Part shown: positions 1 to 64,000 of the stretch, piece by piece
How the letters are laid out: each line of letters starts with the position of its first letter
Position numbering within the stretch: position 1 is the stretch's first letter
Assembly (NCBI GenBank): GCA_020722725.1
Contig: DYKG01000001.1
Location: 151,106-215,105, forward strand
DNA: 64,000 nucleotides
Direction of reading: 5' to 3'
From: Candidatus Methylomirabilis sp.
Lineage (GTDB): Bacteria > Muiribacteriota > Ozemobacteria > Ozemobacterales > Ozemobacteraceae
Program-made: the position numbers and the translations under genes
Notes under the pieces: generated by a model
Seen by the model: the letters and a program-made list of their open reading frames with translations, nothing else
The model's database searches: none
Told to the model about the DNA's origin: nothing

Positions 1-129
1 TTCAATGGCAAACGCGGTGTCGCTTTCGCGGTTAATGAACCGGTCTATGGCAATTGCTGAAGTTTCCAGGGCAACAATCGCCAGCAGGATGAGGACTGAG
101 TAGTGCCTTGCTCTAAGATTATTCCACAC
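1..129 (-). CDS. N-terminal fragment of a membrane or secreted protein, cut by the window edge
   Basis: This ORF is too short for the ORF track and its 3' end lies outside the window. Read on the minus strand it starts with GTG at 127-129, with AAGGAG six bases upstream, and stays open for 43 codons to base 1. After a short basic start (MWNNLRARHYS) comes a hydrophobic stretch (VLILLAIVAL), which looks like a signal anchor or an uncleaved membrane helix followed by an extracytoplasmic region. The family cannot be recognised from 43 residues. Confidence 0.6.
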   Translation of the reverse strand, partial: MWNNLRARHYSVLILLAIVALETSAIAIDRFINRESDTAFAIE

Positions 130-277
130 ATTGCGCTCCTTGCATTCTTGTCGGTCGTTTTTATGCATTGAAGGAAAAATCATCCATGATCTTTCGCATT
201 CATTCCGTAGTAAGTAAATCGACAACTTTGGTTGCGCTATTTAGCGTAAAATTTACAAAAAGAAAAAAAATAGATGT

Positions 278-306
278 TTGAAGGAATGCCGACAATGTGA
301 TATTGT
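278..306 (+). promoter_or_regulatory. Candidate sigma70-type promoter for the DUF3465-like gene
   Basis: TTGAAG at 278-283 and TATTGT at 301-306 are separated by 17 bp and lie about 60 bp upstream of the GTG start at 365. The match is moderate and rests on sequence alone. Confidence 0.4.
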
Positions 307-364
307 TTGAACTTGAGCTGCACTACAGCTGCATAAAGACCCATATTTCTCTGGAGAAAGAGCC

Positions 365-820
365 GTGAGTAAGAAACCTCCCGAATTGACCTGGCAGGAT
401 AAGGCCATTCTTATAGCCATTCCCATCGTGGTGTTTACCATTTTCATTCTGGCAAACTATTTTAGCCAGGATTTGACGGTAAATGGAGCTTTTGATCAGC
501 AGTTGCCCAAGGTTCAGGTGCGTGATGGCGGAAACATTGTTAAGGTTTATCCTCAGGTTGCCACCGATACGCTCAGCTGCCGGGTTAAAAGCCGTGATAG
601 CAATTTAGAATATGATTTTGATTACAAAATCACCGGTTCAGAAACCATTCGTTTCGAACTTGGCCGATTGGTGCAGTTTTTTGGCGAATACACCTATTCT
701 CCCCAGGGTGGCAAAGTGGTTGCGCCCTTCAAGGGAAAATCAGGCCGCATGACCGGCTGGGCGATCTACGAAAGCCATCGCTATACACCAAAAGAAGAGG
801 CCGACGGCCCCGGTCTGTAA
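365..820 (+). CDS. DUF3465-like membrane-anchored protein
   Basis: The 151-residue product has one N-terminal transmembrane helix (about residues 14-31, AILIAIPIVVFTIFILANYF) and an extracytoplasmic domain. The C-terminal half (FGEYTYSPQGGKV, then TGWAIYESHRY) resembles DUF3465, a small OB-fold-like domain of unknown function usually found in short secreted proteins. The GTG start follows a GGAGAAAGAGCC ribosome-binding stretch, and the ORF is preceded by a plausible promoter. The next gene, rlpA-like, is convergent with only three bases between the stops. The family match is from memory of the conserved GEY...GG...GW pattern; the biochemical role is unknown. Confidence 0.7.
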   Translation: MSKKPPELTWQDKAILIAIPIVVFTIFILANYFSQDLTVNGAFDQQLPKVQVRDGGNIVKVYPQVATDTLSCRVKSRDSNLEYDFDYKITGSETIRFELGRLVQFFGEYTYSPQGGKVVAPFKGKSGRMTGWAIYESHRYTPKEEADGPGL

Positions 821-823
821 AAG

Positions 824-1222
824 TCAGGGAACAATTTTCAGGCTGACCTGCGCCAACCCGGCAATCTTCATTCCCAGCTCGTCTGCAGCCCTTTCGGAAA
901 GATCAATGATTCTTCCCTCGACGAAGGGGCCGCGGTCGTTAATTTTTACCGTTACCTGCCTGCCATTTTCCAGATTGGTTACTTCGACTTTCGTCTGAAA
1001 AGCCAGTTCACGATGGGCAGCCGTCATGGCATTACGATCAAAAATCTCGCCCGAAGCGGTTTGTCGCCCATGATACTCAGCTCCGTACCAGGATGCCAGA
1101 CCGGTTTGAAAGGTTCCTGCCGGCGCATTAACGCCATTGTCACCAGAGTCTGAAGAGCTGCCGCAGCCGGTCAGAAAGAACGACAAAAAGAATAAGAAAA
1201 TTAGTAAAATTGGTTTTTTCAT
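824..1222 (-). CDS. rlpA: RlpA-like lipoprotein with double-psi beta-barrel domain
   Basis: I place the start at the internal ATG at 1222 rather than the ORF-track start at 1288. It gives a proper lipoprotein signal (MKKPILLIFLFFLSFF, lipobox LTGC) with GGAG just upstream. After a Ser/Asp/Gly linker comes a double-psi beta-barrel with the RlpA landmarks GLASWYGAEYHGRQTASG, AAHRELAF and VKINDRGPF. Family members are lytic transglycosylases or peptidoglycan-binding proteins at the septum. The C-terminal SPOR domain of E. coli RlpA is absent, so septal targeting would have to come from elsewhere. The protein is predicted to be anchored in the outer membrane, facing the periplasm. Confidence 0.85.
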   Translation of the reverse strand: MKKPILLIFLFFLSFFLTGCGSSSDSGDNGVNAPAGTFQTGLASWYGAEYHGRQTASGEIFDRNAMTAAHRELAFQTKVEVTNLENGRQVTVKINDRGPFVEGRIIDLSERAADELGMKIAGLAQVSLKIVP

Positions 1223-1289
1223 AACTCCGGCTCTATCGGCAAAAAAACTGGTTTGCTTAATCAACCCCGGTATTCGCATAAGAATCAAT

Positions 1290-1318
1290 TTGCAAAAAGA
1301 CGTTAAAGGTATTACAAT
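1290..1318 (+). promoter_or_regulatory. Candidate promoter of the vapBC-type operon
   Basis: TTGCAA at 1290-1295 and TACAAT at 1313-1318 are 17 bp apart, 22 bp before the antitoxin start codon. The -10 box lies inside the palindrome at 1309-1327, so a repressor bound there would cover it. Confidence 0.5.
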
Positions 1319-1327
1319 TTGTAATAC
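1309..1327. promoter_or_regulatory. Perfect palindromic operator upstream of the antitoxin gene
   Basis: GTATTACAA-T-TTGTAATAC is a perfect 9-bp inverted repeat around a single central base. It lies 13 bp before the antitoxin ATG and overlaps the candidate -10 box. Ribbon-helix-helix antitoxins usually autoregulate through such palindromes, so this is probably the autorepression site. Confidence 0.65.
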
Positions 1328-1340
1328 AAGAGGTGTGAGA

Positions 1341-1598
1341 ATGTTAACTCTAAGATTAAGTTCAGAAATGGAAGAAAAGCTGAATAACCTTGCTGAAATG
1401 CTTGGTATCCCGAAATCCGAAATTGTCAGAAAAAGCCTGAAGGCTTATCTCAAACAATTGGAACAAAGCAATGCCTGGGCTGCTGGCAAATCTCTTTTTG
1501 GTAAATATTCCAGTGGTAAGTCCAACTTGTCTGAAGATCGCAAAGCCATTTTGAAGCAAAAACTCCAGGATAAAAGAAATGCAAAAAATTCTTATTGA
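1341..1598 (+). CDS. vapB: Ribbon-helix-helix antitoxin of a VapBC-type pair
   Basis: The ORF track starts this frame at 1137, inside rlpA on the other strand. I choose the ATG at 1341, which has AGAGGTGTGAG upstream and gives an 85-residue protein. It begins MLTLRLSSEMEEKLNNLAEMLGIPKSEIVRKSL, the beta strand plus two helices of a ribbon-helix-helix DNA-binding domain, followed by a polar tail (about 45-85) that would bind and neutralise the toxin. It overlaps the toxin gene by 20 bases, implying translational coupling. Autoregulation through the palindrome at 1309 is likely. Confidence 0.85.
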   Translation: MLTLRLSSEMEEKLNNLAEMLGIPKSEIVRKSLKAYLKQLEQSNAWAAGKSLFGKYSSGKSNLSEDRKAILKQKLQDKRNAKNSY

Positions 1599-1989
1599 TT
1601 CGGGTCCGTTGATTGCCTTATTTGATGCTGATGACAAACATCATAAAAAAGCAGTGGGCTTTATCAAAGGAAACAGGTTGCCCCTGGTTACAACATTGGC
1701 TTCACTCACCGAAACCCTTCATTTGCTTGATTTCAATCGCAATGCACAAATAGATTTTCTTGACTGGATCAGCAAAGGCGCCATAGAGGTTCATAATATA
1801 GATATTACCGCTTTTAACCGTCTTAGAGACCTCACGATCAAATACAAAGATCTTCCCATGGATTTTGCAGATGCTTGTCTCGTTTACCTGGCTGAAGAAT
1901 TGAATATCACTAAGATCGCAACGGTAGACCGTGATTTCTCGATCTATCGAATAAAAAACAAGAAAAAGTTTGAGCTGGCCTTGTCCTGA
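1579..1989 (+). CDS. vapC: PIN-domain toxin, VapC-type ribonuclease
   Basis: The 136-residue product is a single PIN domain. The acidic metal-binding residues are all visible: D7 in IDSGPLIALFD, E45 in SLTETLHLL, D95 and D98 in MDFADACLVYLAEE, and D117/D119 in ATVDRDF. PIN toxins of this family cleave tRNA or rRNA when released from their antitoxin. The gene begins inside the antitoxin ORF, the standard arrangement for such pairs. With an intact active site and partner it should be functional; the RNA target cannot be read from sequence. Confidence 0.88.
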   Translation: MQKILIDSGPLIALFDADDKHHKKAVGFIKGNRLPLVTTLASLTETLHLLDFNRNAQIDFLDWISKGAIEVHNIDITAFNRLRDLTIKYKDLPMDFADACLVYLAEELNITKIATVDRDFSIYRIKNKKKFELALS

Positions 1990-2086
1990 TTCAGGAAGAT
2001 TTTGCATGTTCCAAGGCAGATAAATACATCAATCTGATGCAAAATTTGCCGGGTTAATTTTATCCGGGATGATGGCTGTAATTCCG

Positions 2087-2115
2087 TTGACAAAAAAATG
2101 GGCATTAAGTAAGAT
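2087..2115 (+). promoter_or_regulatory. Sigma70-type promoter of the HAMP protein gene
   Basis: TTGACA at 2087-2092 and TAAGAT at 2110-2115 are separated by 17 bp, about 40 bp before the AGGAGG ribosome-binding site and TTG start at 2154. Confidence 0.65.
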
Positions 2116-2153
2116 ACTAGATAAAACGATTTCTGCCTGCAGGAGGCTTTGCT

Positions 2154-2780
2154 TTGAGTCAGCGAAAGAACTATTTCATCTCGAAAGGTATGCAGAGTAA
2201 GTTCGCCGGAACTATTCTGCTGTTGGCTTTTCTCGTGGCAGTCATAACTGCCTGTAACATCTATGTGCTTGGCTCATTTTTTGTTTCAACCAAGACCACG
2301 CTGGTTGAAGCAAGAGGCGTTACCAATATCATGCAGCATTTTTTCACGGAATTCTGGCCGCGTCTGCTGATGCTGATTTTTGTGAACGTGATCATTATTT
2401 TTATCGTCAGTATAATGTATTCACACCAGACTGCTGGTCCGGCTTACAAGCTTGAAATGAGTATCAAGCGTATAACCGAGGGTGATCTTACCTTTGAAGT
2501 CAGTCTCAGACGCAATGATAATCTCAAAGAACTGGCTGCGGCACTGAACGAACTTCTGAAAAAATTCAGAAACACCCTGGCAAAAGCCAAAACTCTGAGT
2601 GTTGACCTTTCTGCCAAGCTTTCAGGCCTGGAATCGGACGCACAGTTCAAGAAACTGGCTGAAAGCTCAGCCGAACTCACCAGTTTGATCAATCAGTTTA
2701 AAATTGAAGGCTCAACCGACAGCAAACCGGTTGACGGCATCGATATCGAGCTCGATGAAGAAGATTCTGAAAAAGTCTGA
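2154..2780 (+). CDS. HAMP-domain membrane protein without an output domain
   Basis: The start codon is TTG, supported by a perfect AGGAGG seven bases upstream. The 208-residue product has two transmembrane helices (about 18-40 and 66-87) with a short loop between them. A HAMP-like linker follows (GPAYKLEMSIKRITEGDL), then a helical tail ending in acidic residues. There is no methyl-accepting, kinase or GGDEF domain, so it may transmit a signal by association with another protein. It converges on the cheC-cheD-sigma operon across a shared terminator, which hints at a role in motility or envelope sensing, but this is only context. Confidence 0.7.
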   Translation: MSQRKNYFISKGMQSKFAGTILLLAFLVAVITACNIYVLGSFFVSTKTTLVEARGVTNIMQHFFTEFWPRLLMLIFVNVIIIFIVSIMYSHQTAGPAYKLEMSIKRITEGDLTFEVSLRRNDNLKELAAALNELLKKFRNTLAKAKTLSVDLSAKLSGLESDAQFKKLAESSAELTSLINQFKIEGSTDSKPVDGIDIELDEEDSEKV

Positions 2781-2791
2781 TTTGTTTCAGA

Positions 2792-2848
2792 CGGGCATTT
2801 CTGCAGGCTAAATGACCGTCTTTTGTCGGTGGATGAGCCTGGCGAACC
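2792..2848. repeat. Dispersed palindromic repeat, copy A
   Basis: This segment begins CGGGCATTTC and contains AATGACCGTCTTTTGTCGGT, then TGAGCCTGGCGAACC. Over 39 aligned bases I count 34 identities with the reverse complement of copy C at 14945-15010, and the core also matches copy B at 20311-20375. Part of it folds as CTTTTGTCGGT pairing with ACCAACAAAAG. It lies between the HAMP gene and the terminator. Confidence 0.65.
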
Positions 2849-2910
2849 AACAAAAGCGAAAAAACAATCAAAAATTTTTAACGCTTTGAACAAAAAATCC
2901 GTTTAAAATG

Positions 2911-2940
2911 AAAACCCCCGCAGAATTTGCGGGGGGTTTT
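2911..2940. terminator. Bidirectional intrinsic terminator
   Basis: AAAACCCCCGCA pairs with TGCGGGGGGTTTT around a short AATT loop, with A and T tracts on both sides. It serves the rightward HAMP gene and the leftward sigma factor operon. Confidence 0.9.
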
Positions 2941-2960
2941 GGCTTTATTCGAAGCTGGTT

Positions 2961-3797
2961 TTATTCTGCCATCAGTGCTTCTTTTATGCGACTGAGGCGC
3001 CCGCGTAGTCTGAGAATGGCCTTGGTGTGCAGTTGCGAAACACGTGAGTCCGATACTCCCAGGATCTTGCCAATTTCTTTTGAAGTCAGCTCTTCATAGT
3101 AGTAAAGGGTAATTACCATGCGCTCGCGGTCTGAGAGCTTGGAGATGGCATCGGCAAGAATTTTCCTGGCTTCGGTTTCTTCAATTTTGAGCTGCGGATT
3201 GTCACTTTTCTGGTCTTCGACGAAATCGAAGCGGGAAGAGCCTTCTTCATCGTCGTAAAAAATTTCGTCGAGCGAAAGCAGCAGAGACTTTTTGGTTTCG
3301 TCGAACAGCTTGTGCAGTTCAGAAATATCGATATTCAGATATTCGGCGATTTCTTCGTCTTTGGCATCGCGGCCCAGTTTGCCTTCAAGCTTGGCGTAGG
3401 CTTTTTCCAGCTTGCGGGCTTTCTGGCGAACCGATCTGGGAGTCCAGTCGAGACCGCGCAATTCATCGAAGATGGCGCCCCTGATTCGGGTTTTTGCGTA
3501 GGTTTTAAATTTTATATTTCTCTCGGTGTCATATTTGTCGATTGCATCGATCAGGCCAAGAATGCCGTAGCTTACCAGGTCGTCAAATTCAACGTTGCTG
3601 GGAAGATTTACCGCTATGCGTCCGGCAACATATTTGACGAACGAGGCATATTTCATGATCAATGCGTCTTTGATGCGCTGATCATGACTGGTTCTATATA
3701 GTTCCCAGAGTTTCTGATCCTCTTCGTCCTGAAGACGATTTTTCAGCTTGGGATCGGTAATTTCCTGATCTTTGCCTACCAGAAGTTCTTTGTTCAC
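2961..3797 (-). CDS. fliA: RNA polymerase sigma factor, FliA/WhiG (sigma-28/SigD) family
   Basis: The 278-residue product has the sigma70-family layout. Region 2 includes EFDDLVSYGILGLIDAIDKYD and FKTYAKTRIRGAIFDELR. A short region 3 begins DWTPRSVRQKARKLEKAY, and region 4 is a helix-turn-helix (TSKEIGKILGVSDSRVSQLH). There is no region 1.1, as expected for sigma-28. The GTG start has GGAGGG five bases upstream and overlaps the stop of the previous gene (GTGA). Sigma-28 proteins drive late flagellar and chemotaxis genes. Its position after cheC and cheD mirrors the end of the Bacillus fla/che operon (cheC-cheD-sigD). Confidence 0.92.
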   Translation of the reverse strand: MNKELLVGKDQEITDPKLKNRLQDEEDQKLWELYRTSHDQRIKDALIMKYASFVKYVAGRIAVNLPSNVEFDDLVSYGILGLIDAIDKYDTERNIKFKTYAKTRIRGAIFDELRGLDWTPRSVRQKARKLEKAYAKLEGKLGRDAKDEEIAEYLNIDISELHKLFDETKKSLLLSLDEIFYDDEEGSSRFDFVEDQKSDNPQLKIEETEARKILADAISKLSDRERMVITLYYYEELTSKEIGKILGVSDSRVSQLHTKAILRLRGRLSRIKEALMAE

Positions 3798-4198
3798 TTC
3801 ATCCCTCCGTGTTTGGCTGCCTTGTGAGACTCCTGATCCATTCCCAGGATATCTGAGACTGGAGTCGGCTCATCGGTAGGGGTGCCAAATGTTTCGTATC
3901 TGCCACTTGAATTATCATCATCGTCAAGAAGGTCGCCCAGTTCGGCTTTGAGCTGTTCGTCTTCAAGAAGAAGTTCCTCTTTGAGTTTTTCCGTTTCTTT
4001 TTCGGTGGTAACCGGCATCAGCACCACTTCAAGAAAGCTGCCGAGAATTGTGCCGAGCATTCCGAAAATAAAGAAAATGACCAGTCCGCGAAAAATGATG
4101 GTGGTTGCCCCCACTTCAGCCATTACCGCCAGGAGCATCACTACCGAGGTAATGCTGACTGCGAGAAAGAGGCCCATTAAAAGTGAGAGTCTTGACAT
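3794..4198 (-). CDS. Small two-helix membrane protein between cheD and the sigma factor
   Basis: I do not recognise the family. The 134-residue product has two N-terminal transmembrane helices (about 4-27 and 33-55), then a cytoplasmic tail that is first charged coiled-coil-like (TEKETEKLKEELLLEDEQ) and then strongly acidic (LLDDDDN). It overlaps the sigma gene by four bases and follows cheD by three, so all three are translated together. In Bacillus the corresponding operon carries swrB, also a membrane protein with a cytoplasmic tail, after sigD; no sequence similarity is claimed. A role in sigma control or motility is an inference from position. Confidence 0.6.
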   Translation of the reverse strand: MSRLSLLMGLFLAVSITSVVMLLAVMAEVGATTIIFRGLVIFFIFGMLGTILGSFLEVVLMPVTTEKETEKLKEELLLEDEQLKAELGDLLDDDDNSSGRYETFGTPTDEPTPVSDILGMDQESHKAAKHGGMK

Positions 4199-4201
4199 TG
4201 T

Positions 4202-4687
4202 TTACAGTTCCTTGGTTTCCTGCCCGAGAATGGAGAGCTTTACCAGACCTGAGTCAAGATCGAATTCTACTGATCTTCCTCTGTTGCCGCCGGTGTCTTC
4301 GGCCTCGATCGGAATCTGGAGTATTGAAAGGGCTTTTTTTACGGCTTCGACGTTATCTCTGCCGATGTTACTGGAAAAATCTTCGGTTGGTGGGAACATT
4401 TCAGCGCCGCCGACGAGTTTGGCGACGAGCTTGCTTTTCAATGCGCCTTCTTCGCCCATTTTATTAAAGAGCAACGGAACGGCAGTGTCGGCAAATTTTG
4501 CCGGGTTGAGCTTTTCTTTGTCGATACCCGACGAGTCAGGCAGCATAACGTGTGAAAAGCCGCCAATCTTGTTCTTTTTGTCATACATGGCAATGATTAC
4601 GCAGGAACCAATGCCATAAACAACCAGGCTGGCGGGGTGTCTGGCAATCTTCAATTCGCCCATTCCTACCGGGATATAGTCTGACAT
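4202..4687 (-). CDS. cheD: Chemoreceptor glutamine deamidase CheD
   Basis: CheD deamidates glutamines on methyl-accepting chemotaxis proteins and binds the phosphatase CheC. The 161-residue sequence has the family landmarks: the catalytic cysteine C29 in YGIGSCVII, the histidine H46 in GGFSHVMLP, KLVGGAEMF, and the GRDNVEAVKKAL helix. The position six before the cysteine, threonine in Thermotoga CheD, is valine here, so activity may be altered. It sits directly after cheC with three bases between, so the two partners are probably co-produced. The target could be the chemoreceptor at 57255 or others outside the window. Confidence 0.92.
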   Translation of the reverse strand: MSDYIPVGMGELKIARHPASLVVYGIGSCVIIAMYDKKNKIGGFSHVMLPDSSGIDKEKLNPAKFADTAVPLLFNKMGEEGALKSKLVAKLVGGAEMFPPTEDFSSNIGRDNVEAVKKALSILQIPIEAEDTGGNRGRSVEFDLDSGLVKLSILGQETKEL

Positions 4688-4690
4688 CAG

Positions 4691-5308
4691 CTAAGCAACT
4701 CCGATGGATTTAAGTAGTTTTTTCAATGAATCCGGGTCGGGCAGAAGAAAAATATGAATTCGCAGGTCTTCTTCGGCTTCGATGAACGAAGTTTCGATCA
4801 TCAGCACCTTGTCGCTCACCGCTACCATATCGGCAACCACATAATTGATCAGCGAACCCGACAGATCATAGGCCATCGAGGGCAGAGAGTTCAACATCGG
4901 GGTCTGAGTAAGAGTCGAAATGGCGTTGAGAAAAGCGCCGGCAAGAATGTTGCCGACTTCCCGCATGCATGAGCTTTCCATTTCGCCCATGTCCAATGGA
5001 GAATCAATTTCACAGCCGGGAATAAGGGTGTGCAACAGCCTCAATGACGTGTGTTCAGGGATCAGAAGCAGAAACCTGCCTGAAATCTCACCCATAACCT
5101 TGAGAAAAATTCCCATGACTGATTGTGCCGGGCCACCGACCAGATCAGGAATTTCTTTGAAATCCAGGATCTTGGCTGAAGGTACGGCCATGTCAATTTT
5201 ACGGTTCAAAAACTGAGCCAGAGCACTGGCGGCATTTCCTGAACCGATGTTACCGATTTCGCGCAGTGCATCAAGCTGTGTTCTGGTTAAAGTCGTGACG
5301 TCTTCCAT
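4691..5308 (-). CDS. cheC: CheY-P phosphatase CheC
   Basis: CheC removes phosphate from CheY-P and is stimulated by CheD. The 205-residue protein carries both phosphatase signatures of true CheC. The first is D13...E17..N20 in LDALREIGNIGSGN; the second is SSCMREVGNILAG near residue 115. The second half repeats the fold of the first. It is the first gene of the unit cheC-cheD-orf-sigma, and a good promoter (5340-5368) lies about 30 bp upstream, so the unit can be transcribed by the housekeeping polymerase. Confidence 0.92.
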   Translation of the reverse strand: MEDVTTLTRTQLDALREIGNIGSGNAASALAQFLNRKIDMAVPSAKILDFKEIPDLVGGPAQSVMGIFLKVMGEISGRFLLLIPEHTSLRLLHTLIPGCEIDSPLDMGEMESSCMREVGNILAGAFLNAISTLTQTPMLNSLPSMAYDLSGSLINYVVADMVAVSDKVLMIETSFIEAEEDLRIHIFLLPDPDSLKKLLKSIGVA

Positions 5309-5339
5309 TCATAACCTCTGGCAGATACAATTCAAGGCC

Positions 5340-5368
5340 ATTATAAAGTAGGTGCCTGTAGATTGCAA
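5340..5368 (-). promoter_or_regulatory. Sigma70-type promoter of the cheC operon
   Basis: On the minus strand TTGCAA (5363-5368) and TATAAT (5340-5345) are separated by 17 bp, 31 bp before the cheC start. It lies just downstream of the pth stop codon. Confidence 0.65.
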
Positions 5369-5374
5369 GAGTTG

Positions 5375-5983
5375 TCAGTTTTTTTCGGGGTTTTCGTCAG
5401 AATTGCCAAAATCAATACCATTAAAACTTGTCATGGCCTTGTTTCCCATGCCCATCATCCATAGAGCGGCAAGCTCATGAATTGCCAGGTTGATCCTGGA
5501 AAAGATTTCTTTTTCCTCAATACTTATGGTTCCCAGAACATGATCCACCAGCTGAGCATGGGGGGGCTGGCCTGGATCGACCGGCAGACCGACACCGATG
5601 CGCAACCGCCAGAATCCTTTGCCAATGTGGTTAATGATCGATTTCAGCCCGTTATGCCCGCCATCGCTGCCAGAAGCTCGCAGCCGAATTCTGCCGACCG
5701 GAAGATTGATATCGTCGGTAATCACCAGCAGTTCCTCAGGCTGTATTCCGCTGTCGATAAAAAAATCCGAAATAGCTTCGCCGGAAAGATTCATGTAGGT
5801 TTGCGGTTTAAGCAGAAGATGCTGCTGACCATGAAACTGCAATCGGCCAAATATGGAATTGTGCGCCTTTTCATTTAACTGGCAGTGAAACTTGGCGGCA
5901 ATCGCTTCAACTGCCCAAAAACCCGCATTATGGCGGGTTTCGGCATATTCCGGGCCTGGGTTTCCTAGTCCTGCTATTATCAT
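5375..5983 (-). CDS. pth: Peptidyl-tRNA hydrolase
   Basis: Pth releases peptides from prematurely dropped peptidyl-tRNA and is essential in most bacteria. The 202-residue length is typical. The N-terminus GLGNPGPEYAETRHNAGF contains the asparagine N8 and catalytic histidine H18. Further landmarks are LLKPQTYMNLSGEA, VITDDINLPVGRIRLR and the substrate-binding GGHNGLKSI. The last 20 or so residues are polar and probably disordered. It is divergent from gpmI, with a modest candidate promoter at 5993-6021. Confidence 0.95.
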   Translation of the reverse strand: MIIAGLGNPGPEYAETRHNAGFWAVEAIAAKFHCQLNEKAHNSIFGRLQFHGQQHLLLKPQTYMNLSGEAISDFFIDSGIQPEELLVITDDINLPVGRIRLRASGSDGGHNGLKSIINHIGKGFWRLRIGVGLPVDPGQPPHAQLVDHVLGTISIEEKEIFSRINLAIHELAALWMMGMGNKAMTSFNGIDFGNSDENPEKN

Positions 5984-5992
5984 AATGGATGA

Positions 5993-6021
5993 TTTTTACC
6001 AGACATGTTGCGATAAGTCAA
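5993..6021 (-). promoter_or_regulatory. Candidate promoter of pth
   Basis: On the minus strand TTGACT (6016-6021) is followed after 17 bp by TAAAAA (5993-5998). The -10 box is weak, and it would place transcription start almost at the ATG at 5983. Confidence 0.3.
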
Positions 6022-6056
6022 CGAAATCATTGCACCGATGCCGCTTGGCGAAAGAT

Positions 6057-6086
6057 TTGACATCGGCAGTGGTTGCCGGGTATAAT
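6057..6086 (+). promoter_or_regulatory. Sigma70-type promoter of gpmI
   Basis: TTGACA (6057-6062) and TATAAT (6081-6086) are separated by 18 bp, 51 bp before the gpmI start. CCGGG/CCCGG arms flank the -10 box, but their role is unclear. Confidence 0.65.
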
Positions 6087-6137
6087 CCGCAAAACCCGGA
6101 GGTCGCTATCCTCAAATTTTCAAGGTTTTAACAAAAT

Positions 6138-7676
6138 ATGGAACTAAAAACTAAAGTTCTTCTGATTATTCTTGACGGTTTCGGTATTTCAGACAAGGTT
6201 GATGGTAATGCCATCGCTTCTGCCAATCCTGAATTTATCAACAAACTTTTTCAGGAGCGGCCATGCACCAGACTGGCAGCTTCAGGGCTGAGCGTTGGTC
6301 TGCCCGAAGGCCAGATGGGAAACTCGGAAGTCGGCCATCTTAACATTGGTGCCGGCCGTGTCGTTTACCAGGACATCACTAGAATCAACTGCTCGATCGA
6401 AGATGGTTCCTTTTTTGAAAATGGAACGATGAATGGCCTGATTGATCGGGTCAAAGCCGACAATAAGGCTCTGCATCTCTATGGTCTGGTATCTGACGGC
6501 GGTGTTCACAGCCATATAAACCACATTTCAGCCATATTGAAGCTTGCCGCCAAAAAGGGGCTGAAAAAAGTATTCATTCATGCCTTTACCGATGGCCGCG
6601 ACACATCGCCAACCAGTGGCGTTCATTTCATTCGTGAGCTGGTTGCAGAAACCGAAAAAATCGGAGTCGGGAAGATCGCAACAATTTCTGGTCGTTACTA
6701 CGCAATGGATCGCGATAACCGCTGGGATCGCGTGGAAAAAGCTTATCTGGCTCTGGTTCATGGTGTCGGCAATCGTGCGGTTGACCCGGTCGTAGCCATG
6801 GAAGCCTCTTACAAGGTCAATGTAACTGACGAATTTGTCGTGCCTGTGGTGATCGAAGAAAACGCACAGCCGGTAGCAACCATCGATGATGGCGATGCGA
6901 TTCTGGCCTTCAACTTCAGAGCCGACCGCATGCGCCAGATCTCAAAAGTTTTCACTGATCCGGGTTTTGATCTGTTCAAGCGCAAGGACATGAAAGTTCA
7001 CTACGCCAGTTTTACCAGATATTCGGCTGAATTTGATTTTCCTGTTGCCTTTCCGCCGCAGACACTTGAAGACGTGCTCGGTGAGGTTCTTTCACGTAAT
7101 CAGATCGCCCAGCTGCGTTTGGCTGAAACGGAAAAATACGCCCACGTTACCTACTTTACCAATGGTGGCAATGAAGCGCCATTCCCATTGGAAGACCGAC
7201 ACATGATACCTTCGCCGAAGGTTAAAACCTATGATTTAAAGCCGGAAATGGCAGCTTTCGAAGTTTGCGAATTTCTTGTCGAAAAAATCAGGGCGCAGAA
7301 ATACCCATTTATTATGGTTAACTTTGCCAATTGTGATATGGTCGGTCATACCGGTATCATGGAAGCAGCGGTTAAAGCGGTTAATACCGTTGACTGTGTT
7401 CTTTCAAAAGCGATTCCGGTAGCCTACGAACATGGTTATGACTGTATCATCACTGCTGATCACGGCAATGCCGAGCAGATGGTAGATTTTGAAACCGGTG
7501 AAGCTTTCACTGAACATACGATTAACCCGGTTCCCTTCTGCCTGCTGTCAAGAAATACCTGCGAACTGAAATCGGAGGGTAAGCTTTGCGATATCGCGCC
7601 AACTGTTCTTGATCTGATGAACATTTCCCAGCCCGCGGCCATGACCGGTCAATCATTGATCTGCCGAAAAAAATAA
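6138..7676 (+). CDS. gpmI: 2,3-bisphosphoglycerate-independent phosphoglycerate mutase
   Basis: GpmI interconverts 3- and 2-phosphoglycerate in glycolysis using two manganese ions. The 512-residue protein has the family length and motifs: metal-binding D13 in IILDGFG, catalytic serine S63 in QMGNSEVGHLNIGAGR, DGRDTSP, FNFRADRMRQ, NFANCDMVGHTG and TADHGNAEQM near the C-terminus. The ribosome-binding site is weak (AAGG twelve bases upstream). gmk follows after 13 bp and is probably in the same transcript. Confidence 0.96.
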   Translation: MELKTKVLLIILDGFGISDKVDGNAIASANPEFINKLFQERPCTRLAASGLSVGLPEGQMGNSEVGHLNIGAGRVVYQDITRINCSIEDGSFFENGTMNGLIDRVKADNKALHLYGLVSDGGVHSHINHISAILKLAAKKGLKKVFIHAFTDGRDTSPTSGVHFIRELVAETEKIGVGKIATISGRYYAMDRDNRWDRVEKAYLALVHGVGNRAVDPVVAMEASYKVNVTDEFVVPVVIEENAQPVATIDDGDAILAFNFRADRMRQISKVFTDPGFDLFKRKDMKVHYASFTRYSAEFDFPVAFPPQTLEDVLGEVLSRNQIAQLRLAETEKYAHVTYFTNGGNEAPFPLEDRHMIPSPKVKTYDLKPEMAAFEVCEFLVEKIRAQKYPFIMVNFANCDMVGHTGIMEAAVKAVNTVDCVLSKAIPVAYEHGYDCIITADHGNAEQMVDFETGEAFTEHTINPVPFCLLSRNTCELKSEGKLCDIAPTVLDLMNISQPAAMTGQSLICRKK

Positions 7677-7689
7677 ACATCTATATCAA

Positions 7690-8262
7690 ATGAGCAAGAC
7701 TGCCAGGGGATTTCTATTCGTTGTTTCCGGCCCATCAGGAGTGGGAAAGACAGTGTTGTGCAACGAAATCGTTAAACGCTATGCCCCGCATGTGGTTTAT
7801 TCAATTTCAGCTACGTCAAGAGCTCCCCGTGGCGGTGAAACCAATGGCCAGGAATATTATTTTTACAGCGCTGCCGAATTTAAAAAGGCGATTGAGCGTG
7901 ATGAATTTGCCGAATGGGCTTTCGTGCACGGCAATTACTACGGCACCCCCCGGCGCTTTCTCGAAGAAAATCTTGAAGCGGGAAGGCACGTAATTCTCAA
8001 TATTGATGTGCAGGGTGCGTTAAAAATTCGCGAAAATTATCCTGATGCGGTAATGGTTTTCATTGCTCCACCAACTTTTGCTGAACTTGAAAGCCGAATT
8101 CGCAAACGCAATATGGACAGCGAAGATTCCATCAAGCATCGGCTCGAAAATGCCTGCCAGGAAATGGGCTACAAAGATCAGTACCGCTATTCGATCGTCA
8201 ACGATAATCTGCCAGAAGCGATTACTGAATTGAATGAAATTTTCGTCGATTACATCGGCTGA
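7690..8262 (+). CDS. gmk: Guanylate kinase
   Basis: Gmk converts GMP to GDP with ATP. The 190-residue protein has the P-loop GPSGVGKT (14-21), the GMP-binding segment SATSRAPRGGETNGQEYYF, the EWAFVHGNYYGTP loop and NIDVQGALKIRE. The lid RIRKRNMDSEDSIKHRL follows. It is slightly shorter than the E. coli enzyme at the C-terminus but lacks nothing essential. It follows gpmI by 13 bp. Confidence 0.95.
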   Translation: MSKTARGFLFVVSGPSGVGKTVLCNEIVKRYAPHVVYSISATSRAPRGGETNGQEYYFYSAAEFKKAIERDEFAEWAFVHGNYYGTPRRFLEENLEAGRHVILNIDVQGALKIRENYPDAVMVFIAPPTFAELESRIRKRNMDSEDSIKHRLENACQEMGYKDQYRYSIVNDNLPEAITELNEIFVDYIG

Positions 8263-8301
8263 TACAGGGCTTTTGCCGGATTTTACGGCGATTTCCGGTT
8301 C

Positions 8302-8330
8302 TTGACACATTTAGAACTGATTCTTATAAT
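8302..8330 (+). promoter_or_regulatory. Consensus sigma70 promoter of the FecR-domain gene
   Basis: TTGACA (8302-8307) and TATAAT (8325-8330) are both perfect consensus hexamers with a 17-bp spacer, 45 bp before the ATG at 8376. This is the strongest promoter match seen in the window. Confidence 0.8.
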
Positions 8331-8375
8331 CTAAAGGAAATTCTCTAGATTACCGTCTTCAGGAGGCTATTTATA

Positions 8376-9119
8376 ATGAAACGCACCACTCTGTGCTTCC
8401 TAACTGTTTGTTTTATCCTGTTGTCATCGTTTGCCTGGGCGGCTGAAGAAGCTCAGACCCGCATGGTCAAACTCGATGCCAGTCTTGAAATAATCAGCGG
8501 ACAGGTCAAGCTGACCCGGGTTGGCAGCACCAAAACCGACATCATCAGCAATGGCGTTGAACTTTATGCGGGCGATCTGCTTGAAACCCTGCGCGAATCA
8601 AAAGCGGTGCTCAATTACACCGATGGCACCGTAATGCGCATAAAACCCCGCACTCTGGTTGAAGTTCAGCCTCTGAGCATCAAGGTTTTCAAAGGGCAGA
8701 CCTGGTACAAATTCACTAAGCGTGGTACTGAATTTCGCATCGAAACCCCGACGCTGGTCGCGGGTATTCGCGGTACCGAATTTGAAGTGGCAGTAACTTC
8801 AAGAAAAAAAGCATCGGTTTCTGTTCTTGAAGGCGCAGTTGCCGTAAAAGGCCGGGCTGGAAAGAAATCTCTGGTGCTCAAACCTGGTTTTGCAACTCAT
8901 TGTGAGCCGGGAAATGAACTGGTAGAAGCTTACAAATTCAACCTTGATAAGAAAAATGCTGAATGGAAAGCCGATGAATGGGATTGCGCCGGCTCAATAA
9001 GCGATATCAACAAGCTTTTCATCAACTACCTGAATCTAAAATACGAATATGGCGACGAAGATTCGAGAACTGCTGAAGCTCTCAAAACTCTTGAAGCAGC
9101 CAGGAAGAAAAGCAAATAA
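8376..9119 (+). CDS. Secreted FecR-domain protein
   Basis: The 247-residue protein has a cleavable signal peptide (LCFLTVCFILLSSFAWA) and a FecR-like domain over about residues 30-175. Typical segments are SGQVKLTRVGSTKTDII, GDLLETLRESKAVLNYTDG, RIETPTLVAGIRGTEFEV and SVLEGAVAV. A charged helical tail follows. The ATG has AGGAGG nine bases upstream and a consensus promoter. Classical FecR is an inner-membrane anti-sigma sensor with a cytoplasmic helix; here there is no such helix and no sigma partner, so this is probably a periplasmic or surface member of unknown function. Strong expression is likely. Confidence 0.8.
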   Translation: MKRTTLCFLTVCFILLSSFAWAAEEAQTRMVKLDASLEIISGQVKLTRVGSTKTDIISNGVELYAGDLLETLRESKAVLNYTDGTVMRIKPRTLVEVQPLSIKVFKGQTWYKFTKRGTEFRIETPTLVAGIRGTEFEVAVTSRKKASVSVLEGAVAVKGRAGKKSLVLKPGFATHCEPGNELVEAYKFNLDKKNAEWKADEWDCAGSISDINKLFINYLNLKYEYGDEDSRTAEALKTLEAARKKSK

Positions 9120-9130
9120 ATATTTGAAAT

Positions 9131-9171
9131 AAAAAAGCCTCGGTTGTTGTTTCAGCTGCCGAGGCTTTTTT
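9131..9171. terminator. Bidirectional intrinsic terminator
   Basis: AAAAAAGCCTCGG pairs with CCGAGGCTTTTTT around a 15-base loop. It separates the rightward FecR-domain gene from the leftward arfB gene. Confidence 0.9.
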
Positions 9172-9182
9172 ATTTAATCTTT

Positions 9183-9623
9183 TTACTCATCATCATCGTA
9201 ATCGGTCGGGCGGCGGCGATTGGCTTTTTTGCCGCTGTTCTGTCTTTTGGTAGCCACTCTTTTTGCTTTGGAAGCTTTGGTCGGTTTGGTCGGGCGGCGA
9301 ATTGCCGGAGGGTTGAGAGCTTTTTCGATCATTGATTTAAGTTTGTCGCAGGCATCGAGCAAGTTGCGATATTGTTCACGATATTTCTGGCTGGTTACGA
9401 TAATGCAGCCTTCGGCATCGAGTCGGTTTCTTGCGGCTTCAAGCAGACGAGAGACCACATGAACGGGAAGTTGTGGACAGATAGCAGGGTTAAAACGCAA
9501 TTCAATGCAGGTTGCAACCTTGTTAACGTTCTGGCCACCGGGCCCAGACGACCTTACTGCGCTGACCTGAATCAATTCAGCGGGAATAACTATTTCATCA
9601 TTGATCTGTATCGGCAGATTCAT
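9183..9623 (-). CDS. arfB: Peptidyl-tRNA hydrolase ArfB-like (release-factor-like ribosome rescue protein)
   Basis: ArfB (YaeJ) frees ribosomes stalled on mRNA without a stop codon. The 146-residue protein has the catalytic GGQ motif in AVRSSGPGGQNVNKVAT, lacks the codon-recognition domain of full release factors, and ends in a long basic tail (rich in Lys/Arg and then acidic TDYDDDE). In ArfB such a tail inserts into the empty mRNA channel. The start overlaps the stop of the upstream glycosyltransferase gene by four bases, making it the last gene of the envelope operon. The terminator at 9131-9171 follows. Confidence 0.9.
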   Translation of the reverse strand: MNLPIQINDEIVIPAELIQVSAVRSSGPGGQNVNKVATCIELRFNPAICPQLPVHVVSRLLEAARNRLDAEGCIIVTSQKYREQYRNLLDACDKLKSMIEKALNPPAIRRPTKPTKASKAKRVATKRQNSGKKANRRRPTDYDDDE

Positions 9624-10609
9624 TCTTTTAAAACCTCGACCAGCCAGGCCAGTGCCCGTGATAAATCAATTGCGCCCATGCATGGCATCAGTTTACATTG
9701 GTTACAGCGGGTGGTGCAACTTTCAACCGAAGGCATCAGCACCAGATTTTTTTGGGCAACCGGCCCCCATCTTTTAGGGGTCATGGCTGGAACCGGCGGG
9801 AAAAATGCCAGAACCGGCAGACCAACTGCGGCGGCCAGATGCATCGGGCCCGTTGAACCGCCGATGAAAGCACGGCACCATTGCATGACCGCCGCGAGAA
9901 CCGCAAAATCCGGCACATTTTTTAGAAAATCAAGCTGCTCTTTCCGGCAATCGGCAAAAGCCCCGCTCATTTTTTCTTCACCGGGCCCAAGACTGACCAA
10001 AATTTCAAACCCTGCTGAAATTAGTTGCTGAGCTATTTCTGCGTAGCTTTCTGGTGAAAGGTTGTGTGCTGAACCACCATGACCGGGGTGAATCAAAACC
10101 GGTTTTTTTACTTTGAGCTTTGAAAAGATTTCTCTTGCCGCCGACTGATCAGCCGGCCCCGGCACAAAAGAAGGGCCGGAAAGGTTGATATTGCTGACCA
10201 GGCCTTCAAGAAGCTGCAGATTATACTGAAACTCATGTTTTTCATTGCGTGAACGTTTCTGAACCCGGCGATCACTGAGAAAAAACTGCCAGACATTCGA
10301 GGCGCGACCGACTCTGCGAACTATTCCCGCCAAAAATGCTGCTAGAATGACTCGGGCAGCGGGGTGAACGATTATAATCATATCTGCGGCACAATCGCGA
10401 AACGCTTTGCTTAAAGCAAGGATTGAGGGGTAATCGTCATCGACGAGCACTTCATTTACCTCAGGGCAAAGCCTGATCAACGATGCGGTATAGTGCTTCA
10501 CATGCGCAATTATTCTCGCATCGGGAAATTGTCGGCGCAGCTCTCTGAACATCGGACTGGTCAAAATCAGGTCGCCGGCTTTGTCGGTGCGCGAAACAAT
10601 GATATTCAC
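9620..10609 (-). CDS. Glycosyltransferase family 9 (heptosyltransferase-like)
   Basis: The 329-residue product starts with the GT9 pattern IIVSRTDKAGDLILTSPMFRELRRQFP and has the C-terminal donor-binding half with LIHPGHGGSAHNLSPESYAEIA and FIGGSTGPMHLAAAVGLPVLA. GT9 enzymes add heptose or related sugars to the inner core of lipopolysaccharide on the cytoplasmic face. A C-terminal cysteine cluster (CTTRCNQCKLMPC) is shared with its neighbours. The GTG start overlaps the previous gene by four bases. Which sugar is added cannot be decided. Confidence 0.88.
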   Translation of the reverse strand: MNIIVSRTDKAGDLILTSPMFRELRRQFPDARIIAHVKHYTASLIRLCPEVNEVLVDDDYPSILALSKAFRDCAADMIIIVHPAARVILAAFLAGIVRRVGRASNVWQFFLSDRRVQKRSRNEKHEFQYNLQLLEGLVSNINLSGPSFVPGPADQSAAREIFSKLKVKKPVLIHPGHGGSAHNLSPESYAEIAQQLISAGFEILVSLGPGEEKMSGAFADCRKEQLDFLKNVPDFAVLAAVMQWCRAFIGGSTGPMHLAAAVGLPVLAFFPPVPAMTPKRWGPVAQKNLVLMPSVESCTTRCNQCKLMPCMGAIDLSRALAWLVEVLKE

Positions 10610-11610
10610 AGGCTTTGGCCCACCATTTGCGAAAAGACTTCAGCAATTCTTTCTGCCGAGATGCTGTTCATGCAGATATGATCGGCTCTGGGGCAGGTTT
10701 TTAATCGGCAAGGCGCCTGTGGGCATTTTTCTGACCCGTAAACATAGACCGTTTTTTCAGAAAGGGCACCAGTTCTGGCCATATCGGTAGGGCCGACCGG
10801 AATGATGGCGGGCAGTCGAAACAGAGCGGCCAGGTGCATAGTACCTGAATCATTGGCGATGAGCGCTTTGGCGTGGCTCAGCAGAACTGCCAGCTCGGTC
10901 AGGCTGGTTTTGCCGGCCAGCGATTTAACCGAGTTGCATCGGGTGGCAGTCTTTTGTGCGATCTCATGCTCGGCTTCGCTGCCTGATACCAGAATTTTCA
11001 GCCCTGGATAACGATTTGCGATGATTTCAGCAACCTCAGCAAATTTTTCTGGATGCCAGCGCTTTGCCGCACCGAAGGCGGCGCCGGGGGCGAGAATAAT
11101 AAAAGGTTCGTATGGTTCAAGAGCAAACCGGCGAACCGTTTCGACAACCCGCGACCGGTCAAAACAAATTTCGGGCAATGGCGGCTGCTGATCGGCAAGC
11201 CCCGCTTCTTTTACCAGATTGAAATGCAGGGTCGATTCGTGGATTTCTTTAAAATTTCCGGGTTTGGCAATGGCCTGACTGAGAAAGAGCTTTCTTCCCT
11301 GGGTGTTATAGCCGATCGAAGGGGCGTCGCAGGCCCAAGAAACCAGTGCTGCTCTTAAAGAATCGGGCAAGACCACGATCTGATCAAAGCCCTCTTTTTT
11401 TAATTTTCGCATTTTCTGCAACCCGGCAAAAATCGGGCCGTTGGTAGCAACCGCATGTACTGATGCAAAACGGTTGATGATCTGGTAAGCCTCTACCAGA
11501 TGCGGGCGGGTTAGAATGTGCACTTCATGCCTTTCTGCGGCAGCAAGCAACGCCGGCAGCGACATGATTACATCGCCAAGCCAGTTGAGGCCGATAAAAA
11601 GAATTTTCAT
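10606..11610 (-). CDS. waaF: Glycosyltransferase family 9, WaaF-like (ADP-heptose:LPS heptosyltransferase II)
   Basis: Of the three GT9 genes this is closest to WaaF. The 334-residue product starts ILFIGLNWLGDVIMSLPALLAA, carries LAPGAAFGAAKRWHPEKFAEVA in the second half, and ends with ALIANDSGTMHLAALFRLPAII plus a PVGPTD loop. WaaF adds the second heptose of the LPS inner core. The cysteines near the C-terminus (EKCPQAPCRLKTCP) follow the conserved H/C-rich WaaF segment. It overlaps both neighbours by four bases, so the three GT9 enzymes are produced together. Confidence 0.85.
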   Translation of the reverse strand: MKILFIGLNWLGDVIMSLPALLAAAERHEVHILTRPHLVEAYQIINRFASVHAVATNGPIFAGLQKMRKLKKEGFDQIVVLPDSLRAALVSWACDAPSIGYNTQGRKLFLSQAIAKPGNFKEIHESTLHFNLVKEAGLADQQPPLPEICFDRSRVVETVRRFALEPYEPFIILAPGAAFGAAKRWHPEKFAEVAEIIANRYPGLKILVSGSEAEHEIAQKTATRCNSVKSLAGKTSLTELAVLLSHAKALIANDSGTMHLAALFRLPAIIPVGPTDMARTGALSEKTVYVYGSEKCPQAPCRLKTCPRADHICMNSISAERIAEVFSQMVGQSL

Positions 11611-12581
11611 GGTTGCTTCTCGAAGAAATTGAAGATGGCGGTGGCAGTGCTTTCAGGCTCAAGATCACGGCAGGCAGAATGCTGTAGCGGGCAGACCGCC
11701 CTTTGCCCATGCAGGCTGCATGGTTTGCAGTCGAGATCTTTTGAAATAACAAGCGCCTTAGGCCCCGGGACCGGGCTGAAGCCAAGAACCGGCGAAGTTT
11801 GCAGAAAAATGCCGGCGACTTTGGCATCAACGGCGCGGGCAAGGTGCATCGGCCCGGAATCGGATGAAATTACTCCGGCTGACCAGTAGAGCAGCCCGGC
11901 GAGCTGTTCAAGCGAAATGGCGTTGCGCAGATCGGTCAGACCCGCAAGACCATCGATCGGCATTTTCCCGGTGCCGATCAGGGCTATGGGAAGCGGGGAC
12001 TGCAGGCAGATCTGCCGTAACAGACTTTCAGGCAGAACTTTGCCTGGGTGCGAAGCATCGGCATGCAGGGCAAAAAAGCCATGGGGAGCCAGGTTCAGCC
12101 CGGCCAGATCAACTTTACTTCGCTCGATAAAGTTGGGTGCTAAAACGATTTTGGGGTCGGGCTTTTCAATGTTTCTGCCGCAGGTCTCGGCGTATTTTTG
12201 CCAGACCGGCCGCTGGTCGGCAAAGCGCAACGGAAAATTGCCGCGCAGAACCTGAAGTTGCTCTGACATTGAACGTTTCTGGTAACTGGTCTGTTTTGGT
12301 GTTTTAACCAGGAGCCTCAGAGCGATGGTTGCCAATTTTCCCTGAAGGTCGTGAAGTGCGCCGGCGTCGAGTCGGTTCAGCGTCAAGGCCAGGCGCAGCA
12401 GATCGGTGGTGCCGTCGAAGAAATGCACTCTCGCCGGCAGAAATCGTGCAAGTTCATGCCAGCGCCGGTTAATAACCAGATGGGCCTCGATGCCCGAGTT
12501 TTCAAGATCACGCAGACAGGGAACGGTGAGAAGAATATCGCCCATGGCGTTGAGCCGAAGCAGGATTTCTCTTGGTTTCAT
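11607..12581 (-). CDS. Glycosyltransferase family 9 (heptosyltransferase-like)
   Basis: The 324-residue product begins EILLRLNAMGDILLTVPCLRDL and has the donor-site segment GVISSDSGPMHLARAVDAKVA, both typical of family 9. It also has FALHADASHPGKVLPESLL in place of the usual PG..W.P.K.W. loop, and the C-terminal CKPCSLHGQRAVCPLQHSAC shared with the family. It lies between waaA (six bases away) and the waaF-like gene (four-base overlap), so it may act directly on Kdo as heptosyltransferase I (WaaC role), but this is inferred from order. Confidence 0.82.
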   Translation of the reverse strand: MKPREILLRLNAMGDILLTVPCLRDLENSGIEAHLVINRRWHELARFLPARVHFFDGTTDLLRLALTLNRLDAGALHDLQGKLATIALRLLVKTPKQTSYQKRSMSEQLQVLRGNFPLRFADQRPVWQKYAETCGRNIEKPDPKIVLAPNFIERSKVDLAGLNLAPHGFFALHADASHPGKVLPESLLRQICLQSPLPIALIGTGKMPIDGLAGLTDLRNAISLEQLAGLLYWSAGVISSDSGPMHLARAVDAKVAGIFLQTSPVLGFSPVPGPKALVISKDLDCKPCSLHGQRAVCPLQHSACRDLEPESTATAIFNFFEKQP

Positions 12582-12587
12582 GAAAAA

Positions 12588-13847
12588 TCAGGGGAGCAGA
12601 TGCAACTGCTGAAGTTTTTCAATGGTACGCCCAGAGGCCCCGGCCATGCAGTCGAGAACTTTTCTGGCCCTACGACCCATATCAGCAAAATCATCGGGCT
12701 GGTCAAGCCAGTTTCTTAGGGTTTTCTGCAGGCTGTCGGCATCGGTTACGGTTATGACAGCCCTTTCGCGGTTCAGGGCCATCATTTCATAACGGAAATT
12801 AAAGGTCTCGGGCCCGGTCAAAATGGGAACGGCGCAGGCAGCCGGTTCCATGAGGTTGTGCCCGCCTCGTTTGATCAGGCTGCCGCCCACAAATGCCAGG
12901 TCGGAAACAGCGTAAAAGCTGCGCAGTTCGCCGAGGGTATCAGCAAGAATTACCCGACCGGCAGTTACATGCGGGGTCGATGCCAGTGAAAAATCAAGTT
13001 TTCGGTTTTTCAGCAGGTCGATGACCTCGTTGGTTCGCTTTACATGACGAGGTGCGATGACGACGGCAGCATTAAGATCAGGCCAGAGAGGTTCGAGTGC
13101 GTCGAGAATGATTTCTTCTTCACCGGGATGAGTGCTGCCAAAGCAGATTACCTGTCGGCGGGCAGGTATTCCAAAGCGCTGTTTGAAATTATTCTGGTCC
13201 ACATCGGGTCTGGTGAAGTCGTATTTGAAGCAGCCAAGCGTATTTATTCTGGCCGAATCGACCCCGAGAATCTTGAAGCGCCGCTGATAATGCTTTTCCT
13301 GGGGGAAAACAAAGGCAAAATTTTCAACCGCGCTTGAAAAAACCGGCCACATTATTCGCATCAGACGCACCGATTTTTCGTTGATGCGCCCGTTGATTAT
13401 GCCATAGGGAACGTTTTTGCGGGCAAGGGTATCGAGCAGCAGCGGCCAGATTTCGGTTTCGCTGATCAGCATCACTCTGGGCCTGATTTTTTCGATGAAA
13501 GGCACGGTAAAAGCCGGCAGTTCGATGGGAAGCAGGGTTGCAAGCCCGCACAGCTCTTCTTTGCGCAGATGGCGAAGACCATCCATGGTGGTTGAAGTGC
13601 AGATCAGCCTTTCTTTGCCGTAGATGGCGGCAAGCTGTTGCAAAAAAGGCTTCAGGGTTATGAATTCACCGAGGGAAGCCCCGTGAATCCAGATTGTTCC
13701 GGTTTCGGGTGGGGTGTAGTCTTCAGGCAGAATGCCTTTGCGCATGGCAAATTCGTCTTTTTCAATCCGGCGCGGTGGAAAAAGATCGAGCAGCTCAACT
13801 ACCGCCCGCAGTACCCATTGATAGCTTTTGAGGTAAATACGGCTCAT
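12588..13847 (-). CDS. waaA: 3-deoxy-D-manno-octulosonic acid (Kdo) transferase
   Basis: WaaA (KdtA, family GT30) adds Kdo to lipid IVA at the inner membrane. The protein has about 419 residues, the usual length. Landmarks are WIHGASLGEF near residue 55, ICTSTTMDGL, SETEIWPLLL, INGRINEKS, a CFGSTHPGEEE loop, and FVGGSLIKRGGHNLMEPAA near the C-terminus. The ORF track begins at a TTG two codons upstream; I prefer the ATG at 13847. It heads the block waaA-GT9-waaF-GT9-arfB and proves that the organism makes Kdo-containing lipid A. Confidence 0.93.
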   Translation of the reverse strand: MSRIYLKSYQWVLRAVVELLDLFPPRRIEKDEFAMRKGILPEDYTPPETGTIWIHGASLGEFITLKPFLQQLAAIYGKERLICTSTTMDGLRHLRKEELCGLATLLPIELPAFTVPFIEKIRPRVMLISETEIWPLLLDTLARKNVPYGIINGRINEKSVRLMRIMWPVFSSAVENFAFVFPQEKHYQRRFKILGVDSARINTLGCFKYDFTRPDVDQNNFKQRFGIPARRQVICFGSTHPGEEEIILDALEPLWPDLNAAVVIAPRHVKRTNEVIDLLKNRKLDFSLASTPHVTAGRVILADTLGELRSFYAVSDLAFVGGSLIKRGGHNLMEPAACAVPILTGPETFNFRYEMMALNRERAVITVTDADSLQKTLRNWLDQPDDFADMGRRARKVLDCMAGASGRTIEKLQQLHLLP

Positions 13848-13981
13848 AATCAACCAGACGACGCGTTTATACTGTCAGAAAAAATCGCAAGGGGCGACTT
13901 TCAGGTCAGCTTTCCTTATAACATAATACAGAAGAATTTTATGTAATTGTTATAAAATCTGATTTGCATTATACAATTTTG

Positions 13982-15052
13982 TCAAAGAAGATTCAAAATT
14001 TTGACTGAATCGTTTTCGGGGGCATCTTCGGGTCTGGTTTTCCAGCGTCGATGCAGCCAGAACCATTGTTTCGGCTGTTGTCTGACCATTTGTTCAACAA
14101 TTTGCGTATAATCACGGGTCATCTTCTGATGCCCTTCAACATCATCAGAATAATTTTCAGGAAAAATTGCCGGCCAGATTTTCAGCCGATGTCTGCCATT
14201 AAAGTCAGGAAAAAGAGCCAGCGGTACAATTGGTGCACCCGTTTTGATGGAAATGGCGGCCGGCCCGGTTGGTGCTGAAGCCCAGGCTTTGAAAAAAGGC
14301 ACGAAAATGCCCTGTTTTCCGTTATCCTGATCGACCATCAAGGCAAGAATATGACCTTTTCTCAATGATTTAAGAATTTCTCTTATGCCAAAACCCGAGT
14401 CGGTGGTGCGGGCCCCGTGTTTTTGCCGCATTTCTTCCATCCAGCGATCTACTTCAGGGTTGTTCTGGCGCCTCACCACAACGGTAACCGGTAGCCCGTT
14501 CAGTGAAAGCCAGGGTGGCACCAGTTCCCACAAGCCAAAGTGCCCGGAAATAATAATCGCGCCTTTTTTGCGACTCAGGGCCTGCTTCAGAATCGCCATA
14601 TCAGCGCAGTATAGCCGGGTGTTCAAATCTTCATTTGACATGAATTTCAGGCCGGACATTTCAAATGCGTTAAGGAGAAAGTTGAAATAAACCTGTCGTG
14701 CCATTTTTACAGCCTCATCGGGGCTCAGCTCAAGGTGCAGGCTTATGGCCGAAATGACGTATTTGCGACGCAACTGCAGGATGTCGAAGGCCAGCCAGGT
14801 CAGCAGTGCTGCAAGTTTGCGGCGTTGGGTAATTTTCATGCTACCGGTGATTTTCGCCAGCAGGTCGAGCAGCATGCATTGAACCTTGTATCCGAAATTT
14901 TTTATATACAAAGGCTCGTTGAAAAATTCATATTTTTTACACCGATTCGACCAGCCAAGCGGACTCAGTAACCGAAAAAAGGCGGTCATTGAGCCTGTCG
15001 AAATGCCCGCCCTTGAGAAATAGTCAATGAGTTTTTGTGTGAAAAAGCTCAT
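13982..15052 (-). CDS. lpxL: Lysophospholipid/lipid A acyltransferase, LpxL/HtrB family
   Basis: LpxL-type enzymes add a secondary acyl chain to lipid A at the inner membrane. The catalytic H-box IIISGHFGLWE is present, followed by VTVVVRRQNNPEVDRW, MVDQDNGKQGIFVPFF and the C-terminal FWLHRRWKTRP. I start at the ATG at 15052, giving 356 residues; the track start at 15166 would overlap the upstream gene by 50 bases. Residues about 15-37 are encoded by a copy of the dispersed repeat found at 2792 and 20311, so the N-terminus may have been remodelled by insertion. It lies 128 bp from waaA. Confidence 0.88.
   Translation of the reverse strand: MSFFTQKLIDYFSRAGISTGSMTAFFRLLSPLGWSNRCKKYEFFNEPLYIKNFGYKVQCMLLDLLAKITGSMKITQRRKLAALLTWLAFDILQLRRKYVISAISLHLELSPDEAVKMARQVYFNFLLNAFEMSGLKFMSNEDLNTRLYCADMAILKQALSRKKGAIIISGHFGLWELVPPWLSLNGLPVTVVVRRQNNPEVDRWMEEMRQKHGARTTDSGFGIREILKSLRKGHILALMVDQDNGKQGIFVPFFKAWASAPTGPAAISIKTGAPIVPLALFPDFNGRHRLKIWPAIFPENYSDDVEGHQKMTRDYTQIVEQMVRQQPKQWFWLHRRWKTRPEDAPENDSVKILNLL
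14945..15010. repeat. Dispersed palindromic repeat, copy C, inside the lpxL-like coding sequence
   Basis: Read on the minus strand this is GCGGGCATTTCGACAGGCTC, then AATGACCGCCTTTTTTCGGT, then TACTGAGTCCGCTTGG and TCGAA. It matches copy A in 34 of 39 bases and copy B over the core and right arm. TTCGACAGGCTCA and the distal TCGAA arm form an imperfect palindrome around a T-rich centre. It is in frame with the gene. Confidence 0.65.
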
Positions 15053-15116
15053 CGAACGTTCACGCTTTTCCTGAAACAAAAGAACGAGCTTATGTATAAT
15101 GAACCAGGCGTTGTTT

Positions 15117-16286
15117 TCATTTTTTTCTTTTAAACGCTTTTTTAAAATTTCGCAGCTTGAATGCAAGATTCAACAGCGGGCTTTTATGGGCTTCGATTGC
15201 ATCAACCGGGCAGACTTCCATACAGCAGAAGCATGAAATACAGGTTTTTCGGTCGAATTGAGCCGCTTTGTCAACGATATCTATGGCATTTACCGGGCAG
15301 ATTCCTTTGCATCTGCCGCAGCCGATACAGGTTCTGGCTTTTAACGCCGGCCCGGCCCAAACAAGCTTTTTCAGTGAGTTCAACAGCAGATCGGGCAGGT
15401 AATCCTGAACCGGTCTGCCGGGAACCTTATAGTTGGTGATTTTAACATCATTGGGTGAATCACCCTGAAATTCAAGCTGATCAGCATTTGCCGGACCCCA
15501 GTTCAGTTTGCGGGCGCGATTTAACATGCTGATTGTGTTTTCGTCGATGCCGCCGATTCTGCAGATGGCGCGATCGATGGCAACCGGGCAGGTTGATGCC
15601 ATGACGAAACCGGGAAAAATTCGATTGCCCCCCGCCGGGCCCTGGCCTTCCATGCCTTCAATAGCATCGAGAATCGTTATGCAGGCTGGCAGATGCCGGG
15701 CAAAATCGACAATAAAGTTGCTGAATTCGAGCGACTTGGGAAATACCTTGTGCCATACCGCTTTCTGAAGCCCGGGCACCAGGCCAAACAGGTTTTTTAC
15801 CGCACCGGTTATGCGGGTCAGATTATGGGTCTTCAGCTTGGGCAGATTGACGATAAGATCAGCATCAAAAGCAAGTTTAACTACGTGGACCTGATGGTTT
15901 TGACGATTGGTTGAAATTTCAATTGTTTGTTTGGTAATGGTTTCGAAACAGACCAGCTCAGCCCCTGAATTTTTTGCCGCCTCGGCAAAACCGGTGCGCG
16001 ACCAGTATTCTTCGGCACGACCAAAAACTGCCGGCGGACTGTCGCCGATGAGCACTTTTGCCCCGGCTTTGACAAAATACTCAGCAACCGCTTCGACGAT
16101 GGCCGGGTGGGTTGTGGCCGCATGATCGGGGGTTTTGCACGATAGCATGTTGGGTTTGACCAGAACCGTCTGCCCCTTTTTGATCAGCGGCCTTTCGACG
16201 GCGACCTGGTCGAGAAGTTCGGTGACGGCTTCAGCGACTTTCGGGTAATGGTAATCAGGGCATTTTTTCAAATAAATTCTGGTCAT
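15117..16286 (-). CDS. DUF362 protein with two 4Fe-4S clusters
   Basis: The 389-residue product has an N-terminal DUF362 domain (about 1-300; landmarks VLVKPNMLSC, TTHPAIVEAVAEYF, VLIGDSPP and LPKLKTHNLTRITGAVKN). A ferredoxin-type domain follows with two clusters: CIGCGRCKGICPVNA and CISCFCCMEVCPVDA. Proteins of this type are common in anaerobes and are thought to be iron-sulfur electron carriers, but no reaction is established. It ends in a basic helix. It lies between the lpxL-like gene and a secreted protein gene, two bases from the latter. An anaerobic or microaerobic lifestyle is suggested. Confidence 0.85.
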   Translation of the reverse strand: MTRIYLKKCPDYHYPKVAEAVTELLDQVAVERPLIKKGQTVLVKPNMLSCKTPDHAATTHPAIVEAVAEYFVKAGAKVLIGDSPPAVFGRAEEYWSRTGFAEAAKNSGAELVCFETITKQTIEISTNRQNHQVHVVKLAFDADLIVNLPKLKTHNLTRITGAVKNLFGLVPGLQKAVWHKVFPKSLEFSNFIVDFARHLPACITILDAIEGMEGQGPAGGNRIFPGFVMASTCPVAIDRAICRIGGIDENTISMLNRARKLNWGPANADQLEFQGDSPNDVKITNYKVPGRPVQDYLPDLLLNSLKKLVWAGPALKARTCIGCGRCKGICPVNAIDIVDKAAQFDRKTCISCFCCMEVCPVDAIEAHKSPLLNLAFKLRNFKKAFKRKK

Positions 16287-16287
16287 T

Positions 16288-17280
16288 TTATGGCGTCTGT
16301 CTGATGATTGGATGATTCAACAGGTGGTCTTGAATCAACGGTGGCGGGTTAGGTCCATGTCCTGCCTGAGGCTCATGGGGATCGGCTTTGAGCAACGGCA
16401 GATCGGGCCAGGGGCCCCTGCTCAGCACTTTGCGTGGCCAGGGTGAGATTTCCAGGCCATATTCGCGTTCGATGATAATGCACTGGTTGAGGTAAACGAT
16501 TTTGCTGAGAATCTGGCCGAACGGAATGTTTCTGAAAGAGCAATAAACGGGAAAATGCAGGTCACGGGGAAACTGAATCGGAGTTTTACCGCCAAGAGCC
16601 AGTTTCTTGAGCACATGTTGAATATCGTCGCCGCGGGAAAATAGAATTCCCGGCTGGTTAAGTCCGGGGTAACGCAGTGAAAGAAGCTCCGGGTGGCTTT
16701 GATTCATGCGTTCCAGCACTTCCGTCCATTCTTCGCCTGCCGGTTTTACGGGCAGAACCAGCATTACCGGCCCGGCGAGGGCAAAACGGTGATGGGGGGG
16801 CAGAAGCTTTTTCATCAATTTGCTGATACTGCCGCCGTGATTGCCGGGCACCACCGCTCCGCCCGCCTGAAAATGCATCACAGCCTGATATCCAAAGCCA
16901 TGTGCCAGCAGTTCAACGGTTTCCCACAATGAAATGGGGTGTCCGTAAAATGACCAACCCTGGTGATATCTTGGGCGCTTTTTCGGGTAAAGGTAGATTT
17001 CAACGAAGCTGCCGGTTGATGCCCTTTTGAAAAGAATGCTTTCGCGTCTGATCTGTTCAACTGTCCATTCATCGTCGAGTCGCATCTTGTCGACTACGTG
17101 GTGTTTCTGCCGGTCATAAATCAGCAGCGCCCTGGGGTTATCCTGGTGATACAAAATTGCTTTAATAACCGGTTCATCGCCGGTGCGTTGCTGGTATTCG
17201 GCAAAAGCGTCGGCGGGCAGAAAAAAAGAGAAAATAAAAGCTAATACCACCGTTAGGTGCTTGAAGGATTCAGTCTTCAT
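16288..17280 (-). CDS. Secreted protein of unknown function
   Basis: The ORF track start (17469) lies inside the upstream gene. The ATG at 17280 gives 330 residues with a clear signal peptide (LTVVLAFIFSFFLPADAFA). The ATG overlaps the end of the upstream gene by 11 bases, so the pair is coupled. The mature part has basic and proline/histidine-rich patches, and a glycine-rich segment (AGGAVVPGNHGGS). I see no known catalytic motif. The C-terminal 35 residues are rich in Pro and His (PHEPQAGHGPNPPP). It is predicted to act in the periplasm. Confidence 0.6.
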   Translation of the reverse strand: MKTESFKHLTVVLAFIFSFFLPADAFAEYQQRTGDEPVIKAILYHQDNPRALLIYDRQKHHVVDKMRLDDEWTVEQIRRESILFKRASTGSFVEIYLYPKKRPRYHQGWSFYGHPISLWETVELLAHGFGYQAVMHFQAGGAVVPGNHGGSISKLMKKLLPPHHRFALAGPVMLVLPVKPAGEEWTEVLERMNQSHPELLSLRYPGLNQPGILFSRGDDIQHVLKKLALGGKTPIQFPRDLHFPVYCSFRNIPFGQILSKIVYLNQCIIIEREYGLEISPWPRKVLSRGPWPDLPLLKADPHEPQAGHGPNPPPLIQDHLLNHPIIRQTP

Positions 17281-17989
17281 TTTGATTATCCAGTTCTTCT
17301 TCTTCTTCTTCTGCTTTTTTCTTGCTTTCAGTATAGAACGATTTGAATTTGCTGGTCGGGCGGTAGAATTGGCGTGAAGGGTCATTTTTTGCCGATCTGG
17401 CTTCGCCCGTTTTTTTCTGGTCTGAAGGTCGGCCAAAAATGAGTTTCTGCAGCTCAAGAGCTTTGGCAAAGTCTTCTTCGCTCAGCTGTGAAATGGCCGA
17501 GGCAACGTCACTCTTATGGTTGCCGATTAGCTGAAGAAGCTGCGATGCAGCCTCGATGCGACGGTCGAGAGCGACTTTTTCGCTGGTGAGCCGCTCTTTT
17601 TCGCCGGGGTCGGTGATGGTTTTGAGAAGTTCTTCAAGGTCGGTGCGGCTTTTTTCAAGCTTCTGCCGGTTTTCTTCAGAAAAGCCGATGGTGTTGCTCA
17701 GGTTTGCGGTGTCTGAAGCTTTCTTTTCGCTGGTAGCCTTGATTGCTTTTTCCCTGAGCTTCGAAAAATCGGGCAATTTTGGTCTAAAGCGGCCCCTGCC
17801 GGATTCTAAGCCGGCGGCCTGGCCGGTTTCAGGGTCGAGAGGTGCCTGGGGTTGAGCCAGTTCTTTCTGTACCGGTTTGAATTCCACTTCATCCATCCAG
17901 GCGGGAAAATCGCCAGCGCGGGCGGGCCAAGGCAGCAGCATGGCTGCGAGTATGAGTTTTGGCAAATTTTTGCGGAAAAAATTCAACAT
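17270..17989 (-). CDS. Secreted coiled-coil protein of unknown function
   Basis: The 239-residue product has a signal peptide (LPKLILAAMLLPWPARA, cleavage near residue 25). A proline-rich segment follows, then a predicted coiled coil (about 90-195, with heptad-like ENRQKLEKSRTDLEELLKTI), ending in an acidic run (KKKAEEEEEELDNQNED). It is the first gene of the leftward run that continues into the DUF362, lpxL and waa genes. No family is recognised. A periplasmic structural or scaffold role would fit. Confidence 0.6.
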   Translation of the reverse strand: MLNFFRKNLPKLILAAMLLPWPARAGDFPAWMDEVEFKPVQKELAQPQAPLDPETGQAAGLESGRGRFRPKLPDFSKLREKAIKATSEKKASDTANLSNTIGFSEENRQKLEKSRTDLEELLKTITDPGEKERLTSEKVALDRRIEAASQLLQLIGNHKSDVASAISQLSEEDFAKALELQKLIFGRPSDQKKTGEARSAKNDPSRQFYRPTSKFKSFYTESKKKAEEEEEELDNQNED

Positions 17990-18093
17990 GCCGCTTTATG
18001 TACCATAGATTATTCATTAATGGCAATATGGTGCTGCGGGTAAGCAGAATTTTCAGTATAATTTTAAAATAACCTTAAAACAGGAAATCGACC

Positions 18094-19548
18094 ATGAATA
18101 AGCTGAGACTGACCTTTGTTCTGGCATTAGTGCTGGTCTTTACGGTTTTTGCCGATAGGGTTCAGGCTAAAGATACTGAATTCGAATTTTATTATCAGAC
18201 CATTGAAAATGTGGTGCAGATCAATAATCCCAAGCCCGAAGGCTGGTGGGAAACGGCTAAAAGCTGGGTTAAGCGTGGCTATACCGAAGTGATGAAGACC
18301 TGGGATATGGCCTTTGGCCGCAAATATTTTACCGGTGAAGGCACCAAACGCTGGTATTCACGTGAAGACCACTGCACTGCCTACGATGTGAAACGGGTCA
18401 AAGTTAAGAGTGAAGCTCACCTGCTCGGCCTGATGGGTGCCGAATCAGAAGCCGAGCTTACGAACGGGCAGAAAGCCATGCTTGCCGTTTATCGCCATTC
18501 TCTTTCGCAGGCTGTTCAAGAAAGGCATCAATACGGTTATTTTTCGAAGGTTAAGGTTATTCTTTCAGACACCAGCGGCTATGAAGATTCGAACAAATAT
18601 CCGCATGTTGAGCGTGATTTCTGGCCATATTCCCAGGGCTCGCTGATTCAGGTTTCTTCGGGCCATTACAACTATGGCGGTTCTGAAGCCGATGCCAAAT
18701 CTACTTTTGTGCATGAATATGCCCATTCTCTTGATCGCACGATTAAAGAATTCATTTACCCCTACGGAAAAGATGGTTCGCATTTCAGTAACGAAATGAC
18801 AAAGCCGCGCTCCGCCTTTGTCGAAGGCTGGGCCGAGTTCAATGAAATGCTCGATTCAGAATATGAAGTGAAATCAATGAAGAATTCGATTACCAAAGTT
18901 CGGCTTGAAAGCGGCACCGAAGCTGGAAAATATACTATTTTGCCTTCCGATTCCCCGAATTTGAGCGGCCAAAATCTGCTGGCAGTAGAAGGCATCAATG
19001 CCATGATTCTTTATCGGCTGGCCAATGAGATTCCTGATGGTCGGCGCAAGATTTTTGAAACATTTCAAAGCACCAACTGGAAAGTTTTTCGCTCGCTGAG
19101 CACCTTTGCCAGGGATTTTGCCCGCCGGTATCCCGAAGATGCCGGTGCTTTGGCAGGAATCATCGATGCAGAAAGCAAATACCGGCTTTCTTCCGCTGAA
19201 TTGACCAAATTTGCTGGTGACAGCAGCGGAATGCGGGATTACCTGGAAAATCGGCCGACTGATGCTGCCGCAGGCGCTGGAGTAGCCGCATCGGCACAGT
19301 CACCGGTTGCGCCGCCTCCCCAGACTTCTTCATTGGCGGAAGCGGCAGTCATGTCAGCCCAGGATTTTGCTGAAGCTTTGAAAAATGCCCACAATTCAAT
19401 GATTCAGGCTCAGCAGGAATATGTTGAAGCGGTAAAAAGCGAGGCCGATGCGGCGACAATTCTTGAGATGCAGAAGAAACTTTCGGAAAAGAAGCAGGTT
19501 TTTGAAAGCCTGCGCCGCTTGCGAAGGGCGGCAAGGCACAGTCGTTAA
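18094..19548 (+). CDS. Secreted zinc metalloprotease-like protein (gluzincin pattern)
   Basis: The 484-residue product has a signal peptide (RLTFVLALVLVFTVFADRVQA). The motif HEYAH at 207-211 (STFVHEYAHSLDR) fits HExxH zinc binding, and a second glutamate about 35 residues later (FVEGWAEFNEM, E244 or E248) fits the third ligand of gluzincins. The C-terminal part is alanine/proline-rich and then a helical, Gln/Glu-rich coiled coil ending in basic residues. The family is not recognised and the substrate is unknown; a periplasmic or secreted peptidase is likely. TATAAT at 18057 could be its -10, but the -35 is poor. The gene converges on the L,D-transpeptidase with a four-base overlap. Confidence 0.7.
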   Translation: MNKLRLTFVLALVLVFTVFADRVQAKDTEFEFYYQTIENVVQINNPKPEGWWETAKSWVKRGYTEVMKTWDMAFGRKYFTGEGTKRWYSREDHCTAYDVKRVKVKSEAHLLGLMGAESEAELTNGQKAMLAVYRHSLSQAVQERHQYGYFSKVKVILSDTSGYEDSNKYPHVERDFWPYSQGSLIQVSSGHYNYGGSEADAKSTFVHEYAHSLDRTIKEFIYPYGKDGSHFSNEMTKPRSAFVEGWAEFNEMLDSEYEVKSMKNSITKVRLESGTEAGKYTILPSDSPNLSGQNLLAVEGINAMILYRLANEIPDGRRKIFETFQSTNWKVFRSLSTFARDFARRYPEDAGALAGIIDAESKYRLSSAELTKFAGDSSGMRDYLENRPTDAAAGAGVAASAQSPVAPPPQTSSLAEAAVMSAQDFAEALKNAHNSMIQAQQEYVEAVKSEADAATILEMQKKLSEKKQVFESLRRLRRAARHSR

Positions 19549-20171
19549 TCGAGGGTTTTTAATTCTTTCAGCAGGTTCTGGTAAAGCTCTTCAGCCCATT
19601 TGGGCAGTCCGGCGATGGTCATTGCCTTTTCGATACCGCTTTTTCTCAGGTCGTAGGGGGCAATGATCACCTTGATTTTGTCGATGCCGGTTTTCGCGGC
19701 AAGCACAAAGAGATCTTCGATGGGCCCATCGCCGATAGCCAGACAGCCGCTCGAAACCTGGTTGCCGTGAATCATGATATTGCTGCCCGGGCTGAAGCGC
19801 CCGTCTGACCTGGCTTTTCGGTGGTCGAACTCATTGGGGTAATTGAGCTTGAGCGCCAGATGATACAGGCTGTTGGGGTTGAGAAAATCGATGAGGTAAA
19901 CCCCCTCGGGCACTTGCCGGTCACCTTCGCGCAGTTTTGGCCCAGGATGACCACTTGCGGCCAGAAGTTGGTAGGTTTTGAGTGTGGCGAATTTGTCGGT
20001 ACGTTTGTCTTTAACGTAAACTTCAAGAATTTTTTCTTCTTTGAACGCGGCTAAAATCATGGCTTCAGGCGGGTACTGAAGATTTTCGAGCGAAAAATAC
20101 TCTTTGAGCCTGGGTTCAACTACAGGTTTAAGCTCGGCCAGCCGTTCTTCAAGCGTTTTTCTTGCGTTCAT
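19545..20171 (-). CDS. L,D-transpeptidase (YkuD domain), YafK-like
   Basis: YkuD enzymes make or edit 3-3 or lipoprotein links in peptidoglycan with an active-site cysteine. The motif IMIHGNQVSSGCLAIGDGPI has the histidine and the catalytic SSGC cysteine. Upstream, PEGVYLIDFLNPNSLYHLALKLNYPN is the usual strand region. I start at the ATG at 20171 (AGGA nearby) because the track start at 20246 lies within the promoter at 20218-20246. The 208-residue product has no obvious signal peptide, so its export needs explanation: either a further start or an atypical route. Similar YafK proteins are about 240 residues and exported. Confidence 0.85.
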   Translation of the reverse strand: MNARKTLEERLAELKPVVEPRLKEYFSLENLQYPPEAMILAAFKEEKILEVYVKDKRTDKFATLKTYQLLAASGHPGPKLREGDRQVPEGVYLIDFLNPNSLYHLALKLNYPNEFDHRKARSDGRFSPGSNIMIHGNQVSSGCLAIGDGPIEDLFVLAAKTGIDKIKVIIAPYDLRKSGIEKAMTIAGLPKWAEELYQNLLKELKTLD

Positions 20172-20217
20172 AACATGATTCCTGTCAAAATATCCATTTG
20201 ATCTAATACGCTGGATT

Positions 20218-20246
20218 ACTCTATATTGCCAAAAGATATACGTCAA
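20218..20246 (-). promoter_or_regulatory. Promoter candidate of the L,D-transpeptidase gene
   Basis: On the minus strand TTGACG (20241-20246) is followed after 17 bp by TAGAGT (20218-20223), about 47 bp before the ATG at 20171. It argues against the longer ORF-track start. Confidence 0.5.
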
Positions 20247-20310
20247 GCAACTTAAATCTGTTTTGATGATAATTTGTCAAGTTTGGGATACAGTTTGGCT
20301 GAACAATCTG

Positions 20311-20375
20311 ATTCATATTCAATGACCGCCTTTTGTTGGTTGCTGATCCCGTTTGGCGGGCAGCCTGTCGAACCA
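20311..20375. repeat. Dispersed palindromic repeat, copy B
   Basis: AATGACCGCCTTTTGTTGGT is followed by TGCTGATCCCGTTTGGCGGG and CAGCCTGTCGAACC. The core matches copies A (2792) and C (14945), and the right arm CAGCCTGTCGAA matches the reverse complement of the left arm of copy C. It occupies the middle of the 358-bp gene-free stretch 20172-20529, which otherwise holds only two promoter candidates. Confidence 0.6.
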
Positions 20376-20490
20376 TCGAAGCGGCAGGGGAGAACCGAAA
20401 ACGTTCAATGAGCTTAATATAGCAATTGAAACTGAGAGTGTCTGACAAATATGGGAGCTTGGCGGTTTTTTTTCAGTTTTTTACGAGGGG

Positions 20491-20518
20491 TTGCTTTTAA
20501 TTGTAGTGTGAGTATATT
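20491..20518 (+). promoter_or_regulatory. Candidate promoter of the RsbW-like gene
   Basis: TTGCTT (20491-20496) and TATATT (20513-20518) are separated by 16 bp. It ends only 12 bp before the ATG at 20530, so the transcript leader would be very short. Confidence 0.35.
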
Positions 20519-20529
20519 TTAAGTATAGG

Positions 20530-20991
20530 ATGCGGATGAAAAAGTTTCCCGAGCAGATGGTTCTTAAATTCAATGACCCCCGGTATTTTTCGATTGTTAA
20601 GAAAAATACGGAGCTTCTTGCGCGGCGCATGGGGTTTAATGAAAACCGTATTTTTGATCTGGCGATGGCGGTCGAAGAAGCTTACGTCAATGCCATTGAA
20701 CATGGCGGAAAAGGCAGCGAGCTGAATCTGAAGGTTGAATTTCTTGTATATCCTGATCGGCTCGAAATTTCCGTTTCAGATACCGGCTGCGGGTTTGATC
20801 TTACACGAATCGAGATTCCTAAAACCCTCAAAAATCTTGAGGGGGTAAGGGGACGCGGCCTTGGCTTGATCAAAAGGCTTTCTGATCGCTTTGTTTTAAG
20901 CTCTGTTCCTGGCAGCGGCACACTGATAAAAATTATTAAATTCGTTTCGTCGCGTCGCGCCAGAAAATCCATGAGTCTGGAAAATATTTGA
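20530..20991 (+). CDS. RsbW-like serine kinase / anti-sigma factor (GHKL ATPase)
   Basis: The 153-residue product is a single GHKL ATP-binding domain. The N-box is LAMAVEEAYVNAIEHGG, the G1-box is VSDTGCGFD and the G2-box is RGRGLGLIKRLSD. Such proteins (RsbW, SpoIIAB and relatives) hold sigma factors or phosphorylate STAS-domain anti-anti-sigma partners. No STAS or sigma gene is adjacent, although the sigma-28 gene lies in the same window. No strong ribosome-binding site is present. The esterase gene that follows overlaps its stop codon (TGATG). Confidence 0.85.
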   Translation: MRMKKFPEQMVLKFNDPRYFSIVKKNTELLARRMGFNENRIFDLAMAVEEAYVNAIEHGGKGSELNLKVEFLVYPDRLEISVSDTGCGFDLTRIEIPKTLKNLEGVRGRGLGLIKRLSDRFVLSSVPGSGTLIKIIKFVSSRRARKSMSLENI

Positions 20992-22010
20992 TGTTAAAAA
21001 GATATTTAAAATTTCCGGTGCTGGTTTTTGTTCTTTTTATGGCTTTTAACTCTGTTGCTTCGGGGCAATGGTTGCGTAACAAGATCAAGGAAAAAATGCG
21101 GGAACGCATGGATCAAAAAGCTCTGACCCAGGAAGTTAAATCGCAGTTCTGCGAAATGACCCACGATTCAATCAAACGTTCGTATTATTTGTATATGCCG
21201 TCAAACTGGGATAAAAAAACGCCTTTACCGCTGGTATTTCTTTTTCATGGCGGTGGTGGCGGTGCCAGGAGTGCTCTTTATTATTACGAACTTGAGAAAA
21301 AGGCAGAAGAAGCTGGTTTTATGCTGATTGCGCCCAATGGCACCGGTGAAAGCAGGCATGTTCTGCTGACCTGGAACGTTGGTTTTGGTTTTGGCTATGC
21401 CCACAAAAACAAGATTGACGACGTTTCTTTTGTAAAGGCCGTTCTGGCAAAGGTTGAAGGCGAATACCCCATCGATCAGAAAAGAATTTATGCCACCGGT
21501 TTATCGAACGGTGCAATTTTTTGCCATTTCCTCGCCGCCGATCCTGACAGCGGAATCGCGGCAATCGCTCCGGTTGTCGGCACGGCAGGCGGGCGTGAGC
21601 AGCACGAAAAAAACTGGCATAAGCCTGCGAAACCAGAAGTTCCGGTTTCGGTCTGCATCATTCAGGGGTTGATTGACGAGCATATGCCGATTAACGGAGG
21701 TCTTCAGGCAAAATCAATATCCGAACCACGTTATATGCTCTCGGCGTCTGCCACCATTGATTTCTGGGTGCAGGCAAACCAATGCGCCTCTCAAGATCCG
21801 CCAACGTTTTTGCCGGACTACAATGCCACTTTACATCATTTCCCCGGCGGAAAAAACAATACTGAAGTAAGTGCTTATGTGATTCATGATATGGGGCATG
21901 CCTGGCCTGGGTCGAGCCGGGTTCCACGCGCTGGCTCTGACAAGCCTTCAGCGAAATTCCCCGGCAACGACATCATCTGGGAGTTCTTCAAGAATCACCC
22001 CAGACCATGA
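20991..22010 (+). CDS. Secreted CE1/PHB-depolymerase-like esterase (LpqC family)
   Basis: The 339-residue product has a signal peptide (LKFPVLVFVLFMAFNSVASG) and an alpha/beta-hydrolase domain of the polyhydroxybutyrate depolymerase/feruloyl esterase type. Landmarks are the oxyanion segment VFLFHGGGGGA, the nucleophile elbow TGLSNGAIF with catalytic serine, and the histidine in MGHAWPG. The aspartate is probably in QGLIDEHMP. I use the ATG at 20991, which overlaps the previous stop; the track begins at a TTG one codon earlier. Such enzymes cleave esters of plant polymers, acetylated sugars or polyesters; the substrate cannot be assigned. It abuts the convergent AAA gene. Confidence 0.83.
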   Translation: MLKRYLKFPVLVFVLFMAFNSVASGQWLRNKIKEKMRERMDQKALTQEVKSQFCEMTHDSIKRSYYLYMPSNWDKKTPLPLVFLFHGGGGGARSALYYYELEKKAEEAGFMLIAPNGTGESRHVLLTWNVGFGFGYAHKNKIDDVSFVKAVLAKVEGEYPIDQKRIYATGLSNGAIFCHFLAADPDSGIAAIAPVVGTAGGREQHEKNWHKPAKPEVPVSVCIIQGLIDEHMPINGGLQAKSISEPRYMLSASATIDFWVQANQCASQDPPTFLPDYNATLHHFPGGKNNTEVSAYVIHDMGHAWPGSSRVPRAGSDKPSAKFPGNDIIWEFFKNHPRP

Positions 22011-22020
22011 GCTTTGGCTT

Positions 22021-23814
22021 TTAATCGCCGATTTCCATTTTGAGCCGATCCATGCGCTCTTTGACTTTGCCGGTATCGAGATTTTGAAATTTTTCGGGCA
22101 GAAAGCGCTGGTCGGTGCATTCAATAACTGCTGCCAGATCCATGAATTCAAGGCGGGATGAGTGACTCATCGGGCGATAGGTTTTCATGGCTTCGGCAAT
22201 GAAGTGGCCGATCGGTTTAGCGTCGGGCTCATCGCACTGCAGCTCAAACTGGCGCGAAGCCATGATCAAAATTCCTTCCATTTCGTTGCCGCCGATGTCA
22301 AGATTATCGGGAAAAACCGGAATTTCTTCTGTATTGAGCTTAACCTTGTTTTTCTTTGCCAGAGCAATGAAAAGGTCTTTCTTGTCTTCGGCAGTCTGTG
22401 GGGCAAACAGGGGAATATGCACATCAAGACGTCCGACACGTTTGAGATCAACTTCGAGCAGATCAGGCCTTGATGTGGCAAAGATCCAGAAAATGCGGCC
22501 ACGGTTGCGGGTATCTGCCATTTCACGGGCAAGCATCGCATAAATGCGGCCCGAAACCCCTGAATCGCCTGAGCCGGCACCGCGTTTGCCGGCCACCTGG
22601 TCGGCTTCATCGATAAACACGATAACTTGACCCATGGCATGCAGAATCTTGAAAATTGCTTCAAGGTTGCCTTCGGTGGCCCCGACCCATTTGTCGCGGA
22701 AATTTTTGAGTTCAACACAGGGAACTCCGGCCTCGCCGGCAAAACATTCAACCAGATAGGTTTTTCCGGTGCCAATGCGACCGGTAATCAGATACCCCAT
22801 TGGCAGAGCTTTGAGTTTGCCTTTCTTCATCAGCTGGGCATCCTGGCGCAGCCATTGTTTGGCTTCGTGGTGGGCGGCCACATCGTCGAGAGTTCTGGTC
22901 GATTCAACGAAAACAATGCGACCCGATGCTGATTTCTCGATCATCTCTTTTTTTACATCGCGCAGATAATCCATGGTAATGCGCTTTTTGTTCTTAACTG
23001 CCCGTTCAATAAGGTTTTGTACATCGATGCATGAAAGCCCTTCGAGCTTCTGAGCCAGCGATTCTCGCTCGACATCGCAGATTTCGCCAAAGTTCCGAAT
23101 TGAAGCGGTAATTGCCTGAACAAAATTCAACACCTGATCTGAAGTGGGCAGCTCGATTTGAATCTTGGCAGAGCGCGGGTTTTCGACGAGCTGGCGATTC
23201 ATGTCGTTGAGATTTTCAGCGATCAGACAGGTAGAAATGTAGGCATTGGTGATCGAAGGGTCAGAGGCCCAGTCGAGAATGCGAATCAGGGTGTCTACGG
23301 TTTCCGGGCTGGTGTAGGCAATTTCAGATCTGGGCAGCAGATATTCTGCATACTCGACAATGATTGCAATTCTGATCGGGTTGGCAACCATTTTCCCGTC
23401 TTTGTCGCTGCGGGTGCGGTTTAGACCGTATCTGATGAAACGGTCAATAAGTGCAAGTGCTTTTTTGGGCTCTTTGGGCAGCGAATTGGCTTCAATCAGC
23501 GTCTGTTCACCAGAATTTGCCGCTGAAAAGCCGGTTCGGTGAAAGCTGTCGAAAGCCTTGAGAAAATTGAAGAAAATTTCACTGCCTTTGCAGGTTCTGA
23601 TTCCGTGACCGCGGTCGTAGCTGATAACGACTTCGAAAGGGGCAAACATGATATTGGTCAGAAAATCTTTCAATGAAAGGCATTGCAACTGATTGCCGGT
23701 TTCTGATTTGAAACTGACCCAGTCGTTGATGTTGCCGTAGAGAACGAACTGACTGATTGAACCGCTTTTGAAAATTTCGGCCATTTCGCCGGCCCAGCCA
23801 GGATAATTGGTCAT
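22021..23814 (-). CDS. AAA+ ATPase with a degenerate first module (classic AAA clade, p97/Vps4-like)
   Basis: The 597-residue product has an active AAA module in its second half: Walker A GRIGTGKT (345-352), pore region NFRDKWVGATEGNLE, Walker B VIVFIDEAD (397-405), sensor 1 FATSRPD and arginine-finger region LKRVGRLD. These are hallmarks of the classic p97/NSF/Vps4 clade. Residues about 1-300 look like a second, degenerate AAA module: there is no Walker A, but RIAIIVEYAEYLL and a later NAYISTCLIAENL stand where Walker B and sensor 1 would be. The start has AAGGAAG. It is the last gene of the PspA/ABC operon, suggesting that it remodels a partner from that operon. Confidence 0.85.
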   Translation of the reverse strand: MTNYPGWAGEMAEIFKSGSISQFVLYGNINDWVSFKSETGNQLQCLSLKDFLTNIMFAPFEVVISYDRGHGIRTCKGSEIFFNFLKAFDSFHRTGFSAANSGEQTLIEANSLPKEPKKALALIDRFIRYGLNRTRSDKDGKMVANPIRIAIIVEYAEYLLPRSEIAYTSPETVDTLIRILDWASDPSITNAYISTCLIAENLNDMNRQLVENPRSAKIQIELPTSDQVLNFVQAITASIRNFGEICDVERESLAQKLEGLSCIDVQNLIERAVKNKKRITMDYLRDVKKEMIEKSASGRIVFVESTRTLDDVAAHHEAKQWLRQDAQLMKKGKLKALPMGYLITGRIGTGKTYLVECFAGEAGVPCVELKNFRDKWVGATEGNLEAIFKILHAMGQVIVFIDEADQVAGKRGAGSGDSGVSGRIYAMLAREMADTRNRGRIFWIFATSRPDLLEVDLKRVGRLDVHIPLFAPQTAEDKKDLFIALAKKNKVKLNTEEIPVFPDNLDIGGNEMEGILIMASRQFELQCDEPDAKPIGHFIAEAMKTYRPMSHSSRLEFMDLAAVIECTDQRFLPEKFQNLDTGKVKERMDRLKMEIGD

Positions 23815-23826
23815 GATCTGCTTCCT

Positions 23827-24720
23827 TTATTCCATTTCGCGAGGGGGTGGAGGGGGTATAAATGTTTCTTCAACAGCAGGCTCAAGGTCATCGATGGGGG
23901 GGCCACTGAGTTTGCGTAGAAAATCAGAATGAGAATTGAGCCAGTCCTGGGTTTCGCCCAGGGTGATATTGATGCGGTCGATATTGGAAGACAAGCCTTC
24001 CGGGCTGCTGTCGAGAGCAATTTCTTCGCGAACCAGAAGCATCTGGCTTTCGATGCGCTGCAGCTCCATTTCGACCAGCATTTCGTTTTCTCTGGCATTG
24101 GCAAGATTTTCGAGACGTTTGCGCTGAATCTCGATATTGCTTTTCAGCGACTTTTCAAGAGCTGCGCCAATGTTGGGGGTTTTCAGCTGGTTTTCAAGCT
24201 TTCGCAGTTCTTTGTTTATTTCTTCTGGTTTGGTTCGGGCCAGGCTTTCTTGAATCAACTGCTTGGTTTTGAGCAGTTTGAGGAAAATGGTTGGCAGGTG
24301 ATTGAGAGTTTCCTGTTTGCTCTGATTGAGAAAGCCTGCCGATTCATCAAGGTTCCAGTTCATCAGCCTGTTGATTTCAGAAAGATTGCTGTTGAGCTTG
24401 TTAAGGCGGTTCTGAAGCTCCTGGTCAAGGGATGAAACCATTTCATGCATTTTGCTGCTGCGGTCTTTCTGGATGTTTTCGTATTGCTTCGATTCTACGT
24501 AATTCTGAAATCCTGGATTGGTGGAAAGGTAATAAAGATAGATGATTTCAAGGGCGAGACCCATGAACCAGAAGCCGGGGTTGCCGAAGCCGAGAATGAA
24601 TGTGCCAAGAATGAAAAGCTTATTAACCGGAATTTCACCCATGCCTTTTATGTTTAGCCCGGCGTTGAAAGCCTCGGTCAAATAATCAGAAAATCCGGGT
24701 TTATATTTTTTGTTGATCAT
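23827..24720 (-). CDS. Membrane protein with long coiled coil and proline-rich tail
   Basis: I do not recognise a named family. The 297-residue product has a hydrophobic region at about 33-68 containing a twice-occurring NPGF motif (GFGNPGFWFMGLALE, then STNPGFQNYVE), then a predicted coiled coil from about 75 to 240. It ends in an acidic segment and a proline run (FIPPPPP). I use the ATG at 24720; a TTG two codons upstream overlaps the ATPase stop. Membrane-plus-coiled-coil proteins of this type sit beside PspA and AAA genes, and this one could be the adaptor through which the AAA ATPase contacts the membrane complex; that role is inferred. Confidence 0.7.
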   Translation of the reverse strand: MINKKYKPGFSDYLTEAFNAGLNIKGMGEIPVNKLFILGTFILGFGNPGFWFMGLALEIIYLYYLSTNPGFQNYVESKQYENIQKDRSSKMHEMVSSLDQELQNRLNKLNSNLSEINRLMNWNLDESAGFLNQSKQETLNHLPTIFLKLLKTKQLIQESLARTKPEEINKELRKLENQLKTPNIGAALEKSLKSNIEIQRKRLENLANARENEMLVEMELQRIESQMLLVREEIALDSSPEGLSSNIDRINITLGETQDWLNSHSDFLRKLSGPPIDDLEPAVEETFIPPPPPREME

Positions 24721-24722
24721 TT

Positions 24723-25859
24723 TCAATTTATGTCACCAATTTTAATAAATTCGTCGGTAATTTCTTTCAATGCCGCTTTGAAAGGCTGGCTTTCCTGGAC
24801 TTCGAGGGGGGAATGGCCGGGAATTTTGCCGATTGCTTCAGGAGGAATGAAAATCTGTTTGTTCAACCGACCAGGTGAAGGAGTGAACATGAAAATACGG
24901 TCGCTGAGATAAAGTGCTTCAGCCAGGGAGTGGGTAATGATGAAAACTGTTGCTTCTACTTCATGCCACAGATCGGTGATCAATTGCTGCATTTCGATGC
25001 GGGTCGGCTCGTCGAGGGCAGAAAACGGTTCATCCATGAAGATGATGCGGGGCTTGAGAACCAGGGTTCTGGCGATGGCCACCCGCTGCTGCTGACCGCC
25101 CGATAACTGATAGGGGTATTTGTCTTCGTGCCCGTTAAGCCCGACTTTTTTGATCATTTCCATTGCCAGATGGTTCATGGTTTTGTCTGAAAAACCAAGT
25201 TCTTCACGGTTGAGCTCGAGACCGAATTTAACGTTATCGAGCACGGTCAGGTGCGGAAAAGAACTGTATTTCTGGAAAATCATGCCGCGATCCCGCCCAG
25301 GGCCTTTGACTGGCTTATTTCTAACCAGTATTTCGCCATGGGTGGGCGGACCCACTTCCTGAAAAGCCTGAATCAGATTGAGCACGGTTGATTTGCCGCA
25401 GCCGGATGGGCCAACCAGGGCAATGAACTCGCCAACATCGGGTAGATCTTCGATTTCAAAAGAAACATTTTCGATGGCCACGAATTCGTTTTCGGTGCCT
25501 TTATTGAAGATTTTTGTGACGTTCTTGAAAGAAACGATTGGCTGGTATCTGCGTTTCTCGGCAATTGGCGGTGCATGAATCAGGCCGCAGGGGCTGGTGA
25601 AAGACTGTTCAAGCTTTCTTGACTCAGCTTTAAGTTCGTTTTTGGCGGTTATCGAAATTGAGGGTTTGGCTTCTGAGGAAAGCCGACTTTGGTTTTTCTC
25701 ACCCGTTTCAGGGAATGGAAACGCAGCCTGTTTTGCCGCTGGCTTTGCAATAGCAATCGCTGCCGGCTTTTTTCCAGGCTCTTCATTCCTGGTTTCAAAT
25801 TTTATAAAAAGACCGATAAAGCTTTTCAGCCAGCCGGGAATTTTATCGAACATGCTCAT
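24723..25859 (-). CDS. ABC transporter ATP-binding protein, NitT/TauT type, with PspA-like N-terminal helix
   Basis: The 378-residue protein has a standard ABC domain from about residue 105: Walker A GPSGCGKS (150-157), Q-loop IFQKYSSFPHL, signature LSGGQQQRVAIART, Walker B IIFMDEP and switch histidine ITHS. Closest relatives by pattern are the TauB/SsuB/NrtD ATPases. The first 105 residues are extra: an amphipathic helix FDKIPGWLKSFIGLFIK, then a Pro/Ala/Lys-rich linker. That helix resembles the start of the PspA protein of the same operon (RGFFGLFIK). The ATG overlaps the permease stop by four bases (ATGA). Confidence 0.9.
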   Translation of the reverse strand: MSMFDKIPGWLKSFIGLFIKFETRNEEPGKKPAAIAIAKPAAKQAAFPFPETGEKNQSRLSSEAKPSISITAKNELKAESRKLEQSFTSPCGLIHAPPIAEKRRYQPIVSFKNVTKIFNKGTENEFVAIENVSFEIEDLPDVGEFIALVGPSGCGKSTVLNLIQAFQEVGPPTHGEILVRNKPVKGPGRDRGMIFQKYSSFPHLTVLDNVKFGLELNREELGFSDKTMNHLAMEMIKKVGLNGHEDKYPYQLSGGQQQRVAIARTLVLKPRIIFMDEPFSALDEPTRIEMQQLITDLWHEVEATVFIITHSLAEALYLSDRIFMFTPSPGRLNKQIFIPPEAIGKIPGHSPLEVQESQPFKAALKEITDEFIKIGDIN

Positions 25860-27064
25860 CGTTTCTGGCTCCGGTATGGGAACAGGCGGTCGCCGATCTT
25901 TTCCCAGATTTTGTCGGTGATGAATGCCATGATGACGATGGCCATGAGAACCAGGTAAATGTCTTCGCGCGGGCCTCTTCTCTGACTGGTTAGAATGAGG
26001 GTGCCGACTCCCTTGCTGCCCATGTCAACCATTTCTGCGAGAATTATATAGCCCCAGCCGATGCCGAAGCCAAGCCGCATGGCATCAAAAATTTTGGGCA
26101 ATGCAATGGGCAAAAGAATGTTGTTGAGAATTTGAAACTTTCTTGCCCCAAGAGTAAGGCCGGTCTGCAGATACACGTTGTCTACTTCTTCCAGTGCTTT
26201 GACGAAAAGGGGCAGCAGATAAATGGCAAAACCAAGAGCAAGAAACATTATTTTCTGTTGTTCAGTGGTTCCGAACAGAACCATGGTGAGGGGCACCAGC
26301 GCAGGAATTGGCAGGTATCCGCCAAACATCATCAGTGGTGCAAAAAGAGCATGAAATTTTGAATAGGTGCCCATCAGCAGTGAAACTGGAAAAACTATGA
26401 TGAAAGCAACGAAAAAGCCCGCACCTACTCTGAGAAAACTAAACAGAATATTGGTAAGCAGACTTCTTTCGACCCACAATGAGGGAAGAGAGCGAAAAAC
26501 TTCAGATGGACCAGGAAGAATAACCTGGGAAATCAGGCGCGACTCGACAACTTCAAATTTGTAGGTGATGGTTCCGCCAAAGCTTGCCGAGGGTTTGGGC
26601 TGGTCAACGTTGGTAATGTCAACAGCGCCGCTGGAGTTTTCTACGGTTGCTGAGCCGCTTGCTGTTTCATCTTTTGCAGATTCGGGAAGGTTGCGGCCGA
26701 CGATTTTGCCAGGTGGTAGAGTGATTCTTACCGAATTGCCCGATACCCTGGCGGGTAACATGCCCAGATTCAGTCGGTTTTTGCCCTTGATCAAAACGGT
26801 GCTGGAATCATCTGAATAATCAAGGGTGGCCTGATCTATCGTGTAGCGAATCTTTTCACTAAAAAAGTGCCCAACCGGTGGTGGATTGCTTTCGAAACCC
26901 TCGAACCGGCCTTCGGGAAACTCGATGGTGGTCGAATGTCCTGAGGTGACGAAAGACCAGATGGATAGCAGCATAAAAATAGGCAAAACTCCGAGAATTA
27001 TTTTTTCCCGGGCGTTAACCTCTATGCGAATTCCAAATAAATTTTTAAACAGGCTATTGATCAT
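25856..27064 (-). CDS. ABC transporter permease, NitT/TauT type, with large periplasmic insertion
   Basis: The ORF track starts at 27145 inside the upstream gene; I use the ATG at 27064, giving 402 residues. A first transmembrane helix (about 22-40) is followed by a roughly 140-residue beta-rich segment (about 43-180) not found in TauC/SsuC permeases, which are about 250 residues long. The BPD_transp_1 core occupies about 195-400, with the cytoplasmic EAA-type loop LTLGARKFQILNNILLPIALP. The extra segment should be periplasmic and could dock the OmpA-fused binding proteins. A strong hairpin separates this gene from the upstream binding protein gene. Confidence 0.88.
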   Translation of the reverse strand: MINSLFKNLFGIRIEVNAREKIILGVLPIFMLLSIWSFVTSGHSTTIEFPEGRFEGFESNPPPVGHFFSEKIRYTIDQATLDYSDDSSTVLIKGKNRLNLGMLPARVSGNSVRITLPPGKIVGRNLPESAKDETASGSATVENSSGAVDITNVDQPKPSASFGGTITYKFEVVESRLISQVILPGPSEVFRSLPSLWVERSLLTNILFSFLRVGAGFFVAFIIVFPVSLLMGTYSKFHALFAPLMMFGGYLPIPALVPLTMVLFGTTEQQKIMFLALGFAIYLLPLFVKALEEVDNVYLQTGLTLGARKFQILNNILLPIALPKIFDAMRLGFGIGWGYIILAEMVDMGSKGVGTLILTSQRRGPREDIYLVLMAIVIMAFITDKIWEKIGDRLFPYRSQKR

Positions 27065-27071
27065 TTTTAAA

Positions 27072-27098
27072 CCATGCCCCGGATCAACCGGGGCATGG
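27072..27098 (-). promoter_or_regulatory. Strong intercistronic hairpin between binding protein and permease genes
   Basis: CCATGCCCCGG and CCGGGGCATGG form a perfect 11-bp stem around a five-base loop. It lies between the stop at 27108 and the permease ATG at 27064. The downstream sequence on the minus strand (TTTAAAAATG) is a poor U-tract, so it probably acts as an mRNA stabiliser or partial terminator that favours the binding protein over the permease. Confidence 0.7.
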
Positions 27099-27107
27099 GG
27101 TGATAGT

Positions 27108-28754
27108 TCAGTTGCTTTCTGGTGGATAAACCGAGATTTCAACACGGCGGTTAAGTGCCTGGTTCATCGGGTTATCCGGGTCAGCGGGTTTATCCCAGCC
27201 TGCTCCTTCAACTACAAATTTTTTCGAATCAAACTTGTAGTTGTCGATCAGGGCGCGTTTAACTGCTTCGGCGCGGGCATTACTCAGATCTTTCACGATC
27301 TTTTCAGGGATTTTGCCTTTCATTGAGCTGTCAGTGTGGCCGGTAATTGCAACTACTGCCCGGTCATAAGCTCCGACCAGTCTGGCGACTTTTTCAAGCG
27401 TGGCAGCCACGTTGGGGTCATAAAGAGTATTAGCCATCGGCACGCCGGCAAGGTCATGGGCCGGTTCGTAGATGTTTGCAGAATTGGGGTAGAAATTGAT
27501 ACGAACCGTCTGGGTAATGATCGGTGCCTCAGCAACAACCTTCTTGTAGGTAGTTGGTACGAACTTGCTTACGTAATTGTCTTTGTGATGTTTGAAAGTT
27601 CCGGCTTTTTCAAGAGCCTGAATCATGCTGAAATCCATGATCTGGTTGAAATTTACCGGTTCTTTGATCAGGCCGGCCTGCTGGTAAATGAAGTTGATGT
27701 TCTTCCAGGTTCTTTCAAAGTTGGTAGGGTTGTTGGCATTGGTGAAGAATTCTTTGTTTTCAGCGAAGTTGGTTGAATGGGCGTCAGCCTCCATGGCGGT
27801 AACGTCTTCGACCTTCATGCCATAGCCATCAGCCATCCATTGAAAGGCTTTGGCCTTGAACGTTTTGTCTTCAAGAAGATCCATGCCTTCTAAAATTCCG
27901 GCAATCAGCCCTTTAACGATTTCCGGTTTGTCGCGGGCGAAGTCGGCGCGAACGGCCCAGACGTCGGCAATCAGCTTGTTGGCCTCGGCGGTCGTGGTAA
28001 GAATTCTGGTTCCGGCAACTTTTTCGGGAATCGTGTAAATATCGGGAGCCCAGCTTACGCAGGCGTCAATGGCGGGATCTGAAACAAATGCGGCGGCGGC
28101 TTCAAAAGCGGTTGAAGTATATTTGTGGGTAACTTCATTGAGGCCGATGCCGGCGTTGATCAGCAGATTGCTGATGAAATACTGGGAAGGGCTGTTCTGA
28201 GCATAAACGATGGTTTTACCCTTGAGGTCTGATACCGATCTGATCCTGGTGCGGCAAACAATACCATCACCGCCGCTTGACCAGTCTATCTGCTGAAAAA
28301 CGCGGGGTGCGGTGCGACTGTCAGCCATCAGACCGGGAGCGAACAGGGCGATCATATCGAGAGTGCCCCAGAGAACATGGCTGTTGCCGGATGCGTATGC
28401 ATCGCGGGCGGCGACCGGGTCATCGATCAGCTGAAGATTAACTTTGAAACCATACTTTTTGAAAAACACACTTTCTTCACTGGGTGCAAAGCCGTGGTTG
28501 GCAGCAATGATCGGCAGCCAGCCTGCCCAGACGTTGATTGGGAAAACCACGATTTTTTCTTTGTCATCCCATTTGTAGTTTGAGGTGCCGGTTACCGGTG
28601 GCAGCGTTTCGCGAGGTACGAACTTATACTCGCTGACAGTGGTTACCGAATTGGTGTCTGGTGCTTCAACCGAAGTTTTTTCCTGGGCTGAAACGGAAAT
28701 TGTGCTGGATATTAAAAATGAGATTAAAACAAAAATTTTAAACAAAATTTTCAT
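27108..28754 (-). CDS. ABC substrate-binding protein fused to an OmpA peptidoglycan-binding domain (soluble paralog)
   Basis: The product has about 548 residues from the ATG at 28754 (the track uses a TTG two codons upstream). A signal peptide (LFKIFVLISFLISSTISVSAQ) leads into a NitT/TauT-type binding fold over about 60-400, with VVFPINVWAGWLPIIAANHG, NSHVLWGTLDMIALF and KGKTIVYAQNSPSQY. From about 415 follows an OmpA C-terminal domain with ITGHTDSSMKG, DLSNARAEAVK and NRRVEISVYP, which in the family binds diaminopimelate in peptidoglycan. A fused binding protein and cell-wall anchor is uncommon. It lies between pspA and the permease gene and is closely similar to the gene at 29538. Confidence 0.9.
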   Translation of the reverse strand: MKILFKIFVLISFLISSTISVSAQEKTSVEAPDTNSVTTVSEYKFVPRETLPPVTGTSNYKWDDKEKIVVFPINVWAGWLPIIAANHGFAPSEESVFFKKYGFKVNLQLIDDPVAARDAYASGNSHVLWGTLDMIALFAPGLMADSRTAPRVFQQIDWSSGGDGIVCRTRIRSVSDLKGKTIVYAQNSPSQYFISNLLINAGIGLNEVTHKYTSTAFEAAAAFVSDPAIDACVSWAPDIYTIPEKVAGTRILTTTAEANKLIADVWAVRADFARDKPEIVKGLIAGILEGMDLLEDKTFKAKAFQWMADGYGMKVEDVTAMEADAHSTNFAENKEFFTNANNPTNFERTWKNINFIYQQAGLIKEPVNFNQIMDFSMIQALEKAGTFKHHKDNYVSKFVPTTYKKVVAEAPIITQTVRINFYPNSANIYEPAHDLAGVPMANTLYDPNVAATLEKVARLVGAYDRAVVAITGHTDSSMKGKIPEKIVKDLSNARAEAVKRALIDNYKFDSKKFVVEGAGWDKPADPDNPMNQALNRRVEISVYPPESN

Positions 28755-28770
28755 GATCAATTATCTCCGG

Positions 28771-29523
28771 TTAATTTTTTTCCATGGGGCCCATGCCGCG
28801 CTGTGGGGGGGCAATCGGCTCGATATCTTCCGGGGTTACGGTAGTATCCATGCCGCTCATTGACATGAATTCAGCCAGAGCTGCGTCGCCCAGGGCTTCC
28901 TGCTCCCCTTCTTTCATTTCGATTTCAGTGGTGTCGTAAGTTCCTTTGACAACCCTGACTTTTCCTGCCGCTTTGTCGCGTCTTTCATGAAGAATCTCGG
29001 TAACCCGGTTCATAGTGTCGCCACTGGCACCGATACCACTAATCATGCCCTTTGCCATTTCCTGAAGTTCGGCCTGGGCTTCGAGCATTTCAGCTTCACT
29101 GACAAGTGACTGCAGCTTTTCGATTTTGGCCTGCGCTTCTCTGATTGAAACATCGCGGGATCTTTCAAGATCTTTGAAGGTTTTGTCGGCGAGTTCAAGC
29201 TGCTGCTGATTTTCTTCAAGCTGGGCTTTTACGGTCTGCAACTGCAACGCCAGCTGGCCCGCGACCTTTTTGTTGCCGGCCTTGATGTTGGCGGTAATTT
29301 TGGCAGTAAGTTCTTTTTCTTTTGCCGAAAGGGTTTTGACCTGCCGCATCAAGCGTTCGGTGAACGCGGCATGGTTGGCCAGATTCTCGTTGAATCGTGA
29401 AATCTGGTTGCGCAGGTTTTCTTTTTCCGCTTCAATAAGTGCTTCGGGGTTGCTTGATTCAAGGCCTTTGATAAAAAGACCGAAGAATCCACGAATAAGA
29501 TTCATTAACCGCTTGAACATCAT
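28771..29523 (-). CDS. pspA: PspA/IM30 (Vipp1) family protein
   Basis: PspA/Vipp1 proteins bind stressed membranes, polymerise, and belong to the ESCRT-III superfamily. The 250-residue product has the amphipathic N-terminal helix (FKRLMNLIRGFFGLFIK), the NPEALIEAEKENLRNQI turn and a long coiled coil to about residue 190. The C-terminal tail is acidic and methionine-rich. Two ATGs in tandem (29523 and 29520) follow AAGGAG; the second has the better spacing. There is no pspF-type regulator nearby. It is sandwiched between the two SBP-OmpA genes, 11 bases from one and 14 from the other, so it is an integral part of this operon. Confidence 0.9.
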   Translation of the reverse strand: MMFKRLMNLIRGFFGLFIKGLESSNPEALIEAEKENLRNQISRFNENLANHAAFTERLMRQVKTLSAKEKELTAKITANIKAGNKKVAGQLALQLQTVKAQLEENQQQLELADKTFKDLERSRDVSIREAQAKIEKLQSLVSEAEMLEAQAELQEMAKGMISGIGASGDTMNRVTEILHERRDKAAGKVRVVKGTYDTTEIEMKEGEQEALGDAALAEFMSMSGMDTTVTPEDIEPIAPPQRGMGPMEKN

Positions 29524-29537
29524 CTATCTCCTTAAGT

Positions 29538-31295
29538 TTACTTTTCCGGGGTAAATACCTGAATCTCAACCCTGCGGTTGAGTGAGTGATTTAACGGATC
29601 TGACGGATCTGCCGGTTCATCCCAGCCTTTGCCGGTAACCACGAATTTGTTGCGGGGAAACTGGTATTTGCGCACCAGGGCGGAACGAACTGAGTTGGCG
29701 CGGTCGGCAGAGAGGTCTTTTACCGCTTTCTCGGGCACCTTTCCCTTCATCGAGCTGTCGGTGTGACCGACAATGGCAACGGTTGCCCTTTCATACTGGC
29801 CGACCATGCGGGCAATTTTTTCAAGAGTGGCGTCGACCGTTGGGTCGTAAAGGCTGTTCTGAATAGCCTGACCGAATTCGTCATGTTCAGGTTCGTAAAT
29901 ATTGTCGGAATTGGGGTAAAAATTGATGCGAACCGTTTGAGTAAGAACCGGGGCTTCAGCCGAAACTTTTTTGTAGCTGGTAGAAACAAAGCGGTTGACC
30001 TGCACTTCCTGCTGATCGGCAAACATGTTCCTGGCGGCAAAATTCTTGATTACTGAGAAATCGACCACTTCGTCGAAGCGCACCGGGGTTCCGATAATTC
30101 CAAGTTCGCGATAAACGTGAATGATGTTTTTCCAGGTGCGTTCAAAGTTGGTCGGGCTGTTCTTATTCAGGAAAAAATTCTTGTTTTCGGCGAAATTGGT
30201 AATGTACGCATCAGCCTCCATTGACTTGATGTCTTCAAGCTTCATGCCGTAGCCTTCGGCCATATGTTCAAATGCTTTGGTTTTTCTGGTCTGATCTTTG
30301 AGCATGCCCATGCCTTCGAAAATGCCGGCGACCAGCCCTTCGATTATTTCCGGGTGGTCTTTGGCAAAATCGGCGCGGGCAGCCCAGACATCGGCAATCA
30401 GTCGGTTTGCATCGGCGGTGGTAGTCAGAATTCTGGTTCCGGCAATTTTTTCAGGAATTGTATAAATGTCTGGAGCCCAGCTGACGCAGGCGTTAATACT
30501 GTTGTCTGACACAAAAGCTGCTGCTGCTTCAAATGCAGTTGAGGTATATTTGTGGTTTACCTTGTTCAAAGGTATGCCGGCATTCATGAGCAGGTTGGTA
30601 ATCAGATACTGAGATGGGCTGTTCTGGGCATAAACAATGGTTTTGCCTTCAAGATCTTTAATCGATCTGATATTGCCGCGAACTACGATGCCGTCACCAC
30701 CACTCGACCAGTCAATCTGTTGAAAAACGCGGGGAGCCGTGCGGCTGTCTTTCATCAGACTCGGAGAGAAAAGGGCTATCATGTCGAGGGTGCCCCAGAG
30801 AATGTGCGATTCTCCAGATACAAAAGTGTCACGGGCGGTGACCGGGTCATCAATAAGTTTTAAATTTACCTTGAATCCGTATTTTTTGAAGAAAACGCTT
30901 TCTTCACTCGGAGAAAAGCCATTGTTGGCGGCAATAATCGGCAGCCAGCCAAACCAGACGTTAATCGGAAAAACCACGATTTTTTCTTTTTCATCCCACT
31001 TGTAACCCGACACGCCGGAAACAGGCGGCAGTGCTTCTTTTGGCACATAGGAATATTCCTGGACAGTGGTAACGCCTTTTGTGTCAGGGGCTTCAACGGT
31101 AGTTTTCTGGGTAACTGTGGCGTTTGCCGGAAGGGGATCGACAGACTTGGTTTGAATCTGGGTGGCAGGGTCGGTGGGGAAAAATTTGCTTTTCAGCTCC
31201 GGCGAAAAAGAAATGGCAGCTGCTGCAATACAGCCTGCTACAAAAAGGAACATGATAAATTTGCCTAGAGGTGTTGGGCCTAACTCGTTGCTCAC
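29538..31295 (-). CDS. ABC substrate-binding protein fused to an OmpA domain (membrane-anchored paralog)
   Basis: The track starts at 31319, but the GTG at 31295 has AGGAGG five bases upstream and gives 585 residues. Instead of a cleavable signal it has a transmembrane segment (LGKFIMFLFVAGCIAAAAISF) and a Thr/Pro-rich linker. The binding-protein fold (about 90-445) follows, then the OmpA domain (IVGHTDSSMKG, DLSADRANSVR, NRRVEIQVF). It is closely similar to the protein at 27108 across both domains. The anchor at one end and peptidoglycan binding at the other would span the periplasm between inner membrane and wall. It is the first gene of the seven-gene operon. Confidence 0.9.
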   Translation of the reverse strand: MSNELGPTPLGKFIMFLFVAGCIAAAAISFSPELKSKFFPTDPATQIQTKSVDPLPANATVTQKTTVEAPDTKGVTTVQEYSYVPKEALPPVSGVSGYKWDEKEKIVVFPINVWFGWLPIIAANNGFSPSEESVFFKKYGFKVNLKLIDDPVTARDTFVSGESHILWGTLDMIALFSPSLMKDSRTAPRVFQQIDWSSGGDGIVVRGNIRSIKDLEGKTIVYAQNSPSQYLITNLLMNAGIPLNKVNHKYTSTAFEAAAAFVSDNSINACVSWAPDIYTIPEKIAGTRILTTTADANRLIADVWAARADFAKDHPEIIEGLVAGIFEGMGMLKDQTRKTKAFEHMAEGYGMKLEDIKSMEADAYITNFAENKNFFLNKNSPTNFERTWKNIIHVYRELGIIGTPVRFDEVVDFSVIKNFAARNMFADQQEVQVNRFVSTSYKKVSAEAPVLTQTVRINFYPNSDNIYEPEHDEFGQAIQNSLYDPTVDATLEKIARMVGQYERATVAIVGHTDSSMKGKVPEKAVKDLSADRANSVRSALVRKYQFPRNKFVVTGKGWDEPADPSDPLNHSLNRRVEIQVFTPEK

Positions 31296-31358
31296 TTCGT
31301 CCTCCTGAATGGTGTTCACTGGTGCGACAATAGCTTTAACCGCATATTCTCTGAATTA

Positions 31359-31386
31359 TATATAATACTGAGTTTAGTGGAGGCAA
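31359..31386 (-). promoter_or_regulatory. Weak promoter candidate for the SBP-OmpA/PspA/ABC operon
   Basis: On the minus strand TTGCCT (31381-31386) is followed after 16 bp by TATATA (31359-31364). The region is AT-rich and TATAAT occurs on both strands, so the true -10 is uncertain. Confidence 0.3.
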
Positions 31387-31436
31387 AGCAACCAATTTTT
31401 GTACGGTAAAACTGCTATTTTGTCGATAAACACACT

Positions 31437-32003
31437 ATGAAAAGATTCCTGCTTCTCATCTTTATGCTTGGTCAGGCTTTATCGCCTGGTTTTGCCAAAA
31501 CCGGCCCAACTCTTCTGATTGATAAAAGGGCTGATCAGAACATGTTTATTTACGGAATCGGACCTTCGGTGAAATATAAACGGGTTTCTGCTCCCCATGA
31601 TTTTGGGGGCGATATGGCGATCTGGGGTGCGAGAATGTTTGCGGGAAAAATGAGAGATCCTGCTTTGGGGCTGGTTTATCAGGCAGGAACACTTAATGGT
31701 AACAGCATGAAATTCAATCTTGAGATGGGCGGATTCACCCTTGAAGATTCGTTTCGAGAAGATTCACGGGTCAAATGGCGGGCTAGCTTTGGCGCGGGGA
31801 CTTACAAACTGAGAACTCTCTCTTCTGGCCTGGTTTTGAACAAGGGTTCATTCACCTTTTTCGAACCGATGGTGGTAGGGGTATTGCCGCTTTCACGGCA
31901 CATCGTACTTGAATTTTCGACCGGATACACTTTTGCAGCCGGAAATGGGGTGCGAATCGAAGGTCTTGCTCTACAGTGGGAACTGCTTTTCGGAAAACTC
32001 TAA
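31437..32003 (+). CDS. Secreted beta-rich protein, possibly a small outer-membrane barrel
   Basis: The 188-residue product has a signal peptide (RFLLLIFMLGQALSPGFA). The remainder alternates polar and hydrophobic residues in strands (for example FNLEMGGFTLEDSF, WRASFGAGTYKLRTL and VLEFSTGYTFAAG). The chain ends RIEGLALQWELLFGKL, with a terminal aromatic/leucine-rich strand as in small outer-membrane beta-barrels. No family is recognised. It is divergent from the SBP-OmpA operon and converges on the TPR gene with a four-base overlap of stops. Confidence 0.6.
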   Translation: MKRFLLLIFMLGQALSPGFAKTGPTLLIDKRADQNMFIYGIGPSVKYKRVSAPHDFGGDMAIWGARMFAGKMRDPALGLVYQAGTLNGNSMKFNLEMGGFTLEDSFREDSRVKWRASFGAGTYKLRTLSSGLVLNKGSFTFFEPMVVGVLPLSRHIVLEFSTGYTFAAGNGVRIEGLALQWELLFGKL

Positions 32004-35000
32004 TTCTTTTTCCTGCTGTAGATTTTATCTGAACGGTCGAAGGCGTCGCGGAAGTTGATGTCAACATTACATATCATGTCATACATTCGCAAAGCTTCGT
32101 CAAACTTTTTCAAACCTTCAAGGGCGATACCGGTTCGATAAATCACATCTTTTATCGGCTCATTCATCAGCTCAGGATCAATGTCGAGGGTGTCAACGAT
32201 TTCCATTGCCATTACCGGTTCTTTAGTCTCAAGCAGGGCGTTTGCCAGCATCAGGCCAGTTTCGGTACTGCGTTCAGAGGCATAGATCGGGCTGAGAACG
32301 TCTACGACTTCTTTCCATTTTTTGCGGTTGAAAAGATCACGGGCTTTTGAAAGATCGGCAAAATTGCCGCTTTCGGCTTTTTGTGGCATTGCTTCTTTTG
32401 CGGGAAAACTTTCTTCAAAACCGGAGGCACCAAGCGCAGCAATTTTATCATTGGCAGGTCCGCCCAATTCTTCGGGGAGATCAGTGGCAAATTCATCGAG
32501 CAGAGAGTCTGATTCGTTGAATGGATCCAGTTCAGGCAATTCACCTGGATCCAGGGCCAAGTCGGCAACTTGAGTCGATTGTGTCTTTTTGCCCTTTTCT
32601 TTTCCCGTAGTTGGTTTTAGAAAATCAGGCAGTGGCACGTTGGCTTCGTCAAGCTCAAATCCCTCTGGTGGGGGTTCGATAAACCCTTCAATATTTATTT
32701 CTTCGGGGTTCATTCCTGGCATAGGCAGATCAGGTGCCTGCAGTTCGTCGATCATAAGGTCGTCATCGAGGTCTGCCAGGGTATTTTCGGTAGCCGGCAG
32801 CGGTGACATGGTTGCCGCATCTTTTTTAAGGCCGGAAAGAATTTCTGCCAGCTGAGCGTTTCCGGGTGCCCTTTGCATGAAAGTTTCATACTGCCTGATC
32901 GCTTCTGGCAACATATCAAGCTTTTTCATTGAAGAGCTGTAAACTACATGAATTCCCATGTTGTTGAGGTTTTCTTCGAGAACCCTTAGACATTCTCGCG
33001 CGGCATCTGAATAGCGACCTGATTTTGCATAGTTGCGGGCAAGAAGTTCGCGAAATTCTGTTCGGTCTTCGTATTTCAGCGCATCTTCAAGAATTGTTAT
33101 AACATCGTTGCCCATGCTGCGATTCTGGATGTAGCCTTCGGCAAGGGCAATTGCTATCTGTGGCTCGTCGGGGCCGGTCTGGAAATAGGTAAACAGTATG
33201 CCCATCGCTTCTACTGTATAATTTTTGGTTTTAGCATAATGTCGCGCAAGAATTGGAAGATATTCTGATTTTTCGGGGTTTTCACGATAAATGGTCTCAT
33301 ACATCGAAATGGCTTCGGTTGAACTGTCATTGCAGGCGATTGAAGCTTTAGCCAGGTAGTCCCAGGCAATATTATTGCCGGGAAATTTTTCAAGAATTTC
33401 TCTGGCGAAATCCTGGCATTTTACGAAATTTCGCATTTCAAAATGTGATTTAACAAGAATTTCCAGCATTTCACGTTCGACTTGAACCGGCTGTTTTTTG
33501 GCCAAAGCCTTTTCTGCCATGGCTGTAGCTTTTTGATAATTGGCTTTTTCAAACGATCGTTTGGCAACATTTTCTGCTTTCATGAAAGCCAGAGTAATGG
33601 CGGGCAGCAGTCGCAGCAGAAAGACTGTAAAAAACAGAACTGCAGCTATTCCAAGACCGATGTGAACCCACAATTTGTTGAGATTATACCAGATCCCGTA
33701 TTTCAACTGGTCGAAATCGGACTGATTTCTGGCAAAATCAAGCTCGTTTGCTTCAAATTGTTTAAAAATTTCATTTGCCTCGTCATAGCGCTCGAGTTCG
33801 AAAAGGATTTCAAGCTTTGTCCATTCTATGTCGCGGCGGAACAGCGGGTCGAGGTTTTTGTCCCGCAGCACAATTTCGAGGTGTTTGAGTGCCGTTTCTC
33901 TCTCTGGTTCAGGTTTTAGCAGGTAAATTTTGCCTATATAGAAAGGTGCTTCTTTAAATCGTTCCGGTTCCTGTTCATAGGCTTCCTGGAGCGTCGGCAG
34001 TGCTTCTTCGTATTTTTCCCGCTCAAAAAGATTGCGTGCTTCTTTATATCTCTTGAAAAGGTCGAATTTTGCATCAAGTTTTTGTTTCAATTCATCTTTG
34101 CCGGTTACCCCAGGATAAAGCTCGATAGCCTTTTCCAGGTTCAGTTTGGCATCTTCGTAACTTTTCCCTTCAAATTTGCTGTTGGCCTGTTTGATCCAGA
34201 ATTCTGCCTTCCTGATCGATTCTGCTTCCAGATCAGCCTGGGGTTTAACCGGTTCTTCCGGTTTGTCTGGTTCGTCTATCGGCACCGGCCGGTCAATTGA
34301 GCCATCGCCATCAGGATTATCGGGCAGATCAGGTAAATCGGGTATTTCATCAGGATTCGGCATTTCGTCGGGTAGTGGATCGTCACTGGTTGGCTGATTT
34401 TCATTGGGGTTTACCCTGGCATTGGTTATGTCATCAGGCAGGTCAGCAACTTCAACCGTATCGGACGGAAGATTAACTGTCTCGGGAGGCTTGGTGGGAT
34501 CATTTTCAAAAGGACTTTCGGGAACTTCAACAATGTTTGCGTCGCCGGCAATCGGGTTTGCTCTTTTGATAAAGTTGGTGTTTTTGACAATTTTTTTTGC
34601 GGTTGCCAGCCCATAATTATTGCAGGAATAGAGGAACTGAAAATCGGCAAAAACCACGGGAGAGTCTGGCATTGCTTCAAGAACATTGCCCATCTGTTCA
34701 AAGGCTTGATTGTAATTTGCTTTCTTGAAAAGAATTTTGGCAAAAACATAATTTGCAATAGGTCCTGAACGGTTCTCTATCGCGGTTGAAGCAAACCTGG
34801 ATGCTTCGTCGAGTTTCCCTTTGTGAAAGTTGATGTCGGCAAGAATAGTAAAAATAGCCGGATCATCAGGATTGATTCGCGCCTGTTTCTTCAATCTTTC
34901 TTCAGTTCGGTCAAGCAGATCAGCTTTGAGCTTGTCGAGTTTCGGGTCAAATTCATCGCGGGACAGTTCGGCGCGAAGAATTTCCATATAGGCTTCGCCA

Positions 35001-35215
35001 TACATTCTGGCTGACAGAAATTTGCGAAGAGTCAAATAATCCTGATTAGTGGCTGCGTTAACGACAGCTGAAGCCAGGATAAGAAAAATGATTGCAGCAT
35101 TTAAAATGTGTTTTTTAAAACTTGACAGAGATTCATTCCCTTTCAGCTCATACTCTGACCGCAATGCTGGCAATAATATTCTTCGGGATTGTTCGGTTTC
35201 TGGCAACGGGGACAT
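32000..35215 (-). CDS. Large membrane TPR protein, last gene of the pilus-associated run
   Basis: The frame encodes up to 1071 residues with TPR-like helix pairs in both halves, an acidic Pro/Asp-rich linker (about 215-340), and one transmembrane helix at about 540-560 (HIGLGIAAVLFFTVFLLRLLPA). The ATG at 35215 would overlap the upstream gene by 73 bases and bury a signal peptide 30 residues inside. A CTG at 35128, eight bases after AAAGGGA, would give SSFKKHILNAAIIFLILA as a normal signal peptide, so a non-standard start is possible. With the signal, the N-terminal TPRs would be periplasmic and the C-terminal ones cytoplasmic. The function is unknown; context suggests a pilus or envelope scaffold. 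Confidence 0.8.
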   Translation of the reverse strand: MSPLPETEQSRRILLPALRSEYELKGNESLSSFKKHILNAAIIFLILASAVVNAATNQDYLTLRKFLSARMYGEAYMEILRAELSRDEFDPKLDKLKADLLDRTEERLKKQARINPDDPAIFTILADINFHKGKLDEASRFASTAIENRSGPIANYVFAKILFKKANYNQAFEQMGNVLEAMPDSPVVFADFQFLYSCNNYGLATAKKIVKNTNFIKRANPIAGDANIVEVPESPFENDPTKPPETVNLPSDTVEVADLPDDITNARVNPNENQPTSDDPLPDEMPNPDEIPDLPDLPDNPDGDGSIDRPVPIDEPDKPEEPVKPQADLEAESIRKAEFWIKQANSKFEGKSYEDAKLNLEKAIELYPGVTGKDELKQKLDAKFDLFKRYKEARNLFEREKYEEALPTLQEAYEQEPERFKEAPFYIGKIYLLKPEPERETALKHLEIVLRDKNLDPLFRRDIEWTKLEILFELERYDEANEIFKQFEANELDFARNQSDFDQLKYGIWYNLNKLWVHIGLGIAAVLFFTVFLLRLLPAITLAFMKAENVAKRSFEKANYQKATAMAEKALAKKQPVQVEREMLEILVKSHFEMRNFVKCQDFAREILEKFPGNNIAWDYLAKASIACNDSSTEAISMYETIYRENPEKSEYLPILARHYAKTKNYTVEAMGILFTYFQTGPDEPQIAIALAEGYIQNRSMGNDVITILEDALKYEDRTEFRELLARNYAKSGRYSDAARECLRVLEENLNNMGIHVVYSSSMKKLDMLPEAIRQYETFMQRAPGNAQLAEILSGLKKDAATMSPLPATENTLADLDDDLMIDELQAPDLPMPGMNPEEINIEGFIEPPPEGFELDEANVPLPDFLKPTTGKEKGKKTQSTQVADLALDPGELPELDPFNESDSLLDEFATDLPEELGGPANDKIAALGASGFEESFPAKEAMPQKAESGNFADLSKARDLFNRKKWKEVVDVLSPIYASERSTETGLMLANALLETKEPVMAMEIVDTLDIDPELMNEPIKDVIYRTGIALEGLKKFDEALRMYDMICNVDINFRDAFDRSDKIYSRKKN

Positions 35216-37710
35216 AAAACCTGAGACGATGGTTCAGCTGGATTTTGTTGGGCCTTTTGAGCCCTGCCCGGTTGGGATGCAAACTTCTGTGCCTCTTTAA
35301 AGCCATTTTGAAATGCGACATTATAGGGGCTATTCTGAAGAAAGTTTCGATAGATTTCAAGCAGGTCATCAAGCCGATTCTGCTTATTATAGGCTTCGAG
35401 CAGAACCGAATGAACCAGTTCGTTGTTGACCTCCTGGTTGATAACCTGTTCACAAAGCCGCAGAGCATCGTCGAACTGACGGAGTTTGAGATGAATTTTG
35501 GCAACCCCCAGCATGAATTCAGGTTCTGGCGAACCAAATTCCATCATTTTCTGGAAAACTTTGACCGCTTTTTCATCGCTGCGGGCTTTCTTCAGATAGA
35601 ATTTGCCCAGTGGTTTAAGCACTTCAGGGTTATTGGGGTCAAGGTTGAGCCATTGTTCGAGAACTTTCACACCTTCATCGGTCAGCACTTTCTGCTGAGT
35701 GTAGTGAGAACCGAGAAGAGAAACCAGTGCAATGTTGCGTGAATCTTTGTTATACAGTCGCAAAAGTTCGGGAAGGCTTTCGGGTGAGACCATGCGCCTG
35801 CCGAGATAGGCATAACCAAGCCAGGTGTGGGCATCTTCATCCTGCTGACTGATCGACAGCAGATGTTTGCATTCACCGATCGCCTTGTCGTAAATGCCTT
35901 TTTTAAGGTAGGCCTGAGCCAGAATTCGCGAAATCATCGCACCATCGAAAGGCGTCAGAATCGGCAATCTTCTGATTTTCATCAGTTCTTCGATACATTC
36001 CTCAGTCATATCCTTTTTCAGGAAGCTCTGTGCCTTGCGAATCGAAGAGTTTTTGTTGTATTCGGGCAGATACTTGTAAAGGGCCCATGCAATCCAGGCC
36101 AGCAGCAATAGAATGAGGACAGGAAGATAGCGCAGCCATTTTGATGTGCTTGATGCGAGCAGTTTATCTTTAATTTCAGGATAATCAGGGTCTGAATCAT
36201 AGATTTCAGTGAAGTAATTGAATGCCTGCTGCTTTTCACCCTGTTCGAGCAGAATCGACCCGATAATGAATTTGGCACGATTGTTTTCTTTCTGCAGAGT
36301 AAGCTGATATCTGGCATTCGATATTGCTTCTTCATTGTTGCCCGTTTTCCAGTATGCTTCGGCGAGATAGCTGGGCAGCTGAATATTGTAGCTTTTCGGC
36401 AGCTGAGTTAGAAATTTCAGGCATTCTTCATATTCGTAGGCATTGCGAGCTTCGAGACCCTTTTCCCAGAGCTCTTTTTCGTTATGGATTTTCTTGATTT
36501 TACCCAGTTCTTCAGCAAAAGCGGCCTTATATCTTTTCAGGCCATTGTCGAGTTCGATCATCATCATGCCACGGCTGAAACTGACTTCCGCATCCTGGTT
36601 ATTGCCAGCAGCGGCGAAATCTTTGCCTTTTCTCAGGAATCCCTCGACCATAGAAGCCCGCTCTGAAGTAGTGCGTGGCAATTTGGTTGCCCGACCCAGT
36701 TTCTTCATCAGCTCTTCTTCTTTGGCTGTCGCCTGTTGCAGCAGTTCTTTTGCTTTCTGGTTTTCGGGGTCGGCCGAAACCACATATTCGAGCATATCGC
36801 GTGCCTCAAGCCAACTTTCATTCTTAACCATTTCCTGGGCTTCAATGAACGCTGTTTTCGCTTCGCGGGTATCGACGATGTGCGTCAGTTCCTCTTCGAC
36901 AACCTCACTGTAAGGGTCGATTTCTTTGGCACGATTAAGCGTGGCAATCGCCTCTTCTGTTTTTCCTGCCGCTTTCAGGTCTTTGGCCTGCTGCATCAGC
37001 AGCCCAATTGCAGCGCTTTGCTTCTCTCTGATTTTGCTGATCAGATCGCGGGTGACTTCCTTGGTGGCAAATGTATATTTGGAAGCATTGTCGGCGTGAC
37101 TTTTTGCATTAACCAGGTTGTTGCGCTCAAGCTCGATTTCTGCCATGCGGTAATAAAGCTGCCCCATGGCTTCAGAATCGTATTTCACCCTGAGTTTCGG
37201 GTTCTTTTCAATGATGTTTTCTGCCAGGTCGATGGCCTGGTCAACTTTGTTTTCAGCGGCCAGTGAGTTGAAAATTTCAAGCCCTATTTCTACTTCAGCC
37301 GGGTTTACCCTGATAATATCGTTTCTTAAATTTGCCGCTTCCTGTTTTTTGCCGGCTTTAACCAGCACGGCAAGATCTTCTTTGAGAACTCGCGCATATT
37401 CTTCGGCATAGGTGGTGTTGCCTGGCTCAAGTTCGTGGGCTTTTTTCAGCTGGCGAACCATGTCGTCACGCTTATTGCGCAGACGAAGCAGCCTGGCTGC
37501 ATTGAAATGCGGTTCGGCCCAGCCCGGTTCGAGCTGCATGGCTTCTTTGAGAAACTGAATGGCTTCCTGATAGCGCCCGCTGTTGATGGCATTCAGACCA
37601 TCGATGTTAAGTTTGCGGGCAGCCTGTGATTGTGCTTGAAGACCGGCACCGCAGGCCATTACAGCTAAAAAAACGAAAACGCAGCAGATAACTTTTTTAA
37701 AGCGGTTCAT
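35143..37710 (-). CDS. Large membrane TPR protein with C-terminal zinc ribbon
   Basis: The 855-residue product has a signal peptide (KVICCVFVFLAVMACGAGLQA) and many TPR repeats. Segments such as GRYQEAIQFLKEAMQLEPGWAEPH recur before and after a single transmembrane helix at about 527-545 (LPVLILLLLAWIAWALYKYL). The C-terminus is a zinc-ribbon-like module, CPRCQKPNNPEEYYCQHCG. The topology would put the first TPR array in the periplasm and the second array plus zinc ribbon in the cytoplasm. It shares overall design with the 1071-residue neighbour. It follows the HEAT gene by 38 bp in the pilM-N-O run. Confidence 0.82.
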   Translation of the reverse strand: MNRFKKVICCVFVFLAVMACGAGLQAQSQAARKLNIDGLNAINSGRYQEAIQFLKEAMQLEPGWAEPHFNAARLLRLRNKRDDMVRQLKKAHELEPGNTTYAEEYARVLKEDLAVLVKAGKKQEAANLRNDIIRVNPAEVEIGLEIFNSLAAENKVDQAIDLAENIIEKNPKLRVKYDSEAMGQLYYRMAEIELERNNLVNAKSHADNASKYTFATKEVTRDLISKIREKQSAAIGLLMQQAKDLKAAGKTEEAIATLNRAKEIDPYSEVVEEELTHIVDTREAKTAFIEAQEMVKNESWLEARDMLEYVVSADPENQKAKELLQQATAKEEELMKKLGRATKLPRTTSERASMVEGFLRKGKDFAAAGNNQDAEVSFSRGMMMIELDNGLKRYKAAFAEELGKIKKIHNEKELWEKGLEARNAYEYEECLKFLTQLPKSYNIQLPSYLAEAYWKTGNNEEAISNARYQLTLQKENNRAKFIIGSILLEQGEKQQAFNYFTEIYDSDPDYPEIKDKLLASSTSKWLRYLPVLILLLLAWIAWALYKYLPEYNKNSSIRKAQSFLKKDMTEECIEELMKIRRLPILTPFDGAMISRILAQAYLKKGIYDKAIGECKHLLSISQQDEDAHTWLGYAYLGRRMVSPESLPELLRLYNKDSRNIALVSLLGSHYTQQKVLTDEGVKVLEQWLNLDPNNPEVLKPLGKFYLKKARSDEKAVKVFQKMMEFGSPEPEFMLGVAKIHLKLRQFDDALRLCEQVINQEVNNELVHSVLLEAYNKQNRLDDLLEIYRNFLQNSPYNVAFQNGFKEAQKFASQPGRAQKAQQNPAEPSSQVLCPRCQKPNNPEEYYCQHCGQSMS

Positions 37711-37748
37711 CAGGTCCTTCTCTCCTATGGGTATGACCGCTTAACAGT

Positions 37749-39068
37749 CTAAGTTATTTTTGAAAGTTTTGCCAGTGCTTTTAGTGCACACTTTCTAACA
37801 TCCGGGTCAGAATCGTTAGTCAGGTATTGCAACGAGTCACCGAACTGCAATGCGCCGATTTCACCCAGAGCCCACGCAGCCGATGCCCGCATCTGCTTGT
37901 GAGATGACCGCAACATCTGCTTCAAAGTAAGAACTGCGCCCATGCCGCCAAGTTTCCAAAGGGCGGCGGCCGCATTACTTCTGACGCGATTGTGGGAATC
38001 ATGCAGCAATGGGAAAAGCAGATCAGAAAATTGTGGGTCGTTGAGCTGCCCGATTGCTTCAACGGCATTGGCCCTTACCCTGCTGTCAGGGTCTTTCAGG
38101 GCTTTGGTAAGCAAAATAACTGATTTGGAATTTCCGGCCATACCAAGGCTTTTAATTAAATTGGCTCTCATTCTACTGTTTTCCTCCCTGACGAATTTTT
38201 CGGTCAGTCGGGCAAGAGCCAGGTCAGGGTTTATTTCTAGAGCTTTAGAAACTATTACATCACGAATCGAGGTTTCATCTTCTTTGGTGTATGCATCGAT
38301 AAGCTGAGACATGATGCGCGAAGAGCCGATCTTGCCAATGCTTAGAACCGCACGGTTCCTTACGGTTGGAGAAATGTCGCTCAAGAGCCCGACCAGCAGA
38401 TCAAGCGAGCGTTCTTCTTCTATTTCACCAAGAATGTAGGCTACAGAAGCTCTTTTTCTGGAATTGGGCGACCGTAACTCTTCGGGCAGAGTGTTCAGAC
38501 CAAATCGAATGCCCCGTTGCCAGAGAGCCTTTATCGAATTGGCTCTCACCCGGTTGTTGCGGTCTGATACCAGAACTTTCAAAACTTCGACGACTTCGGG
38601 GTGATTGATGTCGCCAATTGCCTCAACGGCGTTGGCTCTGACCCGTTCGTCGGCAAAATTCAAAAATGCTTTTAAAAGCGGCATGAACTCATCACTCTTG
38701 AAAGAGCCGATAACCCTTATTCCAGTGGCAACCAGGGCCGGATCTTCTTCCTTTTTAAGAAAATCACACACAGCTTTTTTTATATGGCGGCCGGGTCGGC
38801 CGATCAGGCTGCAGAGTGCTTCGCTTTTAAGGGTTGCATTGGCAGAATCAAGATAAGTGAGAATCATGGAAAGAATTTCTTCGCTGTTGCTTTTTCTTGA
38901 AGCTTTAAGCGCAGCGACGACAACCTCAGGGCGGCCATCCTTTAAGCCTTCGAGAATAAATTCTTCGACATCGTCGATCTTATCTCGGTTAATGCATTTC
39001 AGGCAGAAAAGCCTGACGCTTTTATCTCGATCCTGGAACAATCTTTTCAGGGTGGGGTAATCGATCAT
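37749..39068 (-). CDS. HEAT-repeat protein, coupled to the pilus genes
   Basis: The 439-residue protein consists almost entirely of HEAT/PBS-lyase-type repeats of about 31 residues. The core VRANAVEAIGQLNDP and variants (RVRSNAAAALWKLGG, QMRASAAWALGEIGA) recur across its length. No signal peptide or membrane segment is present, so it is cytoplasmic and should be a protein-binding solenoid. Its ATG overlaps the stop of the PilP-like gene by four bases, so it is co-translated with pilus inner-membrane components. It may bind the PilB or PilM complex; that is inferred from position. Confidence 0.85.
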   Translation of the reverse strand: MIDYPTLKRLFQDRDKSVRLFCLKCINRDKIDDVEEFILEGLKDGRPEVVVAALKASRKSNSEEILSMILTYLDSANATLKSEALCSLIGRPGRHIKKAVCDFLKKEEDPALVATGIRVIGSFKSDEFMPLLKAFLNFADERVRANAVEAIGDINHPEVVEVLKVLVSDRNNRVRANSIKALWQRGIRFGLNTLPEELRSPNSRKRASVAYILGEIEEERSLDLLVGLLSDISPTVRNRAVLSIGKIGSSRIMSQLIDAYTKEDETSIRDVIVSKALEINPDLALARLTEKFVREENSRMRANLIKSLGMAGNSKSVILLTKALKDPDSRVRANAVEAIGQLNDPQFSDLLFPLLHDSHNRVRSNAAAALWKLGGMGAVLTLKQMLRSSHKQMRASAAWALGEIGALQFGDSLQYLTNDSDPDVRKCALKALAKLSKIT

Positions 39069-39718
39069 GGTTTATTACCACCTTCTGAAGGCTTTTCTGA
39101 AAGTGCCACCTCAAATTCACGGCTGGTTTCGCTGGTATCGATTATTACCACGCGGTCGGGAAATACTGAACCAAGCCTGAACGGACTGCTTTTGAGCATA
39201 TTGCCGATGCGCGTCAGCATCAGCTCGTCAGACGATTTAAGAATGGCAATGCGGTCACTGCCAATGCTGAAAAATCCATGATAGCTGATATCGGGTCTCT
39301 CGTAGTTATCAATCGTTTGTTCTTCATCATCCATAATTTGTGGAATGATTTCGATTTTCTTTTCACCCCGGGTAAAAATGTTGCGTTCGTTGGGGGAATA
39401 GGGAAATACTTTGGTGAGCTGAAAGCGGGTTTCGACCTTTTCACTGAGTGCCGGATAGGAAGGTGGTCGCAAAGGTTCAGGCATCTGTATCGGCGACTTG
39501 GGCGCACCAGAAGATGATGCAGAAACCGGTGCTGCAGAGGTGGCGGCGGCTGGCTGGGCGGCAACTCCGCGATTGGCGGCGTTTCTTTCTTCCTGTTTTT
39601 TCAACCTGGCCGGCTTAAGCACGAGCAGGTCGAGCAGCAGGATGAAAACAATTATGGGAACCCCAATCACTACTGTTTTGTTGTTTTTGTAATATTCGAG
39701 AAATTCCTGCTTGGTCAT
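39065..39718 (-). CDS. PilP-like pilus inner-membrane protein
   Basis: The 217-residue product has one N-terminal transmembrane helix (TVVIGVPIIVFILLLDLLVL), an Ala/Ser/Pro-rich linker (about 40-85), and a folded beta-rich C-terminal domain. It contains YSPNERNIFTRG and repeated short strands such as GSDRIAILKSSDELML. Position after pilO and the topology suggest the PilP/GspC role of linking the inner-membrane PilMNO platform to the outer parts. It is not a lipoprotein, unlike PilP of proteobacteria, and sequence similarity is not strong, so the assignment is by layout. Confidence 0.6.
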   Translation of the reverse strand: MTKQEFLEYYKNNKTVVIGVPIIVFILLLDLLVLKPARLKKQEERNAANRGVAAQPAAATSAAPVSASSSGAPKSPIQMPEPLRPPSYPALSEKVETRFQLTKVFPYSPNERNIFTRGEKKIEIIPQIMDDEEQTIDNYERPDISYHGFFSIGSDRIAILKSSDELMLTRIGNMLKSSPFRLGSVFPDRVVIIDTSETSREFEVALSEKPSEGGNKP

Positions 39719-39737
39719 CCGTTATTCCTTGCCTTGA

Positions 39738-40319
39738 TCAGGACTTGAAGAATGTGGCGAGCGTCAGTTTCAACGACATGTTGCCCGCTTCATCGCTGAG
39801 TGGGGGAATTACTTCTATCTGGGCTATTTTTACCAGTCTTCCCAGTGAATTTTCCATTTCCCACAGGAATTGTTTAACTTTGTTGTAAGTACCGCGGATA
39901 CGCAAATCGAATTTGAATTCAAGATAGGCAGAGCCAGCACCGGCTGCCGGAGCAGGTGGTTGATACTGTGAGTCCTGGATATGAATATCGAGAGAGCGTG
40001 CTTTTCGCTGAACTTGTTCGATGAAGACAGTGTAATTGGCTGAACTTTCAAGCAGTTTTTCAAATTTTTCTTTGACTTCCCGTTGCTTGTCACGCAATTC
40101 AGCGGAGATTTTTTCAATCTGCTGCTGGCGCTTGGCAAATTCCGTTTGGGCGTTGGCAACTTTCAGCTTGATATCGGCAAGCTCAGTATTTTTTAACGCG
40201 ATTTCCTGTTCCTGCCTGGTATTTACCGAGCTGAGGAAGTAAATCAGAGCCCCGATTGCAGCCGCAATCAGGCCATAAGTGACAACTCGTTCAATTATGG
40301 AGCGAAGTCTTGTCTTCAC
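39738..40319 (-). CDS. pilO: Type IV pilus assembly protein PilO
   Basis: The 193-residue product has one N-terminal transmembrane helix (VVTYGLIAAAIGALIYFL), a coiled coil (about 37-90) and a C-terminal alpha/beta fold (YLEFKFDLRIRGTYNKVKQFL and SLKLTLATFF), as in PilO/GspM-type proteins. PilO pairs with PilN in the periplasm to form the inner-membrane alignment complex. The GTG start has GAAGGAG five bases upstream. It is flanked by pilN and the PilP-like gene in conserved order. Confidence 0.82.
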   Translation of the reverse strand: MKTRLRSIIERVVTYGLIAAAIGALIYFLSSVNTRQEQEIALKNTELADIKLKVANAQTEFAKRQQQIEKISAELRDKQREVKEKFEKLLESSANYTVFIEQVQRKARSLDIHIQDSQYQPPAPAAGAGSAYLEFKFDLRIRGTYNKVKQFLWEMENSLGRLVKIAQIEVIPPLSDEAGNMSLKLTLATFFKS

Positions 40320-40333
40320 GTCAGCTCCTTCTT

Positions 40334-40891
40334 CTAATTAGGTTTATAAGTGAAATCAAGGGTAAACTTCTGCACTGAACCATCGTTTTGTGAAACGTTG
40401 GTATTGTTCTTGAGAAAGGCTTTGAATTTGCCGCTCTGGTTAAGGCGCTTGGCGAATTCAAGCGCGTCAAAGATCGTTGAAGCTTCGCCGACAATGGTAA
40501 AATTGCCGCTGAGGTTAGCAAACGATTTTGGCGAGATGTCGTTGATAACTACCCTTTCAGGAACAGAGGATTCAAGAGTTGCCAGAAAGTCAACCCAGCT
40601 GGTGCCCGGGGTGTCGAGATTCTGGTTAATGAAATTTATACTGTTTTTTAAAGAGTTTATTTCATTCATCGGGGGCTGTAGTCTACTGGTCTTGTCAATC
40701 AGACCGCGCAACTGGTTATCCTGTTGATCAACCTGAGCCTTTACCGCCTTAAGGGAAGAGTTGTTTTTAATATACATTGTTCCAACCGCTGAAATGCTTG
40801 CAATAATTGTTAATACAGCCAGAGCAATCCCCAGGTTATCCCGTGGCAGGCTCTTGTATTCACCTGGAAGCAGATCGAATTTAAATTTCAT
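40334..40891 (-). CDS. pilN: Type IV pilus assembly protein PilN
   Basis: I use the ATG at 40891 (GAGGG seven bases upstream, two bases after the pilM stop) rather than 40912. The 185-residue product starts MKFKFDLLPGEYKSLP, the short cytoplasmic segment that PilN uses to bind PilM, here close to the classical INLLP motif. A transmembrane helix follows (about 18-38), then a coiled coil and an alpha/beta domain with WVDFLATLESSVPERVVIND, typical of Fimbrial_assembly (PilN) proteins. Confidence 0.85.
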   Translation of the reverse strand: MKFKFDLLPGEYKSLPRDNLGIALAVLTIIASISAVGTMYIKNNSSLKAVKAQVDQQDNQLRGLIDKTSRLQPPMNEINSLKNSINFINQNLDTPGTSWVDFLATLESSVPERVVINDISPKSFANLSGNFTIVGEASTIFDALEFAKRLNQSGKFKAFLKNNTNVSQNDGSVQKFTLDFTYKPN

Positions 40892-40893
40892 CT

Positions 40894-41961
40894 TTATTCC
40901 CTCAGAAAGCATCCGCAGGCAGCGGCAAGAGAGTTTTTCTCAGATGCTGCTACCGCACTGCCGTTCACGTAGAGCTCGTAAATCTCTGAAATACATTTCA
41001 CTCTGGTATTCAAGTTTGCCGAAAGAGCAACGGCAATGTTTTCAAAGTTGGCTCCGCCACCGGAAATAAGAATTTCATGGATACTGAACTCACGAAATTT
41101 GGTGAGGTAACTTTCGAGTGTTCCAAATATCTCCCGGCTCAGGGAGGCAAAGGTGTTTTTAATTACAGTGAAGTTGTAAAGCCCATCCTGTTCAGGAGAT
41201 GCTTCGGGCAGGAAAAATATTTCATTGCGTTTGAACTGGTCAGCTTCATTTTCGGGAACATGAAAATGCTTGCTGATCTGTTTGGTAAAGTCGTAGGCTC
41301 CAATCGGGCGGTTCTGCAGTGCTCTGAGCTGACCATCATGAAATACCCCGATCGATGTCGATTCATGGCCAAGGTGTATCATGCAGATATTCTTACCTTT
41401 ACTGTCTGAACTGTTGAGGTATTCTTCTGCGAGATTGGCGGCATTGAGAAAATTAATATCCATCAGATTGGGGTTTAATCCGGCCTTTTGCACCAGGCCG
41501 CCTGCTTCGAGCAGATTGTTTTTGACCGTGGCCAGTGCCAGAACGATTTCATCGTCTTCCCATGCACCGATTGTCTGATGAGTGATATGCCAGCTGTCGA
41601 TCGGCATTGGCATGATCGGTTCAAATTCTTCTTTGATTACATCATCCATTTCCTTTTTGGAATATCTGGGAGGTGTAACCATAAGGTCGATCAGGGTCGA
41701 ATGGTCGGGCATCATCACCATGCAGTTTTCATAGGGCATTTTTGCCTCTTTGATCAATGAGGCTATGGCTTTTGTTACAGGTTCCTGTTCAATGATGGGA
41801 AACTCGATATAGGTTGAAGCGACAAAGTCTTTCGGGGTTTGAGTAGAAAGGCATTTCTTCAGCCGGATCTCGCCGCTGCCGGCACTTTCCAGCATCAGCA
41901 ACCGCATTTCATAGGTTCCCAGTTCAAGAACCGTATTTAACCTGTTACGAGTTTTAGCCAT
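40894..41961 (-). CDS. pilM: Type IV pilus assembly ATPase-fold protein PilM
   Basis: PilM is an actin/FtsA-like cytoplasmic protein that binds PilN and PilB. The 355-residue product has the N-terminal phosphate segment LELGTYEMRLLMLE, the strand-turn IHLGHESTSIGVFHDG and a late glycine-rich loop ILISGGGANFENIAVALS, all typical of the actin fold. The ATG at 41961 overlaps the pilB stop (TGATG); the track uses a TTG one codon earlier. Order pilB-pilM-pilN-pilO supports the call. Confidence 0.87.
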   Translation of the reverse strand: MAKTRNRLNTVLELGTYEMRLLMLESAGSGEIRLKKCLSTQTPKDFVASTYIEFPIIEQEPVTKAIASLIKEAKMPYENCMVMMPDHSTLIDLMVTPPRYSKKEMDDVIKEEFEPIMPMPIDSWHITHQTIGAWEDDEIVLALATVKNNLLEAGGLVQKAGLNPNLMDINFLNAANLAEEYLNSSDSKGKNICMIHLGHESTSIGVFHDGQLRALQNRPIGAYDFTKQISKHFHVPENEADQFKRNEIFFLPEASPEQDGLYNFTVIKNTFASLSREIFGTLESYLTKFREFSIHEILISGGGANFENIAVALSANLNTRVKCISEIYELYVNGSAVAASEKNSLAAACGCFLRE

Positions 41962-43736
41962 CAATTACTTCCCATGTTGATCATGATGTATTCTTCAACC
42001 GGAACCTCACCGCTCAGAACTTTCGCCCGGCAGCAATCAGAAAGGGTTTTTACCTTTTTCTGACGCAGGTAGGAAATAAGTTCGGTAACCGGTCGGCGTT
42101 GACCAATGAGTTCTTTCAGCTCATGGCCGACTTCGATTACTTCATACAAGCCGGTTCTGTCTCTGAACCCGCTGTTATTGCAATGTTTGCAGCCCATACC
42201 ACGATAAAGCTTATGTTCGCTCAAATCCTCGATTTCGAGGCCAAGCGAAGCGGCTACATAAGGTGTGGCTTCGATCTCAGTTTTGCAGTGCGGGCAGATT
42301 TTTCTTACCAGGCGCTGACCGACCAGCATACAGAGTGCTGATGCGTAAAGATATGGGTCGATGCCCAGGTTTTCAAGGCGGCTGATCGTCTCGATTGCCG
42401 AATTGGCGTGAATGGTCGAGAAAACCATGTGACCGGTAAGAGCCGCTTTTACCGTGATTTCAGCGGTTTCGTAATCGCGGATTTCGCCGACTAGAATGAT
42501 GTCAGGGTCGAGACGCAGAATTGAGCGCAGACCGCGGGCAAAAGTCAGCGACCTGGCCGGGTCATTTTTGTTTTCATGAACCTGCATCTGGTGAACGCCG
42601 GGAATTTTGAATTCGACCGGGTCTTCTACGGTGATAACTTTTTTCTGACGGCTGTTAACCAGCGAAAGGGCCGAATACAGTGTCGTGGTTTTGCCTGAAC
42701 CGGTAGGGCCGGCGAGCAGACACAGACCCCATGGGCGGCCGATATTGTATTCGAACAGCCGCATATCGTCTTCTTCAAAACCCAGCAGGCTCAAATCAAG
42801 GTTGACGCGGCCAGAATCAAGTACGCGAATTGTGCAGTTCTGCCCATAAATAGATGGAAGAATGGCAATGCGGAACTCGATCTGCTGGTTTTTGATGCGC
42901 AGTTTGAAACTGCCGTCCTGCGGCATGAAGCGTTCAGTAATGTCGAGGTTTGCCATGATTTTGATACGCGAAATAATCGCCTGGTGGGCGGCGCGCTCGA
43001 TCGGCATGATGTCGTAGAGAATACCGTCAATTCTGTATCTGACCTGAATGATTTTTTCAAATGCTTCGATATGAATATCTGAAGCCCGCATTTTGACCGC
43101 ATCGAGAATTACCTTGTGAACCAGGGTAACAATCGAAGTCTGGTCAGATTCGCGCTTGAGTTCTTCAAGGTTGAAATCTGTCTGGTGGACTCCCTGGAAG
43201 GAATCCTGGAACATGTTGTCGTCTTTGGTAAATTCAAGTTTTACATCGTTAAGCAGGTCATCGATGGCAACGTTTTCGAGAACATTCTGCGGGCGGTATA
43301 GAACGTCGTTGATGACGTGCATGATCTGGGTTTTGGTGGCCAGAACCCACTTGATGAACATGAAACCGGTTGCCATCTTTATGCTGTCGAACATCTTGGT
43401 GTTGGTTGGGTCAAAAACGGCAATGGTTAGAGATTTCGGCTCTTTGCGCAGAGGAATGAACTTGTAGGTTTTGATCAGACTTTCGGGAATCTGGCGAATC
43501 AGATCACGATTGAGTTCGGTACTTTCCAGATTGACATATTCAATGCCGTGCTGAATTGACAGACCGCGAAAGAGGGTTTCTTCATTCAGCGCCCCATCTT
43601 CGATAAGAATTTCGCCAATCATCTTGCGCGCCGATGGTTGGCGTTTCAGCGCGAGCTCAAGCTGTGCGGTGCTGATTGCCCGCATTTCTACCAGAATCTC
43701 GCCTATTCTTTTTCTTTTTAGAAAGTCTGCAGCCAT
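41961..43736 (-). CDS. pilB: Type IV pilus extension ATPase PilB (GspE family)
   Basis: The 591-residue hexameric motor drives pilin polymerisation. It has an MshEN/GspE N-terminal domain (about 1-150), then the ATPase core with Walker A GPTGSGKTTTLYSAL and Asp box ITVEDPVEFKIPGVHQMQV. The Walker B region is DPDIILVGEIRDYETAE and the His box is FSTIHANSA. A tetracysteine zinc motif (CPHCKTE ... CKHCNNSGFRDRTG) marks it as PilB/GspE rather than PilT. No pilT or pilC is within the window. Confidence 0.94.
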   Translation of the reverse strand: MAADFLKRKRIGEILVEMRAISTAQLELALKRQPSARKMIGEILIEDGALNEETLFRGLSIQHGIEYVNLESTELNRDLIRQIPESLIKTYKFIPLRKEPKSLTIAVFDPTNTKMFDSIKMATGFMFIKWVLATKTQIMHVINDVLYRPQNVLENVAIDDLLNDVKLEFTKDDNMFQDSFQGVHQTDFNLEELKRESDQTSIVTLVHKVILDAVKMRASDIHIEAFEKIIQVRYRIDGILYDIMPIERAAHQAIISRIKIMANLDITERFMPQDGSFKLRIKNQQIEFRIAILPSIYGQNCTIRVLDSGRVNLDLSLLGFEEDDMRLFEYNIGRPWGLCLLAGPTGSGKTTTLYSALSLVNSRQKKVITVEDPVEFKIPGVHQMQVHENKNDPARSLTFARGLRSILRLDPDIILVGEIRDYETAEITVKAALTGHMVFSTIHANSAIETISRLENLGIDPYLYASALCMLVGQRLVRKICPHCKTEIEATPYVAASLGLEIEDLSEHKLYRGMGCKHCNNSGFRDRTGLYEVIEVGHELKELIGQRRPVTELISYLRQKKVKTLSDCCRAKVLSGEVPVEEYIMINMGSN

Positions 43737-43802
43737 GTTTAGATAAGTCCTTCCTGAACGCTATCGGCAAAACTCATCGGGAATTTAAGCAGAAAAACAT
43801 AA

Positions 43803-44408
43803 CTAATATTCAGTGCCGTCTTTGGTAATTGTAAACCCGATATAGTCTAAGGGCTTTGCGCCTGCTGTTCCGTCAGGCTTTGCCAGTCCCGGAAAAAGAG
43901 CCGGTTCACTGGCGAGGGTGTATTTTGCGTCGTTATTTGCATCAAAGAAAGCAAACTCACTATTAATGTCAAATTCGTCGTTGGACGGACTGTCGTCGAA
44001 GAATGCCACTGTCCAGCTGGCGGAATATGCAAACGTTCCGGTTTGTAAAATATTTTCACCAGTCTGTGGATCTATTAAATATGGCAAAGACTGTAAATAT
44101 CGGACATTGGATTGTCTGACCCTGTCGGGTAAATAAGCGCCTGCAACTAATTCAGAACCTGAAGTGAGGTCTGCACTCAATGGTTGATGTCCTGAACCTC
44201 CATCGTTTACCTTAACTCTAAACGGCCCTCGACCCCGATCACCACGAAACTGATTGATGGTATTTCTCCAGGTGGTGAGATTTTGTTTTAAAACTGTTAG
44301 CCGAGAGTCGTAGATATAATCGTTGTAATAAGGCACTGCAACCCCGACCAGGATGCCTATAATTGCAATTACAATCAGCAGTTCGATAATCGTAAAACCT
44401 CTTCGCAT
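43803..44408 (-). CDS. Type IV prepilin-like protein (third of three)
   Basis: The 201-residue product has a class III signal peptide with prepilin peptidase site RRG|FTIIELLIVIAIIGILVG, including the conserved glutamate at +5. The globular C-terminal part has aromatic and Asp-rich segments typical of pseudopilins with a calcium-type loop (DSPSNDEFDINSEFAFFDAN), but no disulfide pair. It could be a major or minor pilin. It lies between another prepilin and pilB. Confidence 0.88.
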   Translation of the reverse strand: MRRGFTIIELLIVIAIIGILVGVAVPYYNDYIYDSRLTVLKQNLTTWRNTINQFRGDRGRGPFRVKVNDGGSGHQPLSADLTSGSELVAGAYLPDRVRQSNVRYLQSLPYLIDPQTGENILQTGTFAYSASWTVAFFDDSPSNDEFDINSEFAFFDANNDAKYTLASEPALFPGLAKPDGTAGAKPLDYIGFTITKDGTEY

Positions 44409-44416
44409 TTTAACAC

Positions 44417-44974
44417 CTACCAGTCTATGTAATTTGTGCCACCAAGGGATTTATAAAAGCCCTTTCTATCATAATTGGGCGAAACAGCCACCGAGATGTC
44501 ATAAACTCCGGTTCCATTAAGGGACTCAATCGTTTGCTCGGGAAATGTGGCAACCTTGCCATTGCTGGCACAGTGCATTGCCCACACAGGAGCACCGACA
44601 AAAGGGTCATTTGGTATGGACTTGAGATAGCTTGCATCTGGAGTATAGGTAGTAACATAATTGCCTTCAAGATCCGTTATTACCACTGGAGTAGGGGTTA
44701 ACAAATCCTTAAGATTTCTAGGGAAAAGATTGTGCTGGGGTATATTGCGAATTGAAAATCTGTTCCTTGCCAGTTGTGTTATACAATCGACTTTATATTG
44801 GCTTATTGCATCTCGCAGCAATTCAATTGAGTTTTCTAAATCGTTTTCAAGAGATTTGACGTAAGAAATTTCAGCGACAGGAACAGCTGCCAGTGCTATA
44901 ACCCCCATGATTGCAACTACTATCAGCATCTCCATCAATGAAAACCCATGGCGAAACGAATTAGTCCCAATCAT
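44417..44974 (-). CDS. Type IV prepilin-like protein (second of three)
   Basis: I use the ATG at 44974, which has GGGAG eight bases upstream, rather than the track start at 44989. The product of about 185 residues has the leader RHG|FSLMEMLIVVAIMGVIAL with the +5 glutamate. The globular domain has two cysteines (VDCITQ, MHCASN) that could form a disulfide. It overlaps the first prepilin gene by 14 bases and is eight bases from the third, so the three are translated together as a minor-pilin set. Confidence 0.86.
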   Translation of the reverse strand: MIGTNSFRHGFSLMEMLIVVAIMGVIALAAVPVAEISYVKSLENDLENSIELLRDAISQYKVDCITQLARNRFSIRNIPQHNLFPRNLKDLLTPTPVVITDLEGNYVTTYTPDASYLKSIPNDPFVGAPVWAMHCASNGKVATFPEQTIESLNGTGVYDISVAVSPNYDRKGFYKSLGGTNYIDW

Positions 44975-45608
44975 TCGTAAAACTCCCATCTAGAGCATGG
45001 CCTGCGCCGGATGAATTTACCTGAATCACTCCAGTCGCATTGGTCGCATCTATATATCGATATGTCCAGGTTGCTGCTGGATACCAATCCTGAAACGGGT
45101 GAACCGGAATGCCACGTAAAAAAGGGCATGTGACGTTGATGGTAACGTATTTCCCAGGATCCGTGGCATAATCTCCGGCAGAGGAGTCTGTTGCAATATG
45201 AACCTCATGAGGCAACTGAACGGGGGTAAGATGCCAAATCGTCCTGGGGTAAAACAGACCATTTTTCATTGCTTCTTTAATGAAGGTTTTTTTAGCCAGT
45301 TTTTGAGTCTCTGCATTTGAATTTGCATCCTCTATCTGGCGAAGACCATTGATTCGAACATAATTTGAATAGCCTTCCTGAAAATGTTTAATCCGCTGGG
45401 TATTTTTATTTCCCGCCTGGTAGCCACCAATAGCTGCCCGAAAGTTATGCAGAATTTTCTTGAGGCGGCGCTCTTTTTCTCTCTGCTGAACGATTTTGAA
45501 AACGGGAAAGGAAAGGGCTGCCATGATTGCAATGATAGTGGAGACAATAAGAATTTCAACCAGGGTTACCCCGCGAGACCGGGGTTTGTATTGCATTAAT
45601 CCGCCCAT
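44961..45608 (-). CDS. Type IV prepilin-like protein (first of three)
   Basis: The 215-residue product has the leader RSRG|VTLVEILIVSTIIAIMAAL, with the +5 glutamate, and a long N-terminal helix (QREKERRLKKILHNFRAAIGG). The rest is globular, with WHLTPVQLPHEVHIATDSS and a short glycine-rich end. It starts about 20 bases after the ctpA stop codon, so it joins ctpA to the pilus genes in the same run. Confidence 0.85.
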   Translation of the reverse strand: MGGLMQYKPRSRGVTLVEILIVSTIIAIMAALSFPVFKIVQQREKERRLKKILHNFRAAIGGYQAGNKNTQRIKHFQEGYSNYVRINGLRQIEDANSNAETQKLAKKTFIKEAMKNGLFYPRTIWHLTPVQLPHEVHIATDSSAGDYATDPGKYVTINVTCPFLRGIPVHPFQDWYPAATWTYRYIDATNATGVIQVNSSGAGHALDGSFTNDWD

Positions 45609-45628
45609 TCCTGTTTTCTCCGGTTTTT

Positions 45629-47017
45629 TCAGTTTTCGTTCATCATTGGCAGAAATACATCTGCCGATTTAAGTATATCAACCGCTCGCTGCAACTGTGA
45701 ATCGTAGGGGTTGATCACGAATTCCTGCAGTTTGCCGCGGGTAAAGCTGTCGGGTGGTTCGACGAAACCGCTGAGTTTATAGGTTTCAGAGGCATTGTTT
45801 TCTTTGTGAATGATTATGGTGCCTGAGCTGATTTCAACGGTATCGCTGCTGTTACTGAGCTTCATCAGATATTCCTGATCTTTTTCGACAGCTTTTTTCA
45901 ATTCTTCCTGCTGTTCCTTTTCGAACCTGGGAAGTTCTACTTCAATGTCAGGCATGATGCCGGTTTTGTGAATGTTGACTCCCGAAGGGGTGTAATAAAG
46001 AGCAGTTGTGAGAGCCATTGCCGAACCATCGTTCAGCGAAATTACGGTCTGAACCGAGCCTTTGCCGAAGGATTTCTTGCCCAGCAGCAGGCCGCGTTTG
46101 TTGTCTTTGATGGCACCGGCAACGATTTCAGAGGCTGATGCCGAGCCTTCATTGATCAGCACGATCAACGGCAGCAGCGGATGGTATTTGAAGAAGGAGC
46201 TGTAAGTGTTTTTTTCGCCATCGCGGCCTTTGATCGAAACGATATCGCCCTTGGGAATGAATTTGCGACCGACTTCGACGGCAGAAGTAAGCAGACCGCC
46301 AGGATTATTGCGCAGATCGAGAATGATTGATTTTGCGCCGTTTTTTTCCAGGTCGATCATGGCTTTTTCAAGGTCTTCAGAAGAAGTCTGGATGAACTGG
46401 GTCAGTCTGATGTAGCCGATGTTAGGTGAAATAACCCAGTATTTAACGCTGGGAAGCTTGATGATTTCACGCTCTAATTCAAAATCACGGCTCTCTTTTT
46501 CCCCTTCACGCATTACGGTAATGCTGACTTTTGAGCCGACCGGGCCGCGCAGAAGCTTTACTGCATCATGCAAAGCAATGTCAATAACGTCTTTGCCGTC
46601 GATTTTGATGATCATGTCACCGGCCATAACTCCTGCCCGGGCGGCGGGTGTTTCGTCGATTGGCGAAACAACGGTAAGCATTCGGTCTTTAATGCTGATA
46701 ACAATGCCCAGACCGCCGAATTCACCATGAGTTTCAACCTGCATTTCCTGGTAAACCCTGGGTTCCATGAAGCGGGTGTAGGGGTCGTCCAGTTTTTTCA
46801 ACATGCCTTCGATGGCACCGTAAATAAGCTTTTGTTCATCGAGGTTTTCTTCGACGTAATCGGATTTGACCAGTTCGAGTACTTTTCTGATCAGGTCGAG
46901 AGATTTAAAATAGGTCAGATTGGTGGAAGTGGCTGAAGCCGATGAAGAGAATATTAACAGCAGGAGCCCGCTTAATACGGTCAGCGGTAATGCATAACGC
47001 CAAAACTTACTTTTCAT
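45629..47017 (-). CDS. ctpA: Carboxyl-terminal processing protease CtpA-like (S41 family)
   Basis: The 462-residue product has a signal anchor (LTVLSGLLLLIFSSSASA) and a PDZ domain at about 100-185 (GEFGGLGIVISIKDRMLTVV, AGVMAGDMIIKIDGKDV). The S41 catalytic core has the serine in NEGSASASEIVAGAI and the lysine in LGKKSFGKGSVQT. Periplasmic Ctp proteases trim or degrade envelope proteins, including peptidoglycan hydrolases in several species. Its place between the envC-like gene and the prepilins suggests that it controls wall hydrolases or pilin turnover here; that is inferred. Confidence 0.92.
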   Translation of the reverse strand: MKSKFWRYALPLTVLSGLLLLIFSSSASATSTNLTYFKSLDLIRKVLELVKSDYVEENLDEQKLIYGAIEGMLKKLDDPYTRFMEPRVYQEMQVETHGEFGGLGIVISIKDRMLTVVSPIDETPAARAGVMAGDMIIKIDGKDVIDIALHDAVKLLRGPVGSKVSITVMREGEKESRDFELEREIIKLPSVKYWVISPNIGYIRLTQFIQTSSEDLEKAMIDLEKNGAKSIILDLRNNPGGLLTSAVEVGRKFIPKGDIVSIKGRDGEKNTYSSFFKYHPLLPLIVLINEGSASASEIVAGAIKDNKRGLLLGKKSFGKGSVQTVISLNDGSAMALTTALYYTPSGVNIHKTGIMPDIEVELPRFEKEQQEELKKAVEKDQEYLMKLSNSSDTVEISSGTIIIHKENNASETYKLSGFVEPPDSFTRGKLQEFVINPYDSQLQRAVDILKSADVFLPMMNEN

Positions 47018-47091
47018 TGAAAGCTCCTTCTACTACCATAAATAAGATAAATTTTTTTTCATTCTAACACACCAATTGGTTGAGTTCTACT

Positions 47092-48327
47092 TCAGTTTGT
47101 TTCAATCTGGCTGATTTTGGGAAGATATGTTTGGGGAGCCTGTTTTCTGCCACCAAACCTGATTTCAAAATGCAGAACGCCGTCTCCGCCTGCGAAGAGG
47201 CGGCCGATTGTTTCGCCCTGGTCGACGACCTGCCCCAGGCCAACCCACATATCATCCATATTGGCATAAACCGTTGAAAATCCTCGCTCATGGCCGAGAA
47301 TAATGACATTGCCGAGCCCGCTTATCTGGCCTTTGTAAAGAACTTTGCCCCGACCTGCTGCAAGTATTTCGGTGTCGACGCTGAATTTTATTGCAAGGGC
47401 GGGATTCTTGTCAGTTCCGCTGGGGGTGGCTTTGTGAATCGATGATACCGCTGCGGGCCATGAAAAATTCATGACTTTTGCGCCATCTGGCGCTGAATCG
47501 GAAAGAGGGGTGGTTTTTACGGTTGGCTTTACGGGTTTTGAGATCGCCAGTTCTTTTTCAAATGATATTTCGTCGTTCTTTCTGCTTGTTTCTATGCGAG
47601 CCATCTCATTTTCGAGTTCGTCGCGGGTGCTTGAAAGCTTTTTCTCTTTCTGAATCAGCAGCTTTTTTTCAAGAACCAGAGTTTTGAGCATTGCTTGAAT
47701 CGAGGCTTTCTCAGAATCTATCCGGGCTTTCTTGCCCTCAAGTTCTTCGTTGAGCCCCTGCATTTGTTGGTGTTTCTTATTCAGCTCTTGCGAAACCTGA
47801 ATAAGCTGACGGTTTTTTTCTTTAAGCGAAGCCAGCAGCTCTTTATCGTTTTCAAGCAGATATTTTACCATTTGAAAACGGTTTAAAAACGTATTCAGGC
47901 TCTTGGCAGAGAAAATTGAGCCGAGCAATGTTCCCTGTTTGATTTTGTGAAGTTGAACCAGTCTGGCACGAAATCTGGCCAGCAACTGCAGCATCTGTTC
48001 CTGCCCGACTTTAAGATCGGTCTGCATTTTATCAATCTGTTCGGTATGGCGGATCTGTTTTTCGTTAAGGCTGATTATCTGCTGTTCCAGCTCAGAAATT
48101 TCTTTTTTTTTACCGCTGATTTTTTTTTCGAGACTGCCAATTTGCCCACTGTTCTGCTTTACCTTGAGTTTGAGAAACTCGATCTGCAGATTGATCGAGT
48201 CGAGCTCGCCCTGGAGATCATCAGTTGCCGTAGGTAATGTTCTTGCGCCGATAAGAATTCCCGGGGTCAGAAACAGAATCAGAAAAAAAGTGGGCAGCAA
48301 TGCGGCGGCTTTCAAAGAACCATGCAT
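47092..48327 (-). CDS. envC: EnvC-like murein hydrolase activator (degenerate M23/LytM)
   Basis: The protein of about 411 residues starts at the ATG at 48327 (AAGGGG seven bases upstream; the track uses a TTG two codons earlier). A signal peptide (LLPTFFLILFLTPGILIGA) is followed by coiled coils over about 40-260, then a LytM fold. Zinc ligands are incomplete: TVYANMDD stands where active enzymes have HxGHL, and VLHFEIRFG retains one histidine of the HxH pair. This matches EnvC, which activates amidases instead of cutting. It follows ftsX by two bases; in the established model FtsEX recruits and drives EnvC. Confidence 0.88.
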   Translation of the reverse strand: MHGSLKAAALLPTFFLILFLTPGILIGARTLPTATDDLQGELDSINLQIEFLKLKVKQNSGQIGSLEKKISGKKKEISELEQQIISLNEKQIRHTEQIDKMQTDLKVGQEQMLQLLARFRARLVQLHKIKQGTLLGSIFSAKSLNTFLNRFQMVKYLLENDKELLASLKEKNRQLIQVSQELNKKHQQMQGLNEELEGKKARIDSEKASIQAMLKTLVLEKKLLIQKEKKLSSTRDELENEMARIETSRKNDEISFEKELAISKPVKPTVKTTPLSDSAPDGAKVMNFSWPAAVSSIHKATPSGTDKNPALAIKFSVDTEILAAGRGKVLYKGQISGLGNVIILGHERGFSTVYANMDDMWVGLGQVVDQGETIGRLFAGGDGVLHFEIRFGGRKQAPQTYLPKISQIETN

Positions 48328-48329
48328 TA

Positions 48330-49244
48330 TCAAACCCCTTCAGGAACGGACTTGCTGTATCGGCTGATATCACGAAGAGAAAGCAGGCTGCCTGAAATGC
48401 CGAGGATGGTTCCCATCATGAACAGTTTGACCGCCAGTTTGAAAAACTGGTCAAGACCTATATCGGTGACAAAAAATGGCGTAAAAAGTGCAAGTTTGGC
48501 AAGAATGAAACGGTACGATGCAAAAAGAAACAGAATCGAGATAAGTGCTCCGGTTATGCCCTGAATAAGCCCTTCGACAATGAAAGGGCCGCGAACGAAC
48601 CAGTTGGTTGCCCCAACCAGTTTCATGATAACGATCTCTTCGCGGCGCATGAAAAAAGTAAGTCGAACGGTATTGTAAACAATGAACAGTGAGGCAAGTC
48701 CCAGAAAAATCACGATCACCAGACTGGCTGTCCACAACAGGTCTGAAATGCCCTGAAATTGTCGAAAAAGGTCTTCGCCGTAGCTGATGTTGTCTATTTC
48801 ATCTTCGGTCTTCAGCCTTTCAAGAAGTGGCGTAAGACGCATTCCTGGTTTAACTTTGATTCTAAGCGTTGCAGGAAGCGGGTTTGAGTCTGGTGTGATG
48901 CCGATCTGAAGCAGTTGCTGATCGTCTGAACTGCTGAAAAGCTCGGCCGCTGCCTGCTCAGGGGTAATCAACTCAATGTTTTCAATTTCTTCAAGACTGG
49001 TTAGCCTTAGTCGAAGCGCTTTTGCATCAGAAAGACCGACCTGTGGCTTCAGGTATGCGGTAACTAAAGCTTCAGCCTGCATCTGCTGAAGGAAAGACTC
49101 GAGATTCATTGTGGCAAGAAGAAAAGCACCCATGAGAACCAGAGAAATCGCTATGGTGAAAAGGGTCACCATAGCGGTGATTCCTGAACGGCGAAGGTTA
49201 ACTGCGGCTTCGCTGAAAAAGAAAGACAGGTTAGCCATTGACAT
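48330..49244 (-). CDS. ftsX: Cell division ABC transporter permease FtsX
   Basis: The 304-residue product has the FtsX layout: a short cytoplasmic start, a first transmembrane helix (AMVTLFTIAISLVLMGAFLL), a periplasmic domain of about 130 residues (ALVTAYLKPQVGLSDAKALR onward) and three further helices (SLVIVIFLGLASLFIVYNTV and later). The region RREEIVIMKLVGATNWFVRGPF is the conserved FtsX signature. FtsX passes ATP-driven shape change to EnvC in the periplasm. GGAG lies nine bases before the ATG. Confidence 0.92.
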   Translation of the reverse strand: MSMANLSFFFSEAAVNLRRSGITAMVTLFTIAISLVLMGAFLLATMNLESFLQQMQAEALVTAYLKPQVGLSDAKALRLRLTSLEEIENIELITPEQAAAELFSSSDDQQLLQIGITPDSNPLPATLRIKVKPGMRLTPLLERLKTEDEIDNISYGEDLFRQFQGISDLLWTASLVIVIFLGLASLFIVYNTVRLTFFMRREEIVIMKLVGATNWFVRGPFIVEGLIQGITGALISILFLFASYRFILAKLALFTPFFVTDIGLDQFFKLAVKLFMMGTILGISGSLLSLRDISRYSKSVPEGV

Positions 49245-49267
49245 GCTTGAATTCTCCGATGCTGACC

Positions 49268-49951
49268 TTATTCATAAGCATAGGTGCCGCCTGCTTCATC
49301 CTTGATTATGCGGCCGTCAACCAGGGCAACGACTCTCTTGCGCAGCTTGTTGACCAGGTTATGGTTGTGTGTAGCCATTATAACGGTTGTGCCTCGTGAA
49401 TTAATCTCAAGAAACAACTGCATGATTTCCTGCGATATTATCGGGTCGAGGTTTCCGGTTGGTTCATCGGTTATAAGAATAAGCGGGTTGTTGACAATTG
49501 CCCTGGCAATACAGACACGCTGCTGTTCCCCCCCTGAAAGTTCAGTCGGAAACATTCTTCGCTTGTGTGAAAGTCCGACCTGTTCAAGGGCTTCCTGTAC
49601 CCGGCTGCTGATTATTGAGCTTGAAGCACCGATCACTCTGAGACCGAAAGCCACATTTTCTGCTACGGTTCTGGTTTTGAGCAGTTGAAAGTCCTGAAGA
49701 ACTATGCCAAGATTGCGGCGCAGATAGGGCACCCGGCTTTCGGGCATTGAAGAAATTTCTTTTCCATCCACAAAAACTTTTCCTTCGGTTGGCAAATCCT
49801 CGCGAAAAAGCATGCGCAGGAAAGTACTTTTTCCAGCTCCTGAAGGGCCGACGAGAAAAACAAAATCGCCTGGGTCAATGGTCAGGCTAACGTTGTCTAG
49901 AGCACGAACCCCGTTGGGAAAAATTCTCGTGACGTTTTGCAATTGTATCAT
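49268..49951 (-). CDS. ftsE: Cell division ABC transporter ATP-binding protein FtsE
   Basis: The 227-residue protein has Walker A GPSGAGKS, Q-loop IVLQDFQLLKTRTV, signature LSGGEQQRVCIARA, Walker B LILITDEPTGNLDP and switch ATHNH. The start MIQLQNVTRIFPNGVRALDNV is typical of FtsE. With FtsX it forms an ATPase that drives wall hydrolysis at division. It opens the leftward run ftsE-ftsX-envC-ctpA-pilins-pilBMNO, with a fair promoter at 49991-50019. Confidence 0.93.
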   Translation of the reverse strand: MIQLQNVTRIFPNGVRALDNVSLTIDPGDFVFLVGPSGAGKSTFLRMLFREDLPTEGKVFVDGKEISSMPESRVPYLRRNLGIVLQDFQLLKTRTVAENVAFGLRVIGASSSIISSRVQEALEQVGLSHKRRMFPTELSGGEQQRVCIARAIVNNPLILITDEPTGNLDPIISQEIMQLFLEINSRGTTVIMATHNHNLVNKLRKRVVALVDGRIIKDEAGGTYAYE

Positions 49952-49990
49952 GCGGGCTTATATCTGATTCCTGATGATTAGTTTTTCAAG

Positions 49991-50019
49991 ATTATAGCAG
50001 GCAAGTCAAGTTAAGGCAA
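49991..50019 (-). promoter_or_regulatory. Sigma70-type promoter of the ftsE run
   Basis: On the minus strand TTGCCT (50014-50019) is followed after 17 bp by TATAAT (49991-49996), 40 bp before the ftsE ATG. The insertion element ends about 50 bp upstream of it. Confidence 0.55.
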
Positions 50020-50071
50020 AAATGATTTTTAGCGCAAAATTTAAAAAATTCTGGTATGTTTAGATTCTTGC

Positions 50072-50910
50072 TGAGGATGTGCAAATTTTAAAGGAAATAC
50101 CCCTGAGATGTTGGAAAGAATAGCCAAACCGTATTATCACTGGGTTATCGACACCCAAATTTTTGAAAAAAACTCGAAGGACTCAGATTCAAATTGCCGA
50201 GGAGATTATCTGCCAATTTCAAGCTCTCGTGGGTTGGGAGACATTTGTGCTTTTTGACAGTTTTTGGGGTGCCACCAAAGTCCTTAATGCCTGCGAAGAA
50301 AGGGATTTCATCTTCGTTACCAACCTGAAAGCCAATCGGAAGGTGAAAACCCACCGACCTCTTCGCCAGGTTGGGGCATACGCCGCCAAAGTCATCAGTC
50401 ATAGCCACGAAGCGGTGAGGATTGAAGGGAAAACCTTCCCTGCGGTGAAGCGAGATTCCTTTATCTCTGGGTTCGGGCGAATTCGAGTCGTTTTCTCCCA
50501 CAAACCTGGTCACCAGAGGATTTATCACCTGGCAAACAACGCTCTCACTCTGTCTATGAAAGAAATTATTGGCCTGTATTTGAAACGCTGGTCAATCGAG
50601 TGTCTGTTTAAGGACGTCAAGCACTACCCTGGAATGGGCGATTATCCGGCTCGAACGCTGGAGGGCGCAACCAACCACATGTGTGTTGTATTCATGGTCC
50701 GCCTCCTCACTTTTCTTCGCACGATGCGGATGAAAAAAGGAAAGATTGACATGAAAAAGGCTTTGTCTCCCGCAGAAATTCGCTCTGATCTTCGTACACG
50801 TTTTCAGGCAAGTCATATCAAGCGTACCCTGAGGAGGAAAAAAATGCCCGCAAATATTGATCAAATAATGTGTCTCCTGAATTCATCAGCATGAAAACTG
50901 CACATCCTCA
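50072..50910 (+). mobile_element. Internally deleted insertion sequence with intact inverted ends
   Basis: TGAGGATGTGCA at 50072-50083 is matched exactly by its reverse complement TGCACATCCTCA at 50899-50910, marking both ends of an 839-bp element. Inside lie a short start-like ORF (ATG at 50108, about 17 codons plausible as the transposase N-terminus) and, in another frame, the C-terminal half of a DDE transposase. I could not find a target-site duplication. Confidence 0.75.
50163..50894 (+). pseudogene. C-terminal fragment of an IS4/IS701-like DDE transposase
   Basis: The 243-residue frame starts only with a TTG and lacks the N-terminal half of a transposase. It keeps the second catalytic aspartate in FVLFDSFWGATKVL (D50 region), LKANRKVKTHRP, and the glutamate in YLKRWSIECLFKDVKHYPGM. 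The first aspartate is missing, so it cannot be active. The ATG at 50108 is in a different frame, in keeping with an internal deletion that removed about 100-150 codons and shifted the frame. Family placement (IS4/IS701 superfamily) is by pattern. Confidence 0.8.
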
Positions 50911-50985
50911 TTCCGGGGGCAAAGAATAAGGCTATTATGCCGGAAGTTTATTTAAAATTGTATTTGAAATTGGAAGAAGGTTAAC

Positions 50986-52497
50986 ATGGATGCAAAAGTT
51001 AAACGTCTTTTGAAAGATCTGAGCAACCCCGATGACGATCTGCGGGCTCTTTCAACGATGACGCTGATTAAGCTCGACTTTGCCGACCGTGAGACCCGCG
51101 AAGAGGTTCTTGAGGAACTGGTGAAGGTTACCGGCGACAAAAACGTATCAGTAAGATTCTTTGCCCGCAAAGCCATCGATAAAATCAGAAAAGCTGAAAA
51201 GCTTTTGAAAATCAGCATGGGAAACGAAGGTCACCCGCCTATTGATGAAATGCTGCAGGCAGAAGACTTTGAAGACCGTCTGCAGGCAGTTATGCAGATT
51301 AAAAATGAAAAAAAAGCCGAGTATACCGAGAAAATGATCGAAATGCTGAAAGTTGAGCAACACGCTTTCGTTCGCGCCGGTCTGATAAGCGCCCTGCAAC
51401 TCTTCTTAAAAAAAGAACAGGCGGAAATTCTCAGTTCATTTCTTGATGATCCTGATAACCGGGTTAGAGCCAATACAATTGAAGCTCTTGAATACCTCAA
51501 GGTTGAGGCTGCAATCCCCAGCCTCTTTTCAGCCTTGAATGACCCTGATAACCGTATAAGAGCCGGTGCCGCCAAAGCTTTACAATCTTTCGGTGAAGAA
51601 AAGGTTTTCGCAGAATTGAAAAAAATGCTTGAATCGGCGGAAGAATGGATGAAAGGCAGCGCCATTTATGCTCTTTCCCATATTCAGGCCGGCGAAGCCA
51701 TTCGTTTGTTGATTGAAACCGCCAGGGTTGCAGAGCATGGTGAAACAAGAATTAAAGCTATTATAGCTCTGGCAAATTACCATGATCTCTCTTCATACAG
51801 CTTTTTGAAGGGCCTCGCCGCTAACGGAGAAGGAGCATTCAAGGAAGCGGCAAATCGGGCAATTAAGTTGCACGAAGAAAAATTTGGCATTAATCCCCCT
51901 GAAATATCTCTTCTTGACCAGCCGGGCGAAGGTGAAAAAGTGGCCGAAAATGTTTCTGCAGCCCAGGGTTCCAGCCCTGAAAGCAACGACATCGCTACTG
52001 CAGTTACCAAATTTTTCCGAAAAGGAAAAGATGAAGCCGTTGGCCTTTCAAATAAAGCGGCAATCAGCTTCAACGTAACCGATCTTAAAAAAGAGCTTGA
52101 AGAACTTTACAAGGAAATTGGCAAAGTGGCATTCGACTATTATCAGGCCGCGCAGCTTGAAATTCCTGAACTGCTTACCATCGGCCATGAAGTGCTGCGC
52201 ATGAACTTTTACATACAGAAATATACCGAACAGAAAGAACAGGAAGCCGCCAAAAAACCGGTTGGTTTTTTTGAACAGCTCAAAGGTCTGTTTGCCAGAT
52301 CAACCGAGCAGGTTAAAGCTGAATCGCAGACCGAAAAATTCAGCAAAAAGCGCGATGAACTTTTTACAAAAATGGGTAAAATGACGATCAAGCACTATGA
52401 ATCCGGTGAATTCCAGCCCAAGGCTCTTGAAGGTTACTACCTGACCTATCAGAAGTTGCAGCATAGACTTGGCGGCGAACAGAAAAAAGTGAATTAG
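50986..52497 (+). CDS. HEAT-repeat protein with duplicated C-terminal helical motif
   Basis: The 503-residue product has HEAT repeats over about 1-290 (DNRVRANTIEALEYLKVEAAI and DNRIRAGAAKALQSFGEEK are two neighbours). A disordered linker follows (about 295-340), then a helical C-terminal region. That region contains two related segments, ELYKEIGKVAFDYYQAAQ and ELFTKMGKMTIKHYESGEF, about 100 residues apart, which look like an internal duplication. No signal or membrane segment is seen. The family is unknown; it is probably a cytoplasmic scaffold. apt follows after eight bases. Confidence 0.75.
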   Translation: MDAKVKRLLKDLSNPDDDLRALSTMTLIKLDFADRETREEVLEELVKVTGDKNVSVRFFARKAIDKIRKAEKLLKISMGNEGHPPIDEMLQAEDFEDRLQAVMQIKNEKKAEYTEKMIEMLKVEQHAFVRAGLISALQLFLKKEQAEILSSFLDDPDNRVRANTIEALEYLKVEAAIPSLFSALNDPDNRIRAGAAKALQSFGEEKVFAELKKMLESAEEWMKGSAIYALSHIQAGEAIRLLIETARVAEHGETRIKAIIALANYHDLSSYSFLKGLAANGEGAFKEAANRAIKLHEEKFGINPPEISLLDQPGEGEKVAENVSAAQGSSPESNDIATAVTKFFRKGKDEAVGLSNKAAISFNVTDLKKELEELYKEIGKVAFDYYQAAQLEIPELLTIGHEVLRMNFYIQKYTEQKEQEAAKKPVGFFEQLKGLFARSTEQVKAESQTEKFSKKRDELFTKMGKMTIKHYESGEFQPKALEGYYLTYQKLQHRLGGEQKKVN

Positions 52498-52505
52498 GAG
52501 AAACT

Positions 52506-53018
52506 ATGGATCTGCAGAAATTTATCAGAGACGTTCCTGATTTTCCCAAGCCGGGAATAATTTTTAAAGACATTACTCCATTACTTGGAAACCCCGAAGC
52601 ATTTAAAGTGATGATTCAATCATTTGCCGATCGTTATCGCAGTGCCGGTATCAAACATGTATGCGGCATCGAATCGCGCGGGTTTATTATCGGGGCGGCG
52701 CTTGCTCTTGAACTTGGAGTGGGATTTGTACCGATTCGCAAGGCAGGCAAATTGCCGTATAAAAAGATCAGGCGTGAGTATAGTCTGGAATATGGAAAAG
52801 ATGCGGTCGAAATTCATGAAGATGCAGTGGCGAAAGGCGAAAAAGTTATTCTCGTAGATGATCTTATCGCTACCGGAGGTACCGCTCAGGCTGCAGTAGA
52901 GCTTCTCGAAGAAATCGGAGCTCGGGTGCATGAAATTGCTTTTGCGATTGAGCTCGAATTTCTTCAGGGAGTTAAAAAATTTGCTGGCCGTAAGGTTTTC
53001 TGTCTGTTGAAATACTGA
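52506..53018 (+). CDS. apt: Adenine phosphoribosyltransferase
   Basis: Apt salvages adenine to AMP with PRPP. The 170-residue length is standard. Landmarks are the start FIRDVPDFPKPGIIFKDITPLL, the HVCGIESRGFIIGAALA segment, the flexible loop RKAGKLPYK and the PRPP-binding motif VILVDDLIATGGTAQA. AGGAG lies before the ATG. The next gene begins at the last base of its stop codon (TGATG). Confidence 0.95.
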   Translation: MDLQKFIRDVPDFPKPGIIFKDITPLLGNPEAFKVMIQSFADRYRSAGIKHVCGIESRGFIIGAALALELGVGFVPIRKAGKLPYKKIRREYSLEYGKDAVEIHEDAVAKGEKVILVDDLIATGGTAQAAVELLEEIGARVHEIAFAIELEFLQGVKKFAGRKVFCLLKY

Positions 53019-53719
53019 TGAAACTCGCGGTAATTACGGCGCGGGGCGGTTCAAAAAGGCTGCCCGGCAAGAATATAATGCCATTGCTTGGGCAATCTCT
53101 GATTTTTCGTTGCGTTAAGTGTTTGCTTGATGCAGGTTGTTTTGACCGGGTCATTGTTTCTACTGATGACAATGAGATTGCGGCAGAAGCTGAAAAAGCC
53201 GGCGCCGAGATTCCGTTTATCAGGCCGGCAATACTTGCATCAGACTCTGCTTCTTCGGTTGATGTGCTGATTCATGCCGTTGAGAGCCTTGTGTCGGCTG
53301 ATGAAGAAATCAAACAAATGATTGTTGGACTTTTCCAGCCGACTTCACCATTGCTCAGACCAGAGCATATTAAAGCCGCACTCGAAACATTTGAAGAAAG
53401 AAACTTTAACAGTCTTTCGTCGATGCGTCAGGTTAAGCAGTACCCTGAATGGACCTTTCGAAAAACGGATGAAGATGACCGGGTTACGCCGATTTTTCCG
53501 GATAAATTTATGCTGCCTGGCCAGCAGCTGCCGGCCAGCTATATCGAAAACGGGGCAATTTATCTGGTAAAAGGAGATTGGTTGATTTCAAACAAAAATT
53601 TGTATGATCTGAAAAACCACGGAATGTTTCTAATGTCTGAACATGATTCAATCGATATCGATACCCGAGAAGACTGGCAGATGGCCGAATTTTTTTTAAG
53701 TCGTCTCAGCGGTTCATAA
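53018..53719 (+). CDS. Acylneuraminate (nonulosonate) cytidylyltransferase, NeuA/PseF/LegF-like
   Basis: Enzymes of this family activate sialic, pseudaminic or legionaminic acid as CMP-sugars for surface glycans or flagellin. The 233-residue product begins ITARGGSKRLPGKNIMPL, the CTP-binding loop, followed by VIVSTDDNEIAAEA, FLQPTSPLLR-type segment GLFQPTSPLLRPEHI and the C-terminal DSIDIDTREDWQMAE. No synthase or other nonulosonate genes are in the window, so the sugar is unknown. It is translationally coupled to apt. Its end overlaps the convergent cyclase gene by 14 bases. Confidence 0.88.
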   Translation: MKLAVITARGGSKRLPGKNIMPLLGQSLIFRCVKCLLDAGCFDRVIVSTDDNEIAAEAEKAGAEIPFIRPAILASDSASSVDVLIHAVESLVSADEEIKQMIVGLFQPTSPLLRPEHIKAALETFEERNFNSLSSMRQVKQYPEWTFRKTDEDDRVTPIFPDKFMLPGQQLPASYIENGAIYLVKGDWLISNKNLYDLKNHGMFLMSEHDSIDIDTREDWQMAEFFLSRLSGS

Positions 53720-55775
53720 TCGGGTTATACAGTGTGGACCGGTTTCTTCCGTTGGCCTTGGAAAAATACAGGGCGTAATCAGCCCGTTGAATGAGTTCGG
53801 TTTTTGATCTTGCCTGGTCAGGGTAGCAGGCTAACCCCATTGAAACAGTAATTTGCACCGGTTTTTCACCGATTCTGAAATCGTAACTTTCGATTGCCTG
53901 CCGGATGCGTTCTGCCGGAACCAGTGACCCTTCGCCATTTTTCTCGGGACAAATTACAACAAATTCTTCACCACCGTAACGGGCCGAAATGTCAATTTCA
54001 CGCACACTTTTTTCGATAAGACGGGCCACGGTTTTGAGAACTCGGTCACCTTCAGGGTGTCCGTAGGTGTCATTGAATTTTTTGAAATGGTCAACATCGA
54101 GAATCAACAGAGAAATGTGATTGTTGTAGCGATCGGCCCTGAGTAGTTCTTCGTCGAGGCGCTGCTGAAAATAGCGATGATTGTATAGTCCGGTCATTTC
54201 GTCGGTAACTGCATAACGATACAATCTCGCATTTTCGATGGCAATGGCGGCCTGGTTGGCAAGGCTGATGAACAGTTCGAAATCTTTATCAGAGAAAGAA
54301 TCTGGCTCAGGGCGTGAAACATTCAGGACTCCCAGAAGTTTATCCTTTGCCAGCAGTGGCACACACATCAGAGTGCCGCTGCGCAGATTCTTTTTCTTGA
54401 TTGCCAGAATGGCCTGGTCTGTTTCAACATTTTTTACGAAAAGAGGTTTTCTTGTATCTACTACCCACCCGGCAACCGATTTTCCGATTTCAAGCCGGGT
54501 ATCGCGAGTTACATCTTCTGAAAGTCCAACTGCTACACCTATGGTCAAAATCTTTTCGCTGTCGTCAACCAGCATTAATGACCCTTTATCTGCCTTGATA
54601 ACCTTAACGGCGGTCTCAAGAATTATGTGTTGCAATTTCTTAAAATCAAGCACTGAACTGATGGCTTTTCCAACTTCGTAGAGAGTTGAAAGCTGCAATA
54701 TCCGGTAATCGAGATCGGCTTTGGTGCTTTTCAAATTAATTCGCATTTCATCGAAGGTTGCGGTAAGGTTGCCGATTTCATCGTCTGAACCAGGAATAAT
54801 CCGGTGGGAAAAATCGCCGGCGCTGATCTTTTTTGCCCCTTCGACAAGGTTTGAAAGTGGTGCGGTAAAGCTGCGCGCAAGAAGAATCGCCAGAATTATT
54901 GAAAACAGGGCAGTCAGATAAAGAATTCTGATAATGCGGTTCTTGAAGACAAACGCGGCCTGAAATGCGACTTTTTCTGGAATCTGCAAGACGATTGTCC
55001 AATTGGGGGCCTGGTAAAAGTCAAACTTTTTAAGGGAAACTGCCGTGATCAGATAAGGCTCACCATCGATGGTTTTCAGCCTGGTAATGTCGCTTTCGAT
55101 GGTTTCTTCGCTGGAAATGCTGAAAGTTCTGGTTTCTTCAGAAGAGCGGGCGATAATGCTGCCGGTTTCGTCCAGAACCAGTCCTTCTGAACGACAGTTT
55201 CGCAGGGCTTTTTTAAGAATTTCCCTGATGTTGGTAAGATTGACTTCGCTGATCAGAACTCCTGTTATTCCATATTTTTCTGGTGATTTGATGATTGCTT
55301 CAAAAGTCATGAATGGGCTGCCGTCAGGGGCGGTGAAAACTTCGGAAAGGGAGCCGTGGTAGCTGCGTTTGATGGCATTTGAATATAGCTGGTCGGTTTG
55401 CACTTTGATGTCTGGTTCGGTTGCGGCAACGACTTTCTTATTGCTGTCGACCAGGTAAATGGTTTTGAAAATCGAAAAATTTCCGAGCAAGGCATTGAAA
55501 AGGTCTTCCGCTCTATTGGCTTCAAGGTTTTTTATGGCTGACAGTGCGGTTATTGCAGCAAGCAGCGAACGGGTAAATTTCAGATTTTCATAAATTCCAT
55601 TGGCCAGCATATTTGAAAGTTCAATGTGGCTTGCGGTAACTTCTTTGGTAATAATGCGGCGTTGCTCATTATAAGCCTGATATCCTATAAAGGACGTGGG
55701 AAGCAGGGAAAGCAGCAGAATAAAAACGGTAAGTTTGGCCTTGATTCCAGTTTTTAAAAAGCCTCGTCTATTCAT
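53706..55775 (-). CDS. Membrane diguanylate cyclase (dCache-HAMP-GAF-GGDEF)
   Basis: The 689-residue product has a first transmembrane helix (AKLTVFILLLSLLPTSFIGY), a periplasmic dCache-like sensor (about 40-280), a second helix (YLTALFSIILAILLARSF) and HAMP (about 305-355). A GAF domain follows (about 370-520, HIILETAVKVIKADKGSLML), then GGDEF. The active site is ARYGGEEF and is complete; an inhibitory I-site REID lies five residues upstream, so product feedback is expected. It should make cyclic di-GMP in response to an external ligand. It overlaps the upstream TPR gene by eight bases. Confidence 0.92.
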   Translation of the reverse strand: MNRRGFLKTGIKAKLTVFILLLSLLPTSFIGYQAYNEQRRIITKEVTASHIELSNMLANGIYENLKFTRSLLAAITALSAIKNLEANRAEDLFNALLGNFSIFKTIYLVDSNKKVVAATEPDIKVQTDQLYSNAIKRSYHGSLSEVFTAPDGSPFMTFEAIIKSPEKYGITGVLISEVNLTNIREILKKALRNCRSEGLVLDETGSIIARSSEETRTFSISSEETIESDITRLKTIDGEPYLITAVSLKKFDFYQAPNWTIVLQIPEKVAFQAAFVFKNRIIRILYLTALFSIILAILLARSFTAPLSNLVEGAKKISAGDFSHRIIPGSDDEIGNLTATFDEMRINLKSTKADLDYRILQLSTLYEVGKAISSVLDFKKLQHIILETAVKVIKADKGSLMLVDDSEKILTIGVAVGLSEDVTRDTRLEIGKSVAGWVVDTRKPLFVKNVETDQAILAIKKKNLRSGTLMCVPLLAKDKLLGVLNVSRPEPDSFSDKDFELFISLANQAAIAIENARLYRYAVTDEMTGLYNHRYFQQRLDEELLRADRYNNHISLLILDVDHFKKFNDTYGHPEGDRVLKTVARLIEKSVREIDISARYGGEEFVVICPEKNGEGSLVPAERIRQAIESYDFRIGEKPVQITVSMGLACYPDQARSKTELIQRADYALYFSKANGRNRSTLYNPIMNR

Positions 55776-56769
55776 CGTCTTTCAGAGTCAGCTTTTTTCT
55801 GATACTGCTTATATTTTCATTGATGAACGGGTAATCAGGAGCAAGTCTGGAAACCCTGGTAAAATGATCGAGTGCCTTTTCAAGCTCGCCAAGGCCGAGA
55901 AAAAGATTGCCAAGATGAAAGTTTGCATCAGCATTTTCTGGATGTTCAGCCACAATGCGCATGAAAGTCGCAATGGCGTCAGAGGTTTTTGAAAGCCCTG
56001 CCTGGGCTTGTCCTAGAACAATTTGCGCTTGACTGTCATCAGGAGTCTGTTGTAAACAACGCTGAACAATTTCAAATGCTTTTTCGAAATCCTCTTCAAT
56101 AATTGCCATCAGAGCCATGCTGAGGTCTCCATGGTCTTCAAGCTGTGATTCTTTGAAACTTTGTTTCTTTTTCTCAAGTTCGGCAAGAAATTCCTGCTCT
56201 TCGCATTTTAATATTTCTGTTTCGACAACTTCAGTATATGTGCTGTCAAGTTCTCTCAGCTTGTTCAAATGAAATTTTGCTTTGGCGAAGTCATTCTGAT
56301 CGCGATAGATTACCCCCAGGTTCTGATGCGCCTGGACGTGGGTCGGCTGGATCTGAATGACCTTTTCATAAAATGGCACCGCTTGCTTGCTTTTTCCGAG
56401 GTGTGAAAGAGATACGGCAATATTGAAAATTGCATCGACATCGCGGGGTTTGACTTTGATGACTGCTTCCCATTCGCTGATTGCCTGTAAAATTTTGTTC
56501 TGGCGCATGTAGATCAGGCCGAGGTTGTAATGCGAAAAACAATGGTCCGGAGCGACTCTTATGGCATCCTGATAAGCCTCTGTTGCCCTGATTGGGTCAT
56601 TCATCCGATGTAAAAAAACTCCTCGGGTTGAGTAGTAATCAGGGTTCTGCGGATTTTTTTGAATTGCTTTGTCAATTTGTGCCAGGGCTTTGTCATACTG
56701 TCCCTGTTCAAAAAGGTCCAGCGCAGTTTCATAATGCCGCTGAGCGTAAACATTGTTTAGGTTGGCCAT
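55768..56769 (-). CDS. TPR-repeat protein, coupled to the diguanylate cyclase
   Basis: The 333-residue product has at least seven TPR repeats (for example GQYDKALAQIDKAIQKNPQNPDYY, KILQAISEWEAVIKVKPRDVDA and GELEKALDHFTRVSRLAPDYPF), without signal peptide or membrane helix. A charged non-TPR stretch at about 185-215 interrupts the array. It is first in a two-gene unit with the cyclase and has a good promoter at 56800-56828. A cytoplasmic scaffold for signalling or division would fit, but nothing specific can be said. Confidence 0.85.
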   Translation of the reverse strand: MANLNNVYAQRHYETALDLFEQGQYDKALAQIDKAIQKNPQNPDYYSTRGVFLHRMNDPIRATEAYQDAIRVAPDHCFSHYNLGLIYMRQNKILQAISEWEAVIKVKPRDVDAIFNIAVSLSHLGKSKQAVPFYEKVIQIQPTHVQAHQNLGVIYRDQNDFAKAKFHLNKLRELDSTYTEVVETEILKCEEQEFLAELEKKKQSFKESQLEDHGDLSMALMAIIEEDFEKAFEIVQRCLQQTPDDSQAQIVLGQAQAGLSKTSDAIATFMRIVAEHPENADANFHLGNLFLGLGELEKALDHFTRVSRLAPDYPFINENISSIRKKLTLKDDE

Positions 56770-56799
56770 TTTTGTGCTTTCGCAAATGAATATTGTTGA

Positions 56800-56828
56800 A
56801 TTATAGACTAATTACGACCCTTTTTCAA
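56800..56828 (-). promoter_or_regulatory. Sigma70-type promoter of the TPR-cyclase unit
   Basis: On the minus strand TTGAAA (56823-56828) and TATAAT (56800-56805) are separated by 17 bp, 30 bp before the TPR gene ATG. Confidence 0.6.
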
Positions 56829-56864
56829 ATTTGCCGGTGATTTGAGCTAATCAAAGAATTATTC

Positions 56865-56893
56865 TTGCAGTTAACACTCATTGCTTTTATAAT
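56865..56893 (+). promoter_or_regulatory. Sigma70-type promoter at the start of the small membrane protein gene
   Basis: TTGCAG (56865-56870) and TATAAT (56888-56893) are separated by 17 bp. The -10 ends eight bases before the ATG at 56902, so transcription would start at or next to the start codon. Confidence 0.6.
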
Positions 56894-56901
56894 TCAGGTT
56901 C

Positions 56902-57246
56902 ATGAATGAAATGATAGAAGAAAATCAGCAACAGCAAACACCACATCAGCCAGCATCGGCACCAGTCGGTAGTTATCGATGGGTGGTCGAATGGTCATGC
57001 CTTCTCAGTACCGTTTTTCTGGCCGGTTCAACTTTAAGTTGTCTTTTTCAATGGTTTTCTTATCGCCACCCCTGGGACATGGCAGCCACCATTTTCAGCC
57101 TGGTTCTCACCGGTTTGGTATATTTCACTTCTTTTTACCGCAACAAAATCGCTTCTCTACAACTGCGGCTTTTTATTGCAACCGCTTCATTGGCAGCCTG
57201 GGCGATTTTTCTACCGGTCATTCTCAAGATGGCAGGCTACAGGTAA
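56902..57246 (+). CDS. Small membrane protein with three hydrophobic segments
   Basis: The 114-residue product has a Gln-rich N-terminal stretch and three hydrophobic segments (about 29-51, 59-76 and 87-109). No family is recognised. The promoter spacing predicts a leaderless mRNA starting near AUG 56902; no ribosome-binding site is visible before it. An internal ATG at 56911 is an alternative. It is convergent with the chemoreceptor gene, with eight bases between them. Confidence 0.6.
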   Translation: MNEMIEENQQQQTPHQPASAPVGSYRWVVEWSCLLSTVFLAGSTLSCLFQWFSYRHPWDMAATIFSLVLTGLVYFTSFYRNKIASLQLRLFIATASLAAWAIFLPVILKMAGYR

Positions 57247-57254
57247 AAAAAAAT

Positions 57255-58997
57255 TCAGTTTTGCTGATGATTTCCCTGGTTAACAATGGTAAAGCGTGAA
57301 ACCAGAGAATGAAGTTCGTCTGCGAGAGTCGCCAGATCTTCGGTTGAACTCGATACCTGAGAAACAGTTGTAGTCTGCTGCTCAACCGAGGTTGCCACGA
57401 TACCGAGTCTTTCGGTAGTAACTTTGGTAATACTGGTGATATCTTCGATCGTTCTTGCCATCAGCATTGAGTTTTGCGACTGTTCGTTTGAAATTGAGCT
57501 GATTTCAGAAATTTTGTGGTTAACATCGTTTACGCTTGAAATAATATTGTCAAGGTTGATGCTGACGTCACGAATGATCTTGATTCCTTCATCGACTCGC
57601 CCGCGGCCCAGAGTCATTGAGTCAACCGCGTTCTGGGTTTTGGTAAGAATATTTTCGATGCGGGTGCCGATTGCTTCGGCAGCTTCAGCAGATTCTTCCG
57701 CGAGTTTTCTTACTTCACCGGCTACAACAGTGAAACCTTTGCCCTGCTCGCCGGCTCTGGCCGCTTCAATCGCGGCGTTCAGCGCCAGAAGGTTGGTCTG
57801 GCTGGCAATTGCGGTGATGGTGTTAACAATTTCATTAATCTGCAAAGAGGCCGAGTTCAGATCTAGAATAACCTGGGTGGCTATATCAACCGACTCTTTG
57901 ATCTTGCCGACCATTTCAACTGACTTCTTAACGGTTTTACCACCGGTGGCGGCAGTTTCAGCTGTGGTGCTGGCAGCCTTAACTGCGGTTTCTGCGAGTT
58001 GGGCAACTTTTTGTGCTGATAGAGAAAAGTTTTCTACTGATTTTGTCGTCTTTTCAAGGTTATCGGTGATCTCAACCGAAGAAATATTAATTTCATTCAC
58101 GTTTTTGGAAATATCGAGCAGAGTGGCTGCCGATTCAACTGAGGCAGAGCTGAGTTGCTGAGAGCTGGTTGCCAAGTCATCACTGGTCGCCAGAACTTTG
58201 GAAATCATCTGACAGATACCCTCGAGCATGCGGTTGAAGCTTTCCGCCAGTCGCTGAAATTCATCGTGGGTGTCGAAGTTCAGGCGGGTATGAAGATGTC
58301 CCTTTTCGGCTTCAGACATTGAGCCGATAATTTTTTCGAGAGGCTGGGAAATGCCGTTTGAAATAAACCATGAAAAGCCGATTGCAAAGGCGATTAGGAT
58401 AACGGGAAAGAGCTTGACAATATAGCCCATGATGTCGAACATGGTGTCGATGCTGCGTTTGGTTACCAGCTTTGAATGGCTGGACAGAGCTTCAGAAAGA
58501 CTGCGGCATTTTGCGTTTATTTCCATTTCCTTTTCTCTGACCACGGAAATCATCGAGGTAAGACTGGCAGTTGTGTAAACTACATCTTCGGGCTTGTCAA
58601 GATAACGGTCAGCAACGTCGTAAAGCTCGAACATGTTTGATTCGGTGTTCTGCTGAAATGCTTTTAAACTTGTCGCAGTTTTCAGATAGGGGTCGCCGGT
58701 AAGGTCGCCGATGTTTTTAAGTCTGGAAAACGCACTTTCTTTGGCTGAATCGTAAAGAGCTTTTAATTCATCAATGTTTGGAGCTCCACGGGCAATCTCG
58801 GTGACGGAGTTGGCTGAAATCTGAATGTTTCCCATCAGTTCCTGGGCATGAAGAAGAATGTCGGTATGACTGCCTTTGAGAAAGTCGATGATCTCACGCA
58901 GTTTGAGCATGTTGAAACCTGCGAATCCGGCCACGCCGACGCAGATGATCAGAATGAACAAAAAGCCCGACATGATTTTTTTACTGATCGTGAACAT
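57255..58997 (-). CDS. Methyl-accepting chemotaxis protein
   Basis: The 580-residue product has an N-terminal helix ([18 protein letters not shown]), a helical periplasmic sensor of about 150 residues, and a second helix ([15 protein letters not shown]). HAMP (about 210-262) and a signalling domain with the conserved tip [20 protein letters not shown] follow. There is no C-terminal CheR-binding pentapeptide. It is the last gene after pdp and dgt, only two bases from dgt, so its expression is tied to nucleoside metabolism. CheD (4202) may deamidate it. Confidence 0.94.
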
Positions 58998-58999
58998 TG

Positions 59000-60097
59000 T
59001 TAGTCAGCCTTCTCCGTAGCTTTGTAGTTGGGAAACGTGTAATAATGAGGCACAAAAATTTCTTTGAATCTTCTGATGGCATAATCATCGGTCATACTGG
59101 CAAGATAGTCAACCAGAGTTCGATTAAATGTCTGGTTTTCAGGAACGAGGCTTCTGGTGTGCCGCAGCAGTTCATCAGGATTTTTGATCATCCATTCTGC
59201 CATCTGGCGCAAAAGATTTTTCGATTTTTGCACCGCATAATCGATTTCTGGTCGGAGGTAAACATCATTGTACAAAAACTTTTTCAGTTCATCGGTTGCT
59301 TTCTTAATGGTCGGGCTCATGGCAATAATGTCTTTATTTACGCTGTTATCGATAACATCACGAATCATCGTATGAATTCTGACTGAATGCCTGATTCCCA
59401 GCAGTTCAACCGTTGATTTTGGCAGTTCCTCGGTAGTTATTACCCCGGCTCTGATTGCGTCGTCGACATCATGGTTGACATAGGCGACCAGATCAGCGAT
59501 TCTGACAACCTGTGCTTCAACGGTCAGTGGCAGGGATTCACGATCGAGGGTTGGCGAACCGTGCTTTCCTTTGCTGTGTTTCAATATACCGTCAAGAACT
59601 TCCTGAGTCAGATTCAAGCCTTTGCCGTTTTTTTCCAGCCTGGTGCATACTCTGACGCTGTGTGCGGCATGGTGAAAGCCGGTTTCACTTATTTCATTCA
59701 ATACTTCTTCGCCGCCATGGCCGAAGGGTGTATGCCCCAGGTCATGCCCAAGCGCGATTGCTTCAGTCAAATCTTCATTTAAATTTAGGCAGCGCGAAAT
59801 GCAACGGGCAGTACAAACCACTTCAAGGGTGTGGGTCAACCTGGTTCTGAAGTGGTCATTGGTTGGTGAAAGAAAAACCTGGGTTTTGTGCTTGAGTCTG
59901 CGAAAAGCTTCGCTGTGAATGATCCGGTCAGTGTCGCGTTGAAAGCAGGTTCTGATGAAACAGGAATTTTCAGGTTTTTCCCGTCCCCGGCTGTTTCTGG
60001 CACGACAGGCGAACGGCGAAAGGCTTTTTTCTTCGAGTTCCTCGAAGGAGTTTCGCAGCGTTGCATCACTGGTCAGGCCATGGCTTGAATAGGTCAT
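59000..60097 (-). CDS. dgt: Deoxyguanosinetriphosphate triphosphohydrolase-like HD protein
   Basis: dGTPases convert dNTPs to nucleosides and triphosphate with an HD metal site. The 365-residue product has [25 protein letters not shown] with the first histidine, [21 protein letters not shown] with the HD pair, and [21 protein letters not shown] with the last aspartate, all diagnostic. The length matches the short (type 2) Dgt subfamily. The ATG overlaps the pdp stop by four bases. The nucleosides it releases are substrates for the phosphorylase encoded just upstream. Confidence 0.93.
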
Positions 60098-61395
60098 GAG
60101 ATGATATCCAGAATGAGCGGACTGGCGTTTGCTTTTTTGCTGCTGATACAGATTGCATCGCGCAGTCTTTTGATCGCTTTTGAGTTGTCACCACGATCAG
60201 GGTTAACGTAAACTTCGGCGATTACATCACCTTTCCGAATCTGATCACCCACGTGCCTGATCAGTTTGAGTCCAACTGCCATATCGATAACCGAATCTTT
60301 TGTTTCGCGGCCGGCACCCAGCATCATGGCAGCAAGTCCGATTTCTTCGCATTGCATGCTGCTGACAAAGCCATCCTGGTCGGCTTTGAGTTCGATGGTC
60401 TGACGAGCCTTCGGAAGCTGATTGATTTTGGCTGGATTGCCACCCTGAATTTCAACCATTTCAAGGAATTTTTTATAGGCTGCGCCATTCTGTAGAACCA
60501 GATCGACCCTGGCTTCGGCGTCAGCAGTTGATATTTTGCCATTTTCGGCTAAAACCAGTGCCTGCGCCGCAAGAGTTCTGATCAATTGCGTAAATGATTC
60601 AGGGCCTTTGTTTTGCAGGGTTTCAACTGCTTCCTGAACTTCAACGGCGTTGCCGATCATTTCTCCCAGAGGCTCATCCATATTTGACAGAACTGCCGAA
60701 ACCTTTCTTCCTCCCTGGGTTCCAATTTTTACCATGAGTCTGGCGAGGGTTCTTGCATCTTCAAGACTTTTCATAAAAGCACCGCTGCCGACTTTTACGT
60801 CGAGAACCAGTATTTTGTTGGCAACCGCAAGCTTTTTCGACATTATTGACGCGGCAATTAGCGGGATCGAATCAACAGTGGCGGTAACGTCGCGAAGAGC
60901 GTAGATTTTTTTGTCGGCAGGAACCAGATTGCCGGTCTGACCAACTATTACCACGCCGGTTTTGTTGACTGCATCGATGAACTGCTGCCTGGTAAGCTCA
61001 CAGGAGAAGCCCTCGATTGCTTCCAGCTTGTCGATTGTACCACCGGTGTGTCCGAGGCCGCGACCGGACATTTTTGCCACTTTCAGACCGAGAGCGGCAA
61101 GAACCGGACCGAGAACCAGACTGGTTTTGTCGCCGACTCCACCAGTCGAATGTTTGTCAACCGTGATTCCGGAAATTCCGTCGAGCTCGATCAGATCACC
61201 GCTGGTTCGCATGCAATCGGTAAGCCAGTAAGTTTCTTCTTCGTCCATTCCCTGAAAATATACGGCCATGAGAAATGCGGCCATCTGATAGTCAGGTATA
61301 CTGCCATCAACGAAACCTTTGATCAGGTATTTAATTTCATTCTGTGCAAGCTTTTTACTGTCGCGTTTGTTTTTAATAACGTCGTAGGCTCTCAT
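60094..61395 (-). CDS. pdp: Pyrimidine-nucleoside (thymidine) phosphorylase
   Basis: The enzyme splits thymidine, uridine or deoxyuridine with phosphate. The 433-residue length fits Pdp/DeoA. Landmarks are the start MRAYDVIKNKRDSKKLAQNE, the phosphate and base site TVDKHSTGGVGDKTSLVLGP, KMSGRGLGHTGGTIDKLEAI, and the C-terminal domain DMAVGLKLIRHVGDQIRKGD. It is co-transcribed with dgt and the chemoreceptor. Whether it is a thymidine-specific or general pyrimidine enzyme cannot be decided. Confidence 0.94.
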   Translation of the reverse strand: MRAYDVIKNKRDSKKLAQNEIKYLIKGFVDGSIPDYQMAAFLMAVYFQGMDEEETYWLTDCMRTSGDLIELDGISGITVDKHSTGGVGDKTSLVLGPVLAALGLKVAKMSGRGLGHTGGTIDKLEAIEGFSCELTRQQFIDAVNKTGVVIVGQTGNLVPADKKIYALRDVTATVDSIPLIAASIMSKKLAVANKILVLDVKVGSGAFMKSLEDARTLARLMVKIGTQGGRKVSAVLSNMDEPLGEMIGNAVEVQEAVETLQNKGPESFTQLIRTLAAQALVLAENGKISTADAEARVDLVLQNGAAYKKFLEMVEIQGGNPAKINQLPKARQTIELKADQDGFVSSMQCEEIGLAAMMLGAGRETKDSVIDMAVGLKLIRHVGDQIRKGDVIAEVYVNPDRGDNSKAIKRLRDAICISSKKANASPLILDIIS

Positions 61396-61420
61396 TCTGC
61401 TTTCCCTTTTCTGACTTATA

Positions 61421-61675
61421 TTACTTTTTGATGCGCATCAGGCGAATTTCGTTGAGCATAAAGCATTTTTCAAAAAATGGGCAGTTTGCGCATTTAATCT
61501 GATAGTCGGGGCGATCGATTTTCATCGATTCGAAAGTCATGCCGGTCTGGTTCCATTTGCCAAAATAATCGGTTCCCAGGCATTTTGGGGGGGTAACTTC
61601 GGTTTTATTAATTGCCGGTGTGGTTGCTTTATTCTGTGGATTGCCAAGGGTTCCAGGGGGAGGGGTTAAAGTCAT
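61421..61675 (-). CDS. Small cysteine-motif protein of unknown function
   Basis: The 84-residue product has a Pro/Thr-rich N-terminal half and a C-terminal CANCPFFEKCFMLNE motif, with one more cysteine (PPKCLGTDYFG). Three or four cysteines in this spacing could bind a metal or an iron-sulfur cluster. GGAG lies before the ATG, and the gene is 25 bases upstream of pdp, so it is probably first in the pdp-dgt-chemoreceptor unit. The family is not recognised. Confidence 0.65.
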   Translation of the reverse strand: MTLTPPPGTLGNPQNKATTPAINKTEVTPPKCLGTDYFGKWNQTGMTFESMKIDRPDYQIKCANCPFFEKCFMLNEIRLMRIKK

Positions 61676-61693
61676 TCTTACTTACTCCAGTTT

Positions 61694-61722
61694 TTAAGTT
61701 TTAAATTTTCATCAGATATAAT
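61694..61722 (+). promoter_or_regulatory. Weak promoter candidate for the sensor kinase gene
   Basis: TATAAT (61717-61722) is perfect, but the hexamer 17 bp upstream (TTAAGT, 61694-61699) is a weak -35. It lies 27 bp before the TTG start at 61750. Confidence 0.3.
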
Positions 61723-61749
61723 AACATAACGAGGCTTGAGGGTATAGTA

Positions 61750-63576
61750 TTGGATTGGGGGAGTCTCGATTTGCAGCTGTTGTTTGATTTGAATGCTGAG
61801 CTCATATATGCTGATGAAGAGGCAGAAGTTCTATTCGATCTTTCTGCACCGTTTGTTCTGAATCAGAAACTTGTCAGCAGAATTGTAGAATCAGGAACAA
61901 TTGAGTTTTCTGCGGAAGAATCAGGCCTGCCCTTCAAATTCCCAGCCGGGTCGTCAGCTTTTATTGGCTCAATCAGGCGAGTTGGGAATAAAAAACTGAT
62001 CCGTCTGGGCTTTGTAAAGCGAACAATAGGTTCGGCTGCGTCAGATGAGCTATTAGATCGGGTTTACAATTCAACTATCACTGATCATGACTCAGGTCAT
62101 TCAGAAAAGCGCCTGCGCGTAAGCGAAAAAACCATGGCAACAATTTTCGATGCTGCTGTCGATGCTATGGTTATTATCGATGACAGTGGCATCATTCTTG
62201 GTTTTAATCGATCGGCAGAAAGAATTTTCAAGATTTCTGCTGATATGGCAATTGGCCAGAATGCAACCATTTTAATGCCGGAACCACATAAAAGCAGGCA
62301 TAACAGCTATTTGAAGCGCTATCTGGAAACCGGGATTCCGCATATTGTCGGAATCGGGCGCCGGGTTGAGGCGATAAGGTCAGATGGTGAGGTTTTTCCC
62401 GTTGATCTCGCGGTAGCCGAAGTCAGGCTTGAGTCTGGAAGCATTTTCACCGGTTTTGTTCGCGATTTGAGTGAAAGTATCAGGCTGGAAGATGAGCGAA
62501 ACAGCTTTTTTCAAATGTCGATGGATATGTTTTGCATTCTTGATAATGATTGCTGTATCAAGAATGCAAATCCACGCTGGCTCGATATTCTGGGCTGGTC
62601 ACCACAGGCTCTTGAAGGTAGAAGTCTGACAGAGTTGCTTCATCCTGAAGATCTGGGTCATGAAGGGGATTTGATGACGCAAATCACCAATTCTCGCCAG
62701 ATTGTTGGTCGTATAACCCGATTTTCCCACGTTGACGGTGATTACCGCTGGATTCTCTGGAGCAGTGCCCGTAATCCGGCTGGCAACGTGATTTACGGAG
62801 TTGCTCGCGACGTAACTGAACAGAGAAAGATGTTGGCCGATCTTGAAACGGCGAGAGCCGAAGCTGAGCGCAGCAGCGATGCCCGTGGCATGTTCATTGC
62901 CAGAATGAGTCATGAGTTGCGCACGCCGCTGAATTCAATAATTGGCTTTTCAGGAATCCTGCAGCGCAATTCCAATGGCCATTTTTCTGAGAAAGATCTT
63001 CTGTTTATCGATCGCATAAAGCAAAACGGCAATACCCTTCTGAAACTGATCAACAGTATTCTTGAATTTTCGAGAACGCAGTCAGGATTTCAGGAAATCA
63101 ATGCAGAAGAAGTCAATGTTTCTCTGCTGCTTCATGAAATTCTCGATTTAATGCAGGTTTCCATTGAAGAAAAAAAAATCTCGATTGTCCTTGATCTGGA
63201 TCCGAAGCCTGGATTGATCAGAACTGACGCTGTCAAGCTGCGGCAAATACTGCAGAATCTTATTGATAATGCGGTTAAGTTCTCTTCTGGTGGCCAGGTA
63301 AAGATTTCGTTGAAGACTCGCGATAACCTTCCTGAGTTGGTCGAGGTAAAAGATTCGGGGCCGGGAATTGCTTCGCATCATCTTGAAACGATTTTCGAGG
63401 CTTTCATGCAATGCGATAATTCGATTACCCGTCGCTACGGTGGGGCGGGGCTGGGGCTTGCCATTGCCAGCTCTTTTGCAGATCTGCTGGGTTTCAAAAT
63501 TGAGGTTGACAGCACTTTGGGTCAAGGCTCATGCTTTCGCCTTGTTTTTTCTCCAACGAAAGGAACAGAATCTTGA
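61750..63576 (+). CDS. PAS-domain sensor histidine kinase
   Basis: The start codon is TTG with GAGGG seven bases upstream. The 608-residue product has no transmembrane helix. After an unrecognised N-terminal domain (about 1-115) come PAS 1 (about 125-235, TIFDAAVDAMVIIDDSGIIL), PAS 2 (about 250-360, FQMSMDMFCILDNDC), HisKA with SHELRTPLNSIIGF, and HATPase with N-box LIDNAVKFSSGG, DSGPGIA and RRYGGAGLGLAI. All catalytic motifs are intact. The response regulator gene starts within its stop codon (TTGA), so the two form a two-component pair. Confidence 0.93.
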   Translation: MDWGSLDLQLLFDLNAELIYADEEAEVLFDLSAPFVLNQKLVSRIVESGTIEFSAEESGLPFKFPAGSSAFIGSIRRVGNKKLIRLGFVKRTIGSAASDELLDRVYNSTITDHDSGHSEKRLRVSEKTMATIFDAAVDAMVIIDDSGIILGFNRSAERIFKISADMAIGQNATILMPEPHKSRHNSYLKRYLETGIPHIVGIGRRVEAIRSDGEVFPVDLAVAEVRLESGSIFTGFVRDLSESIRLEDERNSFFQMSMDMFCILDNDCCIKNANPRWLDILGWSPQALEGRSLTELLHPEDLGHEGDLMTQITNSRQIVGRITRFSHVDGDYRWILWSSARNPAGNVIYGVARDVTEQRKMLADLETARAEAERSSDARGMFIARMSHELRTPLNSIIGFSGILQRNSNGHFSEKDLLFIDRIKQNGNTLLKLINSILEFSRTQSGFQEINAEEVNVSLLLHEILDLMQVSIEEKKISIVLDLDPKPGLIRTDAVKLRQILQNLIDNAVKFSSGGQVKISLKTRDNLPELVEVKDSGPGIASHHLETIFEAFMQCDNSITRRYGGAGLGLAIASSFADLLGFKIEVDSTLGQGSCFRLVFSPTKGTES

Positions 63577-64000
63577 GTAAGCATGTAGAAAGAAAAATGA
63601 ATCTGCTGATTGTGGATGACGCCCCGGACAATCTTCTGCTGCTTGAAACGATTCTCGAAACCCATGATTTTATCAACAGTCTTTTTCTTGCAGGCTCAGC
63701 GGCAGAAGCTTATGATAAACTCGCTCAGGCTCAGCAGGATGCCCCCATCGACCTTATCCTCATGGATCTGATGATGCCGGAAATCAGTGGCATTGAGGCG
63801 ATAAAGGCGATCAGGTCGCGGGAGGTTTACCGGGATGTGCCAATTCTCGTGGTCAGTGCCCGTTCTGAAACCAATGCTCTGGTTGAAGCTTTCGAGGCCG
63901 GTGCCGTAGATTACCTGATCAAACCGATCAACGAAGAAGAGCTGATTGTTCGGGTTAAATCGATGCTGCGGTTGAAATCAGAGACTGACCATCGCAAATT
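63573..64000 (+). CDS. Response regulator, cut by the window edge
   Basis: This frame is absent from the ORF track because it runs off the window. A TTG at 63573 overlaps the kinase stop (TTGA) and has AGGA eight bases upstream; an ATG at 63597 is an alternative. The 142 visible residues form a complete receiver domain: NLLIVDDAPDN with the acidic pair, phospho-acceptor aspartate in LILMDLMMPEISG, and the VVSARSE and YLIKPINEEELIVRV motifs. The output domain, if any, lies beyond base 64000. It is the probable partner of the kinase at 61750. Confidence 0.9.
   Translation, partial: MSKHVERKMNLLIVDDAPDNLLLLETILETHDFINSLFLAGSAAEAYDKLAQAQQDAPIDLILMDLMMPEISGIEAIKAIRSREVYRDVPILVVSARSETNALVEAFEAGAVDYLIKPINEEELIVRVKSMLRLKSETDHRK

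Follow-up and report, generated by a model that had tools for sequence, protein, structure and literature searches.

A PspA operon with a tandem AAA ATPase and an SBP-OmpA importer in Riflebacteria, a candidate Vps4-like motor system for a bacterial ESCRT-III relative

Described systems and operon layout

PspA is a member of the ESCRT-III superfamily, and the motor that might act on such bacterial polymers has been considered in two studies. Liu et al. 2021 (PMC8281802) regard it as unclear whether PspF acts in a Vps4-like manner or whether there is a comparable ATPase for Vipp1, and a structural study of PspA from 2024 (PMC11746142) names no candidates for the motor other than chaperones or PspF. 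The closest described gene set is presented in one paragraph by Ravi et al. 2024 (mSystems 9:e00847-23, PMC11237479), where PspA is found with a two-domain AAA ATPase whose N-terminal copy is inactive, an ABC ATPase, a permease and a PBPB-OmpA protein (for example OGG56892.1), and where ATP-dependent, ESCRT-like remodelling linked to solute transport is proposed. The operon analysed here belongs to this set, since it encodes PspA, an AAA protein with an inactive N-terminal domain, an ABC ATPase, a permease and SBP-OmpA proteins. A sequence-only reading of the same DNA knew of no PspA system with SBP-OmpA fusions and a TauT-type importer, a claim of novelty that has to be withdrawn in view of that paragraph. 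The main text of Ravi et al. 2024 does not give the PspA tail motif, the core gene order, the distribution of the reduced forms, the membrane anchor of the SBP or the structure of the coiled-coil protein.

The operon lies in a window of 64,000 nucleotides, which is the whole stretch of DNA analysed, in the genome of a member of the Riflebacteria (Ozemobacter-like). It is transcribed in the order SBP1-OmpA, pspA, SBP2-OmpA, permease, ABC ATPase, coiled-coil protein (CC) and AAA ATPase, and its features are as follows:

29538..31319, minus strand: SBP1-OmpA (Pfam, NCBIfam, hydropathy, N-tail motif)
28771..29523, minus strand: pspA, 250 aa, ESCRT-III superfamily (PF04012, E 3.6e-8)
28786..28800, minus strand: codons of the PspA C-terminal motif R242-G-M-G-P246, candidate AAA-recruiting motif (tail PQRGMGPMEKN)
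27108..28754, minus strand: SBP2-OmpA, with the same domains as SBP1-OmpA (Pfam, NCBIfam, hydropathy)
25856..27064, minus strand: ABC permease, BPD_transp_1, TauC/NtrB-like (Pfam, NCBIfam, hydropathy)
24723..25859, minus strand: ABC ATPase, TauB/NtrCD-like (ORF, Pfam, NCBIfam)
23827..24726, minus strand: CC, coiled-coil protein with a hydrophobic hairpin (AF2 model; no Pfam family)
22021..23814, minus strand: tandem AAA ATPase, 597 aa (Pfam, PDB profile search, Foldseek)
22759..22782, minus strand: Walker A of the active AAA domain, GRIGTGKT, residues 345-352

All seven genes are co-directional, and the intergenic gaps by ORF calls are, in operon order, 14, 16, 43, -4, -4 and 12 bases, the largest thus being 43 bases. 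The single strand and this spacing bear out the earlier view that the genes form one unit. Promoter and terminator scans of the operon gave no signal above shuffles. An alternative GTG start of the permease at 27145 would overlap SBP2-OmpA. The Pfam matches are NMT1 and OmpA in both SBPs, BPD_transp_1, ABC_tran and AAA.

The canonical Psp systems (PspFABC of E. coli, LiaIH and ClgR-PspAMN) resemble this operon in having PspA and a membrane partner, to which E. coli adds the AAA protein PspF. However, the operon AAA is not a transcription factor, there is no PspF-like activator among the seven operon genes, and PspC was not found in the source genome at E 1e-3.

The tandem AAA ATPase and the PspA tail motif

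Of the two AAA domains in the ATPase, the first (D1, residues 1 to ~300) is degenerate and has no Walker motifs. The second (D2), at the C-terminus, is intact, with Walker A, Walker B (FIDEAD), the pore loop KWVG and the Arg fingers R459/R462, and its active-site residues, pore loop and Arg fingers are near-invariant across homologues. The PDB profile search gave two matched stretches with a VCP-like ATPase as the best match (2.5e-58), and Foldseek with the full-length protein returned a tandem-AAA fold, Rix7/Cdc48, with E ~1e-21 to 2e-21 over ~600 columns; the score against TIGR01243 (CDC48) was 83 bits, below the cut-off of 803. No MIT domain was matched in Pfam, and the N-terminal region folds as a degenerate AAA domain. 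Since the protein is a p97/Rix7-like tandem ATPase whose D1 is dead and in which an MIT domain was not detected, it is not a member of the Vps4 family, and Vps4 orthology is ruled out by the tandem architecture and the missing MIT match. Thus, the earlier label of a p97/Vps4-like ATPase of the classic clade was right in the clade and in the p97 part, and wrong in the Vps4 part.

The window PspA scores 33.7 bits against the PspA_IM30 profile (cut-off 33.9), a cut-off that close relatives in its clade exceed, and it is the sole PspA match in its genome. The AAA-linked PspAs end in a short C-terminal motif, [K/R]-x(1-2)-[L/M/I]-G-P, which is preceded by a linker variable in length and sequence. 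The final 30 residues contain this motif in 54 of 62 high-scoring PspAs of the clade, compared with 4 of 1183 other proteins. It tracks the presence of the AAA and not that of CC: 66 of 67 PspAs in genomes with the AAA carry it, and none of nine in genomes without the AAA. Five genomes whose AAA gene is not linked to pspA have kept it, and in two genomes with two PspAs each it is found only in the AAA-adjacent copy. The tracking of the AAA by the tail motif, kept when the AAA gene is unlinked, is new here. On the tree, the AAA changed independently three times, and the motif followed each time, although with so few contrasts the trend does not reach significance (sign test p = 0.25). One PspA lacks the motif although its genome has the AAA; in another genome the motif is present and the AAA was not detected, the operon running off the contig. 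Moreover, the motif is duplicated in some PspAs, one PspA has D in place of K/R, another and its kin have RGMGN, a divergent PspA subfamily ends in QKTM/QKTL, and a further subfamily ends in RQ-K/R-I. Two genomes were considered as counter-examples to the motif rule and set aside, their AAA being of another subfamily that adjoins a beta-propeller protein.

The pair resembles ESCRT-III/Vps4 of eukaryotes and archaea (CdvB/CdvC) in that an ESCRT-III superfamily protein is paired with an AAA of the classic clade whose pore loop is of the threading type, and in that a short C-terminal motif of the polymer protein tracks the AAA. It differs in the tandem AAA with its dead D1 and undetected MIT domain, closest to p97/Cdc48/Rix7. 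The sequence of the tail motif is unlike MIM motifs. A conserved tail would be equally suited to docking in the opposite sense, in which PspA acts on the AAA. PspA would then be a negative regulator or an adaptor and would keep the ATPase sequestered until the membrane comes under stress, in the manner of E. coli PspA and PspF; for that pair, a lower-order PspA oligomer is described to bind the hexameric AAA PspF stably (PMC3128695). However, PspF is an NtrC-type activator, whereas no DNA-binding domain was matched in the operon AAA with Pfam or NCBIfam, and the KWVG pore loop is of the threading type; we consider such a regulatory role improbable and prefer the AAA as a motor that acts on PspA.

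Distribution and partners of the gene set

The order PspA, SBP-OmpA, permease, ABC ATPase, CC and AAA was seen again in Acidobacteriota, Planctomycetota, Krumholzibacteriota and others. As a collinear core on one strand, complete or with up to one extra SBP, it is present at 30 of the 79 homologous loci: 20 have the core itself, 8 carry an additional SBP ahead of it, 1 has its SBP duplicated, and the last, L152, is counted with its AAA cut by the contig end. Among Riflebacteria genomes, PspA and the AAA clade are both present in 20, both absent in 13 and found one alone in 4, two of these last being MAGs of 64-67% completeness (Fisher p = 2.6e-6, relatedness not corrected). The gene set is therefore conserved far beyond the source genome, and the AAA and a clade PspA almost always co-occur, so that the neighbourhood search did not find the AAA and CC genes mostly without pspA.

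PspA-AAA dyads without ABC genes or CC were found at 9 loci, in rumen Riflebacteria and other lineages, which shows that PspA and the AAA are a core pair. PspA-CC dyads without the AAA also exist, and CC can thus do without the AAA. Both kinds of dyad, together with a motif that follows the AAA and not CC, argue against the explanation that the main client of the AAA is the transporter or CC. In that view the AAA would help to assemble the ABC complex or to extract it, PspA would be a bystander that keeps the membrane stable when transport puts load on it, and the PspA tail would have another role. CC-AAA is indeed the commonest adjacency (56 of 79 loci), one locus has permease, ABC ATPase, CC and AAA with no pspA within 10 kb on either side (the same genome has one elsewhere), and at three loci distant AAA relatives lie beside ABC genes with no recognisable PspA. 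However, a clade PspA is present elsewhere in 8 of the 10 genomes whose AAA contig lacks pspA, and we regard this explanation as rather unlikely. In the neighbourhoods of the Paenibacillaceae plasmid AAA homologues (~29% identical), PspA was not found.

The NMT1-type SBP, the BPD permease and the ABC ATPase together make up a NitT/TauT importer set, as in TauABC, SsuABC and NrtABCD. All three score best to the taurine/sulfonate/nitrate/urea importer families of NCBIfam, and none of them reaches an importer equivalog cut-off there; the family scores agree with a TauT-type importer (TauBC/NtrB type), as had been read from the sequence. The SBP resembles SsuA/TauA in PDB, the permease has an N-terminal TM segment and a periplasmic-side insert of ~150 residues, and the ABC ATPase has intact Walker A/B and signature motifs and an N-terminal extension of ~100 residues. 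In contrast to the known importers, the SBP here is an OmpA fusion, as a rule with an inner-membrane anchor, and the permease carries its insert. SBP1-OmpA, which is the extra upstream SBP copy of Riflebacteria, consists of a short cytosolic N-tail (GPTPLGK), an uncleaved TM anchor (residues ~20-42), an NMT1/SsuA-TauA-type solute-binding domain and a C-terminal OmpA peptidoglycan-binding domain; SBP2-OmpA has a signal peptide where SBP1-OmpA has the anchor. The usual SBP-OmpA has a conserved cytosolic T-x-L-G-K followed by the uncleaved anchor, and this combination is also new here. An Asp/Arg pattern is present in the OmpA domain of 77 of 78 SBP-OmpA proteins, and we take these two residues to be those that contact diaminopimelate in peptidoglycan. 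The domain aligns to A. baumannii Omp38 (3td3) at HTD and LS..RA, and the earlier idea of peptidoglycan anchoring is thereby strengthened.

These best scores would fit an ordinary NitT/TauT-family importer operon with incidental stress genes, whose parts are not mechanically coupled. This is very improbable in our view, considering the unreached cut-offs, the gene order and tight spacing conserved across phyla, the membrane-anchored, wall-bound SBP that is unlike a normal importer SBP, and the CC-AAA-PspA-SBP modules without ABC genes at 5 loci. AAA-containing loci without ABC genes exist too, and these count against the transporter-linked module proposed below.

CC has a hydrophobic helical hairpin (residues ~34-69) followed by long cytosolic helices (AF2 pLDDT 89). 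It has no Pfam match, Snf7 included, and the best Foldseek hit to PDB folds has E 0.13. In the account of Ravi et al. 2024 there are TM-bearing Snf7 homologues; for CC, neither the profile comparison with PspA nor the fold comparison with ESCRT-III detected any similarity, and the idea of an ESCRT-III/PspA paralogue found no support (hhalign probability 0.6%). A relation to PspM (Rv2743c) was rejected, as it appeared in 2 of 57 members at E 0.0095 and was absent on recheck of ten members. A tail motif of CC was discarded too, the pattern being weak and the last residues often coming from the ATGA overlap with the AAA gene.

Proposed mechanism and its meaning

We assume that PspA polymers form on the membrane and that the motif in the disordered C-terminal tail of PspA recruits the tandem AAA, which would thread PspA through its pore and lead to disassembly or turnover of the polymer. 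The AAA would then be functionally analogous to Vps4, with a recognition mode of its own. CC may anchor or nucleate PspA at the inner membrane, and SBP-OmpA would span from its inner-membrane anchor to peptidoglycan with the T-x-L-G-K tail in the cytosol, so that together with the NitT/TauT-type importer it could give an input of solute availability or envelope spacing; the transported solute and the direction of signalling are likewise conjectural. The wall-tethered sensor or pump coupled to membrane repair that was suggested earlier is of the same conjectural standing. We think it fairly probable that the operon is such a cell-envelope module, with the AAA as the dedicated remodelling motor of PspA recruited via its tail, CC as the anchor and SBP-OmpA with the importer as the input. 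The wider proposal stands at about even chances: that bacteria of several phyla have a true functional counterpart of ESCRT-III/Vps4, in which the PspA polymer recruits, via its C-terminal [K/R]-x(1-2)-[L/M/I]-G-P tail, a p97-derived tandem AAA that evolved independently of Vps4 and is often wired to an inner-membrane-peptidoglycan tether that also serves an ABC importer as its binding protein.

The operon thus offers a candidate Vps4-like motor for the bacterial relatives of ESCRT-III, and the tail motif is a small and specific handle, a five-residue peptide open to point mutants, which makes the question of the motor testable in vitro. If the proposal is true, remodelling by a polymer plus an AAA would have arisen with different AAA families. 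The tracking of the AAA by the tail motif across genomes may point to how bacteria dismantle PspA, as Vps4 dismantles ESCRT-III in our own cells.

Organization and conservation of the operon

The seven genes lie on one strand of a 3.6-Mb genome:

22021-31319, minus strand: seven-gene operon, in order of transcription SBP1-OmpA, PspA, SBP2-OmpA, permease (PERM), ABC ATPase, CC (membrane-hairpin coiled-coil protein) and AAA (tandem AAA ATPase)

The intergenic gaps are, in order, 14, 16, 43, -4, -4 and 12 bases (with ATG 27064 taken as the permease start), and the nearest flanking genes on both sides have the opposite orientation, which makes one transcription unit likely, as the sequence-only reading had proposed. 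A promoter and terminator scan of the operon gave no signal above shuffles. Downstream, an L,D-transpeptidase (YkuD) gene (19545-20246, minus) adjoins an RsbW-like HATPase_c_2 gene (20530-20991, plus). On the upstream side are a divergent gene sharing a putative promoter region with the operon (31437-32003, plus; 188 aa, secreted-looking, no Pfam match) and two tandem TPR-like membrane-anchored large proteins of 1071 and 855 aa (32000-37710, minus; assigned by eye).

The gene set has already been reported by Ravi et al. 2024 (PMC11237479), and the initial statement that no such PspA system was known has to be withdrawn; there is no mention of this neighbourhood in the passages found in Popp et al. 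2022 (PMC9239133). The operon is real and widely conserved. The closest named relative is a Candidatus Ozemobacter MAG (Riflebacteria), whose AAA is 89% identical, and searching whole genomes with the AAA alignment yielded 79 loci whose record titles name Riflebacteria, Acidobacteriota, Planctomycetota, Krumholzibacteriota, Eisenbacteria, Aminicenantes, Fischerbacteria, Edwardsbacteria, Gemmatimonadetes, CSSED10-310 and unplaced 'Deltaproteobacteria'; the set is not limited to this genome. Nor does the AAA occur mostly without pspA: among 37 Riflebacteria genomes, PspA and the full-length AAA clade are found together in 20, neither in 13 and one alone in 4 (Fisher p = 2.6e-6, relatedness ignored). 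The most frequent order is PspA-SBP-PERM-ABC-CC-AAA (n=20); in eight further loci, all from Riflebacteria, it is preceded by an extra SBP-OmpA gene, as in the window, and five loci have PERM-ABC-CC-AAA-PspA-SBP. An ordinary importer operon is one rival explanation of such sets. Because reduced arrangements exist, namely PspA-AAA dyads without other partners (9 loci), CC-AAA-PspA-SBP without detected ABC genes (5 loci) and, in Acidobacteriota, CC-PspA dyads without AAA, the system is modular, with PspA-AAA and PspA-CC as core pairs.

Distant AAA relatives in other Riflebacteria families (loci L171:865-2646, L172:1-1564 and L173:2972-4744; L171 and L173 share 22–23% identity with the window AAA) lie directly beside ABC ATPase, permease and SBP genes, and no PspA is recognisable there. 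The expected pspA position in L173 is taken by an unclassified 274-aa protein (7726-8550), which adjoins an SBP without OmpA. Another subfamily of the superfamily (L248:8173-11403, L249:8547-11689) neighbours a PQQ/BamB-like beta-propeller protein (domain tested for L248 only), with no PspA nearby. Megaplasmids of Paenibacillus, Brevibacillus and Aneurinibacillus (L259-L262) encode AAA proteins ~29% identical, in phage/plasmid-like contexts (DUF262, nrnB, ArdA) without annotated PspA.

The AAA, SBP-OmpA and CC proteins

The AlphaFold2 model of the AAA (46 homologues, pLDDT 87) aligns over the whole chain with the tandem AAA proteins Rix7 and Cdc48/p97 (Foldseek, E ~1e-21), and a VCP-like ATPase is the best match in a PDB profile search. 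Residues 1–300 lack both Walker A and Walker B and conserve G-N-x-x-D, while the C-terminal domain carries GRIGTGKT, FIDEAD, the pore loop KWVG and invariant R459/R462. The protein is p97-like, a motor whose N-terminal domain (D1) is dead. Of the earlier label 'p97/Vps4-like', the first half stands; a Vps4 proper is ruled out by the tandem architecture, the dead D1 and the absence of an MIT match in a Pfam search, and the AAA could work like Vps4.

The solute-binding domain of SBP-OmpA is of the SsuA/TauA/urea type. Its OmpA domain has, in 77/78 family members, the Asp and Arg with which A. baumannii Omp38 contacts diaminopimelate. In most copies the N-terminal TM helix is uncleaved and follows a conserved T-x-L-G-K on the cytosolic side (43/66 copies versus 8/2480 other ORFs), which makes the anchored form a single protein extending from the cytosol to the peptidoglycan. 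In Riflebacteria SBP1 retains this anchor and SBP2 has a signal peptide in its place, a division of labour brought by the additional gene.

For CC, no family match and no significant fold match were found, and profile comparison detected no similarity to PspA. Its AlphaFold2 prediction (pLDDT 89) has a hydrophobic helical hairpin (residues 34–69) and long helices. On these results CC may or may not be what Ravi et al. 2024 call a 'Snf7 homologue with a TM segment'.

A PspA tail motif and the AAA

PspA relatives down to 25–28% identity have a variable linker, often Pro/Ala/Glu-rich, followed by a short motif, [K/R]-x(1-2)-[L/M/I]-G-P (KELGP, KDMGP, KEIGP, RGMGP, KTIGP), mostly 1–13 residues before the C-terminus and present twice at loci L142 and L147. 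We found no such signature in the main-text passages retrieved from Ravi et al. 2024 (PMC11237479). The strict motif occurs in the last 30 residues of 54/62 high-scoring clade PspAs versus 4/1183 unrelated proteins; the remaining eight include several frame-shifted or masked reads, some sequences with RGMGN or LDLGP instead, and one PspA from an AAA-less genome. In the same operons the motif is found in 1/82 AAAs and in 0/214 CC, ABC, permease and SBP proteins together.

In seven Acidobacteriota genomes with PspA-CC dyads and no AAA match at 1e-25 (G123, G082, G140, G114, G071, G309, G336) the motif is absent. It is retained in the closely related G132, G093 and G104, whose AAA is encoded elsewhere in the genome (E <=1e-108). 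Clade AAA and motif are both absent from G010 (Riflebacteria) and G247 (Planctomycetota), which have a clade PspA, and in G045 and G047, each with two PspAs, only the AAA-adjacent copy has the motif. One Riflebacteria genus (G007/G350, G014/G351; L030, L031, L174, L175) retains the motif despite an AAA on a different contig than the operon.

A PspA tree of 78 rows was computed with the tail columns removed and the divergent QKTM subfamily left out. On it, the relaxed motif (other residues accepted at the P position) is present in 66/67 PspAs of AAA genomes versus 0/9 others (Fisher 7e-11, relatedness ignored). The AAA state changes three times and the motif changes along in 3/3, contrasts too few for significance (p = 0.25). 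With the QKTM subfamily kept and the strict motif, the first tree showed the motif tracking the AAA in most, not all, pairings, and never the opposite. The exceptions are L322 (AAA genome, no motif), L138 (D for K/R), the subfamilies ending in QKTM or QKTL (L207, L225, L247, L316) and in RQ-K/R-I (L283, L286, L287), and G260, with the motif and no AAA found, where a contig end cuts the operon. An alternative conserved tail, (E/D)RQ(K/R)I or similar, is seen in L283, L286 and L287 (Planctomycetota) and L203/L233 (Acidobacteriota), whose genomes hold another AAA subfamily; the PspAs of L033 and L034 have both tails.

Two further rivals are that the AAA acts on the transporter or CC, and that PspA regulates the AAA, as it does PspF. 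From the tail/AAA association and the pore-loop residues, it is most likely that the AAA would bind the PspA tail, thread PspA and turn over its polymer. We infer that CC may hold PspA at the membrane, and that SBP-OmpA and the importer may couple this action either to a solute or to the spacing between inner membrane and wall. What appears to be newly added is the tail motif, which makes the bacterial 'Vps4 question' testable.
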